In this document: in pieces, positions 1 to 64,000 of the stretch | How the letters are laid out: the number at the start of each line of letters is the position of its first letter | Numbering within the stretch: position 1 is the stretch's first letter | NCBI GenBank assembly: GCA_027475525.1 | Contig: JAMWFC010000117.1 | Coordinates: 4,140,183 to 4,204,182 of the forward strand | Length of the DNA: 64,000 bases | Source: Macrolepiota albuminosa | Taxonomy: Eukaryota; Basidiomycota; Agaricomycetes; Agaricales; Agaricaceae | Direction: 5' to 3' | The notes under the pieces: generated by a model | Databases searched by the model: none | What the model was told of the DNA's origin: nothing | What the model saw: only the letters and a program-made list of their open reading frames with translations | Translations under genes and position numbers: made by a program

Positions 1-481
1 CAGTGCCTCGGCCAGAAGTGCAATGGGCATATGACCCACGAATGCCACGGGAGTGGAATGAGTTGGTAGCGTCAATGGTGACGCAGGCTATGGGAAGGGT
101 GCAGGCAACCCAGACAGGAGAAGTATACCGTCACGCACGAGAGGACGAGATTTCCGAAACATCGGATATTGTATTTGACGGACTCTCGCTGAAAGCGAGA
201 AGCGTGCAGTTGTCAGCGAATATGACAAGGAAACAACCGGTTGTAAAGTTGAATCCGGGAGATCTCACAGAGGAGCACGTACGTGCCTTATGGGAGCAAT
301 TTGAACCAAAGGCTCAACCACGTATAGCACGCGTAGCCAAAGGAAAAGGTAAGGCTTTGAGCCTTACAGAGGAGGATATTCCTCGATTGCGCCAGCAATG
401 GCAACTGGAGTTTGCTGATATTGTCAATGGAACGAAGGAAGAGCTTCCTCCATGGTGGGAGGTTAATCATGAGATCAACCT

Positions 482-637
482 CATTGACGATAACAAGCAG
501 TACAAGTATCATTTGCCTCGCTGCCCGCGAGCACTTCAGGATCAACTTCGTGAAAAGACATTGACGATAACAAGCAGTACAAGTATCATTTGCCTCGCTG
601 CCCGCGAGCACTTCAGGATCAACTTCGTGAAAAGACA
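482..637. repeat. 77-bp tandem duplication 1
   Basis: Two copies (484-560 and 561-637) inside E1 pol. The period is 77, which shifts the frame by two bases. Removing one copy rejoins the RT region. Confidence 0.95.
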
Positions 638-1344
638 AATAGATACATAAACGCAAAGTGGTGGGAACCACGACCAGCAGTGCAAGCTGCACCATTGCTT
701 TGTATTCCCAAGAAGGATGGAACGTTACGGACTGCATTGGATGCACGACAGCACAATGATAATACTGTCAAGGATGTAACACCTCTTCCAGATCAGGAAG
801 TAATACGAGAAGATGTCGCGACAGCAAAGTATAGGTCAAAAATCGACCTCACAGACGCGTACGAACAGGTTCACATTCACGAAGAGGATATACCAAAGAC
901 ACTGTTTTCGTCCCTGATGGGGATGTTTGTGAGTAACATCATGCAGATTGGTGATTGTAATGCACCAGCGACATTTCAGAGGTTAATGACCTCAATCTTC
1001 CGAGATGTAATCGGGAAGTTCATGCATGTCTATTTAGACGATATATTCATATTTTCTGACTCCATTGAGGAGCATGAGCAGCACCTACGAGTCGTATTTG
1101 AACGGCTACGGAAGGCCAGTCTCTATCTCAAATGGAAGAAGTGTGAGTTGTACGCAACAAGTATAGATTGTCTCGGTTACGTCATTGACGGGAAGGGCAT
1201 TCATCCGGATATGGATAAACTTGACCGAATCTGAGAGTGGCGTACTCCATGCACATATAATGATATCCAACGATTTGTCGGACTGGTGAACTATATTGGC
1301 AACTTCTTGCCAGACATCACTGCATACACCGGGCCACTTATGGC

Positions 1345-1498
1345 CATGACCCAGAATGGGTCACCGTTTCATTGGAGACCACTGCATCAGCGGTGTTTTG
1401 AGATGATTAAGCGCATATGCACATGACCCAGAATGGGTCACCGTTTCATTGGAGACCACTGCATCAGCGGTGTTTTGAGATGATTAAGCGCATATGCA
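1345..1498. repeat. 77-bp tandem duplication 2
   Basis: Copies at 1345-1421 and 1422-1498, between RT and RNase H of E1. Same period as the other 13 cases. Confidence 0.95.
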
Positions 1499-1842
1499 CG
1501 AAAACGCCGGTCATCCGGCCAATTGACCCACGCATCGACGAGCCCATCTGGCTCATTTGCGATGCGTCGAAGACTGGGGTTGGGGCCATGTTTGGCCAGG
1601 GTAAAACATGGCAGACTTGCCGACCAGCAGGATTTATGTCCTGTAAATTCACTGCTGCTCAGCAGAATTATGCTGTGCACGAGTTAGAAACACTCGCAAT
1701 CCTGGAAGCCCTCCTAAAGTGGGAGGATAAACTGATGGGATATAAGATCCACATTATTACGGATCACAAAGCACTAGAGTTCTTCAAGACTCAGGTGCAC
1801 CTGTCTCCACGACAACGTCGCTGGATCAACTACATGTCGCGG

Positions 1843-1996
1843 TACCAGTTCGACATCACCTATGTAAAAGGTGAATTGAACAAAGTGGCAGATTGCCTAT
1901 CTCGATATTTCGAGAGTGATACCAGTTCGACATCACCTATGTAAAAGGTGAATTGAACAAAGTGGCAGATTGCCTATCTCGATATTTCGAGAGTGA
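1843..1996. repeat. 77-bp tandem duplication 3
   Basis: Copies at 1843-1919 and 1920-1996, at the end of the RNase H domain of E1. Confidence 0.95.
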
Positions 1997-2957
1997 TACT
2001 TGAGATGACGTCCATGACGTGCATGACTATGTCCAGGCGGACAAACGTATTGACCCAGAGGGCGAGGATTTGCCTCTGCATCAATTCCATGAAATCAGGG
2101 AACATAGGGTCGAGTTACACACCATGCGAGCACAGGAAACACGTCGCAGTAAGCAACTGCACGAACAGCAAGAGACTCGCGATATCGAAGCCCAGGTGCT
2201 AGTGGATCATGAGGCCCCTCAGCCAAGTGAAGAGACGAGGCAAGGGGTGCTGACGGGAGGTACTGGTATGACGCTCCAGCAAGTGCTGGAGTCACAGGAC
2301 CATACGCCTGCACCGGCCGACTTAGGCAATGCGCAATTCTGCACACGTATTCAGCAAGGATACAAGGATGATAATCTCTTTGTAGAGATTCTGAACAATA
2401 TCCAAGCGCATCCGCGCTTCAAGGTGGAGCAGCAGCTTGTCTACCTTACCAGACCCACGGGGTCCAAAGTCATCTGCATTCCCTGGGAGAGGTCGTTGAT
2501 TACGACTATCCTGGACCAGGCCCATAGAGTAGTGGGCCACTTTGGAACTCAGAAAACGCTGGACTATGTCCGACGCTGGTACTGGTGGCCGCAAATGGCC
2601 AAAGAGACAAGCCAATTCTGCTCGACATGCGAGCTATGTCAACAGTCGAAAGTATCGACTTTGAAGCCACCGGGAAAGCTTCATTCGCTACCCATACCGG
2701 TCAAACCTTGGGATTCAATCGGGATGGACTTTATAGGTCCGTTCCCCGAATCAAAAGGCTTTAACTACCTGTGGGTAGTGATCTGCAGAATGACCAGTAT
2801 GGTCCATCTCATTCCGGTGAGAACCACCATGACAGCGTCAGACTTGTCGTGGATCTATCTCAAGGAGATAGTGTGCCTCCATGGATTGCCAAGCTCGATC
2901 GTAAGCGATCGAGATGCTAAATTCACTTCCAAATGGTGGAAGGAGCTGCACAACCTG

Positions 2958-3111
2958 CTAGGAGCAAAGTTGCTCATGTCGACATCGTTTCATCCGCAAA
3001 CGGATGGTCAAACTGAACGTGCAAATAGAAATATCTAGGAGCAAAGTTGCTCATGTCGACATCGTTTCATCCGCAAACGGATGGTCAAACTGAACGTGCA
3101 AATAGAAATAT
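2958..3111. repeat. 77-bp tandem duplication 4
   Basis: Copies at 2958-3034 and 3035-3111 in the integrase core of E1. The GQTERANR motif therefore appears twice. Confidence 0.95.
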
Positions 3112-4046
3112 CGCACAAATACTGCGAGCATTCGTACATCCTGATCAGAAGGACTGGGTGGATAGATGTCCACTCATGGAATTCGCGATAAACACGAGTA
3201 TATCGGAAACCACAGGGTACTCACCCTTTGAACTCAACAATGGCTACATGCCATCCATGATTCGTGAACTTTGTACGGACAAAGTTATTCATGTGGAAGT
3301 AAAGCAGTTTGCGCGCAACACGCTAAGGAATCTGGCAGATGCCCATGACGCGATTATAGAATCGCGTGTATGGCAGGCCAAACATGCGAATAATCGCAGA
3401 CGTGATGAACCGGACATCGAGAAAGGGAGCCTAGTGTACCTTTCGACGAAGAACTTGAACCTGCCAAAAGGCAGGGCGAGTAAGCTGTGTCCGAAATGGA
3501 TTGGACCATATAAGGTCCTTGAGGCGGAACCGAGCACGTCTAACTACGTGCTGGAACTACCCCAGGCACTGCAAGCGCGCAGGATAGTGCCCAAGTTTCA
3601 CGTGTTGCTATTGCAACCGTATATGGCCAGTAGTGATGCGCTATTTCCTAATCGCGCAACGCTGGAGCCGTATGACTTTGGAACTGGCAATGACCAGGAG
3701 TGGTTTGTAGATGACCTCATCGGTCACCGGTGGACAAAAGGAAGCCTCGAATTCGAGGTGAGGTGGAGCTTAGGTGATACTACCTGGGAACCACTAGTGA
3801 ACTGCAAAGACCTTGCAGCGATGGACAGGTATCTAGAGTTGCAAGGTGTGAAACACCCTCAACAGCTAGCAAAATGCGCGTAATGCGTGTGTAGTGGTGG
3901 AATGTGGACAAAGTCCACTTTGATCGCCGGTGAGAGGCCGGGTGGCGTGTATTTGTGGTTGTTTACACCACTAGCGGAGTTGGGAGATTGTTTTTTTTTC
4001 TTTCTTTTCTCAGTCCCAATACACGTAGTCTACGTGTCTAGTGAAA

Positions 4047-4383
4047 ATGGCCTATTGGGGGCCGCAAAAGGGTGATCAGAGCCGGCAAGGCTCTAGTGGA
4101 GGGGGGAGACCCCCAAATATACAAAACCGTGATTTACCCAATCAGTACCAGAGGCAGCCACCATATCTGGCGGCAAGCCAATTTCAGTCAGCGGTGGCCT
4201 ATCCAGGCCGTGATGAGCCGCTTCCGTACCAGACACCCCTCCACTTGCAAGAGATGGAGGTCAATGACAAAGGGCGCTATGGGCGCCTGGAGGACAGCAC
4301 GCGCCGCAAGTGCTACTATCAGGAACCGTTGTCACGTCCAACTGCGTCGTATCCGACGTATGCGGGTGTGGTGACGGGGCCGC
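4047..4383 (+). pseudogene. E1 accessory ORF downstream of pol, 5' part
   Basis: An ORF starts at ATG 4047 in the context gaaaATGG and begins MAYWGPQKGD. It is rich in Gln, Pro, Arg and Tyr and looks disordered. It runs open to 4383, where E2 is inserted in a Pro codon. If E2 and one copy of the CCGC target duplication are removed, the frame continues without a break into 16006-18354. The ORF sits between pol and the 3' end of E1 on the same strand, the position env occupies in some Ty3 elements. I see no signal peptide or membrane segment, so an envelope role is not supported. I do not recognise the family. Confidence 0.6.
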
Positions 4384-5412
4384 TGATGACGCCCAAAGTT
4401 TGGTCAGCAACAAATGTAACTTTTGTGTTACCGTACCAAGAGTTTGCGTTGGGCGCGCTATAAGTGATGTGAGGAGTCCCGGGCAGGTCCCAGAGAACGC
4501 GCCTGTGAAAATGGGTAAAAGTGCGTTGGGCGCGCTATAAGTGATGTGAGGAGTCCCGGGCAGGTCCCAGAGAACGCGCCTGTGAAAATGGGTAAAAGTT
4601 GGTAAGGGAGTCGGCAAGTGTAAAGCGCTAAGGTAAAGCGCCTATGAAAGAGCGGTAAGCGAACACGGCAATGTGAGCGGCAAGAGCACGGTATGCTTAG
4701 CGAGGTCTAAGCGTCGATGATGCCTGCCGTAATTGCAAGGCGCGAGTATGTCGAATGTTGGCGAGCGTCTGTAACTGCCGATGAGTTTGATGTTGCCGAC
4801 CATAGCGTAAATGAGCTCTTGAGCGTAAGGGAGACTGAAGAAAGGGGAGTAGTGAACTCTGGTCTATTATTCTCTTCTGGCCTATGTACAAATTGGTAAG
4901 TACTTTTATACTACAATGAGTTCGCCGTCGCCAGTGGCTAATGATGCCAGAGTGCGGTAAACTAGAAAATTTCAAAGGGGTAGCTCCAGCGGTTTCAGAT
5001 CCCTACCGTCCATTCAAGAGCCTTAGCGACGCCAGGCGACAGATCGCGAAGCTAAACCATCACTCCATCACCCTTCTGTCTGTCAGAGCACCTAAGCGAT
5101 GTCAGGCGCCAAATCGAGACGCTAAGCGGTGTCAGACGCCAAGGTCAAACGCCAAGCTGTCCGTCAGTTTTTGATAGATCATCAGGCTTCTCGCTAAGCG
5201 CTGTCGTCAGTGACTGATGCCATCTGTCAGTTGTCATTCTTGCTGCCGTTGGCGCTATCACTGATCGGATCTGCTTCTTGCCGTGTGCGGCTGTCAGAAA
5301 TGGCTTAAAATAGGTAGAACGCGTGCGCTAAGTTTGGAACGAGTGCGGCAAGGTTTCCGGAGCCGGTGCCGAGCCTGCCGTTGATGCGCCTAGCTTGTAT
5401 AGGGTCCTATCA
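4384..5412 (-). repeat. E2 left LTR (3' LTR of the pol strand)
   Basis: About 952 bp once the internal 77-bp duplication at 4446-4599 is discounted. Homologous to 14973-16005 and to the E5 LTR at 60792-61740. It is rich in short GCGCTAAGC-type motifs. Confidence 0.93.
4446..4599. repeat. 77-bp tandem duplication 5
   Basis: Copies at 4446-4522 and 4523-4599 in the E2 left LTR. The duplication is absent from the right LTR and from E5. Confidence 0.95.
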
Positions 5413-5421
5413 TCTCCCCCC
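5413..5421 (-). other. E2 polypurine tract
   Basis: Reads GGGGGGAGA on the minus strand, immediately before the LTR terminus TGATAGG. This is the expected plus-strand DNA primer of a minus-strand-coded element. The same arrangement occurs in E3, E4 and E5. Confidence 0.8.
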
Positions 5422-5432
5422 AACTGAAAAAT

Positions 5433-5448
5433 TGACTGTCCTCAGTCA
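5433..5448. promoter_or_regulatory. Conserved inverted repeat TGACTGTCCTCAGTCA
   Basis: Six-base inverted arms with a 4-nt spacer, 21 bp inside the left LTR of E2. The identical 16-mer occurs in E5 (61761-61776) and E3 (23075-23090) at nearly the same distance, upstream of each antisense gene. A protein-binding site or an RNA/DNA hairpin near the polypurine tract are both possible. Confidence 0.55.
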
Positions 5449-5581
5449 CCAAATAAGGCTACCGTTACCGCTTTTGTGACAAGTGGTCCGTGCGTTCTTG
5501 AGATTTGGTTTATAGTCCTGGCGCATGAGTGTGGACTTCGTTTCTTCTCCCCATCTTTTCCTGGCGCTCAATTAAAATAAA

Positions 5582-7992
5582 ATGTCTTTCCGCATTCCAA
5601 CTCCGCCCCCTGTCCCATCTCTAGCTGCCCAGGAAGCGGCCTATGCTTATATTGCCAAGGCCAACAACTTCATTCGCCATATCAAGGGCGTTGGCGCCGA
5701 GGTGTCTCAAAAATTAGTCGTTGGCGTGATGAAACTTCTGGAGCGATGGTACGAGGTTCGTGTCCTTGGCGTAGGCTGGGACAGAGAAATCGAGGTGCAG
5801 GAGTGGTGCTGTGTGCGGTACGTTGACAATCTTGGCGCCGAGTGGTTAGCGCCCTTCTCTCGTTTCGTAAGTTGTCTCTGCTGCCTGCCATGTCGCTTAG
5901 CTGATTGCTCCCTAGGCGCCTCCCCCTGTCCCCACTATTGAGGACGAGTTGGAGGACATTCTGTCCAGAGCATTGCCGATGACGGTAAGCGCGCCTGCGG
6001 CAGAGTGAGTATTTCTAACCGCTTCATCCTAACTTAGCTCTGGTCTGATTTATCCCCACACAGCAAACAAGAGGTGTTGGCGCCGTTGGCACGTATGCAG
6101 GTGGAGGAGGAGATCGCGGCAAGGCAGGAGGAGGTTTCTCAAGACGCCCGCGAGATTACCAGGGCGCTAGAGGAGCGGGAGAGAGTGGCAGCATTGGCGG
6201 CAGAGATGGAGGACGTTGCCGCTGGGAAGGCGCCTGCCGTTGAGAGGCAGGCAGTAGCAGAGAGATCCGGCAAGGTAGGTCGCGCCGGTAGCACTTCGAG
6301 CCCAGTGCTGCCGGCTAGCAAGTCGGGCTCGCCGAGGAAGCCGGTAGGCGCTTCCAAACGCAAGGTAAGTACTGATTTTCACTTGCCGTTGCCGACGGTT
6401 GCTAACGACATTCGCAGAGTCGCAAGGCGGCTCCTCAATACGCGGTAAGTGGTCTTTTCTTTTTGGACTGAAATTACTAAGTCTTTGTAGGCGCCAACAC
6501 AAAGCTCCTTCGACGACAAGGAGCTCAAAGGACTGTTGTTGCCGCGTCGCGAGGAGGCAGTCCTTGATGAGGGGCAAGAGGCCGGGGTCGTGATGGAGGA
6601 GATGAAGGGGAAGAAAACTGTTTCCCTGGCGACCCGGCAGGCTTTCAAGGAGGCACGGGGAGCGGTAAGTCACTTTTATATCTTCTTGAGTCTTTGGCTA
6701 ACTCTTAGCGCTAGTGTGACAAGTGCTGGGCAGACAACGACCCAGAAGGCTGCTGGTTCCCGACTGGGGCCCAGCCATGTTATTGTTGTAGCGCTCTCAA
6801 GCGCGCCTGCACTATCGATGGGGCCAAAAGTCGCAAGCGTGGCGGCGCGCCAGACGCCCTCGTCGAGAAGACGTTTTCCCGTGCGGTGTTGGTTAGGAGG
6901 GCTAGGGAGTTTGTGGAGGGACAGAGGAAGAAGGTCGCTGCTGGTGGTATGGCAGCTGTTGGACGAGCCTCCTTGGCGTTGCCGACGCGCCAAGGAGATG
7001 GATCAGAAACAGTCGGCAACCAAGGCGCCAGCGAGCGCCAAGGGACTTTGGTCCCAGAAAAATGACAAGCCCCTTCTCCCAGCAAAGGGAAGGGCAAAGC
7101 AAAGCGCCCTCGTGTGGTCTCGTCGTCGCCTTCCCCCTTGCCAGCCCCAAAAGACACCGAGATGGAAGACCTGGAGAAGGCATTGGCGGCTAGTCGCCTC
7201 CCGCCTCGTGACACAGAGGTGGGCCCCAGCGGTCTCTTGTCGCCTATTCACTTGGCAGCAAGATCTCTTGGTGGGGAGCAGGAGGAGGGAGAGCAGGTGG
7301 CAATTGGCGACTCGGCGCCTCAAGAGGAGTGGGAAGACGCTCCCGCAGATGTCGAGATGGGGGATGAGAAGGCAGAGGGGGCGGCAACGGGAGGGGATGA
7401 GGACGCTGAAGGAGAGGCGGATGAAACCTTGGCGACTCAGCGCCAAGGCGACGAGGAGGTGGTAGCGGGAGAGAGTGAGGGAGCGGCAGGAGTCGCCAGG
7501 GAGGAGCCAGAGTGGCACTGGCTACCTCCCTACGGTAACGTTGCCCCATGGGAGGTGTCCGACCCCGAAGACGTTGCCGGTTTGGAGCCAAGGCCCCCCG
7601 TGATCGCCAGGATTAATCCTGCCTGGACCCCTCAGCCGGAGCCGACGGTCACTGGCGACGCTTTCCAGTGGCTGGGACAGGACCTCGTATATCCGGTCAT
7701 AGCGCTCAATCCTCGTGAGATGCTAGAGCGGTATTCAAGGCGGGCGGCAACGATGGCGACATCCATGGAACGAGAACGGGAACGAGTACGTGGCCAACTA
7801 ATGGCGCTTCGCTTGCGCTACTCCAACTTGGGCCGCAGCCTACACGTTCTGCAGGATTACCAAAACGATTGCCAAGCCGCTATGAATTGGCAGACTGCCA
7901 ACCATATCTTGCCGGGCGACCTGCTCCCCCTTCGCGACTCCTCATTGCCAATTTCTGACGACTCCTTGCCGATGGACGATGAGAGTGACTGA
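5582..7992 (+). pseudogene. E2 antisense gene: spliced, Zn-cluster-like protein (one nonsense codon)
   Basis: Six exons fit GT-AG introns in phase: 5582-5866, 5916-6004, 6064-6364, 6418-6444, 6491-6664, 6715-7992. The product starts MSFRIPTPPPVP, has a conserved N-terminal block, an acidic/coiled middle (exon 3), then at the start of exon 6 a six-Cys cluster CX2CX8CX8CX2CX6C followed by basic residues (KSRKRGG). A long acidic tail and a helical C-terminus with DDESD follow. This resembles the fungal Zn(II)2Cys6 DNA-binding domain, with wider spacing between Cys2 and Cys3. The gene lies opposite to and convergent with pol. TGA 7063-7065 in exon 6 corresponds to CGA in E5, a C-to-T change, so this copy is probably truncated. 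Function is inferred only from the cysteine pattern. Confidence 0.75.
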
Positions 7993-8423
7993 GCGGACCT
8001 TAGCGTAGAGTGGCCGCTGTATATATTTTATCTTTTGTTACCGTCCAACTATATTATTGTCTTGCCGCCTCGTTTTTGAGTGAAAGGATAAGTCCCATAA
8101 TCTGAGTTAGCGCAGCCGCAGAAAGCAGAGAAAGTAAAGCAAAGAGAAAGCAAGCGGCAAGTATTCTAAGGTAGGTTTTTAGCAAGAGCAATAGTATGTG
8201 AGGGACTTAGACAAATTTTGAGGAAAAGGGAAACGCTCAGTAAATCATCATAGCAAAAAACCCTTGGCGAGAGTTGCGCAGGGCGCTAAGCGTTGGCGAC
8301 ACGCTAGCGCTGCGGCTTGACTACGTAAGGAATTGTCTGTGGAATATAGTACAGTAAGTATTGGCAAGAAAGATAAGTAAGGTAAGTAATAGAAAGAAAG
8401 AGCTTATCAATATATAGTCTTTT
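7993..8423. other. Convergent intergenic zone of E2
   Basis: This 431-bp stretch lies between the stop of the antisense gene and the end of pol. I see no gene in it. It should hold both 3' UTRs and polyadenylation sites. Confidence 0.6.
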
Positions 8424-11400
8424 CTAATCTGGTTCTTCTTCTTCAACTAGAGTCGGCAAGTCATCATCGTCCAGTAATTCTGTTTCTTCAAGTTCTCTTA
8501 ACTTGGCGGTGTCGATATCTAGCGCTTCCAACGGCAAGTCAATCTGTTCCCTGGCGAGATACGGTAATAGGCGAAAGGCGGCAACAGGTCGATGCAGAAC
8601 TGAACCATCTAATTCACAGAGCACGTAAGCGCCTCCACGGTTACGAGAGATAACTACCAAGGGTCCTAGGTAGTGCGGGCGCATTTTCTTGTTGTAAGAG
8701 GTCTCGATTTTGGAGTTGCGCACAAGTACTAGCGCTCCTCTCAGGAAGTTGTAATCCTTGATGGTAGCGCTATGCTCGGTTTCGAATCGTAATGCTGCTT
8801 GGCGACGGGCGCTAAAGACTACCTCGTGGAGTCGCTCTAAATCTTCTTTCCTTTGCTGGAGATCAATAGCTTGTCTGGCGATCAGATCGGTAGTCGCTAA
8901 GAGTGGAGTCGCTCTAAATCTTCTTTCCTTTGCTGGAGATCAATAGCTTGTCTGGCGATCAGATCGGTAGTCGCTAAGATGCTGTTGGGTGCTGGCTGAA
9001 GGTAGGTCGCTTCTATGATGTTGGCAGGGAGTAAAGGATGGGTGCCAGTAGCCGCGTAATAGGGAGAGCAACCCATGCGCTTACGAATGGTAACACTCTC
9101 TGACCAGAACACTGAATAAGTCGCTTCACTCCAACGAGACTCGTTGCCATCGACTGCCTTGAAGAGCGCTTGCCGAACGTCAAAGTGTGGTCTCTCTACC
9201 AGGCCATTGGCGCGCTTATTGTAGCCAGATACTCGAATATGATGTATATTGTATTTCTTGGCGAGGTAAGTTAGCGCTTTGATGATGGGCGCACCGTTAT
9301 CCGTGACGATCTCTCTTAGCGCTCCCCAACGGCAAATGACGTCTTCAAATAGCCACTTGGCGACCGCCTCGGTATTTTCTCTTTGGAGCATTCGAAATTC
9401 AGGCCAGTGGATTAGCGAGCAACAACCTTGAATAATGTACTTGTAGCAACCAGATTTGGGCATGTGCATGGTATCGACGTAGATTTTGCTGAAGAGGGGA
9501 GCTGGCGTTGCAACGGTTGGCGGGATGAGCACTTGGCGTGTCTGTTGAATTTGGCAAAGGTGGCAAGTCCTAATGTACCAGGCGATGTCGGCACTAGCGT
9601 GTGGCCACCAGAATCGTTCTAGCAGAGAAGCTCGGGTAGCGTACAGACCTCTATGTCCTAGTTCGTCATGCATGGCACGCAGAACTCGTAAGCGACTTTC
9701 TGGCTTGATGATCAGCTTATGAGCGCCATCTCGATTTCGTCGCCAAAGTCGGTTGTCGGTAAAGAAGAAGTGGGTGGCATATCGGATAAAGGTCGCATAT
9801 TGCTCGTCGGTAAGGCCTGGAGGTCGCTTAAGGTCTTGTATCCATTGTTCGACTACTAACAGGCGACTGTCTTCCGCCTTTGCCTTGGCGGATCGGGGAA
9901 CGGCATCGTAGGGCAAGTTTTTGCTGTCTTCTCTTAGCGGATGGAGTTCTTGTACGACTTTTACTGGAGGTGAATTTTGACTGAAAATGCTTGCCATGTA
10001 GAATGTGAGGGGTGCGCTAAAGATCTCGGGGCGGTAAGGGACAATGGGATGTAAAAGGATACTGGTAGACTGTTGCCGTCGTAGTAAGGGAATTGGCTGT
10101 TGTATGAGGTGCACGAAACCATGTAGTCGGTCGATCCAGTCCTCGAAATTGCTATCAGCCCGTGGGTCCACTGCTGGGTCGCCTAGAAAGTCCATCTGGT
10201 CCGTGGAAAAAGCTCTTGACGTGTACCAACTCAAAGTGAAACATAAGAATAGCGACCACCCAACGGTTCATGCTAGCGGATGGCTGGATGTCGGGATTCT
10301 GCAGCATGCCTTTGATGTACCTAGCGTCGACTTCAACAATAAGGTTCCGTACGCCAATCAAATACATCTTTAGCGACCGGAAGGCTTTGAAGAGTCCATA
10401 GAGCTCTAGCTTAGGCTGACTGTAGCGAGACTCTCTGTCGTTTAGCGTGATAGACCCAAAGCGGTTGTAGCGTCGCTGTTTCCGATTGTCGCTAAGGCAC
10501 TGGCACAAGAAGTAACCAACGGCAATGTACGAGGTATCCACCGCCAAGATAACAGGGTCGGCAGAGCTATAGTCGATTGGAACTAGGGGTTTGGCGTCTT
10601 GTAGGGCTTTTACTAAGTCTCGTTGGGCAGTGACCTGGTCTGGCCCAAATTCGAAGGGCTCGTTGGCGTGGGTGAGTCGGTTAAGAGCATGTGCGCGATG
10701 GGCAAAGTTTTTGACGAATATCCTGAGAACGCCAACGGTACCAAGAAAGGCGCAAACTTCAGATAAGTCGCGGCAAGGACCCCATCACTCCAGGAGTGCT
10801 AAGTGAGACTCGTCAGGAACGCGACCGTCGGGAGTGCAGATGTGACCGAGTATTTTGAACCTTGGCGTGCAAAGGAGGAGTTTGTGACCGCTAAAGGTAC
10901 CACCGCTATACTTCATACATTGGAGAACTCGATTGAGCAGCAAGAAAAACTCCCATAGCGCTAAGCGAATGTTGGAGTTGTCGGGATGGGTCGCCGGTAA
11001 GCCGTTTATGAGTCACCAGTCTTTGGGGCCTTTGACGCCAACGTCATCAATGAAGCTTAGGACATTATGCGGTATCTCGGGTTGGAGGATGAAAGTGATG
11101 TCGTCATGAAATATAGGGACTGAGTTTGTCCAGCCCATCGGCAAGGTAACTAAGCGCAAGGCGCCAAACGGAGTTTGAAAGGTGGTGAGGTCACAGGAAG
11201 AGGGGTGTATCAGGCGTTCGTTGTAGCCAACGTAGAGATCAAGGGTGGCGCCACAAATGCGCCCGGCAAAGGACTTGGCAACGTGGTCAGAAAAAGGCAG
11301 TACGCCAGAGTGTCGTATGGTAACTCTATTCAGTGGTTCGAGACTGTGGACTATGCGTAGATTGCTGTTCTTTTTGAGGACGCAAAACCATCGGGAGCGG

Positions 11401-12233
11401 TAAGAGCTATTGGAGGGTTCGTAGATGCCAGTCTTAATCTTGGTCCTAATGATTTGGCAGACCTTGGCTTTGATTCCAGGCGGTAACGGTCAGTTGTGCT
11501 CAGTCCACGGTACGTGAGGAATGGTCGGGATGACGACAGGCAGGAAGAAATCTGTACGTAGACTACCGCGTTCCGAGTCCTCCCAGGCGAAAGCTTTGTC
11601 TTGCTTAGCGACAAGATCGGTAAGGACGTTCAACTCATCTTTGGTCAAAAATCCTGTGTCGTGCTCCTTGGCGAACTGCTGCTGGCATTCCGCGGTAAAA
11701 CGTCCTGTGGGCTGAAAGGGTGGCGGATTCGGTGATAAGGTTGGCATGTCGGCAAGAGGGTCACCAATGATCTGGCGCTCGATTCTAAACGTCTCGGGAG
11801 AGTGCGTAGCGACGGGTTTTGTTTTAAGCGCAACTGGCTTATATTTCTTTTTAACTTGTACCCCTTTCCTTTTGGGAGCGTTAGCTTGGTTATATACAGA
11901 GGTGGAAAGGGGAATCGTAGCCTGAGGAGCGGCAAGTCCAAGGACGGCAGGAGACGATGCTCCGGGAAGGGTAGTGAGATACGTATCGGTAGACGCAATA
12001 TTTTGAAATGATTCGGAAGCGGTAAGGTACAAGTAGGCAAGAGAGGAGTCGGTAATGTTTTGATTTTTCTGGGAAAGCTCTGCGTCGGTAGCGGGTAAAG
12101 TAGTTAAAACGTCTTCGTCAAGAAAAGCAGTAGACATAACATTTACAAGACCAGTTGAATGGTCATATTCCAGCGTTAGCGCCACATCTCCGTGATCGTC
12201 GCCAATCACCTCCTCGATGGTCTGTGAAAACAC
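8424..12233 (-). pseudogene. pol: E2 pol: reverse transcriptase, RNase H, integrase (decayed)
   Basis: Read on the minus strand from about 12233 down. An RT follows that is closely similar to E3 (matching the E3 blocks EPSNSSYRS, TPFGALRLVTLPMGWTNS and HDDITFIL), with FIDD instead of the YIDD of E3. RNase H (LAVDTSYIAVGY near 10540) comes next, then the H2C2 finger and integrase core (9900-9100; VDTMHM, IVTDNGAP, GLVERPHFDVRQ), and a C-terminal GPL/VV domain (8720-8560). In-frame TGA codons on the minus strand lie at 11492-11490, 11015-11013 and 10787-10785. The 77-bp duplication at 8826-8979 adds an artefactual frameshift. No chromodomain is present. The product would reverse-transcribe and integrate the element, but this copy cannot make it. 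Confidence 0.85.
8826..8979. repeat. 77-bp tandem duplication 6
   Basis: Copies at 8826-8902 and 8903-8979, exact over 77 bp, in the C-terminal part of E2 integrase. Confidence 0.95.
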
Positions 12234-14592
12234 CGGTGGGGAGGCTCGTTGGCGTGTTGGTCGGTAAACTCCGGGGGCTTAGCGCGGGCGCCTTTTCGTT
12301 GTCCCCTAGGGAACGTTGGCACCGTTCGTCGGATTCCGGAATTAACTCCGGGGGCTTAGCGCGGGCGCCTTTTCGTTGTCCCCTAGGGAACGTTGGCACC
12401 GTTCGTCGGATTCCGGAATTAGGGTCGCTAATAGTTAAAGTCGTCTCGTCGTTGGTAACTGTCTTGACGACTGATCGCGCCAAGACGTCGAAGGGTCTGC
12501 CAAGTAGCAGGTCGTATGCTGGGGAGCGTAAAATGTGTATTTGAAGATAAAACGTGATGTCGCCAAGGGTGCATGGCACATTCTTGGCGAGGCCTAGGGA
12601 TCGGTCTACTGTGCCGTTAGCACTCTGCATGTTTAGTATAACGGTAGGGTCATAAATGAGGCCTAGATCGTTAGCGACTTCGGCTGCCATAGAAATAATT
12701 TGAGACCCGCTATCCACAATCGCCTCTACCTCGTGCTTATTGTCTACGGTTAGCGCGACAGAGCGAATAGCATGTGATTCTTGAGCAACGGTAAGAATGG
12801 CCGGGTCTTCTCCATGGTCTACTGACCTAAGGTAGGTCTCCACTGGATCCACAGAGGTGGCGTTAGCGATGGTGTCGGCAGGAGAATCTTCAGCGTCCAG
12901 CGAATCGACGGTAACAGAAAAACCAGGGAGCGCGTCCTCGAGATCCTTGACCTCGGCAACGGTTGTCGCCAAGGGTCGTCGAGGAGTGACTGCCGTCTTG
13001 ACTTGGTTGTGGACGTCGGGAGCAATACTGCAAAGTTCTTCAACTGACAAGGTGACATTGGTTTTCATGATGCGGCTAAAGACGTGATTGGATTTTTCTA
13101 TGTCGAATATTGGCGCGGTAGGTCGGTAGCCACCCTCAGGACGTTTCTCGGGAGCGGCAAAATTTTGTTGTGCGGGAGCGTGATAACGGTCGGGAATCCC
13201 TGAGTAAGGATGGAGGGGCGGCAAAGGCGGTTCAGGAGCGGTAGCGGACAACGATGGTTCTGGTGTGGTAGCAGGGGTAGTGGCAGGCGGTGCGGCAGGA
13301 GCAGGAGTTGGTAGCTTGCTAGCGGGAGGCATTGGCTTGTATCCTTTAAGAGGTTGTTTACGCTGCTTAACTTCAACCCCATCAAAAACCTGGTTCTTTA
13401 GCGAATCCAGCTCCTGTTGGAGCTTGGCGATACGTTCTTCTCACGAGAATATGGGATGGTCACCAACGCTGTCGAAGTGTAAGACCTCGTGAACCATTTG
13501 CTGTTGGGTCGCCTGTTCAGGGTCGGGGTTGGCGTTGCCAGAAAGCGTGCCGGTAACGATTTGTCCTGGGTTGCGCCTATGCCATTCATCAACTCGCTCC
13601 TGGAAGGACTTCTTGTCTGGGTAGTTGGGAATGATGGCGCCAGTAGTGAGAACTATCTTGCCGTCGATAGCCCGTCGAATTCTTCCTTGCCGAATATAGT
13701 TTTCTAAAGTTACGCAGCGTCCTCTAGTCATAGTGTGGCCAATTTCCCCACAGAAATGGCAAGGGCCATTAGCGGGTACATTAGCGAGTCGGTTAGCGAG
13801 ATTGGTGGTAATCATAGTTTCGATATGCGTCATAGCGGAAGCGACAGCGGCGGTAATGGCAGCGTTAAGGTCCTCCTTCTTAACGAAGTCAGCAACAGGA
13901 GGCGGGATGGGAATGATACCGTTAGTTCGCTCGGGTGGTGGGCTCGTCCTAGCGCGCTGCAGTCCAACGCCAGTGTCCGTTCCCTTGAGAACCCATTTAC
14001 CGGCTTCAAAGACGTCGGCAACGTTATAGGGCTCGTCTGGGTGATGGGCCTGGTGAACTATCTCTAGGCGACGAGCAATGCGAGTCCAAAGCGAAGTCGG
14101 GATGCCTTGTTGGAATAGGCGACGTTCCTCGTTAATGTATAGCTTGCCGTTCTGTACTAACCACCTAGCAATCTTCTGGAACTCGCGGTAATATGTGGAG
14201 AATGCGCCAAGAGAGGAGGTGCCACTGTCGAATGATTCCTGTACTAGTTTCTGGAGCTCGTTTACCGTGTATCGGGTAGCCTCTTCTGCGCCAGGGTACA
14301 ACTGAATTACTGCCGTCTTCCAGCCTTCATACGAAGCGCCTTGGGCTGGAACTGGTGGGGCGGCAGGGACAAAGGCGGCAAACTCGGTCAAACCTGTCCA
14401 CGTCTCTGCCATGTCATACGATACGTATCTTGCCGCGTACTCCTTCATCTGCGTATGGTCGGTAATGTTACAATCTCTGAATAAATACTCCAACTCCTTG
14501 AAATACTGGGAGAGCTCCCGTGGCTTGGACTCGTCCCATTTCGGTGCCGAGAAGTGGTTGCATGGCGGCATGCGCTGGACTTGTTGTTCCAT
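12163..14592 (-). pseudogene. gag-pro: E2 gag and aspartic protease (one frame, broken)
   Basis: Gag is read from ATG 14592 (MEQQVQRMPP, aligned with MEQPMRYKMP of E3), although the frame is open further upstream without an ATG. It has a retroviral-type gag core and a zinc knuckle CHFCGEIGHTMTRGRC (CX2CX4HX6C, slightly long). The same frame continues through TGA 13443-13441 (expected CGA) into a Pro/Ala/Thr linker and the protease (IVDSGSQI, near 12720). The 77-bp duplication at 12267-12420 breaks the frame at the end of the protease. Gag would package the RNA, and protease would cleave the polyprotein. Confidence 0.82.
12267..12420. repeat. 77-bp tandem duplication 7
   Basis: Copies at 12267-12343 and 12344-12420 in the E2 protease/pol junction. 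Confidence 0.95.
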
Positions 14593-14951
14593 AGCGACTG
14601 TGTTGGCGAGTTCGGTTAGCGGTAGTGGGGAAGGGGTTCTAGAGATTGGCGACGGGGTAAGAGAAATGAGTTGAGAAAGAGGCGTTAGCGGAGTAATTGG
14701 GGTGATTGGTTGCGGTATGGTAAAGGGCGACGCTAAGGGGTCGTCGGCGCTATAATCAAGGGAATGCGGGAAGAGATCAGGAAATGCGTCTACAGTGGCG
14801 TTCTGTAGTTCCTGTGCAAGAGAGAGACCCGGTAAGGCACCAGGTGGTTGTGGAGTTGATGGGTGGGAAGGAGCTATGCCTTCTGCCGACTGGTCTAGCA
14901 GGCGGCGCCTACGCTGGAGACAGGTTTCTGGCGGAATTCTGCCCTAGAGAT

Positions 14952-14969
14952 CCCTCGCGGTGGGCTCCA
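14952..14969 (-). other. E2 primer binding site
   Basis: On the minus strand TGGAGCCCACCGCGAGGG lies three bases inside the right (5') LTR. It matches the E3 site exactly over 18 nt. It should pair with the 3' end of a tRNA ending CCCTCGCGGTGGGCTCCA, whose identity I cannot assign. Confidence 0.8.
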
Positions 14970-14972
14970 ATT

Positions 14973-16005
14973 TGATGACGCCCAAAGTTTGGTCAGCAAC
15001 AAATGTAACTTTTGTGTTACCGTACCAAGAGTTTGCGTTGGGCGCGCTATAAGTGATGTGAGGAGTCCCGGGCAGGTCCCAGAGAATGCGCCTGTGAAAA
15101 TGGGTAAAAGTCGGTAAGGGAGTTGGCAAGTGTAAAGCGCTAAGGTAAAGCGCCTATGAAAGAGCGGTAAGCGAACACGGCAAAGGTAAGCGGCAAGAGC
15201 ACGATAAGCTTAGCGAAGTCTAAGCGTCAATAATGCCTGCCGTAGTTGCAAGGCGCGAGTATGTCGAGTGCAAGAGCACGATAAGCTTAGCGAAGTCTAA
15301 GCGTCAATAATGCCTGCCGTAGTTGCAAGGCGCGAGTATGTCGAGTGTTGGCGAGCGTCTGTAACTGCCGATGAGTTTGACGTTGCCGACCGTAGCGTAA
15401 ATGAGCTCTTGAGCGTAAGGGAGACTGAGGAAAGGGGAGTAGTAAACTCTGGTCTATTGTTCAATTATGATCCTCTATGTACAAGTCGGTAAGTACTTTT
15501 ATACTGCAATGAGTTTGCCGTCGCCAGTGGCTAATGACGCCAGAGTGTGGTAAACTAGAAAATTTCAAAGGGGTAGCTCCAGCGGTTTCAGATCCCTACC
15601 ATCCATTCAAGAGCCTTAGCGACACCAGGCAACAGATTGCGAAGCTAAACCATCACTCCATCACCCTTCTGTCTGTCAGAGCACCTAAGCAATGTCAGGC
15701 GCCAAATCGAGACGATAAGCGGTGTCAGATGCCAAGGTCAAACGCTAAGCTGTCCGTCAGTTTTTGATAGATCATCAGGCTTCTCGCTAAGCGCTGTCGT
15801 CAGTGACTGATGCCATCTGTCAGTTGTCATTCTTGCTGCCGTCAGCGCTATCACTGATTGGATCTGCTTCTTGCCGTGCGCGGCCATCAGAAATGGCTTA
15901 AAATAGGTAGAACGCATGCACTAAGTTCGGAACAAGTGCGGCAAGGTTTCCGGAGCCGGTGCCGAGCCTGCCGTTGATGCGCCTAGCTTGTATAGGGTCC
16001 TATCA
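14973..16005 (-). repeat. E2 right LTR (5' LTR of the pol strand)
   Basis: About 956 bp without the internal 77-bp duplication. It starts TGATGACGCCC and ends GGGTCCTATCA. Several substitutions separate it from the left LTR, many of them C:G/T:A. Confidence 0.93.
15194..15347. repeat. 77-bp tandem duplication 8
   Basis: Copies at 15194-15270 and 15271-15347 in the E2 right LTR. Absent at the equivalent place in the left LTR and E5. Confidence 0.95.
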
Positions 16006-18619
16006 CCGCCGTCAGTACCATGGGCGCACCGGCCTGTGGAAGAGCCATATGGAGAGCCTGCGCCACAAGCGCAGATTGTAGCTGGGTCAGAAGTGCTGTT
16101 GGGCAGACTGGAAGCAGCGGGACAGCCAGTCCCTGCAACTGCATCCTTTCTGCAGGACAGTTTGGCTGTGATGGTGATGGAGGGGCTGCTCGACCAGATC
16201 GAGCTGATGAAGAGGCAGCGCGTTGCAGCGCTGGAGCAGATTGAACGTGTGTCTAAGCGCAAAATTGCCACGAGTGAGGAATCAACTGCTGAGGTCAAGA
16301 GGGCTAGATATCAGCCCAGTCGACCAGTCGACCCTCCACGGGCAAGAATGCCGTCGGAAGCGCAATTCGCACGCCATGAGCAGCCTGCTCAGCCCGTGGC
16401 TTCGTCCTCATGGTTACCCGAGTCGGGCCCGCAGGCCTCTTCAGAGTCACTGACTGCAGTTAGTGAACCTTTGGCAGATCTGTCCCTGGGCCAGCGGGAA
16501 ACTGCATCATCCCGGGCCCCAGTTAGGGGGTCCAAAACCGTTGCTGTGGCGCCAAGAGCGCCCAATACCGTTGTTCCTTGAGCTGAGCCTGGGGGGAGAA
16601 CTCTGGCGCGAAATGCACCTGCCCCCCTGGTGGCTCAGCCATCATTTGGATCTTCCGCCCTGGTCAAGTCGGGGTCAGTACGCCAATGTCAAGGCCATAA
16701 GCCTCCTCTTGATGCCTCCAAGCTGGAGGTGATAGAGTTCCCGGCTGGCATTCCCACACAGGCCGGGAAGGTCTCGATGTTGTTTTTGTTGCCTGTTACC
16801 GTGCCTGCACTGCAGGCACACTTTCCCGTGGTCGTCTTGACCACCGACCCTCGCTCTCCTGAGCAATATGACGGTCTGGTGGTGACCTCGAAGAATCGTC
16901 ACATGCCTGAAAAAGGCAAAGCACCCGTGGCCTCCTTATCCGACGAGAGCGACTATAGAGAGTCAAGCTCGGAGCATGAGGAGGAGGCAGAGGAAGGGGA
17001 ATCGGCGGCGGACCGATTCTAGCGAGTATTGTGCAATAAGCGCATTGCAAAGAAGAAGGCAATTTGCGCCAAAGAGCTGCGGGCCCTCAAGCAGAGGTCC
17101 GAGGATGAGTTCTCGGGGAAAATCCCCGATGGATTGGGAGTGAAGGTGTGGGGACTGCTCGATATCGAGTGAACAAATTCGTGCTTCAGGGGAGCACTCA
17201 GCCACTGCATGTATTATTCGTACCATTCGAATACCGTGCTGTTGGGAGCCGAGGCCAACCAGGCAGCGGCATATGAGTTTTTGTCTGGGCACCGTGCTGG
17301 CATTCCGGCCAGCGTTGTTTACAAGTATTCCCCTCGCGGCCTGCCACGCACGCCATTAGAGCTGGATCGGCTCTACAAATATTATTCAAATGAGCATGCT
17401 CCCTGTCGTGAACGGGTTACTGCCTACCTCCTCATCACGGAGCTTCAGATGTTCGCCCAGCGAACCGATGAGTCACTATATGACCAAACAATGATGCTCC
17501 TGATGAAGGACCCTCGCTATCAAAACCTCGTCAACCCAGCCCAGGGGACAGATGACCTTGCGCTCATCGAGCGCCGACACATTCTGGGGCGCTTTTGGCG
17601 CACGAAGGACGACGGATCGACTGCGCTGCGCGTAATGCGCACCCAAGACCCTTCCACTCCGTTTGACCTGGATCAGCTTGCGCAGTACGCGCTGATCTTT
17701 GGTCGTCTGGGGTTGGAAAACACGTATCAAGGCATTGTGGTCGACCATGCCTACCGTATGCACTGGTGAACCCTCTTCGGGTTTGTCTTGTGCTGAGCCC
17801 TTTGCGCTAACAGCGCAGCCAAGCCCGTGATCGTGCAGCACATGACCCTCGTCATGGCCCGCCCGGGTCTGTACCGTGAGGCTATCGCCTCCTATGATGC
17901 CATGTTCCCAGACCAGCCGTTTGAGCCCCAGAGAGGGCACCAGCTGGAACTTCATCCCGTGCATATACCAGACGACTTTGCACGGAACTTTTCCGACGAT
18001 GACGTGTTACACGTCTTACTGCACAACCGGATACCTGCTGACTGGGTGGACCACATCTATACATACGGAGTGGTCTTCCTGGAGCAGCAATTCCACGCCC
18101 CTACAATGTCTATGGACATCTTTCACAAAATCGATGACGAGCGCATGGAGCGCTTGAATAGATATGGCACTCCTCCCGCAATCCCACAATGGGATGGATG
18201 GCGGGAGATGACCGAAGACGATCATTATCGTCTCATGTTCAAGCACGATGAGGAAAGTCGTCTCCCCAAAAACCCCGAGGCCAATTGGCCTCTACTATCT
18301 CATTGGCATGGACCCGAACCAGGTCCACCTCCTAAAACGCACGGCAGCACATGACCTGCCCACTTCTGACATGGACCCAGGCCGGGTCAATCTCTTGTCA
18401 CGCACAGCAGCGCAGGGTACGCTCTCCACCACAGCTTTAGCGATTAATGTCGCACTAACAGAGCCTATGGTGGTAGACACGCCTGCAGTCGAGGGGCCTA
18501 TAACCCCACCGAGGACAGAATCGGCGCCTCCCCCTCCCGCGATTAACGTCGCACTGGAGGAGGAGGCAATGGTGACTGAGACGGGCGCGGTTGCGGGAGC
18601 ATCGTCATCCGGGTCCTAG
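16006..18619 (+). pseudogene. E1 accessory ORF downstream of pol, 3' part
   Basis: Continuation of the ORF that starts at 4047. One reading frame runs to 18354, with TGA 16579-16581, TAG 17020-17022 and TGA 17170-17172 as probable mutations. Between 17766 and 17813 two stops fall inside a 48-nt segment with GTGAAC and CTAACAG borders, which looks like an intron; removing it keeps the frame. The N-terminal half is low-complexity with a coiled stretch (QIELMKRQRVAALEQIERVS) and an acidic Ser/Glu tract near 16970. The C-terminal half (17209-18250) looks globular. The frame probably shifts near 18300 and ends at TAG 18617-18619, where a short MDP-containing motif is repeated. The family is not recognised. 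An alternative is a host gene next to E1. Confidence 0.5.
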
Positions 18620-19334
18620 ACCCATGTATACGTTATTGTGTACGTACTTCCGAGTATTTCACTCGAACCATTTCAGCTGATACACACTCTAGAGTCGCAT
18701 GTAGATACAGCGGACCCAGAGGAGGGGTCACTCCTTTTTGTTTTTTATTACTTGTTTATACATACACATTTTTTTCTATCTACTGATGGTGCAACCTGCG
18801 CCCTTGTCTGATAAGGATTGTGTCCAGATGACACATCTCCACTGGAGTGCTAACACCTTGCAGCCACGCCATACGCGTGCATTCATCCGTTGTTTGCACT
18901 ACCGTGCATCTTTCATCTCGCTCTACCTCCCTTTCTAAAGACCGAGTATTCGGTCTCATTGGGGGGTATGTAACGGAGTCATCCATGTTCTTAGCGTCAA
19001 CGACGCTATAATCATTTAGTAGAGTATTACGTAAGACAACATCTTGTTTTCACTCTAAGTACTAGTCAATCCGATACTGCGGTCTGATTTAGCACTTGTG
19101 TGATACACACAAGATAGTTCTAGCCCGTAACAGCCCGTAACTCCGGTTACATTATCACACTGGCTCTGACATGGCCTTTATATTGTCTGCAATGTGTACA
19201 TATACAAATGCTACACTACTGACACTCTCAGTCAATTGTATATTGTGCTGAGAGTGAGCCAGAACATTACTTGTCTAACCAGCTACTTACTGTATCTATC
19301 AGATCTTGCTAAATAAAAGTATTGAATTTTAACA
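18620..19334 (+). repeat. LTR-like region: possible E1 3' end and decayed copia LTR
   Basis: A purine run (ttggggggta, 18958-18967) precedes TGTAACGGAG at 18969, as expected for the polypurine tract and 3' LTR of E1. An inverted match, CCGGTTACA, ends at 19151, which would give a 183-bp LTR. Alternatively 18969-19334 (366 bp) is one copia LTR: it contains the CTCAGTC/CTGAGAG hairpin typical of the two other copia LTRs here, ends TTAACA, and is followed by a primer-site-like GATTATAGG. I cannot decide between them. No gene is seen in 18620-18968. Confidence 0.4.
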
Positions 19335-19429
19335 GATTATAGGCTTATTGAACAACATACTTTGAAGAGATCTTCTGGACTACATCGAGAACAACTATTC
19401 TTTCAACAAACAAATCTCTTGGCATTCTA

Positions 19430-20040
19430 GGACCCTGACCCCAATCAGCTGGACAATACTCTAAGTGCTTTACTTTGACCTCATGCATAAAACATGAAAT
19501 TCTTTGTCTAGTCTCCTACAGACTCATCACAATATAGGATCCATCCCCCCTCTTAGTATCACCACATCTGCATCTGCCTGCTCTAATAATGTGATCTATT
19601 CTCATATCTGGCTTGCCAAATTGAATGCTCACTGGCCAGCTACTGAGCCACTATTTGATCATGCTGCTGGAGAGTTCACAAAATAGTCCACTAAACTAGA
19701 GACCTTCTTACAGCAAAGTAGACTTGATTGGTACATCTTCACATCAGAGAAGAACTTCAGCAGGCTGATCACACAACCCAATCCTGACACTGAACCCAAC
19801 ATGTATGCTAATTGGCTGTCTAACAATGATCTCATCACAGGCTGATCACACAACCCAATCCTGACACTGAACCCAACATGTATGCTAATTGGCTGTCTAA
19901 CAATGATCTCATCATTGGTGTCATTTGTGCAGTGGTATCTGACTCAGAACTAGAAGGCCTCAAGACTGATGGGACTGCAAAAGAATGCTACAATGCTCTG
20001 AAAGCCCACAAAGACTGATAGAAAGCATTCCTGGAAGAAT
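19430..20040 (+). pseudogene. Copia gag remnant
   Basis: The sequence at 19430-19500 matches the gag leader of copia D in reverse orientation (53290-53345). The translation from about 19590 parallels D gag (AKLNAHWPATEPLF, EPNMYANWLSNN). A TAG at 19684-19686 stands where D has TGG. Two 77-bp duplications fall here and downstream. Homology ends near 20013, so this is the 5' fragment of an old copia element. Confidence 0.7.
19761..19914. repeat. 77-bp tandem duplication 9
   Basis: Copies at 19761-19837 and 19838-19914 inside the copia gag remnant. Confidence 0.95.
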
Positions 20041-20047
20041 TCAAGCA

Positions 20048-20201
20048 GTTTTCAAGGCAAATGAAGGACATACAAAGTACTAAATATCAAAATTAGAGAT
20101 GGTCAAAAAAGTATGTCAATGAGTGTTTTCAAGGCAAATGAAGGACATACAAAGTACTAAATATCAAAATTAGAGATGGTCAAAAAAGTATGTCAATGAG
20201 T
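20048..20201. repeat. 77-bp tandem duplication 10
   Basis: Copies at 20048-20124 and 20125-20201 in AT-rich non-coding sequence. Confidence 0.95.
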
Positions 20202-20410
20202 GAATATTTTAAATCAGCCATTACTCCATCAGTTTTGATTCAAATTACATATTCCTAGGTGCAATCTGTAGCTACAAATGCCACAGTATTTTACATGATT
20301 TAATCAAAATTTTGATCTTTCATGCCAATGTCATCTTTCAAAAACTATAAAACATTGGACACTCTTTTGAGCTGCTGTAGTTTTTTTTCCTCCATGCTTT
20401 TCCTCTGTGG

Positions 20411-20636
20411 CACACTGGTGTTATGTGTACCTGACACATGCCATGATCCTCACTCAACAATGTTTATTGATTATTAAACAATATCTTTAATATTTTGAGC
20501 CAAGAAATTGAAAGAATATTTTAATGTTCTTTTGTCTTGCAGAAGTGTCCTTCCTAATGTTAAAATATTCTTTCAATTTCCTGGCCCAAAATATAATAAA
20601 GACATTGTTTACTCTATGACAAAGACACCAGTGTGG
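20411..20636. repeat. Foldback repeat (hairpin, MITE-like)
   Basis: A near-perfect inverted repeat of about 50 bp (20475-20524 against 20560-20611) encloses a 35-nt loop. An outer inverted pair, CACACTGGTGT, lies at 20411-20421 and 20626-20636. It sits just downstream of the dehydrogenase gene. I found no transposase and no clear target duplication. Confidence 0.65.
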
Positions 20637-20900
20637 AGATCAATTATGATTTAAGATAGAGGTGTGTGAAGACTGGAGGGCATGAAGATCCATTTCCTGT
20701 GGTGTACCATATACTTCTAATCATGGTCCAGAAGGATGTATAAACAGAGTTCAAACCTAACCATTTTTTATTATGGCACACAGCAAATATCAGTACTCGA
20801 ATGAGAATCCAGTAATCAAAGACCATGAACATTATCTGCTAATGCTTTTCCAAGTAGACTTTAACTATCAACCCACCTCAAAATCTTTGCCTAATGAACA

Positions 20901-22136
20901 TCAAGAAATCAGAATCGGTCCGAGTATTAATTCCTCTATCGCTCTCCCTAATCCCTCCGTTGTTCCATTCCCGTGCATATCAGGTGTGAGTAGATCAATT
21001 CTTGCCTGGCCGACAATGTTGTCCGGTGCAAGTACCTCCTCAATGGCAACCATGATTGCTGCCGCAGCTTCCTTTTCTCCGAGATGATCCAACATCATTT
21101 GGCCGGCCCATATCATTCCAATGGGATTGGCAATGCCTTTTCCCGCGATATCCGGAGCGCTACCATGAACTGGCTCAAAAAGACTGGGTAACCACTCCTT
21201 CGTGGGATCATTACGCCTCGCAGAAGGATTCAGGTTTGCCGAAGGCGCAATACCGATGGTCCCTGTGCATGCCGGGCCCAAGTCCGACAAAATATCGCCG
21301 AAGAGGTTAGATCCGACGACGACATCAAACGTATGTGGCCGCTGCACGAAATGGGCGCATAGAATATCGATATGATATTTTTCCACCGTGACGTCTGGGT
21401 ACTCTTTCGCGATTTCTTCAACCCTCTCATCCCAGTATGGCATCGTGACTGAAATCCCATTAGATTTCGTTGCAGAAGTCAGCTTTTTAGCTGGTCTGCT
21501 TCTTGCCAGTTCAAAAGCGTACCTCACAACTCTGTCGACGCCAATGCGGGTAAAGACCGTATTCTGGATCACAGTCTCTCGGTCGGTCCCCTCGAAGATC
21601 TTTCCTCCGATAGAGCTATACTCTCCTTCGGTGTTCTCTCTGACCGTGATGAAATCGACCGGTTTCCCTCCAGGGTTAGCTAAAGGAGAGACGACACCTG
21701 GAATGAGACGACAAGGTCTGAGGTGATGAAATCGACCGGTTTCCCTCCAGGGTTAGCTAAAGGAGAGACGACACCTGGAATGAGACGACAAGGTAGGTTA
21801 ATGTATTGATCGAATTCCCGTCGGAATGTCAGGATGCTTCCCCAGAGAGAGATATGGTCTGGTACATTCGACGGATCGCCAACTGAGAAAGATGAGAGCA
21901 GTCAGGAATAGCGTGGAGGGAACGAATTACCTGCCCCGAAGTGATAGCATCGCATGCTTGCAGTTGTGCCTTCCAATCATCAGCGAGCATCTTCCCATGC
22001 TCAAGATAATACGTGCAAGATCCCCAGGGGAATATCCGAAATTCAAAACGGAAGCCGAAGCGCCTCGCTGCAGCTTCAAGACAGCGTAAGGCAGGGGACA
22101 TCACCTCAGGACCGATGCCATCTCCTGGGAGAACAG
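20901..22136 (-). pseudogene. Tartrate/D-malate dehydrogenase-like gene, main part, interrupted by E3
   Basis: Member of the isocitrate/isopropylmalate dehydrogenase family, NAD-dependent oxidative decarboxylases. The minus strand reads LPGDGIGPEV (22130-22100), GDPSNVPDHISLWG, NPGGKPVDF, RENTEGEYSSIGG, ATKSNGIS, NLFGDILSDLGPAC, GIAPSANLNP and EPVHGSAPDIAGKG. These motifs fit tartrate/D-malate dehydrogenases better than LEU2-type enzymes. One intron (21883-21930, GT-AG) is clear. The first ten codons are at 32632-32663, beyond element E3. Further lesions: one nucleotide appears missing at about 21938-21945 (the DAIxFGAVGDP motif), and there is a 77-bp-period duplication at 21646-21794. The C-terminus ends at TGA 20903-20901. 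The one-base loss may be mutation or sequencing error. Confidence 0.88.
21646..21794. repeat. 77-bp-period tandem duplication 11 (imperfect)
   Basis: 21646-21717 repeats at 21723-21794. The period is 77 but only 72 bp match, with five unmatched bases between copies. Removing one copy restores the dehydrogenase frame into VRENTEGEY. Confidence 0.85.
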
Positions 22137-23055
22137 TGATGCGAAATGTAAGTTTACTTATATTGTAAAGTAGCCTTAACGGAATAAGACTAGACTTTTA
22201 AATAAGTCAACTTAACTTCACTAAGATCGTGGGGCTTAGTTACGCGCACGCACACTCCGTAAAGTAGTGTTGTTATAATTTTTATTGATTTTAAAATTGT
22301 AATGCAAATCAAAATTCACACTAAAATTTGGGAATCAAATAGTATTAATTACTAATAAAACCCGAAGTCAACTATTATGCGGCTGGCCTAAGATGTCCGC
22401 TCCCTGGGGACTCCGAGCCGTGGCAAGTGCGTTGCTTGCCCGACTCCCCCAAATTCCCCTCCTCTTTATACTGCCTCCTTCGACGCACGGACCGTCGAAT
22501 CCCTCGTGTATTTTTATGTTGTGCGCACGACTGGCGCTCGGCGTAGCGTTGTACCGGGTCTGGACCTCGGTTGCTGTTTGTGCCGGCGCTTGGCGTCGTG
22601 GCTAAAGGTTCGTCCATCTTTTTCTTCGGCTCTTCCTACCCTTCTAACTCTTTGGTTATCCTTCTTCCTTCTTTTGCCAGAGCGGCCTGTCGTGGTTGCG
22701 TGGTCGTGGTACAACGTGTCGAGGTGCTGAGGACGAGGCTCATCGTTGTTTCCAATGGTACGTCGTCACTCGGGGATAGTTCTTTTTGATGGTTGATGCC
22801 GGATCTGACTGCCGAGCACCGCCACTGTCGGCTATCCCCTTTGATCGGATATTCGGCGCATCTCTACTTGGCTGTTTACGTGCTGGGTTCGTCGTTTTTA
22901 CACGTCGTGAGGCTTTTTTTTTTTGAGGTGAAGGCTCCCGCGTCTACAGTTTTCGACGCCTGCTTACAGTTTTCAGCAGATAACCGTTTGGTTTGTTTGT
23001 TTTTAGGGAGCCTTTCTTGTCTTTCTTATGCCTCGATTTAGAGGCATTCGTATCA
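22137..23055 (-). repeat. E3 left LTR (3' LTR of the pol strand)
   Basis: 919 bp, same length as and apparently identical to 31713-32631, offset 9576 bp. The small ORFs inside it occur in both copies and are not treated as genes. Confidence 0.97.
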
Positions 23056-23064
23056 CCTCCCCCA
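23056..23064 (-). other. E3 polypurine tract
   Basis: Reads TGGGGGAGG on the minus strand, directly before the LTR terminus TGATACGAATG. It fixes the direction of the genomic RNA as minus. Confidence 0.8.
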
Positions 23065-23074
23065 CACTATGTAA

Positions 23075-23090
23075 TGACTGTCCTCAGTCA
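23075..23090. promoter_or_regulatory. Conserved inverted repeat TGACTGTCCTCAGTCA (E3)
   Basis: Identical 16-mer to those in E2 and E5, 20 bp inside the LTR and about 180 bp upstream of the antisense start codon. Surrounding sequence is not conserved between E3 and E2/E5, which makes the match notable. Confidence 0.6.
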
Positions 23091-23272
23091 TCGTAAACCA
23101 GCCTGGTGAGCCCAGCCTTTCCATTTTCAATTTTCTCCGAGCCAAAGTCTTAAAATTTGTCTTCCGTATCTGCAGTAGATAGAGAATAAAATTTTTCGCT
23201 TTTCCCTCTCCTGAGTCGTTCGATCATACCCGTACCAGCTTAAAACGACGATGCCTGCCCTCATTCCTGAGC

Positions 23273-24552
23273 ATGGCTCCTTCCGGTGTCCCCACTGCTC
23301 CTCGCAAGTCTGCAAACGCTAGACCGCGTCCTCAAGTCGTCATTTCGACCCCTCCAAAGCCACCTGCTCCGCCTCCCCAGCCTGCGCCTGTTCCGACGGA
23401 TTTTTATGGCTTGTTCCAGCGCGCTGTCAAGCGCGATGGCAACAAGGTTATAACGTCCGTGTTCAAGTACCCATGGTTCGCAGAGGCTGCAATTGGCCTC
23501 TGTGCCACTGCCAGGTCTTTTCCTGGAACACCTGCCGACCGTGCTCGGTTCTTAGGTGGCGCTGGCTGGGTCTGTTCTTCTTTTTCCCTCTTCCCCCTTC
23601 CGTCTGATGCTTTTCACAGCGTTTTGCTGATGAGAGCACCTTTGGTCGTCTCTCTGAACAGAGAGGTCTTTGCGAGACTCTCTCCGGCATCCTTCCCTTA
23701 CTTGATCGCAGTGCCGCTGATGATTCGGGCGACGTGAAGGCATTCTTTTCCTTCGTTGACGCTTTCCTCGTCGTTGCACAGAACGAAAAACTTAGGAAGG
23801 AGCGCGAGGAGGTAAGTTCCCCTTTCAGTTCCTCTACTTGTAATCCTGATTCTTTTGCTACAGGTACTGCGTCGCGCACAGGACAAAGATGTCGAGATGC
23901 TCGGTACGCCTACTCCGCGCCCCGCAAAACGCCGTGCTAACGTAAGTTCTAGCTCGCAAGCTTGACTTAGTTGTGCGTCGCTTGGACACGCTGACGTTGT
24001 CTCTTCCCCCTCCTCAGGTCGAGCCCGAGGGGAAACCAAGGGCAAAGAAACTCAGGGTGCATCCATCACTTGGTGCGTTCCCTTTGTTATCTTTCGTTGT
24101 CCCTTTTCTCATCCTTCTTGTCACCCAGCTAGCCATGTTCCTGGTAGCGAGGCAGCACTGGCGCTACTTTCCGAGGTGGACCAGGTCTTGGACGCGGTCC
24201 AACTGGCTGACGACGACGACTCCGTTCCTCAAGCTGAACTTCAGAGGCACTGCGACGCGGTCGACGTAGCTGCACAGCTTCAACTTTACCAGCTTGACAT
24301 CGTGCTGCAGACCTTCAAGATGATCTCCGAACGCCGTGCGCGTCTCAGCAAGGTTCTTGGTCCCTCTGAGGTTGACCAAGCTGGCTCGTTGCTCCACGCG
24401 CTTCAGGTCTCCTTGCCAGTATGTCCTTACTTCTTTTCTATTGTCAGGTCTTATTACTTTTTCTGTTTGTTTCACAGTCCGGTAACGACGACTCCGATAT
24501 TGAATTTCAGGACCTCCCGCAGGACGCAACCGAAGACGCCGTGGCGGTATAA
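23273..24552 (+). CDS. E3 antisense gene, six exons, unknown protein of about 328 residues
   Basis: Exons 23273-23569, 23620-23811, 23864-23941, 24018-24072, 24129-24418 and 24478-24552. All five introns start GT and end AG, all phases agree, and the frame ends at TAA. The start MAPSGVPTAP is followed by a Pro-rich tract (residues 25-43), a short conserved-looking block (FYGLFQRAVKRDGNKV), a helical middle, two basic nuclear-localisation-like patches (RPAKRRAN, KPRAKKLRV, residues 115-140), a helical region, and an acidic C-terminus. No zinc cluster is visible, unlike E2, E4 and E5. An upstream ATG at 23251 in another frame could be a short uORF. The gene is convergent with pol. Its introns survive because the genomic RNA is antisense to it. 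Function unknown; a nuclear protein is a reasonable guess. Confidence 0.85.
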
Positions 24553-24740
24553 AAGACTTCCTCGTTGCAAACACCGATTCTGTGTTTGCCTAGTTTAGTC
24601 TCAATATAATCCCCCCCCTTCCCTCTTTACTTCGTAGTACCCCAATATATTCCTTAAGTCCGAAACGTGCGATGTTTAAGTTTTTGATTGATAACCACAC
24701 GTTTCGTTCTTTTCTTCGGAATTTTATTTTATTCCCCCCC

Positions 24741-25060
24741 CCTGGGGCTCGAACTCTCGACACACCGTCTCCCCATGCTTTTTCCTCAGTTTCAAACTTG
24801 AACGCTCACTATTTTTAGTCAACGTTTTTAGTTCTTTGCTGGGTTCGAACTCGCACGTTGGCCTGCTATGCCCATGTCTACGTAGACCTTTTATCCCCTG
24901 CCTGGTTTCGAACTCGCGCGTTGACGTATTGTGTCAACGCTCGACTCTTTCTTAGACCACGGGTTAGGTTCGTACTAGAACGTCGGCGCCTTAAATCCTT
25001 ATTAAACCATAACCTTTTAGTTTTTAACTCGCACATTAGCACTTTTGTGCTCATGTCCCA
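24741..25060. repeat. Degenerate array of about 60-bp units with TTCGAACTCGC
   Basis: In the 700-bp gap between the two convergent genes of E3, versions of GGTTCGAACTCGCACGTT recur near 24745, 24843, 24906, 24968 and 25025. The spacing is mostly 57-65 bp, and the later units end in CAT/GTC-type words. The core resembles a tRNA T-arm (GGTTCGAA), but I find no cloverleaf. The rest of 24553-25252 shows no gene and presumably carries both polyadenylation sites. Confidence 0.45.
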
Positions 25061-25252
25061 TTGTAAACTTAATTAGTTATGGTCTTAAATCAAGGATCTT
25101 TTCTGTATTTGAGTGGTAGCCAGTCTTAGACTAGTACTTTTCTTGAGTGCCTCTTCCTACTGACCACCTTTTTCTCCTTATACTGTTAAATCCTGCCTGG
25201 GCCTGAACTATTGTTATTTCTTTTTAGAAATATAGTTCATCTTTTCTGGATT

Positions 25253-28200
25253 TTAATCAGTTGGAGACAGACCCAACTCCTGGTCAGTGGGCTCATGGAG
25301 CCTTACTGTGCCAAAGGAGATGTCCTTGGTGATTAGCTCTGTAGGTTTTCGTAGTTCTTCCCTTAGCTCTTTTAGCTTAGCAGGTGTAATATCCACCCAC
25401 TTCTCTATGCCTTGAGGCAAGATCAGCTTTTTACGAGCCTTGTAAGGTACAACTCGAAAAGCAGCTACCCGTGCTTGCCAAACTGACCCATCTAGTTCTG
25501 CTACAATGTAGTTACCACCCTGAGTCTTGGCAATTACTACCATAGGCCCATGGAATCGTGGCAACATCTTAGCACTGAATGAACTTTCTGTAGTCATGTT
25601 TTTGACTAGTACCAAGTCTAATGGTTTAAAATTGAAGTCTTTGATTGAGCTTTTATGCTCTTCTGCAAACTTCAATGCCCACTGGAGCTTAGCCTTCCCA
25701 ACTCTCTCTCTCATTTCCTCCACATGTTGATGGTGTTTGGCTAGAGCTCTAGCACGATATCCAATCAACTCCCCTGTAGTCAGAGGTCCCTCTGGTAGTT
25801 CTACCAACCAGGTGGCCTCTGCTAGATCCAAGGGTAGAGTAGGATGTGCACCAGTGACCATGAAGTATGGTGAGCATCCAAACCTCTGCCTAATGGTTAT
25901 CCTGTCACTCCACATTACATGGTAGAAGAACCAGAACCATTTAGTGCGATCCTCACAGGCCTTGAACAAAGCTTGCCTGACATCCCAATGAGGTCTTTCA
26001 ATTCTACCATTAGCTGGTGAGTTGTAAGGGGAGATAGTAATACCTCTAATCCCATACTTCTTTTCCAACCAGGCAGTGACCTGCTTGAACTGTCCAGCAT
26101 TATCTGTGATGATTTCTGCAATGCAGCCCCAGCGGCAAATCACATCTTCAAACAACCATTGACCAATGGTCTTATGGTTCTCCTTCCTCAGGGGTCTACC
26201 TTCCATCCAAGAAGACAAGGCACACCTGCCATGTACTATGTACTTACAGCCATTGGAGGCTGGTGTCATGTGCATGGTATCAATGTGAATTGTTTGGAAG
26301 ATGGAAGGAGTATAAGTTACAGTTGGTTCTCTGTTGACTACTGTCTTTTGTCTGATTTGACAATTGTGACAAGTCCCAACATACCACTGCACATCCCCTT
26401 CAATGCCAGGCCACCAGAAGCGCTCCTGTATAAGCATTTTGGTGGCATAGGCTCCCCTATGTCCTAAGGCATCATGGGCTGATTTAAGCATGAACATTCG
26501 TCTATCAATTTGGACTACTAGTTTATGTTTCTCCTCATGACAGCGCTTATACAATCTCCCTTTCTTGTCAAAGAAGAATTGCCTAGCAAACTTCTTAAAC
26601 TTCTCTAGATCCCAGCCTTGTAGATTCTTGGGTTCTGTACCTGGGTCTTGCAACCAACTCTGAACAGTGGGTAGCAGATTATCCCAGTCTTCACCCTCAC
26701 TACCTTTCCTGTGTTCTAGGTAGGTTTGTGTGTCCTCTACTCTGACTTCTTGGTCTTCCACTGGTAACAGAGGCATGGTCATAGCTAATACTGCTACTGG
26801 GTTCATGCTTGTTCCTGGGGTTTGACTCAAGATGCCATCCCTAAGCTCCTGCTCTTGGGACCTGGCTCTACAAAGTTCTTGCTCAAAGTCTGATACTTCA
26901 GTAGCTACCATGTTTAGATAGCCACCTCTAGTGTCAATTTGATCTGCAAACTCTTCAAGTTCCAAAGGTTCCCAACCCTCCCAACCAGGTATATTATTGA
27001 TCTTGTCTGGATACTCATAGTTCATAGACTTGGGTTCATCCATTAACTCAGGATCAACTGGTGGGTACTCCTCATCTCCTGGTTGTTTAGGCCGTCTTGA
27101 CAATCCATCCACACTGAATGTTTTGCCTGGCACATGCCTTAAGGTAAAGTGGTAGAGTAGGACATTCTCAATCCATCTCATGATGGTGGCATTGGGTCCT
27201 ACTCCAGGATTTCCTAGCATCCCTTTAAGATACTTGGCATCTGTCTCTATCACTAGTTTTCTACAACCAACTAGCCAATGCTTGTTGGCTAGCAGAGATC
27301 TCATGAGACCATACAGCTCTCTTTTTGGTTGAGAAAATCTAGCTTCTCTCTCATTCAGGGTGATAGATCCTAACTTGGCACAAGTGCGCATTTTAGGATT
27401 GTCTGGGTCTTCTTGGAAGATTCCAAAACCTACTGCCATCCAGGATGTATCCACTGACAGAACTACTGCACCTCCTGACTCATAGTCAATGGGTTTTAAA
27501 GGAGCACTTTCTGCTAGCAACTTTTTCATTTGTGCCATTGCAGAGCGCTGTTCTTCTCCCCAAGTAAAAGGTACATTATTCTGAGTAAGTTTATTGATAG
27601 GTGCTGCTACCTTAGCATAATCCTTGATAAAGGATCTAAAGGTACCACAGGTCCCTAAGAATGACTTTACTTCATGTTTATCCCTGCAGTCACCCCATCC
27701 CATCACTATGGCAAATCTCTTGGTCTCTGGCTTCTGCCCTTCATAAGAGCATCTATGGCCAACAACCACAATCTCATCTGCACATACTACTGACTTCTTT
27801 CCAGAGAAAGTCCCTCCTGCATATTTGATTCTTTGTAACACTCTATTCACATTGAGTAGGTGTTCCCATACAAATCTCCTAATGCCTGGATTCTCTGGTA
27901 TGACTTCACAGCTACCATCTGGCAACTCATATCTATGAGGTGGCCCTCTGACTGGTACATCATCAATGTATGGCCAAGTTACATGTGGTATCTCATCCTT
28001 CAAGATGAATGTAATATCATCATGGAAGATAGGCACTGAATTTGTCCATCCCATTGGTAAGGTAACCAACCTCAGAGCACCAAATGGTGTCTGGAATGTA
28101 GTATAATCTCTAGAGCGCACATCTAGTACTCTCTCATCATATCCTACATACAAGTCAAAGATTCCTCCACAAGCCCTGCCTGAGAAGTGACTAGCTAATT

Positions 28201-29077
28201 CCTCAGTTGCTGGTGGCAACCCAGAATGTGCTATGGTCACTTTATTCAAAGGCTCCAAGCTATGGACTATCCTCAAGCTTTCACCATCCTTCTTTAACAC
28301 TGTAAACCATTGGGAGCGATATGAGGAGTTAGAGGGCTCATAGACCCCTGCCTCAATCTTCTGCTTTATCATTTGGCAGATTCTATCCCTAAGGCCTGGG
28401 GCAATAGGAATGTTCTTCAACACCCAAGGGGTGTGAGGTATTACTGGCATGATTACTGGAGGGAAGAATTCCTCCTTCAGCCTTCCTCTTTGAGCATCAT
28501 CCCATGCAAAAGCCTGGTTTTGCAGCATCATAAGGTGATGTACTGCTTTCATCTCCTCTGGCCAAAGAAAACCATCACCATGGGCTTGGTCAATGACTTC
28601 TTTGCACTCAGCTGTGTATCTCCCTGTGGGTTTGAACTCTGGTGGATTGGGATCCAACTGAGGCATGTCTGCCAGTGGGTCTCCAGTAATGCACCTTTCA
28701 ATTCTAAACTCCTCAGGTGAGGTACCTAGTACAGGCTTAACTTTTCTAGCCACAGGTTTGTATTTCTTAGAAAATACTTGGGCAGTCTCCCCCACACCTG
28801 CTTTTGACTCTAAGTTTTCCTCTTGTACTAGCAGCTCCTCAAGACTGTCAGGTATCTGAGCTAAATGCCCATTCAAATATGCTGACAATGTCTTCTGCTC
28901 CTTCTCTTCACACTCCTTGCTTGCTGTAAAAGCATGCAAGTACACATCTCTCAACTCTTCCTGACTGAATTTACTATGTTCCATAGAATATCCAGTCACC
29001 ACAATCTCCCCTTCCTGAGTCTCAGCAAGACTTATTGCAATCTCTCCCTGGTCTGTAACCAGTTCCTCGAGACTCAA
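25253..29077 (-). CDS. pol: E3 pol: reverse transcriptase, RNase H, integrase (about 1274 residues)
   Basis: Open throughout. Numbering from 29077: an acidic linker (1-200), RT (about 215-450) with YIDD and the catalytic pair D372/D373, RNase H (LSVDTSW near 545, ETDAKYLKGML near 620), integrase H2C2 finger (about 865-907), integrase core with D933 (HIDTMHM), D992 (IITDNAGQF) and E1027 (GRIERPHWD), 34 residues apart, then a C-terminal GPMVVI domain near 1180. No chromodomain. The frame has no ATG at its start and overlaps the protease frame by 4 nt in the -1 direction, so it is probably made by ribosomal frameshifting. It acts in virus-like particles and the nucleus to copy and integrate E3. 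Its RT is closely similar to that of E2. Confidence 0.93.
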   Translation of the reverse strand: MSLEELVTDQGEIAISLAETQEGEIVVTGYSMEHSKFSQEELRDVYLHAFTASKECEEKEQKTLSAYLNGHLAQIPDSLEELLVQEENLESKAGVGETAQVFSKKYKPVARKVKPVLGTSPEEFRIERCITGDPLADMPQLDPNPPEFKPTGRYTAECKEVIDQAHGDGFLWPEEMKAVHHLMMLQNQAFAWDDAQRGRLKEEFFPPVIMPVIPHTPWVLKNIPIAPGLRDRICQMIKQKIEAGVYEPSNSSYRSQWFTVLKKDGESLRIVHSLEPLNKVTIAHSGLPPATEELASHFSGRACGGIFDLYVGYDERVLDVRSRDYTTFQTPFGALRLVTLPMGWTNSVPIFHDDITFILKDEIPHVTWPYIDDVPVRGPPHRYELPDGSCEVIPENPGIRRFVWEHLLNVNRVLQRIKYAGGTFSGKKSVVCADEIVVVGHRCSYEGQKPETKRFAIVMGWGDCRDKHEVKSFLGTCGTFRSFIKDYAKVAAPINKLTQNNVPFTWGEEQRSAMAQMKKLLAESAPLKPIDYESGGAVVLSVDTSWMAVGFGIFQEDPDNPKMRTCAKLGSITLNEREARFSQPKRELYGLMRSLLANKHWLVGCRKLVIETDAKYLKGMLGNPGVGPNATIMRWIENVLLYHFTLRHVPGKTFSVDGLSRRPKQPGDEEYPPVDPELMDEPKSMNYEYPDKINNIPGWEGWEPLELEEFADQIDTRGGYLNMVATEVSDFEQELCRARSQEQELRDGILSQTPGTSMNPVAVLAMTMPLLPVEDQEVRVEDTQTYLEHRKGSEGEDWDNLLPTVQSWLQDPGTEPKNLQGWDLEKFKKFARQFFFDKKGRLYKRCHEEKHKLVVQIDRRMFMLKSAHDALGHRGAYATKMLIQERFWWPGIEGDVQWYVGTCHNCQIRQKTVVNREPTVTYTPSIFQTIHIDTMHMTPASNGCKYIVHGRCALSSWMEGRPLRKENHKTIGQWLFEDVICRWGCIAEIITDNAGQFKQVTAWLEKKYGIRGITISPYNSPANGRIERPHWDVRQALFKACEDRTKWFWFFYHVMWSDRITIRQRFGCSPYFMVTGAHPTLPLDLAEATWLVELPEGPLTTGELIGYRARALAKHHQHVEEMRERVGKAKLQWALKFAEEHKSSIKDFNFKPLDLVLVKNMTTESSFSAKMLPRFHGPMVVIAKTQGGNYIVAELDGSVWQARVAAFRVVPYKARKKLILPQGIEKWVDITPAKLKELREELRKPTELITKDISFGTVRLHEPTDQELGLSPTD

Positions 29078-30099
29078 AATTTTGCTTCACTCTCCCTAGC
29101 AGCCCCTGCCTTTGGCATTTTGCCTCTTTCAATAGTAGGCAGGGCAGTTCGACGACCTGTATTAGGGTCTCGAATGGTGATGATGGCGCTGCCATCCTGC
29201 AAGTTTTGAATGTTGCTTTCTGTCAAGGTGTCAAATGGACGACCCAATAAGACAGTATAAGCAGGACTCTCAAAAATATGCACTTGTAGATAGATAGTGA
29301 ACCCTTCTGCAAAAGTGAATGGCACATTACGTGCTAAACCAACAGATTCATTCACTTGCTGATTGGCACTCTCCATCCTCAGCCTAATGTCTGGATCCCA
29401 AGTCAATCCTAGATTGAGAGCCTCTCTTAAAGCCATGCAGACTATTTGAGATCCACTATCTAGAATTGCCTCTGCTCTTCCCTTTTGATTGACAACTGGG
29501 TTGAGAGATCTCAGAACCTGCAACTCCCTGGCTACATATACCACTACTGGCTTTTCTCCTGTTGGGATATTTTCCAAGTAAGTGGCAACACAATCCTGGT
29601 GCACTACTGCACCAGTAGGCAAGCCAGATTGTGTTCCATCTGCAATGAAGTAGGTGGCCATAGGTAGATCATTAACATCTACCTTGTTAGGCTCTTTCTC
29701 CACTGCTGTCAGGTGTTGAGTAGCTGTCCTAGGAATATTGGGTTCCTTAGGCCTGGGAGGCTTTGGTACCAACTTTTGTACCATGACCTCCCTCAAACCA
29801 GGTGCCACATCCAGAAGTTCTCTGGTGGTTAGTGGCACTGGTACCTCCCACAGCTTCTCAACCATCTTCTCCAGCTCCTTCCTAGTTCCCTGAATGGAAC
29901 TCCTACCAGTGTCCTGCACTGGTACCTCCTGCCTCTCATTCAAAGCTGGCACCTTTTCAAAAGGTAAGTCCAACTTGGGTGCCACTTTGGGTGGAATCCT
30001 CAAAGTTAGCTTTTCTTTCCAGGAATTTTGTGGCTGCCTCTCTGGAAATGTGGGTATCCCTGGTGGAGCTTCCCTCACTTCCTTCCTTGAGCTCCTCAA
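29074..30099 (-). CDS. pro: E3 aspartic protease with long linker
   Basis: A 341-residue frame between gag and pol. The retropepsin active site AILDSGSQIVCMA is at about residues 211-223 (Asp 214), followed by LLGRPFDTL near 290. The N-terminal 200 residues are a charged, Pro-rich linker. It overlaps gag by 4 nt and pol by 4 nt, both -1 in frame, and neither overlap offers an ATG. The sequence at the gag overlap is GGATTTTTGA and at the pol overlap AAATTTTGA; both stops fall right after a T run, which suggests slippage. It would cleave the polyprotein. Confidence 0.88.
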   Translation of the reverse strand: MRSSRKEVREAPPGIPTFPERQPQNSWKEKLTLRIPPKVAPKLDLPFEKVPALNERQEVPVQDTGRSSIQGTRKELEKMVEKLWEVPVPLTTRELLDVAPGLREVMVQKLVPKPPRPKEPNIPRTATQHLTAVEKEPNKVDVNDLPMATYFIADGTQSGLPTGAVVHQDCVATYLENIPTGEKPVVVYVARELQVLRSLNPVVNQKGRAEAILDSGSQIVCMALREALNLGLTWDPDIRLRMESANQQVNESVGLARNVPFTFAEGFTIYLQVHIFESPAYTVLLGRPFDTLTESNIQNLQDGSAIITIRDPNTGRRTALPTIERGKMPKAGAARESEAKF

Positions 30100-31388
30100 A
30101 AATCCTTGGACCCTCCTTGTTGTCCTTCACCAGGACTAGGAGCATGCCTGGTGTTGACTAAGACTGACATGACTTCTGTCAGTCTTTGAAAGCCTTTTTC
30201 CAGTTCCCCTAGCCTGTCTGCCTCTCCATGCTGGATGCGCTCCAACATGTCATCCCTAGTATCTCTTACAGCATTGGTGTAAGTAGAGTAGGTTGGGATG
30301 TCTTGAGCTTCCTCAGCCCAGCCAAAGTACAACCCCACTTGAGAGTCATGTAACTTCATTACTCTATCATGTGGTGATATGCTTGATGGCTCTCTGGGTA
30401 GAGGGGCTCTGTTGGGCATCCTGGTCCTTCCATCCACTAGTATCACCCATCCCTTTTGAACATCTGATTTCACCTGCTCACACTCAGCTATACGATGACC
30501 AGTTCCCCAACAGTAGAAGCAGTATGTGCTTCCACCAGGGGTTGGCATCATGGCCTGAGCAGGCCTCTCTGTTTGCCCTCCATGGTGGCTTTTGGTAGTT
30601 AGGAAGGCATTCCTTATGTCCAGTTGGCTATTTTGCAGAGCCTGCATAGCACTTTGGATGCTGCCAACCTGCTTCCCAATAGCAACCATGGAGTCTTGCA
30701 GATGAGCCATCCTTTCTTCTGCCTCCTCATTTTTCACTACTACTCCACCCACCTCCCTGTTGGTGGTTTCTCCCCTAGTCTTCCTGACAGTTGTCCCATC
30801 TACTAGGGCTGTCACTACTGCAATCACTTCAGACAAGTCATATTTGTTGTCCTTGTGACGATTACGAGCAGGATCCCTGTAATGGCCATGTTTGTGGATG
30901 AGTCTCTCCTCCACTAACTCTGCCAGGGTGGGTGTAAAACACCCCATAAACTTATCCACCAATACCCCATTCCCTACAACACTGTCCAGCTTTTTGGCTT
31001 CAGCCCTGAATTTTCTGATTAAGGAGTGCAGCTCAGGGGCATCCCCTCTGCTTAGCCTGGCATGCTCCCTACAGATCCTATCCAGGTTTGCCATGCTTCC
31101 TGCCTCATCCATAGCTTCAGGGTATGATTCCTTAACCTCCTTTATAAAGGTGGCCCAAGGATATCTATCCTCAAAACTATCGAAACCTCTCCATTCCTGC
31201 TCAGTTTCTGCATCCACATATTCTAATAACCTCTTCTTCTTTTCTCCATCCTCCACAATGCCTGCATGATTGAATAGAGACTGCATTCTCTGCAGAAACC
31301 TGTGAACCTCAGCAGGCTCACTGCTTCTGAACTTAGGTGCATCTCTACTTTCAGGCAATGGCATTTTATAGCGCATGGGTTGCTCCAT
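30096..31388 (-). CDS. gag: E3 gag with CCHC zinc knuckle
   Basis: About 430 residues from ATG 31388 (MEQPMRYKMP), chosen because E2 gag has an equivalent MEQ start. The frame stays open upstream to 31667 without an ATG, so a longer or non-ATG form is possible. A gag core (RFLQRMQSLFNHAGI...) is followed by one canonical CX2CX4HX4C knuckle (CFYCWGTGHRIAEC, about 30490-30530), which binds the genomic RNA. A helical C-terminal tail precedes TGA 30098-30096. Gag is first after the 5' LTR and primer site on the minus strand. Confidence 0.88.
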   Translation of the reverse strand: MEQPMRYKMPLPESRDAPKFRSSEPAEVHRFLQRMQSLFNHAGIVEDGEKKKRLLEYVDAETEQEWRGFDSFEDRYPWATFIKEVKESYPEAMDEAGSMANLDRICREHARLSRGDAPELHSLIRKFRAEAKKLDSVVGNGVLVDKFMGCFTPTLAELVEERLIHKHGHYRDPARNRHKDNKYDLSEVIAVVTALVDGTTVRKTRGETTNREVGGVVVKNEEAEERMAHLQDSMVAIGKQVGSIQSAMQALQNSQLDIRNAFLTTKSHHGGQTERPAQAMMPTPGGSTYCFYCWGTGHRIAECEQVKSDVQKGWVILVDGRTRMPNRAPLPREPSSISPHDRVMKLHDSQVGLYFGWAEEAQDIPTYSTYTNAVRDTRDDMLERIQHGEADRLGELEKGFQRLTEVMSVLVNTRHAPSPGEGQQGGSKDF

Positions 31389-31692
31389 AATGCTGGTCAA
31401 CTTAGTTGGCTCAGACAATGAAGACTTAGGTGTTTGTGGTGTAGGCGTGTACTTCTCAGTCCGAAGTTTTCGTTTACGAAGTACAGCGTCTGGATCCGGG
31501 AGACTAGCAACTGTGCCCTTGGAGGATGCACGAGTTTCTCTTCTCCTGGGAGAAATAATGGTTTTTGCCCTTGGTGTAGTAACCTTAGGCGTGCCGGGCC
31601 AAGAACCTGGCGGTGCGAAACTAATGTTTCTTTTTGGGTTTTTGGACTCCAAATGGAAGTCCGACAAAGTGTTTGTTTGTGCAACAAAAGCC

Positions 31693-31710
31693 CCCTCGCG
31701 GTGGGCTCCA
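31693..31710 (-). other. E3 primer binding site
   Basis: The minus strand reads TGGAGCCCACCGCGAGGG two bases inside the right LTR, identical over 18 nt to the E2 site although the LTRs themselves are unrelated. It should pair with a tRNA 3' end. Confidence 0.85.
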
Positions 31711-31712
31711 GA

Positions 31713-32631
31713 TGATGCGAAATGTAAGTTTACTTATATTGTAAAGTAGCCTTAACGGAATAAGACTAGACTTTTAAATAAGTCAACTTAACTTCACTAA
31801 GATCGTGGGGCTTAGTTACGCGCACGCACACTCCGTAAAGTAGTGTTGTTATAATTTTTATTGATTTTAAAATTGTAATGCAAATCAAAATTCACACTAA
31901 AATTTGGGAATCAAATAGTATTAATTACTAATAAAACCCGAAGTCAACTATTATGCGGCTGGCCTAAGATGTCCGCTCCCTGGGGACTCCGAGCCGTGGC
32001 AAGTGCGTTGCTTGCCCGACTCCCCCAAATTCCCCTCCTCTTTATACTGCCTCCTTCGACGCACGGACCGTCGAATCCCTCGTGTATTTTTATGTTGTGC
32101 GCACGACTGGCGCTCGGCGTAGCGTTGTACCGGGTCTGGACCTCGGTTGCTGTTTGTGCCGGCGCTTGGCGTCGTGGCTAAAGGTTCGTCCATCTTTTTC
32201 TTCGGCTCTTCCTACCCTTCTAACTCTTTGGTTATCCTTCTTCCTTCTTTTGCCAGAGCGGCCTGTCGTGGTTGCGTGGTCGTGGTACAACGTGTCGAGG
32301 TGCTGAGGACGAGGCTCATCGTTGTTTCCAATGGTACGTCGTCACTCGGGGATAGTTCTTTTTGATGGTTGATGCCGGATCTGACTGCCGAGCACCGCCA
32401 CTGTCGGCTATCCCCTTTGATCGGATATTCGGCGCATCTCTACTTGGCTGTTTACGTGCTGGGTTCGTCGTTTTTACACGTCGTGAGGCTTTTTTTTTTT
32501 GAGGTGAAGGCTCCCGCGTCTACAGTTTTCGACGCCTGCTTACAGTTTTCAGCAGATAACCGTTTGGTTTGTTTGTTTTTAGGGAGCCTTTCTTGTCTTT
32601 CTTATGCCTCGATTTAGAGGCATTCGTATCA
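31713..32631 (-). repeat. E3 right LTR (5' LTR of the pol strand)
   Basis: 919 bp, TGATGCGAAATG to CATTCGTATCA. Should carry the promoter for the gag-pol RNA on the minus strand. Confidence 0.97.
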
Positions 32632-32663
32632 ACAGCGATTGTATAAGTCCGTTGGTGCGCCAT
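32632..32663 (-). pseudogene. Dehydrogenase-like gene, first codons, separated by E3
   Basis: ATG 32663-32661 opens MAHQRTYTIA and runs into the ACAG target duplication. Joined across E3 at 22136 it reads in frame into VLPGDGIGPEV, the conserved nucleotide-binding start of the family. This proves that E3 sits inside this gene. The 325 bp between this ATG and the end of the kinase-like gene (32989) must hold its promoter; I see no further gene there. Confidence 0.92.
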
Positions 32664-32988
32664 GAATGTTGTAATCAACTTGGAAAGGGGGCCGAAAGCT
32701 CACCAACACTGCTTGATTTCTATAATAAAGGAGAGGTGACCAACCACATGAGCTTCATTTGTTTGCCTCCCGGAACACCTATTTGTCAGTCGAAGCATAT
32801 TATTCCACGAGGAAAAACTCACACATCTTGTCAATGTCTCTGATTCGAAAAACAAACAGTAACAATACAATTTCTCAATTATTCATCACAGCTATTACAA
32901 CATATACGCAGTCGACAAAGCAAGGACAACATGATCAAGACATCGAGTCCGTCGTGCAAATAGATGTCAAAACCGGTCAAGAGGACAC

Positions 32989-35165
32989 TTAATACGAAAA
33001 GAAACCCATCCCGAAAACTTTTTCAGCTAATGACTCTTCACTCGCTCTGCATGACGCCCAGAGGTTTGCCTGCTGGCTAGGCAAAATGTGACTAGGACGC
33101 CCAGCATTCTTCCAGTGAAAAGATCTGCCAAAATCAATCAAGCGGAAGCTCAAATCCTCTCTCCTGCGCTGCGAGGGTGGAGCACTGATCGGGCCACGTT
33201 GACTGACAATGTTACGAGGGTAAATCGAACCGTGAGCCCAACCTGCGTGATGGAGACGGTAGATAAGAGACAGGGCTTCATTCCTATGAAACAAGATGTC
33301 AGCTTTCCTTAAAATCATGAAGAGAGCCAGAAGCTCACTTTTGGTCATAAGTGAGTTCTTCGGGATTGACAGGCGAGCCACAATCTTCAAGAAGCAGAAT
33401 GGGACTGAAATACCCCGTTTTCTTGTTCTCGCCTTCCTTATCTTCCCTTTCCTGATTATCTTTATCATCGTCAAAGTTCCACTCTGGGACATAGTACCCA
33501 TAGAACTGCGGCACCAATGCTCCAACTGGGACAGGATCGTGCATAGGTGGAAGAATATTGAATCCACTCCAGTGCTGGAACATGTGCTTCTTAAACGATT
33601 CGTAGTTGGCCGCCTCACTAACCAGATGGTCATCATTGCGAAGGGACAGTTTACCTATTACGCGCATCTTCACCGTAGGAGGTACCTCAGGCGGCGGCTT
33701 TACATGTGGACACGTCGGATGCATCGGGTCTTGCCATTCAACAGTCGTGCGTATAGGGCGCACGGGACCAGCGTATTCGGCATGATATGTGCAGTCCTGC
33801 GTCTCAAACTGACCTTCATCTGAATCACTTTTATCAAGATTTTGTCTCTGTACGACGTGAAAGACAACGGATGGTCGGCCCTTAGGAACAAGCTTGATCT
33901 CCCCACTCAACTCCTTCCATTTCGGGTTTTTGAGCTCACCATGCTCACCATCCTCCTCACGAATAATGCGCGCAATGTCTGCCTTGACACACTGTTCGCA
34001 CAGGATAAAATCGGTAGAGGGTGGTGGAATGACGGCTGATCGTGGAAGCTCCCATTCGGCTTGATAGACAACAGAGTGGTTTCCGGTCCCAACAACGTAC
34101 TTTGGGGAGAGATAAAGGTGCGCTTCTTCGATGGGTTCACTAACTTTTGAGGCTGGGGCATGGGAACGAGGAGGACGTCCGTGCACGACGAAGACAGGAG
34201 GCTCTACGGGACCAGGGATTGCAGGTGGACGGATGAGGTAGCCTTCGAGGACATTCTTCTTGTCAGCACGATCTTCAAGAGGATCGTTAATGAATTCATT
34301 GATTAAAATCTCTTTCTTCTGAGCCTTAAGTCGTTCTTCAGCTTCCGCTTTCGCTCGTTTTGCACCATGTTTAGAAAATTTGAGCCTGTATACATGCGTG
34401 ATATCTTCCATGGAAGTCCATTCCTCACCATCATAAGGCTTGGCTCCGCCGAAGACATTCTTTGACTGGACAGCAAGGAGGTTCCAGGGATCGTGCACGA
34501 CAAGTTTTTTAGGAAGGTGATCAAGGTCGATGGTTGATGTGATGCGCTCGGTTTTGTAACTGAAGGGGACGAGAGGCCACGACAAGGGGTAATTAGCAAC
34601 ATCAAAAAGAGATCCAGTCGATGCCTGTAGAAGGGTTCAACCGATACAACTTGAACGATGGATGTGACCAGACCTCTTTGCCTTTCATTATCTGCTTTGA
34701 CATAGATATCCCGGCCTTCCCCTGCCTGATATTTTCCTCCAGTTCTTCAATCTTCGTACACGGTGACCACAGCTCAATAATCTTTGGAACCTCTTCCATC
34801 TCTGCCCACGCAATCTCGTCCTTAGCGTAGTCAGTCTCGCCGTTCGCTTTCATCCACTCCATCAACTTGCTTCCAGTCGTGATCGTTGAGAGATAAGGCA
34901 CATCTGGCATCCGGTTTACTCGATAAAAGTCGAATATCGTCGCACCCCATAATTGAATGCCGTTTGGAATCGTTTTTCCGGGAAGCGTGTTCGCGGGAGT
35001 AATATTGCTGCCTTTAGGGTCACGTGGCCAATAACGGTAAACCATTCGTTTACGAGACCTTTTGCCGTTCAAAACCTGGAGAGCTTCGCTTGTAGATGCT
35101 TCGTCTTTGGTTGGCATTCTCGAATTTCCTGACGTCTTGTCCTTTTTGAAACCGGTATTGTACAG
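32989..35165 (-). pseudogene. Fungal kinase-like gene, main part, interrupted by copia C
   Basis: Minus strand. The N-terminal region (35165-34610) runs MVYRYWPRDPKGSN, QLWGATIFDFYRVNRMPDVP and so on. A run of five T (plus-strand A 34604-34608) is one base too long and shifts the frame; with four it reads on as WISFDVANYPLSWPLVPFSY. The kinase-like domain has GTGNHSVVYQAEW (P-loop-like), an intron at 33284-33338, AGWAHGSIYPRNIV (catalytic-loop position, with HGS instead of HRD) and FRLIDFGRS (DFG). It ends at TAA 32991-32989. It belongs to the kinase-like proteins typical of mushroom-forming fungi; the missing catalytic Asp leaves activity doubtful. The first 29 codons are at 40759-40847. Confidence 0.85.
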
Positions 35166-35517
35166 TGTTACAATCCAGGGCGCAGGACACCGTAAGTGTG
35201 CCGACCTCCCTTTACCCTTCACACACGTCACACATATCACACGACATATCACACACCTTTGTCGTCAATGGACAAAGGAATATATAGATACATATATACC
35301 CTACTTACACAACGACACCCTCAGTCACTTCTATTCAGACTGAGGGTGAGTCGACATACTATACATGATACAAAACATAATACTTACTGTACCGTAGATC
35401 AGACTCTGACGTAGTCTGTGTATTGCAGGTACAGAATACAGTCACTTCTATTCAGACTGAGGATCAGACTCTGACGTAGTCTGTGTATTGCAGGTTCTAA
35501 TAGTACGGATTCCAACA
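35166..35517 (+). repeat. Copia C 5' LTR
   Basis: 352 bp. Contains a hairpin CCCTCAGTC...GACTGAGGG (35318-35346) and an internal direct repeat of about 34 bp (GATCAGACTCTGACGTAGTC..., at 35397 and 35462) that is present in both LTRs and so is genuine. Confidence 0.97.
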
Positions 35518-35527
35518 GGTTATGGGA
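35518..35527 (+). other. Copia C primer binding site
   Basis: GGTTATGGGA directly after the LTR. It is complementary to the anticodon loop region of initiator tRNA-Met (CCCAUAACC), the half-tRNA priming used by Drosophila copia. Copia D has GGTTATGGGCC at the same place. Confidence 0.75.
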
Positions 35528-35704
35528 CCTTGCTGCTTCGTACTCTGAGGTGCGATACTGGAATCCGACGGAATCTCTGTCTATTGTTTCTTTTTTTTCG
35601 GGCCGGCAGTCCGATTTTCACGCATCTAATCCTCGCGCGGCTCGCGTGGAGAACCTTTTTTCACCCCTGCTGTTTTCTAAAAACCCGCCTGTATCCGGTG
35701 AACG

Positions 35705-38700
35705 ATGACTACGCCTGGTACTGATACCAAGCCCGCCACCCCTGCCCCCACGTCTGTGGACGTACCTCTAGCTCCGGAAATCATCGCAGAAATGCGTCGA
35801 GTCGATAGCTCAACGAACCCGACTGTCCTGTCTGTCGGGAAGGTTACTGCGACCTGGAGCGGCCATATTTTAGAGAAGGATGACGGTCGTTGGGGGGAAT
35901 GGTCTTACAATATGGACCTTGAGCTGTCTATGGCACAGCTGTGGGACTGCATCTTCAACCAACCTCCGCCGCCACATCCGGTCTATGAGCCTCGTGCGCA
36001 TCGGGCCTGGATCAGCAACAATCGCTTGGCCTGCTCTTTCATAAAGCGCGCACTGTCCACGTCAGAGCAGAAGCTGTGTGCGGGGGAATGGGATCCGATA
36101 AAGCTATGGAAGTACCTTAAGGATCGTCATGGTGGTGCAGTGCCGGTTCAGCAAGTCCGCCTGCTCCAGGAGGCTTTAACGATGAAGTGCTCTGCGTCGG
36201 AGTCTCTTACAAAGACAGCGGATGCCATCTTGGATAAGATAAATCGTGCTTTCGAGGCCGGCGACGTCACCAAGGAACTGTTGCAGTCGATCGCGATCCT
36301 GTCTTCCCTCTCCGACAAATCCTACGCCCACATCAGATCAATTATATCCCGCGATCTCACTGCCGCGGCTGATGTAGCGAAGTATGGTCCTGCTCAGATC
36401 CGGCAGTTCCTTGAAGGTGAACAAACGCTCATCGACGCGGATAAATCCATGGGCGTATCAGCAGAGACTGTGACGGTCCTGGCGGCGAAGACCTCCAGGC
36501 TCGAGAAGCTAGTCTGTAACAACTGTAAGGCCCGAGGCCGTGCGTCGTTCACGGGGCATACCATGCCATGGTGCATCCTGGAGGGTGGAGGCATGGCCGG
36601 GAAGACCATTGAGGAGTCCCGGGTGGCGAGGTTAGCCAAGTTTGAGGCCCAGCGAAAGGAGAAGGACAAAAAGCCGGCGATTTCGAAGGTCACCATCACA
36701 CCAGCAGGGGGCAAGGCATTCACTCTCGAGGGCGACTCTAGTTATATCGCCGCATGTGTCGCTGCACAGGGTGGGATGGCTACCAGCAAACCGGAATTCG
36801 CAGGTCTAGCCTCAGACGAGGTACCGACCACCTCTTTAGCAGAAGTCGAGATGATGGAGTTTGACGCCTTGATCGCGGTTGAGGAGGAGTGTAGGCCCGG
36901 CAGACCCAACCTTACTCAAGACGCTGACACGGCGTTAGCGGCCATATCAACCGAGACTTCCCCTTTTTACCTCGATTCAGGAGCTACCGTGCATATCTCC
37001 CCTGACCCAACCGATTTTGTTACTCTAACCCCAATTCCGGAGCGCCCGGTCCGGGGAGTTGGGGGGGCCACTATTGCCGCAAAAGGGATAGGCAATGTAC
37101 GTCTACTGGTCAAGGGCGGCGCTCGAATTGAGGTGCAAAACGTGCTGTACATACCGGAATCTACAGCTCGCCTCCTCTCCGTTAGTAAGCTCGCCAAGCA
37201 GAACGGAATCTTCACGACTTTCAACAATGAAGGAGCACAATTAATGAAGCAGCCCTCTAGAGCCGTTGTTGCGACTGGCACACTTCTCCCCCATAAAAGC
37301 CTATATGCTTTAGACCTTCACGTTGATCACGCTCTCGCAGTCCACTCACCCCCCGACCTTAAAACCTGGCACCTCAGGCTGGGCCACGCAAACTACCAAG
37401 CCATAATGCAGATGGCTCATGCTGGCATGATCGAAGGTATGCCCAAGACCTTCCCCTCCAAACCTCCCAAATGTAACCATTGTATTCTCGGTAAACAGGC
37501 TCGAACGCCCGTACCGAAGGAAAGGGAGGAAGGGAGGGGGCATAGGGCTACAAGGAGACTTGAAAAAGTTTGGGTGGATCTAGCGGGTCAATCAGCAGTG
37601 ACGTCGCGTACTGGGAACAATTACGTTATGAATATAGTGGACGACTTTACCAATAAACCGTGGTCCATACCCTTAAAATCGAAAGATGAAGGTTTCGGTG
37701 AGCTACGGGCTTGGATCCTCGCCCGAGAAAACGAAACTGGGGAAAAGGTCAAAATTCTGCGGACAGGACGTGATGGCGAGTTCAACGGGGTCGAGCATAA
37801 GTCTTGGTATCGATCTAAAGGTATATTGCTTGAGGTCGGGGCACCATATACGTCCGCCCATATCGGACGTGTTGAGCGTATGCATAGGACACTCATGGGA
37901 AAGGCTCGATCTATGCGTTTGGCAGCAAACTGTCCCCCGTTCCTGTGGGATGAGTTTTATCTCACCGCCACCCACCTCCACGGGAAGACGAAAACGTCAG
38001 CAGTAGACAACGTAACCCCGGATGAATTGTGGTATGGGAGACGACCGGACTACTCCTACATTCGCGAGATAGGCTGTCGAGTGTTCGTCCTGATCATGGG
38101 GCAACACAACCCAAAAGTATATGAGCGATCCATCGAGTGCGTCCTAATTGGCTACGATTCGAACTCTAAAGCGTATCGATGTTATGACAAGTCAACGAAG
38201 AAGGTGTACAGTACATACCACGTACGATTTATAGAGAGTCACGAGGACAGCATGCCACGAACCGCACCACCAGATCCAAGTACCACACCAGACTTTGAAC
38301 GGAAGACCGACTACCCCACCATAACGTCGATAAGTGATCGGTCCGTGCCTGAACCCAACACGCGCCACGACGACGAAGAGCCTATGCGTATTCCAGGGTG
38401 CATCACCCAAGACGAGGAGACTATCCAACCTGCTGCCACGCCTATCGAATCTACGGCAACCGAAGAGCGACAAGTGACGCCGGACCCAGCTCCCACCAGA
38501 CCTGAAGAGCCCATGATGCCTCGCCGATCGGACAGGACTCGTATACCTACTGTTCGATCATCACCGGGTATCCAGACGGAGACACGAACGGAGAGGGCTA
38601 CGAGGGAAGCGAGAGAATCAGCTGAACGCGTCCGGGGGGCTCGAGCAGGACGGAGAAGGGCCCTGGAAGAGCTTAGGAACAACGTGCCTGAAGGAGGAGA

Positions 38701-40399
38701 TGGCGTGGATGTGGGTGACAACCTCGATCAAGTAATGCAGGCGCTTAACACGATCGAGGACCCACAAACTGACGTCGACCTGGGCGCAGATGCTCCGAAG
38801 ACCCTGGAAGAGGCCATGGCTTCACCAGACTGGCCAAGGTGGGAGGATTCTTACCGTGATGAGCTGAACTCGTTGAAGGAGATGGGAGTGTGGGAACTCG
38901 TGCCACGCGAGAAGGTTCCTGCAGGCCAGAGAATATTCAAAGGTCGTCCGGTCTTCACTATCAAGCGGGACGAGCATGGGAACATCACCCGGTTCAAGAC
39001 CCGGCATGTACTACAAGGGTTCACAATGGTGCAAGGCCGTGACTACGACAAAACCACCTCACCGACTGCACGTGCGGAATCATGGCGGGTCCTGTTGCAC
39101 ATGGCTGCAACCCTTGGCTGGGATGCGACGCAGGTCGATATTAAGACGGCGTTTCTCAATGGGATCTTACCCGAGGAGGAGCAAATTCTCATGCAACAGC
39201 CAAAAGGGTTTGAAGCGAGCGGCAAGGAAGGCTGGGTATGTAAACTGCTACGACCACTGTACGGCATGAAGCAGGCGGGTAGGATCTGGAATAAAACTCT
39301 AGACGACGCGATGAAACGACTCGGGTTTACAAGACTTAGCTGTGAGGCCTGTCTGTACTATCGGAATACTGACAAGGGGGTGGTCATAGCTGGAGTTCAC
39401 GTTGATGATTTCCTTGCCATTGCAAGTACGAAGGCAGCGAATGATCATTTCAAGGACGAGCTACGCAGGATCTGGACTATATCGGATCTAGGTACACCCC
39501 ACCATATCGTTGGCATCGCGGTAAAGTGGGATAGGGTCAATAGGGAAGTTTTTCTCTCGCAAACTACGCTTATAGACAGGATGGTCTCGCAGTATGGGCA
39601 GGCGGAGGCTTTCCCATTATCCGTACCGATGGAGCCAGGAACGAAGCTTCGCCGCGTTGACAGGTCGACGCTGAGCCCAGAGGAACTTGAGAAAATTGCA
39701 CGGATCCCTTATCGGAATCTGGTGGGTGGATTGCTCTGGCTCGCCATCTCAACCCGTCCAGACATACAATATGCGGTCCAACAACTTTCCCAGTTCCTAG
39801 ATTGCTACACGCATACCCACTGGCAAGCGGCAATACGAGTCCTTCGGTATCTCAAGGGTACCCGCGACCTACAACTGTGTTTGGGGGGTTCAGTACCTAT
39901 AAATTTGGTGGGTTTTACGGACTCGGACTGGGCCAACTGTCTCGACACACGACGGAGCGTGGGCGGATACGCATGGTCATTGGGAACGGGTCTAATCTCG
40001 TGGGCGACTCGAAAACAGAGGACAGTGGCTGCTTCATCCTGCGAGGCCGAGTATATGGCCGCCTTCGAGGCGGCACAGGAGTGTATATGGTTGAGGATGC
40101 TGATGAACGCCCTAGGACACGCCCCGACCAATGCCACGACGATACTTTGCGACAACAACTCAGCGATCAACCTATCGGAAGACCCTCTCTTACATTCACG
40201 CGTCAAGCACGTCGACATAAAGTACCATTTTCTACGGGAACGGGTCGCATCCGGGGAAATTACGGTACGATACATACACACGAAGGACAACGCCGCCGAC
40301 ATATTCACGAAGGCACTCCCGGCACCTCATTTCACGAGGCTTCGAAACCTCCTAGGTATGAGGATTCCGCACGAGGAGGAGCGTCACACTTTCCGGTGA
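35705..40399 (+). CDS. gag-pol: Copia C Gag-Pol polyprotein, 1564 residues, intact
   Basis: Starts at ATG 35705 (MTTPGTDTKPATP). Gag core to about residue 260, then a zinc-knuckle-like CNNCKARGRASFTGHTMPWC (CX2CX10HX4C, longer than the usual CX4H) near 272. Protease DSGA with Asp 424. Integrase: H2C2 finger (HLRLGHANY...CNHCILGKQ), catalytic D625, D690, E724. A disordered Pro/Arg linker follows (about 840-1040). RT has HVDDF with D1234/D1235. RNase H has D1406 (TDSDW), E1447 (CEAEYMAA) and D1483 (CDNNSA). Order PR-IN-RT-RH is that of Ty1/copia. It ends at TGA 40397-40399, just before the polypurine tract. All catalytic residues are present. Confidence 0.96.
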   Translation: MTTPGTDTKPATPAPTSVDVPLAPEIIAEMRRVDSSTNPTVLSVGKVTATWSGHILEKDDGRWGEWSYNMDLELSMAQLWDCIFNQPPPPHPVYEPRAHRAWISNNRLACSFIKRALSTSEQKLCAGEWDPIKLWKYLKDRHGGAVPVQQVRLLQEALTMKCSASESLTKTADAILDKINRAFEAGDVTKELLQSIAILSSLSDKSYAHIRSIISRDLTAAADVAKYGPAQIRQFLEGEQTLIDADKSMGVSAETVTVLAAKTSRLEKLVCNNCKARGRASFTGHTMPWCILEGGGMAGKTIEESRVARLAKFEAQRKEKDKKPAISKVTITPAGGKAFTLEGDSSYIAACVAAQGGMATSKPEFAGLASDEVPTTSLAEVEMMEFDALIAVEEECRPGRPNLTQDADTALAAISTETSPFYLDSGATVHISPDPTDFVTLTPIPERPVRGVGGATIAAKGIGNVRLLVKGGARIEVQNVLYIPESTARLLSVSKLAKQNGIFTTFNNEGAQLMKQPSRAVVATGTLLPHKSLYALDLHVDHALAVHSPPDLKTWHLRLGHANYQAIMQMAHAGMIEGMPKTFPSKPPKCNHCILGKQARTPVPKEREEGRGHRATRRLEKVWVDLAGQSAVTSRTGNNYVMNIVDDFTNKPWSIPLKSKDEGFGELRAWILARENETGEKVKILRTGRDGEFNGVEHKSWYRSKGILLEVGAPYTSAHIGRVERMHRTLMGKARSMRLAANCPPFLWDEFYLTATHLHGKTKTSAVDNVTPDELWYGRRPDYSYIREIGCRVFVLIMGQHNPKVYERSIECVLIGYDSNSKAYRCYDKSTKKVYSTYHVRFIESHEDSMPRTAPPDPSTTPDFERKTDYPTITSISDRSVPEPNTRHDDEEPMRIPGCITQDEETIQPAATPIESTATEERQVTPDPAPTRPEEPMMPRRSDRTRIPTVRSSPGIQTETRTERATREARESAERVRGARAGRRRALEELRNNVPEGGDGVDVGDNLDQVMQALNTIEDPQTDVDLGADAPKTLEEAMASPDWPRWEDSYRDELNSLKEMGVWELVPREKVPAGQRIFKGRPVFTIKRDEHGNITRFKTRHVLQGFTMVQGRDYDKTTSPTARAESWRVLLHMAATLGWDATQVDIKTAFLNGILPEEEQILMQQPKGFEASGKEGWVCKLLRPLYGMKQAGRIWNKTLDDAMKRLGFTRLSCEACLYYRNTDKGVVIAGVHVDDFLAIASTKAANDHFKDELRRIWTISDLGTPHHIVGIAVKWDRVNREVFLSQTTLIDRMVSQYGQAEAFPLSVPMEPGTKLRRVDRSTLSPEELEKIARIPYRNLVGGLLWLAISTRPDIQYAVQQLSQFLDCYTHTHWQAAIRVLRYLKGTRDLQLCLGGSVPINLVGFTDSDWANCLDTRRSVGGYAWSLGTGLISWATRKQRTVAASSCEAEYMAAFEAAQECIWLRMLMNALGHAPTNATTILCDNNSAINLSEDPLLHSRVKHVDIKYHFLRERVASGEITVRYIHTKDNAADIFTKALPAPHFTRLRNLLGMRIPHEEERHTFR

Positions 40400-40406
40400 G
40401 GAGGAG
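40395..40406 (+). other. Copia C polypurine tract
   Basis: GGTGAGGAGGAG immediately before the 3' LTR. The same sequence precedes the 3' LTR of copia D on the minus strand. Confidence 0.85.
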
Positions 40407-40758
40407 TGTTACAATCCAGGGCGCAGGACACCGTAAGTGTGCCGACCTCCCTTTACCCTTCACACACGTCACACATATCACACGACATATCACACACCTT
40501 TGTCGTCAATGGACAAAGGAATATATAGATACATATATACCCTACTTACACAACGACACCCTCAGTCACTTCTATTCAGACTGAGGGTGAGTCGACATAC
40601 TATACATGATACAAAACATAATACTTACTGTACCGTAGATCAGACTCTGACGTAGTCTGTGTATTGCAGGTACAGAATACAGTCACTTCTATTCAGACTG
40701 AGGATCAGACTCTGACGTAGTCTGTGTATTGCAGGTTCTAATAGTACGGATTCCAACA
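40407..40758 (+). repeat. Copia C 3' LTR
   Basis: 352 bp, identical to 35166-35517 as read, offset 5241 bp. Confidence 0.97.
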
Positions 40759-40847
40759 TACAGGCTCAAGATCGCGATGAGATCTTCAGCAGTGAAGGTT
40801 TGAGAGTCCTCTTTTGGAAGATTTGAAGAAGGCGCGCCGATATCCAT
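40759..40847 (-). pseudogene. Kinase-like gene, first codons, separated by copia C
   Basis: ATG 40847-40845 opens MDIGAPSSNLPKEDSQTF and continues in frame to the TACAG duplication. Joined to 35160 it reads ILSLYNTGFKKDKTSG without a break, so copia C is inserted around codon 30. The upstream sequence should contain the promoter. Confidence 0.88.
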
Positions 40848-41400
40848 AGGGAAATTATAATCTCTTCCTCAAGTTGTGCAGATATATAGTAATCGCCTGG
40901 ATCCAGTCAACCATTGTTTTGATCACTTTTGAAGGATACGGACCAGCTTCAAATTTGGCCGGAAAGATTGGGGGTGATCAATAATCAAACAAAGTCTTTA
41001 TGCTCGATAAGCCAGACAATGACAGCGGAAAGACAAAGAAGCTACACGTGTAAGGGCTATCGATGAACAAATTCAATCGCCGTCAGGTCAATTTACATAA
41101 GAACCCAATGGGCAAGCCTGAGCGAAGATTTGAACGTCGAAACAGCTGAAGAGCCTTTGTCTAATAATTATACGCGCTGTAGTCAAGTTGGTCTGCTTGA
41201 CACTTGCTGATAAAATAAAATAGGACAAGACAACGGACGGTATGGCTGTACGCGTCGAAAGGAACGGAGTGAGTCAGGTTTAACAAAAGATTTTATAGGC
41301 CCTAGTTACTCGGTTAGGTACGCTGCATAGATATCGGAGGTACTTACAACACAGAGAGTATCCAGTCCAGGGTCTCTCTACATTCTTCGGGACTCAGCGC

Positions 41401-41637
41401 TCAGCGTCGAAGCGAACCAACAAGGACTGTGCCAGATTGGAATTCAGTCTCCGACGGAATATTCATGACTACATGTTCATCTGCAAAGCACTTCTTACAC
41501 GATGCGCTAACTGGCATCATTGCGAATCTTTTCCTGGTTGTATCTGTCCTCCGACTTGCCTGCAGTCTAGAGAAATGACCTTTTTTAAATGTTTTCCGGC
41601 AACCGTGACAGAATTGACAAACAGTGGTTCTGAGCAT
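41401..41637 (-). CDS. Possible small Cys-rich protein (79 codons)
   Basis: From ATG 41637 the frame reads MLRTTVCQFCHGCRKTFKKG and later CKKC, with two CX2C pairs that could bind zinc. It ends at TGA 41403-41401. The pattern recalls the N-terminal zinc-finger segment of some fungal transposon-linked proteins (CxGCxKxF), but the fit is loose. It may be a fragment or contain an intron. No neighbours support a role. Confidence 0.3.
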   Translation of the reverse strand: MLRTTVCQFCHGCRKTFKKGHFSRLQASRRTDTTRKRFAMMPVSASCKKCFADEHVVMNIPSETEFQSGTVLVGSLRR

Positions 41638-43579
41638 TGCTGTCGCTTCAACTTGGTCTTGTCTATCTTTGTAGCTTGTCGGTAATCTATTCAAAGTGTC
41701 TTTGTACAGGTTCGGCGCTTTTTACCTAGACACGTTTGCAAGCCTTTCTACAATGTGTACTAATTAGTCTATAAACTCGTTAAGCACTATCAATACGAAA
41801 AGTGCTTGCAAATACTCTTTACCCTGGCCGCCGTATCTCATGCAACGAGCGTTTTATATGCCAAAAACAAAACATATGCTCCATTTGTCTGTATGTAACA
41901 GGCCACCGTCTGCGTATCTTCCGTGCTTGCATTCCCTGTTGATTTGTCTGTATAAAAGAGCTTCTGGCGTTGACTAGCATTGAAAAAAAATCATTGGTGC
42001 TGGAAACCAGACCGCCCTACGCTTTCCTAGTTGGATTGCGCAAAGGTTGCTTTACCTGTGGATCTGCTGATCTCTTGTTCCAATTGATCTGATAAAACAT
42101 GAGCCAATGCAACTTGGTATGCGTAGATGGTGGACATTTAGATTGATCTTGACGCAACAGAAGCTCGAGTCGCCATGGAAATTCTATATACTGTAAGCGA
42201 GTCCTAATACCATAGCCATCATGCATTCAATTGAATCGTTAGCGAGCAGTCCAGCGACAGTGACGGTTGGAAATGTTCTACATCTAACTGTCAATGCCTT
42301 TTGTTAAAGATTACGTAGTTACGCATGTAACGTCAAATGCTATTTTTGAGGTTTCCAAGCTCATGATTGTGTCAAATAACCGGTCCGTGGAACAACTGTT
42401 GGCAAACGGAAGAACGACAGATCTGATGGAAAATCGCGAGAAAGAAAAGAAAGAAAAGAAACTCTGCCTCACGAAAGGGGGTAAAATTGGACAGCCCAAA
42501 TACGTAGGACGGAGTTATTCCGGATGTTTTCTTCGATAAACTCTTCCACCTTTGGAAAAGCATACCCACAGTGCTGAACATTGCATACATAAATACTTCT
42601 CGATAGGCCGGGTACATCCAGGAGGTGGCGGAAGAAACCGAGGCACATATCAGAAGCTGATCAACCATACTCCCGCGAAAGATACGAACTGATATGCCAT
42701 CTTCTTTGATTGACTGGGAAGATTAGCATGGTGCAATTGAGGCTGAAGGTTCCTGGATCCCTGGGGTATAGATGCAGCCGGCCTTAGATTAAACACTCTA
42801 ATATGTCAAAAAAACCTGCCCAATTTCCAATATCTGTAAAAAGGTACGGTATCCTGTCGGACCGGCGTCGTCGGAACTATTTGAACAAAGTACTATTTAC
42901 TTCCGGTGGCGGGCGATAGCTTTTGAATTTGAAAGATATCGGATTAAGATCGAAGACCGTCGAGGGGCTACAGGGGCTAATCCCTTGTCCTTTAAGTTTT
43001 AAGTGAAATCATATCTAAACCTTGAACCTCACGAACTGCCTGACCTCTAGCCGAGGGGTCGCCTGACCTCAACGGGCGCAAAGAACCCGCAAAGATAGCC
43101 CAACCATTCACGCCCGAAAAAGGAACCGCAAAAACAGAAGCATCAATCCTAAAGGCGAATCGGGAACATATGTAAGGAGACGCAAGTAGCTTCCCAAACA
43201 ACCCACTCAGCTGATCCCAACGAAAGATAACCTGACCGGCCCCACCCTGCACAGCACTTTTTCGAAGGAGCTTAAAATTTAACCTTGGGATTCTCAATTT
43301 TGATAGCGTCGCCGGAGTGGTGGGGGATGGGTTTGGGTCTATGGCACCCCGACATTAGGGCTGTGAGTTACGTTTCCATCGAGGGGAAGTACACCTCGAG
43401 TACACTTTCATAGAGGTTGATTATGGGGAGAAGGCTCGGCTCGGGTGTGGATCTTGGCCCGGATGCCGCGCACTGCAAGCTCTTTCTTTGACGCGCCCGA
43501 TCATGCATCATGTCTCGATCGACTTGAAGGTTTTTCGATCAGACCTCCATGGACAGAGTTCATACGAGCCTTCTAGATA
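41638..43579. other. No recognisable gene
   Basis: I see only short unsupported frames in both directions, with no conserved motif, tRNA or repeat boundary. The upstream region of the kinase-like gene lies at 40848 onward. The stretch ends at the pogo-like element. Confidence 0.5.
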
Positions 43580-43592
43580 CAGTCAAACCTCT
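43580..43592 (+). repeat. Terminal inverted repeat, left
   Basis: CAGTCAAACCTCT, abutting TA at 43578-43579. It matches the inverse of 46347-46359 and 46579-46591. Confidence 0.8.
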
Positions 43593-43740
43593 TATAACCG
43601 ATGGCCCCTCCGTGGAAGCCAAAAGTTATCGGTTATAAGAGGTTATCGGGTATGAGAGGGGTTGTTATGGAGGTCTCCAAAAGCCTGTTTAGTCATTATT
43701 TTAGATTGTATACATCATTTGATAGCTACGTAAATGTATA

Positions 43741-45972
43741 CTAAGATTTTCTGTGGAAATAATCATTAAGAGTGGTAGGTCGAAGGGATTGAAATTCATT
43801 AAGGCATGTTTGACGCCCAAAGCTAGCAAGAATACCTTCCAACTGACGTGCATATGGTTGGTCCATATCAGATATATACTTCAGAATAGTTGAGGCTGCA
43901 TTGAGTGCATCCCGGTGTGATGGCTTCTCACCAATTACTTCACTGTCATCCACAGTATCACCACCCTTGTTTTCTCTGTTTTGTTCTGCCTTGTGACGTT
44001 CAGCCACTGCTGAAAAAATATCCTTTTCAATCTCCTCCTCATTGGTACCATCTGCAAACATCTTGTTCTCGTCGATAGGGTTGAGTAGTTCATTGATATC
44101 CATTCAGTTATTATGCTGAAGGACTCCACGCTTCTCGAGATGTGACAAAGCATTGATAACTTCAATGTCTGCTGTGTTAACGGTATTTGTTGGCTCTGCA
44201 TTGAGAAGAGATGATACAGGGACAGATGGTGTAAAAGCAGGATCTTCAGCAGTTGTCTGCTTAGGCAAAATACCAGTTTTTTTCCAGCAGTTCCAAATGG
44301 TAGTAGTGTCGACCTCCTTCCATGCAGTATCTGCCATCCGTAAGGCCTCAAGAACATTAAGATTGTATATTTCAGCAGGAGGAATATCACAATCATAGCG
44401 ATCAACAGCACGATTCACAAAGTGAGCACGATAGTGAGCTTTGAAGCAGCGAATAATGCCAGCATCAGCTGGCTGAACATGAGCTGTCAGATTGGGTTTG
44501 AAGTTTTCGACAATGATATTTGTGAGATTATCCGGAGGAATGTGAGCACTGAAATTGTCCTGTAACAGAAGAATATGGCGTCCCTCTTGACGTAACTTGG
44601 CATCCCAATCGCACAACCATTCCTGATACAAGACTGTTGTCATCCAGGCTTTTGCATTGCTCCTCCAGTAGAATCCAAGTTGAGCACCACTCTTCCTTTG
44701 GAAAGCTCGGGGACACTCAGCCTTTCCAATGATTACTGGTGGAAGCTTCTCTGTGCCTGAGGCATTCATTGTAAATGCCAAAGTCAGCCGTTTTTTGTCT
44801 TCTTTGACACCTGACTTTTGCTTTGTTGTGAGACCACGATCAGGTGACATTCTACAGCTGCATGTAAGCTCTTATTTATTAGAAATATGTAAGATACTCA
44901 TGCCCAAAACAATCCAGTTTCATCCATGTTAAAGATATCCTTCAATTGGTATCCATATTTAGCAATCAACTCCCGCAAACGTTGGTGTTCAGTTTCAACA
45001 TCTTGAGGATCTGCAGAGCCAGCCTCTCCATGACGCTTGAAGTTTTTAAGACCACATCGAGTTTTGAAGCGATCTAGCCACCCATTACTGCAGTTTATCC
45101 TTTCATTATCTGGAACTCCAGCAAGATCAGCAAATCGATTCCATTTTGCTCTGAGTACTTCCCCAGAAAGGTCAATCCCATCACACATTGCCTTGTAAAC
45201 CCACAACTCCAGCATCTCATTGACTTCTGGATTCTCGCTCAGTTTTTCCTGCTTTGCATTCCCTGTCTGACCCCGTTCCAAAGCTTCAGCATATCGTTTT
45301 CGAAGCTCGTTTTCTAATTTGAGCCAATCGGAAATTTGTGGTTGAGTGAGCCTCAAGTTAGGATACTTTTCATTCCAATAAATTGCTGTTTTGCTCTGAC
45401 TCGACTTGTTTTTGTAGTGCCAATCCAAGATTTCAATCTTCTGCTTTAACGTTGCATTTTCCTTTTTAGTAAAAACAGGTTTCTTTTCTTTCTTCTCCAC
45501 ATATGGCTTGAAATTGCGATCTTCAGGTCCTGTCAAGTCAATATCTTAGCTTTGAAATGTTTGCAGTATTGATAATGTACAGACTCACGTCGCTTTTTTT
45601 TCAAATCACTATTTGCTTGTAAACCTCCTCCAAGCTCTTTCAGCCACTCAACAATACTTTTTTGTTGTGAATCCATTTGGGCCAACCCATGATCATAGTC
45701 AGATGCCATTTCAAGAAGCTCTACAACCCTTTCTTCATCAACTAGGTTTCCATCATGATCCAACCACATTTCATCGGCATCCGAAATTTTCTCCTTCCTT
45801 GAAATTTGTGCAAGAAGTTCTTGTTTGCGTGGCTCTATCTCTGATTTGAGGTGCAAGATGAAATTTTCTCCTTCCTTGAAATTTGTGCAAGAAGTTCTTG
45901 TTTGCGTGGCTCTATCTCTGATTTGAGGTGCAAGATGCCTATCTTAATGACTTCAAGTGGATTCATTGCCAT
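43741..45972 (-). pseudogene. pogo/Tigger-like DDE transposase (CENP-B type), broken
   Basis: Starts at ATG 45972 (MAMNPLEVIKIG) once the 77-bp duplication at 45783-45936 is discounted. Intron 1 (45530-45588, GTGAGT...GACAG) joins in phase. Then come an N-terminal helix-turn-helix, a CENP-B-type DNA-binding segment (GWLDRFKTRCGLKNF), and the DDE domain: NMDETGLFW (first Asp), LLQDNFSAH (second Asp), QPADAGIIRCFKAHY (third Asp). A second junction near 44850-44900 has no clean GT-AG solution in phase, so an indel is likely. TGA 44106-44104 interrupts the frame before a C-terminal acidic part (MDINELLNPIDENKM) that ends at 43741. The product would cut and rejoin the element at TA sites. Confidence 0.82.
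45783..45936. repeat. 77-bp tandem duplication 12
   Basis: Copies at 45783-45859 and 45860-45936 in exon 1 of the transposase. Confidence 0.95.
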
Positions 45973-46131
45973 TCCAATGAAAGCAGTGACAAGATGCAAT
46001 TTTAATGACAGTGAGTGATAAGGTAAGTTGGGTTAGGGTCTCTTGATCACTTTTGGTGAGGGCTTTGATGGAGCCCTCACCGAAAGTGATCATTTTCTCA
46101 TGCTAACCAGTTTTTAAAATAAATAAATAAA

Positions 46132-46591
46132 TATTTGAATTGGACATGGCATATTGGAGCATAAAACAGGCCTCGCTTATAGTCAGGTGATGTGATATTT
46201 ATGACGTATTATCGGTTATGACCCCTCCGAGACCCATCAATTATCGAGTATCGGAGGTTCGTCAAATTTCCCTGCGAACCAAGTCGGTGGATGTCGGAAA
46301 CCCAATGGTTTGAAGGGGTTATCGGTTATAAGGGTCATTGCTTATGAGAGGTTTGACTGTAAGTATTTGAATTGGACATGGCATGTCGGAGCATGAAACA
46401 GGCCTCGCTTATGGTCAGGTGATGTGATATTTATGACGTTTTATCGGTTATGACCCCTCCGAGACCCATCGATTATCGAGTATCGGAGGTTCGTCAAATT
46501 TCCCTGCGAACCAAGTCGGTGGATGCCGAAAACCCATCGGTTTGAAGGGGTTATCAGTTATAAGGGTCATCGCTTATGAGAGGTTTGACTG
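46132..46591. repeat. 232-bp tandem repeat of the transposon right end
   Basis: 46132-46359 and 46364-46591 are homologous but differ at several positions, so unlike the 77-bp cases this is an old genuine duplication. Each copy ends in a full terminal inverted repeat followed by TA. Confidence 0.85.
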
Positions 46592-47406
46592 TAACAGTTT
46601 AAGCTGCATGTAGTTTAGCCCAGTGTTTAAGCAAGTTGAGATTGTGTCCGAAGACCGTCCATCTCGTACTTGTATACTTTATTGATTTGATGATGACGCC
46701 AGGACGGATGAGTTGCTCGATGTCGGCTGGATGTAAGCACAACCGTTGCTGGCATCAAAAAACTTGCGGGTACCAGACGCCATCGCGAGAGAACGGAAAA
46801 ACAAAAAAAGAAAAAAAAAAGTCAAAAAAAAAAACCCGGCGCACCGGCAGGCCGAAAATTCGCACAACAAGATAATCATCCTTCGAGTTCTCTAAAGAAA
46901 TTAGATACTACTTACATGACATGCGCTCACTTCGGACCCCTATCTAGAGCTTTAGCTTTGACCAAGTAAGCACTCCCACGTAACGAGTAACGAACCTGTA
47001 TTTAATACCATTTTCAACCAAATCCCCTAGTCAACCTTGGCATGTATATGTATCTGTATATCAGTTGTCACTTGTAAACTTTTTATCCATCCCGAAATCC
47101 CGAAAACGACAACAACACCCACACACTCCACCACTATTTCCACCGATTCCCACCTCCAAAGGGGTAGATCAAAGCTCAAGTCAATATCCCACCGGCATAC
47201 AATAGAAAATTTACTTGTCATCAATATAACCTCCAAAGGGGTAGATCAAAGCTCAAGTCAATATCCCACCGGCATACAATAGAAAATTTACTTGTCATCA
47301 ATATAACATCAAACCAGTCACGAGAAAACAAAAGCAGGGAGAGACGTTTTGCCAATTGTACTCATCAAAACCAGGGAACAAAGGACGTTACTAGCCTAAC
47401 CCATTA
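46592..47406. other. No recognisable gene; probable 5' region of element F
   Basis: AT-rich and low-complexity (an A-rich tract at 46795-46835). Contains the 77-bp duplication 13. It should include the leader, and possibly part of the LTR, of the Ty3 element whose gag starts at 47407, but I could not define an LTR. Confidence 0.45.
47152..47305. repeat. 77-bp tandem duplication 13
   Basis: Copies at 47152-47228 and 47229-47305 in non-coding sequence. Confidence 0.95.
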
Positions 47407-47535
47407 TGCAGAACGGATCTGAACCCCTGTCCAATGAATTGGCTGCACTCATTCAGAAGGTAGCAGAAGGATCTGACAGGGCCCGCAAGTATAAGCGAGG
47501 CTCTGAGAAAAGGAGCACTAAAAGCGCTGCCGCAT
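47407..47535 (+). pseudogene. gag: Element F (Ty3/Gypsy) gag, first 43 codons
   Basis: ATG 47407 opens MQNGSEPLSNELAALIQKV and stays open to 47535 (CCGCA, the target duplication of copia D). Joined across D it continues in frame as KSAAATKPITQI at 53774. The start is a typical gag N-terminal helix. Confidence 0.8.
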
Positions 47536-47900
47536 GTTAGAACTAAATACCAGACTTGATGATTTATCTGACAGACGGTGTAAGTTCTGGTCCTCAGTCA
47601 GTATATTCTCGACTATGCTACCTGACAGACGGTGTAAGTTCTAGTCTATCCGGTAGCGTATTAGTTATTTAGGTGACGGAAGTGTAGATCGTTTGACTTA
47701 CCCTCAGTCAGTATATTCTCGACTGAGGGTGTCGGTAGCTAGTGTCCGTATATATATGTGAGGGTAACAATGGAAGTGGCCAGCGTGATATGTGTGATAT
47801 TGGAGAGTCGACAAGTAAGCGAGACAATGGAATGTGTTTCAATGGGAGGAGATAGACACAAACATAGGGTCGATGGTGGCATATTTCCGGGTATCTAACA
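47536..47900 (-). repeat. Copia D 3' LTR
   Basis: 365 bp. Contains CCCTCAGTC...GACTGAGGG (47701-47729), the hairpin also present in copia C. On the minus strand the polypurine tract GGTGAGGAGGAG precedes it (47901-47912). Confidence 0.93.
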
Positions 47901-47965
47901 CTCCTCCTCACCATAAACTCTGGGTTGTGTGTGTCTCCTCCTTGCGTAGGAATCGGTGGCGACCG

Positions 47966-50900
47966 TTAGGTCTGAAGGCCGAGTAGGGAGCGCAGGTGCA
48001 GAAAAATGGGGGTGGATAGAGCTTTCGTAAATATATCTGCGATGTTAAACTTTGTATTGACGTAGCGAATGCAAATGTCGTTGGCTTGAACGCGCTCCTG
48101 GAGGAAGTGGTATTTGATGTCGACGTGCTTGACTCGGGCGTGAAGCGTAGGGTCTTCAGATAGATTGATGGCGGCATTATTATCGCAAAGGATTGGTGTA
48201 GCCTTGTGCATGAGGTCAAATCCAATACCCTTGAGAAGGGTTTGCAGCCACATGCACTCCTGAGCGCTCTCAAACGCGGCCATATATTCAGCCTCGCACA
48301 ATAATGCGGCGACAGATTTCTGTTTTTGTGCTGCCCATGAGATGACACCTGAGCCCAGGCTCCAAGCGTAACCTCTAATACTCCGTTGTGTGTCCAGGCA
48401 GTTAGCCCAGTCAGAGTCGGTGAAGCCAGTAAGTTCGGCTGGGTTCTCGGTGCCTCCCAGGACCAATTTGAGCTCTTGGGTACTCTTGAGGTAGCGCACG
48501 AGCCTGGTGGCCGCTTGCCAGTGAACGTCGGTGTAAGAGTCAACGTATTGGGTTAGTTGTTGTACGGCGTACAAAATGTCGGGGCAGGTGGAGATAGCGA
48601 CATAGAGCAGGCAACCTACAAGGGATCGGTATGGAATCTTTTGGAGTGCGTCAATGTCATCGGGGAAGAGCGATGATCAGTTGACCCGTCAAAGCTTGAG
48701 GCCGGGTTCCATGGGGAGAGAAAGGGGGTGTGCGTTGGATTAGCCGAATTGTTGTATAATTTTGTCTATTAGTGCAGTTTGAGAAAGTCTTACAGTGCGG
48801 TTTTTATGATCCCATTCTATCGCAATGCCAACGACAAACTTGGGGAGGCCCAGATCAGAGATGGTCCAGGTGGAGCTGAGTTGGTCTTTGAAGCGCTTGT
48901 TCTCTTCCTTGCTGGTTGCAATAGATAGGAAGTCGTTGACATGTACCGCTGCTATAACAATACCTGTATTACTTTTTCTGTAGTATACACATGACTCGCA
49001 TGTGAGCCGAGTGAACCCCCAGGATACCATGTTGTCGTTCAACGTCTGATTCCATATGCGGCCTGCCTGCTTCATGCCATACAGACCCCTGAGCAGGCAC
49101 CATACCCAGTCCTCCTTGCCGGGCTCCTTGAATCCTTCAGGCTGTTCCATGTATTGAGTTTTGTTCTCTGGGAGTAGTCCGTACAAAAACGCTGTCTTGA
49201 TGTCAATTTGTGTTGCGTCCCAGCTCTGGGCTGCAGCCAGGTGTAATAAGATTCGCCACGATTCCATACGCGCTGTTGGTGATGTAGTCCTGGTATAGTC
49301 ACATCCATAGACTTGCTCAAATCCTTTAAACACGAGTCGAACTTTGAATCGAACTGCTTTCCTGTTCTCATCACGCTTGATCTTGAAAGCTGGTCTGCCC
49401 CTCCGAACTTTGTGGCCTGGCGGAATCTGTTCACGTGGTATTAGCTTGTAGACGCCCATGTCTCTGAGTGAGTTTAGCTCTTCTCTGTATCCGGCTTCCC
49501 ACTGTTTGGCATGAACTGATGACTTAGCTTCATTCCATGTTTGTGGTTTGTCGCCCAGATCCATGACTTGTGGATCCCCAAGAGATTCTGCCACGGCTAG
49601 TAGGTGTTCAATACTTTCAATGGATGCTAGGTTGGCTATGTTGTAGGCTATGTCGCCGGGGTTGTTTTCTTCTGCCGGTGAGTCTGGACGTGGTTGCTGT
49701 ATGACCAGATTCTCGTCAATCTGCCTGGCATCATCTGGGGCCTCCACCCTGGCGTTGCGTTTCTCAGTTCTCGTCATGCGCAGCCTCTCCCCTGCCTCTC
49801 GTGACTCTTGCATGGTGCGTTCGGTGCGTGTGGTCAGTGGGTCGTCAGGTCTGGCCTTGGCGGTTGGTATGCGGGTACGGCCAGATCGTCGTGGAGGTGC
49901 TACTGCATTGTCATCGCCTTGTCCATCGTGTAACGGGCCGTTTTTTTGTGCTGGTAGAATGGTGGGAGGTTGTGGTTCATTGTCATTGTTTTTGGTGAGG
50001 AATGGTGTAGCTGATGACGTTTTGTGGACGTCACCAATTGTCATCGGTTTGATCACACGGGGTTCCTGTGACTCCGTCATTGTGGGCGCAGGCGCTTGCT
50101 CAGCTGCCTCAGGCCTGGTTGATCCCTCTGTAGGTGCATGGGGGTTGTCGTGTTATTCTAGAAAGCGTATGTGGTATGATTCGTATATTCTTCTTGTCCT
50201 GGGATCATAGCATCTATACCCCTTTGAGTTCCGTGCATAGCCTATCAGAATACATTCAATCCCTCGTGTGTTGACTTTAGGGTTGTGTTGGTGTAGGATG
50301 AGCACAAATGCTCTGCATCCAATTTCTTTCATGTAGGAGTAGTCGGGGACTCGGTCGTACCACAGTTTGAACGGTGTTTTGCCTTTTAAAGACTTGGTTA
50401 TGGTTTTTGCGTGTAGATGAGTGGCCATTAAGTAGAATTTGTCCCATAGATAGTCCGGGCACTTAGCAGCCAATCTTATAGTCTGGGCTTTTCCTTGGAG
50501 GGTACGATGCATCTTTTCGACACACCCCATGTGCTGTGATGTATAGAGAGCACCATATTCGTGTCTCGTGCCTTTAGATGTGAGCCACTCTTTGACTTGG
50601 TGGTTTTTCAGTTCTCCGTCATGTCCAGTGCGGTATATGCCAACCTTCTTTCCGGTTTTGAATTCCCTTTCCTTTTCCCACGCTTGTAGTGCTGCAAACA
50701 CATCTGCTTTCAATTTAAGTGGTATGGACCACGGCATGTTTGTGTAGTCATCAACGAGGTCCATAATATATCTATTTCCGGTATGGGATTGCACATGCAT
50801 TGGACCAGCCAGGTCTATCCAAACTATCTGAAGCTTTTTGACTGCTCTATGCCCCTCCTCCTGCACCTTGGGTACCAATGTTTTCATCTGTTTGCCAAGA

Positions 50901-51732
50901 ATACAGATGTCACATTTGGTTTGTGCAAGGAGGGGGGTCGAGGGCGTACCTGGTAGGAGACCGTTCCGGGCCATGGTGGCAACGACTTGATAGTTGGCAT
51001 GTCCAAGACGCCAGTGCCAGGTGTCAATTTTGACTGGTCGTTGTGCAGCGGTCAGGGCATGTTCAGATAGTGTGTCCTGCAGTTCAATAGTATAGAGGCG
51101 CTTTCCTGGGATCAGGGGGCCTGCAGCTAGTAGGGTCCCGGAGTCTTCGTCTAGGATAGTGACTCCTGACCGACTGAAGGTGATCAGCGCATGCATGCCA
51201 ACAGTTAGAGCCGAGATAGATATGAGCCTGACGGTGGACATGGGAATATACAGGGCATTTTCTAGGTAGATTTCGGTTTGGTTTTGTACTTGTAGTCTGA
51301 TTTGTCCTATGCCAACGGCCTGGATAGATGATCCTCCTACTCCTTTTACCGCACAGGGAGGGATTGGTCGCAGCGTAACAAAGTCAGAGGGGCACGGGGA
51401 AATATGGACCGTGGTGCCTGAGTCCATGTAAAATGGTTTCTCTGTGAGCGAGATGAGTCGAGTATTACTGGAGGGGTTTTCTGGGATAATTGCCATAGTG
51501 GTTAGAATTGTCTCGCAGGTATGTAGGGTCAGGATCGTGTGTGTGTCCCAGTTGATCGTGGCTCATGACTTGTCAGATTCAGCATTGTCGATCGCCATGA
51601 AACCTTCATACTCAAAGAAGTCTGTGGAGCTTGTGGTGACAGTGCCTGCAAACTCAGCGGGCTTGGCGGCTTTGAGCTGAATCTTCTGTAGGTATCGACA
51701 ATGTAGGCCTGGCCATCTAGGCCTTTGACCAC
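47966..51732 (-). pseudogene. pol: Copia D pol: protease, integrase, RT, RNase H, broken
   Basis: Read on the minus strand: protease MDSGTTVH (near 51420), GAG-pre-integrase HWRLGHANY and CDICILGKQ, integrase core WIDLAGP, YRTGHDGEL and GCVEKMHRT (51496-50153), RT (50080-48740) and RNase H (48574-47966; TDSDWANC, CEAEYMAAF, CDNNAAINL). In the RT active site HVNDF stands where copia C has HVDDF: the first catalytic Asp is Asn, a G-to-A change that should abolish activity. Frames are broken between integrase and RT (about 50080-50153) and between RT and RNase H (about 48575-48740). Domain order is that of Ty1/copia. Confidence 0.9.
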
Positions 51733-52723
51733 GATCCCATTCTTGAGAGTCCTGACAGGGTCCCAGTGTGCTCGAGTGGAGGTGGTAAAATGATGCGCTA
51801 GATTATAGCGCTTTGGGGGCTACCTGGCAGACGGTAAGTGTCGTAGTTTAAACAAAGATATTGACAAAAAGACGAGTAGCGCAGCGTATTGTGCCCATAG
51901 GTGGCACTGTAAATGGCGAAGACGAGATAGACGAGGCTAGCGCCCGACTTAGTGATGAAGTCAAAGGAAGCTAGCGCAATTTGAACGCTGAGTGTAACTG
52001 TCTGTGTGCAAGGGGTTACGATTTGTTGTTATATACATGTAAAGTAGCTATTTTATATACTATGCGCTACCGTGTTTGCCAAGATACAAGTCCATCTGCA
52101 GCACTACCTCCTAGCGCCTCTCCTTGTGGTTTCCTCTAACGGCGACCTGTCAACGGCGACCTTTTGCACATGGATGATGGCTACCAATGGCGTTCTGACC
52201 CATGGCGACCAGCGGCAACTCTATATTTGGCTTAGAATTGCATGAGTCTGCTCACTTTTATTATAACTCCAAATGGCCAGGCTGTTTTGGTGTATGGTCA
52301 GAAAATCCTCGACAGATGCTGTGAGTGCTAATGTCAGCGCTACACATTGTACTAGTTCCTGACAGGTCCAGATGTCAGATTTAAGTATATCCAGTGCCGC
52401 CATCATTGATCCTTTTAGACTTCTGATTGAAGTGCCTCGTCAAATGGCAGCGCCTGCTGCTGGCTCCTTCTGGAAGTGATCGGGGTTTAGTTAGAGTCCT
52501 CTCCTGCCATCGTGTTTTATGAGCCTCCTTTGTCCTTGGGATAGGTGAACGGAGTGTGCTGAAGGCTTGGTAGCTAGTGGTTAGGATAAATGTCTAAATC
52601 CTGTAGTCGGTTGCCAGAGCTAGGGCTGCTCTATATTTCCAACTGGTCGCTAGAGTCCTCAGTACGTCAAGTGTTGGTTGGCCTATAATGTCCCTTGATG
52701 CGCTCAGTCCAAGTAGAAGCCTA
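51733..52723 (-). other. Decayed gag C-terminal region of copia D
   Basis: Lies between the recognisable gag N-terminal part and the protease. I see no open frame longer than about 60 codons and no zinc knuckle, so this part has decayed. Multiple CpG losses are likely. Confidence 0.5.
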
Positions 52724-53215
52724 TCAACGGTCGACTAATTCACATATTTTGCGCACGGTGGCATTGATAGGTTTCCCGATTGGTGCATATGTTGAGAGAG
52801 CCTGGCATATAAGCGCGACTTGCTTCACAGGCCCTTCACAATGTGCCCGTGCCTTCAGAGCGTCATAGCATTCCTTCGCCGTGCCATCTGTCTCAAGGCC
52901 TTCCAGTTCCAACTTGGACACTGCAGCGTGGATGACGCCTATGATGAGATTGTTGTTTGAAAGCCAGTTGGCATACGCGTTAGGTTCGGTGAGCGGGTCA
53001 GGCTGGGTGACTAGTCTGCTGAGGTTCTTTTCCGATGCAAAGATGTACTGATCAAGTCCGCTTTGCTGTAGGAAGATTTCCAATTTGGTGGACCATTTCA
53101 TAAACTCCCCTGTGGTTCGGTTGAACAGGGGTTCGGCGGCCAGCCAGTGGGCGTTTGGCTTGGCAAGGCGGATATGAGGGTAGGTAGTATCGGTGGAGAG
53201 TACGGAGGTAGTCAT
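52724..53215 (-). pseudogene. gag: Copia D gag, N-terminal part
   Basis: ATG 53215 opens MTTSVLSTDTTYPHIRLAKP and continues 163 codons (EPLFNRTTGEFMKWSTKLE, ANWLSNNNLIIGVIHAAVS) to TGA 52726-52724. It is homologous to the remnant at 19590-20010. Gag would form the particle; this copy is truncated. Confidence 0.8.
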
Positions 53216-53444
53216 AGAGATAACGGGAAGGGAAGTAGACTGTGTTATGTGACAAGTTTTGAGGGTTTAAACGCGAGATGTTATGTCCCTGCGCATGAAG
53301 ACAAAGTGGCACGCGTAGGTTTTGTCCAGCTGATCGGGGTCAGGGTCCGAGAGCGCCAGGGGTAATATCAGGTCGAGGGGTGGGGATGGCTGTTAGTACC
53401 TTTGCGTGGCCATCAGATGTTTCAGAGAAGTGTGGTGTTTGATA

Positions 53445-53455
53445 GGCCCATAACC
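53445..53455 (-). other. Copia D primer binding site
   Basis: The minus strand reads GGTTATGGGCC directly after the 5' LTR. It is complementary to the initiator tRNA-Met anticodon region, as in Drosophila copia. Confidence 0.75.
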
Positions 53456-53768
53456 TGTTAGAACTAAATACCAGACTTGATGATTTATCTGACAGACGGT
53501 GTAAGTTCTAGTCCTCAGTCAGTATATTCTTGACTACGCTACCTGACAGACGGTGTAAGTTCTAGTCTATCTGGTAGGATATTAGTTATTTAGGTGATGG
53601 AAGTGTAGATTGTTTGACTTACCCTCAGTCAGTATATTTGGAAGTGGCCAGCATGATATGTGTGATATTGGAGAGTCAACAAGTAAGCGAGACAATGGAA
53701 TGCATTTCAATGGGAGGAGATAGACACGAACATAGGGTTGATGGTGGCATATTTCCGGGTATCTAACA
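53456..53768 (-). repeat. Copia D 5' LTR with 52-bp deletion
   Basis: 313 bp. Compared with 47536-47900 it lacks the segment from within the CTCAGTC hairpin to the next TGGAAGTGGCC, which removes one hairpin arm. Confidence 0.92.
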
Positions 53769-56323
53769 CCGCAACCAAGCCAATAACCCAGATCACTACT
53801 AAAAGCACACTGGGATGTGCCTTCGAGAGATTAGGAAAGCGACAGCACCACGAATCATCAGATAGCTCAGATTCTAGCGAGGGATCCGATGGGAACAAAT
53901 CAGATTCTGATTTGAGCTCTGGGTACAGTAGCAATGGAAGCGCAGACAGCAGCCCCAGCGACTCCAGCAGCTCATGGTTGAGATCATCATCTTGATCCCG
54001 TAGATTTTGCTGCCACAGCCGCCGACGTGGACGATTGAAGCACCAACGCAAACTCGTACGACAAACAATCATTAAACCTACTCCTCCTGAGAAGTACAAT
54101 GGTAGGGCCGATATACGGGCATTCTACAAGTTCTTGACTCACGGAACTGCATACATCAAATACGGATACGTAGAAAGCCAACATCAAGTTATGGTGCTGT
54201 CTGAATTCCTGACTGGGAAGGCATACACGTTCTATACCCGCTGTGTGTTGTTGAACCCTGAAAAGTGGAAGTTGAAGAAGTTCTTCACAGAGCTTTTCAA
54301 TTATTGCTTCCCTATAGATTTTTGCAATCAGCAACAAGAGAAATTAAATAGTTTTACTCAGGGAGGTAAATCGGTCCGAGAATACATGGCAGATCTGGAT
54401 GAGATGTTCACCATTGTAGGTGCAGAAAGTAAGCAAGCCAGAGTGGTGAAACTGTTCAATGGTTTCCGACCTTCCCTACGCAAGGCCCTGCTGCGTGAAC
54501 ACATGAACGCTGAATATACTTCCTGGAAGGAAATGGTGCGTGAGGCTGAATATCAGGAACTTGCGGACAATGTAGACATGAAAGATACACCTGATACCGG
54601 TGGAAAATACAAGGGTGGCACATGCAACCAACACCCTTCATCGTGTGATACAGCACAGGAGGAATCCCATAAGTCTAAAAACTCTCACTCAAACACTCGA
54701 GCAAGGAATTTTCAGCCCAAGACAGGCCAAAAGCCCAACCACTCACAGAAAGCCCAGTCGAACCACCACGACGGAAATAACAGTAATCCCAGTGGTAAGA
54801 CTGGACCTCATCCCAAATTGGGAAAGAAGGGACAAGATCAGACAGGCTCATACATGAGTAAAGAAGAAAGAGACGAACTAAGAGCAGCGGGAAAGTGTTT
54901 CCTATGCAGCAAAGAGGGACATTTCGCTCGAAACTGCCCTACCAAAAGCAAGGCCAAGTCTTCTAATGGAAAGCCTCCAGGTTTGAGTGCCTATGGTATC
55001 TGCGTGAACTTGAAACAGACCGAGCAGCTCTGTGCAAATAGCTTGGCTGAAACGACTGAGATGTCCAGAGGAATGATGGGCTGGGGAACCTTCAACACTG
55101 AGTCAGAAGATGTACTATGTAAAAAATATGATAGCGATGGAGACACTATACCAGAGCTACAGTCTGTCTCAGACTCTGAGTCCGAAAGAGACGAAGACCA
55201 TTCCTTCATCCCAGCCCCTCCTGAATGCGGAAGGCCAGGAAGAACTAATCAATATATTGACGATGCCTTCGAGGACGTATTATATGGACCTCCTAAGGCC
55301 TTCCTGCGGATATACGAATATCCGGTTGAAGACGCATACAAGAAGATTGCGCTCATTGATATGAAGACCGAGCGCCAGTATTTGGGCGATGCTGCATGCA
55401 ATAAGTTAGAGGAAATGCTAGAATCTATGCAACCTTACCCCGGTGATCCGCTAAATGTATTGCAATTCAGGGGCAGACAATTTAGGGCGAGATCCATATC
55501 TCATGATGAGATCCTAGTCCAAGATAAAGTCTTCGATGTATTTGCGGTACTCAATCGAGCAGCCATGTTAAAAGCAACCTTTGTGATCAGAGACTGGTAT
55601 GCAAAGATATGCCATGGACAGATTGGGGCACCATACACACAGAGATCATTCTACCAGACGTGCCTAATTGCGGAAGTATATTCCTGGAATGCTCACCGAA
55701 CATTGGAAGTAGGCGCACCTTACTCCTGGGACAAACCAGGACGAACAAGGCAGTATCACCGATTTGAGGTCCTGCCTGATGAACACATCTATATGGTATA
55801 TGACTGACACCTTGGACTTAAGACCGAGATTGAGGCCCATAATCTAAAGAACCCATTATTCAACATAAGGGGGTGGTACAGCAAACAACTGACCAGATCT
55901 TTTCAGAAGATTGCTGATGAAGCCAAACCAACGGCTCATGACTCCCATTATCACCTTGAGTGTCTATTTGAGCAGTCAGCCCCGCACAAAAAACCAGACC
56001 ACGCACCTGAACTGGAAATGATCCGTGCTTGGGCCTCAGCATACAATCGTGTCCGGTTGGAAATAGATAATGGACAACTAAAAGTGCTAGAACTGAACGG
56101 TCAGCAGATCTCTGCAGGCACCTATCCGGCAATACAACAAAACACCGCCTCAGTCAGAGACCCCTCGAGAATGGTACCCAAACCGTTGGTTGTAGTAGTC
56201 AGCATTAATGGACATCCGGCCAGAGCACTTATAGACTCTGGTTCCCTGGGAGACTTCATGTCCAGCACAATTACCCAACAACTTAACATCAAGAAAAGAG
56301 AACTTACCTCCCCTGTACCTGTC
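53769..56323 (+). pseudogene. gag-pro: Element F gag and protease start, broken and truncated
   Basis: Ser/Asp-rich N-terminal segment (53860-53995), TGA 53993-53995 (expected CGA), then the gag core (PPEKYNGRADIRAFYKFLTH, EFLTGKAYTFYTR, MADLDEMFTIVGAE), a Lys/Asn/Gln-rich linker and a canonical CX2CX4HX4C knuckle CFLCSKEGHFARNC near 54897. The same frame passes TGA 55805-55807 into a protease with IDSGSLGDFMSS (near 56230). It stops at 56323, where the LTR of E4 begins after PVPV. The rest of F should lie to the right of E4/E5, outside the window. Confidence 0.85.
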
Positions 56324-56670
56324 TGTCAGGTTCCGCTGAGTCGGGGGCTTTCCAGGAAAGCAATGCCCTTACAATGCGGACTTGATCCACGGATACTTGG
56401 GTGTCTGGAACTCCGGGGCTAGGACTCCGGGGTTCAAGACGCGGACAGGGGTAATTCCAGGAGAGGGAACTTGGTCCAGGGGTTTTGAGTTGTGAGTAGC
56501 TGAGGGTAGGATGGGGGTCAAGTCGTGAACCGGAGGTTCTAGGACGAGACCAAGTTAGTAAGTTAAAGTCACGAAGTGCGTACCAATCTTAGAGCACGCG
56601 AGTATTCAAGCGTGCCAGTCAAAGCGTGCCAGTCAAAGCGTGCCAGTCAATGCGTCAGTCAAACACATCA
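56324..56670 (-). repeat. E4 left LTR (probable)
   Basis: About 347 bp from TGTCAGGTTCCG to AACACATCA. The left boundary is set by the break in the F protease frame, the right by the polypurine tract. Near its end it contains a three-fold 15-bp repeat of GCGTGCCAGTCAAA (56608-56655). The partner LTR is outside the window. Confidence 0.65.
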
Positions 56671-56795
56671 CCCCCTCCTCAGCGCCGAGACCCTCCGAGG
56701 CACGCGTAGCTGGCAGTTTGGACCAGGTCCAATCGTGGGATCCGGCACCTGATCTGCCACGTATCGAAAAAAAAATTTTACCATCAAACTCAACT

Positions 56796-58575
56796 ATGTC
56801 GCATACACCGACACATTTCCCGACGCCCCCCCAAACTAACGAGGTCGCGCCCCTCATAGCCTGGGAGGCCCAGGACGCGCAGTACCGAGCCTGCCTGGAC
56901 CGGGAGCGCGTGGCAGCTCTCGCACAACAACATGAGTGCTTCCCACGCTGCCCGCTTGTCATTACTGACCTTCCCTTTTCAGAACAACACAACATTACTG
57001 CCCCGGAGGCGGGTCCCAGCCAGCTCCTGGAGCCTGTTCCTGATGCAGGTCCCAGGGGTCCTTTGGGGTCAGGTCTCAGTTGTCCCATGCCCACTTTTGC
57101 GCAGATGACCGTGCATCCCCCCCGTCCCCCTCCCCCTTCTCATCCTAGACTGGTCGCCCCTCGTTTCCATCGCTCTGGAATGGTGGTGGGGGCCATTTCT
57201 GAGGTCCCGGAGACCCAGCGCATTGCGTGGGCCCTTCAAGGGGGCGCTGGTGAGGCCCCGGGGCTTGCCTCCCCATGCCTGGTGTATCAGCAATGGGCCG
57301 GTAAGTAGCTTTGTACCTCTGGTCCCGTGGCTAATCCTGAGTGCCTAGTGTCTTCACTGCGCACGTCGCTCGGTGATGTGTTTGTTCGAGGCCCTGTCCG
57401 CCTCATCCCAGCGTGACACTTCCATGTGTGAGGCCTGTCACCTCAATCACGAGCAATGTTCCGTTTCGGCCCTCTGGAGGGCATATTGCGTTTCGCGGGA
57501 GCAGGGTTGGCCATTGGAAGGGATCACCCGGAGGATGGGGGTGGAGGAGAGGGATTGGGTCGCGGGGGCGGTGGCAGTTCAGGAGGAGGCACTGGGGGAG
57601 GCCTCTGGGGGTGGGGCGGGAGGGCGGAGGGTTGTCCGGGTGGGCGGCCGGGGCCGGCCTGTGGTTTTAATCACACGCCGGGTGACCTGGTCTGGCGCCC
57701 CAGGGCGAGAGGGACGTGAGGGGCGCTCTGATAAGGGGAAACGGTGGGCGTCGCCTAGCCCCTCTCTGGGGCCCTTCAAGAGGGCGCGCCTGCCCTCTGG
57801 GACCCCGCCCCCGGTCCCCCCCCCACGTCTTTCCCCCGCAGTGTTCTCGCCGTTGTCGGGGCGGCCCCTGGAGGCAGATGTGGGGGCTTTTCAGGAGCGT
57901 CCGGGGGAGTCCGAGGAGGGTAGGGGGAAGGCTGACATGCGGAGGGAGCTGGAGGTGGGTCGGGAGGCGCTTTGGCAGCTGGAGGAGGCCCAGGTTGCTC
58001 GGGGGGAGGTGGAGGCGCAGTTGGAGGCGTTGCGGGCGAGGCTGGGGCAGGGAGTGGGGATCCTGGAGGGGGTCCCCTCTGGACAGGAGGTGGCGGAGGG
58101 GCTGCGCCGCAATGTGGTGATCACACGCATGGCGTCTCTGAGTGAGTTCCCTGTTACTTGCTCACCTATTTCACTAACATCTTCAGGCTGGGCCCGGGAG
58201 CACCGTCTGCTCCTGGATGGATCTGCCACGGCTCTTGCTGCGCTGCAGGAGGGGCAGTGCCCGGAGGTGATGACCCCTGGGGTGGAGCACGGTCTCGACC
58301 TCCTAGGGCGACTTGTGGTTGCACACCGGCGGAGGAACGTGCCTGCCCCGGGATCCTGGTTCGAGCGCGTGTTGGACGAGGACGAGCTCCTCCCGTCCTG
58401 GGATCTGCTGGCTGAGGAAGTGTGGCAGGAGCATGGTCCAGAGGGGGTGGGGGAGGATTTCCGGGGTTGGCCGAGGGGAGTCACGGTTCAGGGCCCCAGC
58501 GTTAGGGGTGGCGTTTTGACGTTTTCTTTTTTCTTCTTCGTCCGCTGTGTTTCTTGTCCTGGCCTAGAACTGTAG
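56796..58575 (+). CDS. E4 antisense gene: spliced Zn(II)2Cys6-type protein
   Basis: Exons 56796-57300, 57349-58141 and 58187-58575; introns GTAAGT...CCTAG (48 nt) and GTGAGT...TTCAG (45 nt). Exon 2 begins with a cysteine cluster CX2CX6C-X15-CX2CX6C (57349-57459), the spacing of fungal GAL4-type binuclear zinc clusters, and it starts exactly at the exon border as in E2 and E5. After it come a Gly-rich stretch, a basic KRWASPSPSLGPFKRARLP patch, a Glu-rich coiled coil (MRRELEVGREALWQLEEAQ) and a helical C-terminus ending at TAG 58575. Exon 1 is Pro-rich; its phase misses exon 2 by one base, perhaps because of an indel in one of its C runs. It converges with pol, 225 bp apart. A DNA-binding role is inferred from the motif only. 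Confidence 0.7.
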
Positions 58576-58800
58576 ATAGTGTACTTATAAGAAAAATGTA
58601 TATACTCGGTCTTTCGGAGTAAATAAGGAAGGAATCGTGTAAGTAATGCGGCGGAAAAGCTGGAAGGAGACCCTGCTTCGACTCCAGGGCGCTACTTATG
58701 AGAAAAGGTACTAAAAAGGGAGTAAGTTCTAGAAAGGGGAAGCAGAAAGTATACATGGGAGTTGAATCCCTACTGAGCCCAGAGGCGGGGGTTACACCCA

Positions 58801-60791
58801 CTACTGCTGTCTGTGAGTCCTGCGCCTGGGAAGATTGTTTCCCAGGTGCCGTTGTTGGAAGTCCTGGAGTTTGTCAAGGGCGCCTTCGAGGTTTCGGCGT
58901 GGTTTCCAAGTGTTGTCTTCCGGGCCGTATCCCTTTCATCGTACGAGGAAGTGGGGTTGTCCACGAATATTCCGGGAGTCGAGGATGTCTTCAACCTCAT
59001 AGTGGTACTCGTCCTCGACCTCGACCGGGGGAGGGGGCTCAGGGCGTCGTTCGGGGAAGGGATCCGGGGGGTGTCGTTCCAGGAGGCGGACATGGAATAC
59101 CAGGTGCAGACCTTTTAGTCCCAGGGGAAGCTCGATCTTGTAGGCATGGGATGAGACCTTCTTCAATATTTTGAACGGGCCGAGGTGCTTGTGATCGAGT
59201 TTTGGGGAGGGCCAGCGGGTGCGGAGGTGGCGTCGGTCTAACCATACCTTTGTCCCGGGGGTCTAGTTGGGGGTGTCTCCCCGTTTCTGGTCGGCGTGTT
59301 TTGCATAGGCCTGGTTCGCGGTGTCGATCTCTTTCCGGAGAAACTTGTGAAGGGATTGGAGATCCCAGGCAACCTCGTGGGTGGCGTGCGATGGGATGTC
59401 CCGGAGCGAGAGTGTCAGTCGAGAGTAGTATCCCTTGTTGGCAAAGAAGGGTGATACCCCGGTGGCAGAGTGTGGCGTGTTGTTGTAGGTGAACTCGGCC
59501 AGGGGGAGCTCGGTGCGCCAGTTGTCCTGCAAGTAGTTGACATACAGTCAGAGATACTGCTTGAGAGACTGATTGACCCTTTTGGTCTGATCGTCGGTTT
59601 TGGGGTGGTAGGCAGTAGAGAGGTTAGTCTTTACTTCAAGGGCCTTACACAGGAAAGTCCAGAACTTGGACATGAAAAGCGGGCCACGGTCAGAGACGAT
59701 GTCATCCAGGAGTCCATGTTTGGCAAAGACGTGCTCGAGGAACAGCCGGGCGAAGTCCAGGGCGGTGTCCATGGTGTGGCAGGGTAGGAAGATGCCCTGT
59801 TTGATTAGCCTGCACACAACGACGAGAATGACATTGAACCCTTCAGATTCCGAGAGTTCGATGATGTGGTCCAGGGATATGGAGAACCAGGGGCGTCGCC
59901 CGACCGGCAGGGGTTTCAGGAGTCCGTATGGTCGGTGTCGGGGGACTTTGGCCTGGAGGCAGGGTTTGCATGATCGAATGTAATGGGTCACGTCCTTCTT
60001 TAACCCTGGCCAAAAGTAAGTCTGGGAGATAAGCTGGAGGGTCTTACGTATTTCAGGGTGTCCCCAGAGCTTGTGGTCGTGGTGTTGATGGAGGATGTTG
60101 TAGCGGAGTCGGGCATAATCTGGGACATAGATGTGGCCGTCCCGGAGGAGGAGTTTTTTGTCGGGGGACAAGAAGAAGGCAGGGTCCCAGTCGGTTCCAT
60201 CGGGGGGGTTGCGGGGGTCGTGGTTGGTGAAGTACTTGTCTTGGGGGGCATGGCGGATCTGGCTCAGGGTCCCTTTGTCGTTTAAGATCAGTACGGCATT
60301 CAGATGTTTGGGAGAGATCACCACGCAATGATTGAACGCATTGTGTTCTGCCTCAAACGACTTCTTGGGATAGACGTCTGGTCGACGGGTGAGGGCATTG
60401 GGTTTAGCTCCAAGTCGTCCCGGGCGGTACTGGATCATAAAGTCGTATTCCGAGAAAACCTCGGACCATCGGGCCTGCCGTCGACTAAGTTGCTTGGTCG
60501 TGGTGAAGTACTGCAGGTTGTTGTGATCTGAGTAGACCTGAATCTGGTGCCGGGCTCCCTCGAGGTAGGCTCGCCATTGTTTGAAGGCTTCGACGATGGC
60601 AAGGAGCTCCTTGTCGTAGATGTCGTAGTTGAGCTCGGCGTCAATCATGGACTGGGTGTAGAAGGCAACTGGCTGGGGCTCCCCGCTGTCAGGTCCCATC
60701 TGCAAGAGAATCCCGGCGATGGCGTAGTCGGAGGCGTCGCATTCCAGGATAATCGGGAGGGCCGGGTCGTAGTGCTGGAGTACGGGGGTGG
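58801..60791 (-). pseudogene. pol: E4 pol: RNase H, integrase, chromodomain (C-terminal part)
   Basis: Read from 60791: RNase H (ECDASDYAIAGILLQ, YSDHNNLQYF), H2C2 finger (HPEIRKTLQ...CKPCLQAK), integrase core (LDHIIEL, VSDRGPLF) and chromodomain ([10 protein letters not shown]... [10 protein letters not shown]) ending at TAG 58803-58801. One frame holds throughout, broken only by TGA 59550-59548, TAG 59265-59263 and TGA 58938-58936 (TGG in the chromodomain). TDDQTKRVNQ stands where TDGQTERVNQ is usual, so the catalytic Glu is Lys. All four lesions fit C:G to T:A change. The chromodomain would direct integration to marked chromatin in an active relative. Confidence 0.88.
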
Positions 60792-61740
60792 TGATGACGC
60801 CCAAAGTTTGGTCAGCAACAAATGTAACTAAAGTGTTACCGTACCAAGAGTTTGCGTTGGGCGCGCTATAAGTGATGTGAGGAGTCCCGGGCAGGTCCCA
60901 GAGAACACGCCTGTGAAAATGGGTAAAAGTCGGTAACGGGGTTGGCAAGTGTAAAGCGCTAAGGTAAAGCGCCTAGGAAGAAGCGGTAAGTGAACACAGC
61001 AAAGGTAAGCGGCAAGAGCACGATAAGCTTAGCGAAGTCTAAGCGTCGATAATGCCTGCCGTAGTTGCAAGGCACGAGTATGTCGAGTGTTGGCGAGCGT
61101 CTGCAACTGCCGATGAGTTTTGACGTTGCCGACCGTAGCGTAAATGAGCTCTTGAGCGTAAGGGAGACTGAGGAAAGGGGAGTAAACTGTGGTCTATTGT
61201 TCTGATGTCCTATGTACAAGTCGGTAAGTACTTTTATACTACAATGAGTTCGCCGTCGCCAGTGGCTAATGACGCCAGAGTGCGGTAAACTAGAAAATTT
61301 CAAAGGGGTAGCTCCAACGGTTTCAGATCCCTACCGTCCATTCAAGAGCCTTAGCGATGCCAGGCGACAGATCGCAAAGCTAAACCATCACTCCATCACC
61401 CTTCTGTCCGTCAGAGTACCTAAGCGATGTCAGGTGCCAAATTGAGACGCTAAGCGGTGTCAGATGCCAAGGTCAAACGCTAAGCTGTCCGTCAGTTTTT
61501 GATAGATCATCAGGCTTCTCGCTAAGCGCTGTCGTCAGTGACTGATGCCATCTGTCAGTTGTCATTCTTGCTGCCGTCGGCGCTATCACTGATCGGATCT
61601 GCTTCTTGCCGTGTCCGGCCGTCGGAAATGGCTTAAAATAGGTAGAACGCGTGCGCTAAGTTCGGAACGAGTGCGGCAAGGTTTCCAGAGCCGGTGCCGA
61701 GCCTGCCGTTGATGCGCCTAACCTGTATAGAGTCCTATCA
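60792..61740 (-). repeat. E5 left LTR
   Basis: 949 bp, TGATGACGCCC to GAGTCCTATCA, without any 77-bp duplication. Comparison with it shows that the duplications in the E2 LTRs are insertions. Confidence 0.93.
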
Positions 61741-61749
61741 TCTCCCCCC
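61741..61749 (-). other. E5 polypurine tract
   Basis: GGGGGGAGA on the minus strand before TGATAGG, identical to E2. Confidence 0.8.
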
Positions 61750-61760
61750 AACTGAAAAAT

Positions 61761-61776
61761 TGACTGTCCTCAGTCA
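61761..61776. promoter_or_regulatory. Conserved inverted repeat TGACTGTCCTCAGTCA (E5)
   Basis: Same 16-mer as in E2 and E3, 21 bp inside the LTR, 134 bp upstream of the antisense ATG. Confidence 0.55.
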
Positions 61777-61909
61777 CCAAATAAGGCTACCGTTACCGTT
61801 TTTGTGACAAGTGGCCCGTGCGTTCTTGAGATTTGGTTTATAGTCCTGGCGCATGAGTTTGGACTTCGTCTCTCTTCCACATCTTTACCTGGCGCTCTAT
61901 TAAAAAAAT

Positions 61910-64000
61910 ATGTCTTTCCGAATTCCAACTCCGCCCCCCGTCCCATCTCGCGAGGCTCAAGACGCCGCCTCCGCCTATATTGACAAGGCCAACAACTTCA
62001 TTAGGCGCATCGAGGGTGTGGGCGCGGAGGCGCCTCCAAACTTGGTCGTTGCCGTGATGAAGTTGTTGGAGCGCTGGTACGAAGTTCGCGTCCTTGGCGT
62101 CGGCTGGGACAGAGAAATTGAAGTGCGGGAGTGGTGCCGGGCGCGGTACGTCGACAATCGTGGCGCCGACTGGTTAGCGCCATTTTCTCGTTTTGTAAGT
62201 GGTTTTAGTCCTTGCCGTGTTGCTAGCTGATTAGTCCCTAGGCGCCTCCTCCCGTCCCGACCATTGAGGACGAATTGGAGGACATCCTCTCTGGCGCATT
62301 GCCAATGACGGTAAGCGCTCCCGCGCCTGAGTAAGTATCTCTGATTTTTGATCTCTAACTTAGCTGTGGTCTGATCTGTCTCCCCATAGCAAACAAGAGG
62401 TGTTAGCGCCTCTTGCCAATTTGCAGGTGGACGCCGAGATGGCGGCAATTCGCGAGAGCGTGCTAGAAGAGGCCTCCCGTGACGCCAAGGAGAGAACCAA
62501 GGCGTTGGAGGAGCGAGAGGTCGCTGGCGATTCCCTGGTTGCTAGCGAGAAGTCGCCAGTTGCCAGGAGGCAGATGCCTGATATGAAGGATTCCCACGCC
62601 GGTAGTGCCCAGAGCCCAGCACTGCCGGCAAGCAAATCGGGCTCTCCGGTCAAGCCTGGCAAGACTTTGAAAAAGAAGGTAAGTTTGAGGGTTCTTACCG
62701 CTGGCGACTTCTGCTTATCCCACTCTCAGTCTCGTAAGGCTGCCGCCCCTCGTTACACGGTAAGTTCGTTGCGCCAAGGTACTTTCCTTGCTAACCAACC
62801 ATTTGACAGGCGCCAACGCAAACTTCCTTTAGCGACGCAGAGCTGAAGGGTTTGTTGGTGGCACGACGAGATGAGGCGGTTTTGGATGGAGGAATGGAGG
62901 CGGGGGTGGTCTTGCCGGAGATGAAGGACAAGAAGACGGCAAGTCCGGCGGCAAGACGGGAGTTCAAGGACTCCCAAGGAGCGGTAAGTGTTGTAGCTCT
63001 TCTTACCGCGTCTGTTAACACTTCTGTAGTGCGACAAGTGCTGGGCCGACAACGACCCAGAGGGGTGTTGGTACCCCACCGGTGGCCAGCCCTGTTACCG
63101 GTGCGGGACGCTAAAACGAGCTTGCACTTTGGACGGCGCCAAGAGTCGTGAACGCGGTGGGGCTCCCGACGCGGTAGTGGAGCGGACCTTTAAGCGTGCC
63201 GTCTTGGTCAAGAGAGCGCGGGAGTTCGTTGAGGAGGAGAGGAAGAAGCAGGCCGCTGGCGACGCGGCCACAATCAGCAAGAGTTCCCTGGCGCTGCCGA
63301 CGCGTCAAGGGGACGAATCTGCAACAGTCGGTAACCGTGGCGCCGGAGAGCGCCAAGGGACTACGGTCCCTTTGAAACGACAAGTCTCCTCGCCCGCCAA
63401 AGGGAAGGGCAAGGCTAAGCGCGCGCGCGTAGTGGAGTCTCCCCCCCCTAGAAACGACAAGTCTCCTCGCCCGCCAAAGGGAAGGGCAAGGCTAAGCGCG
63501 CGCGCGTAGTGGAGTCTCCCCCCCCTACCCCCGAGGACGTGGAGATGGAGGATCTGGAGAAAGCGCTTGCCGCTAGTTGCCTACCGCCAAGGGACACCGA
63601 AGCTGGGCCCAGCAAGTTGCTCTCCCCAATCCACCTGAGAGGGGCTTCTCTGCCAACCGCCGACGAAGACGACGCGGTAATGGACCCGCCGCCAAGGGAA
63701 GAGCCCCAAGAGGCGGAACCGGCAGTGGCGACAACAAGGGGAGAAGGAAGCCCCCCGGCAATGGCGGGTGACGAGGACGCGGAGGGGGAGCCAGACGAGA
63801 CCTTGGCGACCCAGCACGAAGGCGACGAGGAGGAGGCCCCCGCCAAGGAGGCAGTAGTGGGAGAAGGTGAGGGAGCGGCAGAAGTTGCCAGGGAGGAGCC
63901 AGAGTGGCGCTGGCTGCCTCCCTACGGTAACGTTGCCCCCTGGGACGTCTCTGACCCCGAGGACGTTGCCGGGTTGGAGCCCAGGCGTCCCGTGGTCGCC
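61910..64000 (+). CDS. E5 antisense gene: spliced Zn-cluster-like protein (runs off window)
   Basis: ATG 61910 opens MSFRIPTPPPVPS. Exons 61910-62194, 62242-62330, 62390-62678, 62730-62759, 62810-62983 and 63030 onward, all joined by GT-AG introns in phase. The first exon has the same 285-nt length as in E2. Exon 6 starts with CDKC and the cluster CX2CX8CX8CX2CX6C (63030-63125), followed by KSRERGG, a helical stretch and an acidic region. At the position of the E2 nonsense codon E5 has CGA, so this copy keeps the frame. In both E2 and E5, exon 2 has an earlier GTAAGC donor (62311 here) as well as the one used, allowing an alternative, frame-changing splice. Duplication 14 (63374-63527) disturbs exon 6. 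Confidence 0.8.
63374..63527. repeat. 77-bp tandem duplication 14
   Basis: Copies at 63374-63450 and 63451-63527 in exon 6 of the E5 antisense gene; the equivalent E2 sequence has one copy. Confidence 0.95.

Follow-up and report, generated by a model that had tools for sequence, protein, structure and literature searches.

A resident antisense gene with predicted alternative splicing in a recent Ty3/gypsy retrotransposon of Macrolepiota albuminosa

Antisense additional open reading frames (ORFs) are already known from plant LTR retrotransposons, for instance Grande gene23, RIRE2, Retand TRP28 and PvRetro13 (PMC7264820, PMC11963269), as the sequence-only reading of the present locus had rightly noted. 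The Grande protein is reported in a review to be nuclear, with transcription from a promoter upstream of its gene (PMC7264820). The section of this review on antisense ORFs between pol and the 3' LTR includes Boty of Botrytis and Sclerotinia, and in Boty of Botrytis cinerea the antisense gene is named brtn (Zhao et al. 2011, Virology, as cited in PMC7264820, PMC8365987 and PMC4227169). Boty-like elements are described as having one gag-pol gene with a chromodomain in its product (PMC4227169). Among retroviruses, HTLV-1 possesses the antisense gene HBZ, whose promoter lies within the 3' LTR (PMC7264820) and whose product is nuclear (PMC11963269). Whether a fungal version had been described was left undecided by the earlier reading; one, brtn, is in print. 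Going by these sources, antisense ORFs are known from plant elements and one fungal element, and the element described here, with its antisense gene AS1, is a new variant. New here are a coding intron 3 with two predicted isoforms, a mosaic history, multiplied elements that lack AS1, and an unrelated gene, AS2, in the same slot of other elements.

The window (the whole 64-kb stretch of DNA that was analysed) contains an LTR retrotransposon at 22137-32631, with gag, pro and pol open on the minus strand. Since the element runs on the minus strand, its 3' LTR is at 22137-23055 and its 5' LTR at 31713-32631; the two are 919 bp long, identical at 919 of 919 bases, start with TG and end with CA, and are flanked by a 4-bp target site duplication, ACAG (22133-22136 and 32632-32635). 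Visual reading of the minus strand gave a TATAAAG motif at 22464-22470. Also on this strand, a primer binding site, TGGAGCCCACCGCGAGGG, was read from the sequence at 31693-31710, two bases inside the 5' LTR, and a putative polypurine tract, GTGTGGGGGAGG, was assigned by position at 23056-23067. A stretch resembling this primer binding site is also seen in the left neighbour element. An inverted repeat, GACTGTCCTCAGTC (GACTGYCCYCAGTC repeat; 23076-23089), lies 20 nt inside the LTR end and is present in all three subfamilies looked at. The gag frame (30096-31733, minus strand, 545 aa from stop to stop) contains CFYCWGTGHRIAEC, read by eye, which we take to be a zinc knuckle. The pro frame (29074-30126, minus strand) has an aspartyl protease match below the curated Pfam cut-off, and the pol frame (25253-29086, minus strand, 1277 aa) has Pfam matches to RNase H at 509-641 and to an integrase zinc domain at 866-914; the three frames are each -1 relative to the preceding one. 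The Pfam search reported no reverse transcriptase domain in pol and no chromodomain at E-values up to 1. We assign the element to the Ty3/gypsy (Metaviridae) type, as its RNase H precedes the integrase and it carries paired LTRs, a target duplication, a primer binding site and a polypurine tract. It is like Boty a fungal LTR element with an extra antisense gene, but differs from Boty-like elements, as these are described, by its three overlapping frames and by the lack of a chromodomain match at E up to 1. The insertion is a recent one, hosting AS1 as a resident antisense gene.

AS1 is a six-exon gene on the plus strand (23273-24552, 328 aa), placed between pol and the 3' LTR. Exon 1 (23273-23569) starts with the ATG at 23273 and is followed by exon 2 (23620-23811), exon 3 (23864-23941), exon 4 (24018-24072), exon 5 (24129-24418) and exon 6 (24478-24552), which ends with TAA at 24550-24552; the spacer from this stop to the pol stop (24553-25252) belongs to the divergent module considered below. 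All five introns are GT-AG (50, 52, 76, 56 and 59 nt), the predicted exons join in one frame, and the introns lie on the strand that retrotransposition leaves unspliced. Coordinates and sequence hence confirm the identical LTRs, the minus-strand gag, pro and pol and the six-exon plus-strand gene that had been read from the letters.

At least 41 further DNA matches to AS1 were found at 39 other places in the same genome (best 40 of 51 candidates scored), and 20 of these 39 places were examined as 10-kb loci. Genome searches scored the best 40 of 51, 77 of 3921 and 150 of 818 candidates, so that all such counts are lower bounds. Four loci (L009-L012) have an AS1 equal to that of the window in every base and entered the codon statistics only once; letter-identical AS1 is found at no fewer than five places, the window included. 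Over 17 distinct copies from this genome, GT stands at 81 of 85 donor sites and AG at 85 of 85 acceptor sites, and the frame is free of internal stops in 16 copies. The frame is more than chance, because the identical six-exon frame recurs in divergent copies and 28 Termitomyces proteins match it. The sequence-only reading had held that a lack of purifying selection in other copies would speak against the gene; the median dN/dS is 0.115, pointing the opposite way (mean dS 1.28; 136 pairs of same-genome copies, dS not computable for 5), and differences at codon positions 1, 2 and 3 amount to 0.15, 0.12 and 0.45. Sequence comparison marks AS1 as a protein gene under selection. It cleanly illustrates how a retrotransposon gene keeps its introns through antisense placement, and the selection on it is documented by many copies within a single genome.

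The same data bear on the idea that the antisense transcript and not the protein matters, with double-stranded RNA tuning silencing. Such a transcript, spanning the 3' end, would base-pair with the genomic RNA, and this possibility is named for plant elements (PMC7264820), but the low dN/dS, frame-preserving exon lengths, kept splice sites and a second coding frame (below) are signs of selection on the protein, and we give the idea hardly any credence. Four sense-strand ORFs of 96-148 aa also run across AS1, and three of them are open in only 2, 1 and 2 of the 17 copies. The fourth (23261-23551, 96 aa), opposite exon 1, is open in 12 of the 17; with its variable sites at first codon positions, and without the codon signature of a frame under selection, it seems to be a by-product of exon 1. 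An env-like reading, as for an errantivirus or a plant env-like element with a conserved third sense ORF after pol, was rejected on these figures.

No match to AS1 was found in Pfam at E up to 1, TRP28 (PF04195) and bZIP included, and no sequence match in PDB; in the structural comparison nothing rose above noise and no DNA-binding domain was recognised. AS1 is in this respect unlike Retand, whose TRP28 domain it lacks at E up to 1. HBZ has a bZIP domain and its isoforms arise by splicing; AS1 differs from it in having neither bZIP nor another known domain, and host and element are unrelated. Its coding frame lies antisense between pol and the 3' LTR, as in the aORF-3R class. Five introns and an alternative isoform are predicted in AS1, while the word intron is absent from the main text of PMC7264820 and PMC11963269.

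Intron 3 of AS1 is coding in a second frame, giving predicted isoforms A (328 aa) and B (337 aa). The exon 3 tail (23904-23941) is coding in isoform A only and is intron in isoform B, which uses a donor at 23904 and an acceptor AG at 23951-23952 and gains the plus-strand coding segment 23953-24017 within intron 3; with its preceding codon this segment reads LARKLDLVVRRLDTLTLSLPPPQ. The two isoforms are mutually exclusive, because their introns overlap. Differences within intron 3 at frame-B positions 1, 2 and 3 are 0.12, 0.08 and 0.40 (shuffle test, 5e-5), and no codon-like pattern was seen in introns 1, 2, 4 and 5 of the AS1 copies. The B donor GT and acceptor AG are present in 17 of 17 copies, and a second frame of like kind can be read by eye in a second subfamily of elements. 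Moreover, the B segment forms part of 12 of 19 Termitomyces gene models, and five of these 12 keep the A tail as well. Intron 3 and the exon 3 tail are accordingly predicted to be alternative coding segments, and the conservation of both isoforms suggests that the splicing of this mobile-element gene is regulated. A nuclear-export-like pattern in the B segment is found in 17 of 17 copies, yet it proves nothing, because 64% of shuffled peptides match too.

At least 36 of the 43 first-subfamily pol pieces (pieces that include fragments of one copy) are followed by an AS1 match 1-9 kb downstream; AS1 is thus in most copies there and, by its low dN/dS, conserved, as in the aORF-3R class. In the second subfamily an AS1 homologue with 34% identity and the same six exons is also antisense, at 8 of 15 places. 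Second-subfamily elements without AS1 have multiplied, with four identical copies and a fifth at 92%, and AS1 is therefore not needed in cis. Protein searches scoring 7997 and 7999 candidates gave 28 AS1 homologues, all hypothetical proteins of Termitomyces (gene predictions by others), and none outside Termitomyces among the candidates scored. Capture of a host gene, carried along as a passenger, would account for the introns, as antisense placement retains them after capture from genomic DNA or readthrough; it seems very improbable given the matches downstream of most of these pol pieces, the shared exons at identities down to 34% between subfamilies, and the single genus. The AS1 matches downstream of pol, with the conserved splice sites and frame and the low dN/dS, strongly support a real gene kept through retrotransposition. 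Of the two roles first proposed, passenger or regulator, the former is disfavoured and the latter favoured by inference; AS1 is probably a part used by the element, not a stowaway.

The history of this part differs from that of gag-pol. Mean p-distance between copies is 0.036 in pol, 0.22-0.26 in AS1 exons 1, 2 and 5, 0.33 in the spacer, 0.41 in the AS1 introns other than intron 3 and 0.44 in U3 (taken as the 600 nt before the LTR end, which rests on the TATAAAG read by eye). Overall, LTR, AS1 and spacer diverge by about 20-44% from copy to copy. LTR-proximal DNA, AS1 and spacer are divergent and gag-pol far more uniform, which implies recombination. In distance-matrix tests that also omitted locus L028, U3 distances correlate with AS1 exon 1 (r 0.58) and not with pol (r -0.05), while for the spacer a weak correlation with pol is present (r 0.28, p 0.007). 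In 4 of 4 copies tested, the two LTRs of the same copy are 99.56-100% identical, in one case over only 458 bp, and the chimaeras of gag-pol and module are therefore young. These are young insertions in which a common gag-pol is joined to old, divergent antisense modules, pol having a largely independent history. The mosaic may be an outcome of recombination only, gag-pol being similar enough to homogenise and the 3' modules too diverged, with no functional match of U3 and AS1 needed. Correlations along the module weaken with distance, a fading for which physical linkage alone suffices, and there are breaks inside AS1 too, since the identity of loci L013-L015 to the window is 90-94% over the part running from intron 3 through exon 5, against 69-72% in exons 2-3. 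We put this explanation at somewhat under even odds, as it leaves unexplained the persistence of many old module types, several recently active.

The reading we prefer, at a probability of roughly 0.55, is that AS1 is a resident antisense gene within a divergent module on a uniform gag-pol, with two isoforms, and acts as a trans-acting nuclear regulator of its own element. By position, U3 of the 3' LTR would drive gag-pol one way and AS1 the other, and AS1 would be transcribed from in or near U3. The linker PAKRRAN...KPRAKKLRV resembles what we take to be a nuclear localisation signal, and the protein would accordingly be nuclear. It would act in trans on LTR-proximal DNA or RNA of its own element, by activation or by countering host silencing, and the isoforms, in which a leucine-rich segment would take the place of a basic one, would differ in location or partners. 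That AS1 diverges along with the adjoining U3 would be in keeping with a protein adapted to its own module, with gag-pol exchangeable. This regulatory function is inferred from sequence. A working analogy only is offered by the VANC anti-silencing proteins of Arabidopsis VANDAL transposons, whose targets and specificities are reported to evolve between related elements (PMC5735166), VANDAL being plant elements of another class.

Two other roles for the protein seem unlikely. AS1 may be an accessory protein for RNA export, packaging or integration, Rev-, Tat-, Vpr- or Grande gene23-like and without sequence-specific action on the LTR; the linker (by eye), the predicted isoforms and a position resembling that of retroviral accessory genes suit such a role, and one of this kind is proposed for antisense ORFs in the plant review (PMC7264820), but alone it gives no account of AS1 diverging with U3 yet apart from gag-pol. 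Similarly doubtful is a negative autoregulator, serving copy-number control or immunity, in which elements of the same AS1 and U3 type repress each other and rare types escape and diversify. Many old, divergent U3-AS1 types do stand beside one recent gag-pol pool, as a rare-type advantage predicts, and elements that lost AS1 multiplied; however, purifying selection would hardly preserve, in nearly all copies examined, a repressor that harms the very element encoding it, and the letter-identical AS1 at five or more places shows that same-type elements did amplify.

A broader extension of the preferred reading is more tentative, and we lean against it. Throughout a whole lineage of ambisense fungal Ty3 elements, U3 and an alternatively spliced antisense regulator would form a specificity cassette; ancient cassettes would persist like alleles under balancing selection on a shared, recent gag-pol, beside cassette-less cheaters, and AS1 and AS2 would have taken the same slot. 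The mosaic, the natural copies without AS1 and the unrelated second gene make the role of antisense retroelement genes, long open, directly testable. AS2 is a spliced gene unrelated to AS1, with six invariant cysteines, that occupies the slot of AS1 in other elements; two AS2-bearing elements lie in the window, one of them cut off, and at least 150 matches are present in the genome.

The Ty3/gypsy element that the sequence-only reading had placed on the minus strand is present, with LTRs at 22137-23055 and 31713-32631 that share 919 identical bases, and ACAG flanks both of its ends. Its gag, pro and pol are open on the minus strand as overlapping, successive -1 frames, and Pfam places RNase H and integrase of pol in the Ty3 order; an RT domain was not reported by the same scan. 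The plus-strand gene between pol and the 3' LTR (AS1) was confirmed as well: six exons within 23273-24552 join without a stop into 328 aa. The element is inserted (22133-22136 and 32632-32635) within the first codons of a dehydrogenase-like gene, whose product starts TIAVLPGDGIGPEV... and which we take to resemble isopropylmalate/tartrate dehydrogenases. The identity of the LTRs marks this disruption as very recent. A 72-nt exact tandem duplication with a spacing of 77 (21646-21794) is found inside the disrupted gene, adjoining the insertion.

AS1 is a gene under selection. The window's own genome (100 Mb, 129 contigs) holds at least 42 DNA matches to AS1, and five of these, the window's own among them, are identical over 1305 bases. 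From the 39 other places we retrieved 20 loci of 10 kb each; four are identical in AS1, and the remainder plus the window gave 17 distinct copies. Their 85 introns have the donors GT (81), GC (1) and AT (3) and an AG acceptor throughout (85/85), and the introns vary in length and sequence whereas exon lengths change by multiples of three only. Sixteen copies lack an internal stop (the exception is locus L028), exon 6 is incomplete at its end in another (L021), and 13 of the 17 are intact when ATG, five GT/GC-AG introns, frame and stop are required jointly. Over 136 pairs the mean dN is 0.146, the mean dS 1.28 and the median dN/dS 0.115 (range 0.06-0.46), and differences at codon positions 1, 2 and 3 are 0.15, 0.12 and 0.45. 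The earlier proposal of a real antisense gene is thus borne out, with splice sites and frame kept and purifying selection seen among the 17 copies. Three of the four sense-strand ORFs opposite AS1 are open in at most two of the 17 copies. The fourth (96 aa), which faces exon 1, stays open in 12 copies, and was rejected as a selected frame because its differences are concentrated at first codon positions (0.44, 0.15 and 0.13 at positions 1, 2 and 3); it follows from the plus-strand frame of AS1.

Intron 3 of AS1 is predicted to encode a second isoform (B). Between copies, introns 1, 2, 4 and 5 are 55-62% identical with more gaps, while intron 3 reaches 80% identity and hardly varies in length. 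Its differences at the three positions of one reading frame are 0.12, 0.08 and 0.40 (shuffle test, 5e-5), and no such periodicity is seen in introns 1, 2, 4 and 5 of the 17 copies. This frame would be entered by splicing 23904 to 23952, where GT and AG are each kept in 17 of 17 copies. Since the GT is also demanded by codons of the A frame, donor conservation alone is weak evidence, and the periodicity constitutes the main evidence for the predicted isoform. Because intron 23904-23952 shares 11 nt with intron 23942-24017, the two splice choices are mutually exclusive; isoform A would read DVEM-LGTPTPRPAKRRAN-VEPEG and isoform B DVEM-LARKLDLVVRRLDTLTLSLPPPQ-VEPEG (337 aa by our own count). The B segment is included in 12 of 19 Termitomyces gene models, five of which also retain the A tail, so that reading through both seems possible in those five. 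By eye, the second subfamily has a similar second-frame arrangement with a different peptide. The exchange of a basic segment for one rich in leucine points to an altered location of the protein. An export-signal pattern in segment B was given no weight, as 64% of shuffled peptides match it too. In L018 and L028 the isoform-A donor of intron 3 is lost (AT for GT) and the isoform-B sites are kept, and these two copies could still make isoform B.

The module of U3 (here the 600 nt before the LTR end), AS1 and spacer has a history distinct from that of gag-pol. In 16 copies (120 pairs), the mean difference is 3.6% in pol (dS 0.137), 22-26% in AS1 exons 1, 2 and 5, 41% in introns 1, 2, 4 and 5, 44% in U3 and 33% in the spacer after AS1, and the shift is located between adjacent blocks flanking the pol stop codon. 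Distances in U3 correlate with those of the leader (0.75), AS1 exon 1 (0.58) and exon 5 (0.31), and neither AS1 segments (-0.14 to 0.09) nor U3 (-0.05) correlate with pol; for the spacer the correlation with pol is weak (0.28, p 0.007). The LTR pairs of L020, L024, L025 and L026 are 99.56-100% identical within each element (L025 over 458 bp only), yet differ from those of the window by about 14-26% where alignable at all. Several divergent modules have therefore been mobilised recently together with a single gag-pol pool. The natural cause of such a mosaic is recombination during reverse transcription, which is established for LTR elements; balancing or module-matching selection would be a further inference.

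Most likely, AS1 is a resident regulatory gene, which would be transcribed in antisense orientation from a putative promoter on the U3 side of the 3' LTR and whose putatively nuclear product would act on its own module, with either a positive or a negative effect. The demonstrated part of this proposed mechanism, as read from sequence, comprises the gene, its selection, the isoform coding and the mosaic. For the mosaic, the most serious rival explanation is plain recombination with no functional matching of U3 and AS1. The kind of gene is already known: according to published accounts, AS1 shares its slot between pol and the 3' LTR with antisense genes of plant Ty3 elements and with a fungal one, brtn of Boty. 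Among the papers listed by literature searches, none showed an antisense retroelement gene with several introns and conserved alternative isoforms, an exchangeable antisense module, or an antisense retroelement gene in Termitomyces or another basidiomycete.

With a 567-aa pol piece as query, three subfamilies were defined among the best 77 of 3921 candidates, with pol identities of 92-100% (first, including the focal element), 74-77% (second) and 56% (third). The antisense position recurs, an AS1 match lying 1-9 kb downstream of at least 36 of 43 first-subfamily pol pieces among the matches listed. At eight of 15 inspected second-subfamily places, the expected spot is taken by an AS1 homologue that shares the six-exon structure and has about 34% protein identity. 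The joined exons are stop-free in the expected frame in six of these; L044 contains a single stop, and exon 5 of L029 a tandem duplication. The other seven places have no homologue at that spot, in some of them because the element stops earlier. In one second-subfamily element, L048, the LTR follows pol directly with no antisense gene between, and this junction (L048; C93, C86, C74 and C68 of G000) is shared by five copies, four of them identical and one at 92%. Such elements are hence able to multiply without an AS1 of their own, perhaps helped by other elements. Among the candidates scored in 5.8 billion proteins, AS1 gave 19 matches as a single sequence and 28 as a profile, all of them Termitomyces hypothetical proteins, which makes Termitomyces or a near relation the probable host. 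Neither a Pfam domain nor a PDB relative was detected for AS1, and no fold match was significant.

The focal element has an inverted repeat, GACTGYCCYCAGTC (GACTGTCCTCAGTC), adjoining its polypurine tract and 20 nt in from the LTR end (23076-23089); the repeat is also present just inside LTR ends at 5434-5447 and 61762-61775. Each of its 33 exact occurrences across the window and the fetched loci (L009-L053) adjoins such a tract, and all three subfamilies are represented; 18 of 20 fetched first-subfamily copies carry it exactly (L027 and L028 do not), and the genome has 772 occurrences versus none of the reversed pattern. The repeat may be a binding site or form an RNA hairpin, and its retention in the AS1-less L048 implies that it may not serve AS1.

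A different gene, AS2, occupies the same slot in further elements. A second ambisense Ty3-like element (4384-16005; LTRs 4384-5412 and 14973-16005, 88% identical) has gag-pro-pol on the minus strand (8424-14943) and a spliced plus-strand AS2 at about 5582-7992, antisense to gag, pro and pol. A third element, LTR first, starts at about 60782 and is truncated by the window end (64000) before its pol; it carries the same gene type on the plus strand from 61910. In both, AS2 lies directly inside the LTR and has an exon reading CDKCW...CYxC...LKRxC. Its six cysteines (C-x2-C-x8-C-x8-C-x2-C-x6-C) resemble a Gal4-type zinc cluster; the Pfam scan of AS2 gave no match, and profile comparison found AS1 and AS2 unrelated. 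At least 150 matches to the cysteine exon occur across the window's genome (best 150 of 818 candidates). In each of three exons compared, the two window copies show a dN lower than dS, with dS saturated in two. A third-subfamily element with 1043-bp LTRs (99.8% identical) carries an AS2 homologue, two exons of which show 41 and 51% identity. The third-subfamily locus L030 has more short antisense frames between AS2 and pol, such as MTSPTGLVWTPRC... (without a Pfam match) and MQAPSILLPDPELPYRP.... Another element in the window (35164-40704), Copia-like by eye, contains a plus-strand frame of 1565 aa (35702-40399), and its flanking repeats are identical over the 300 nt reported.
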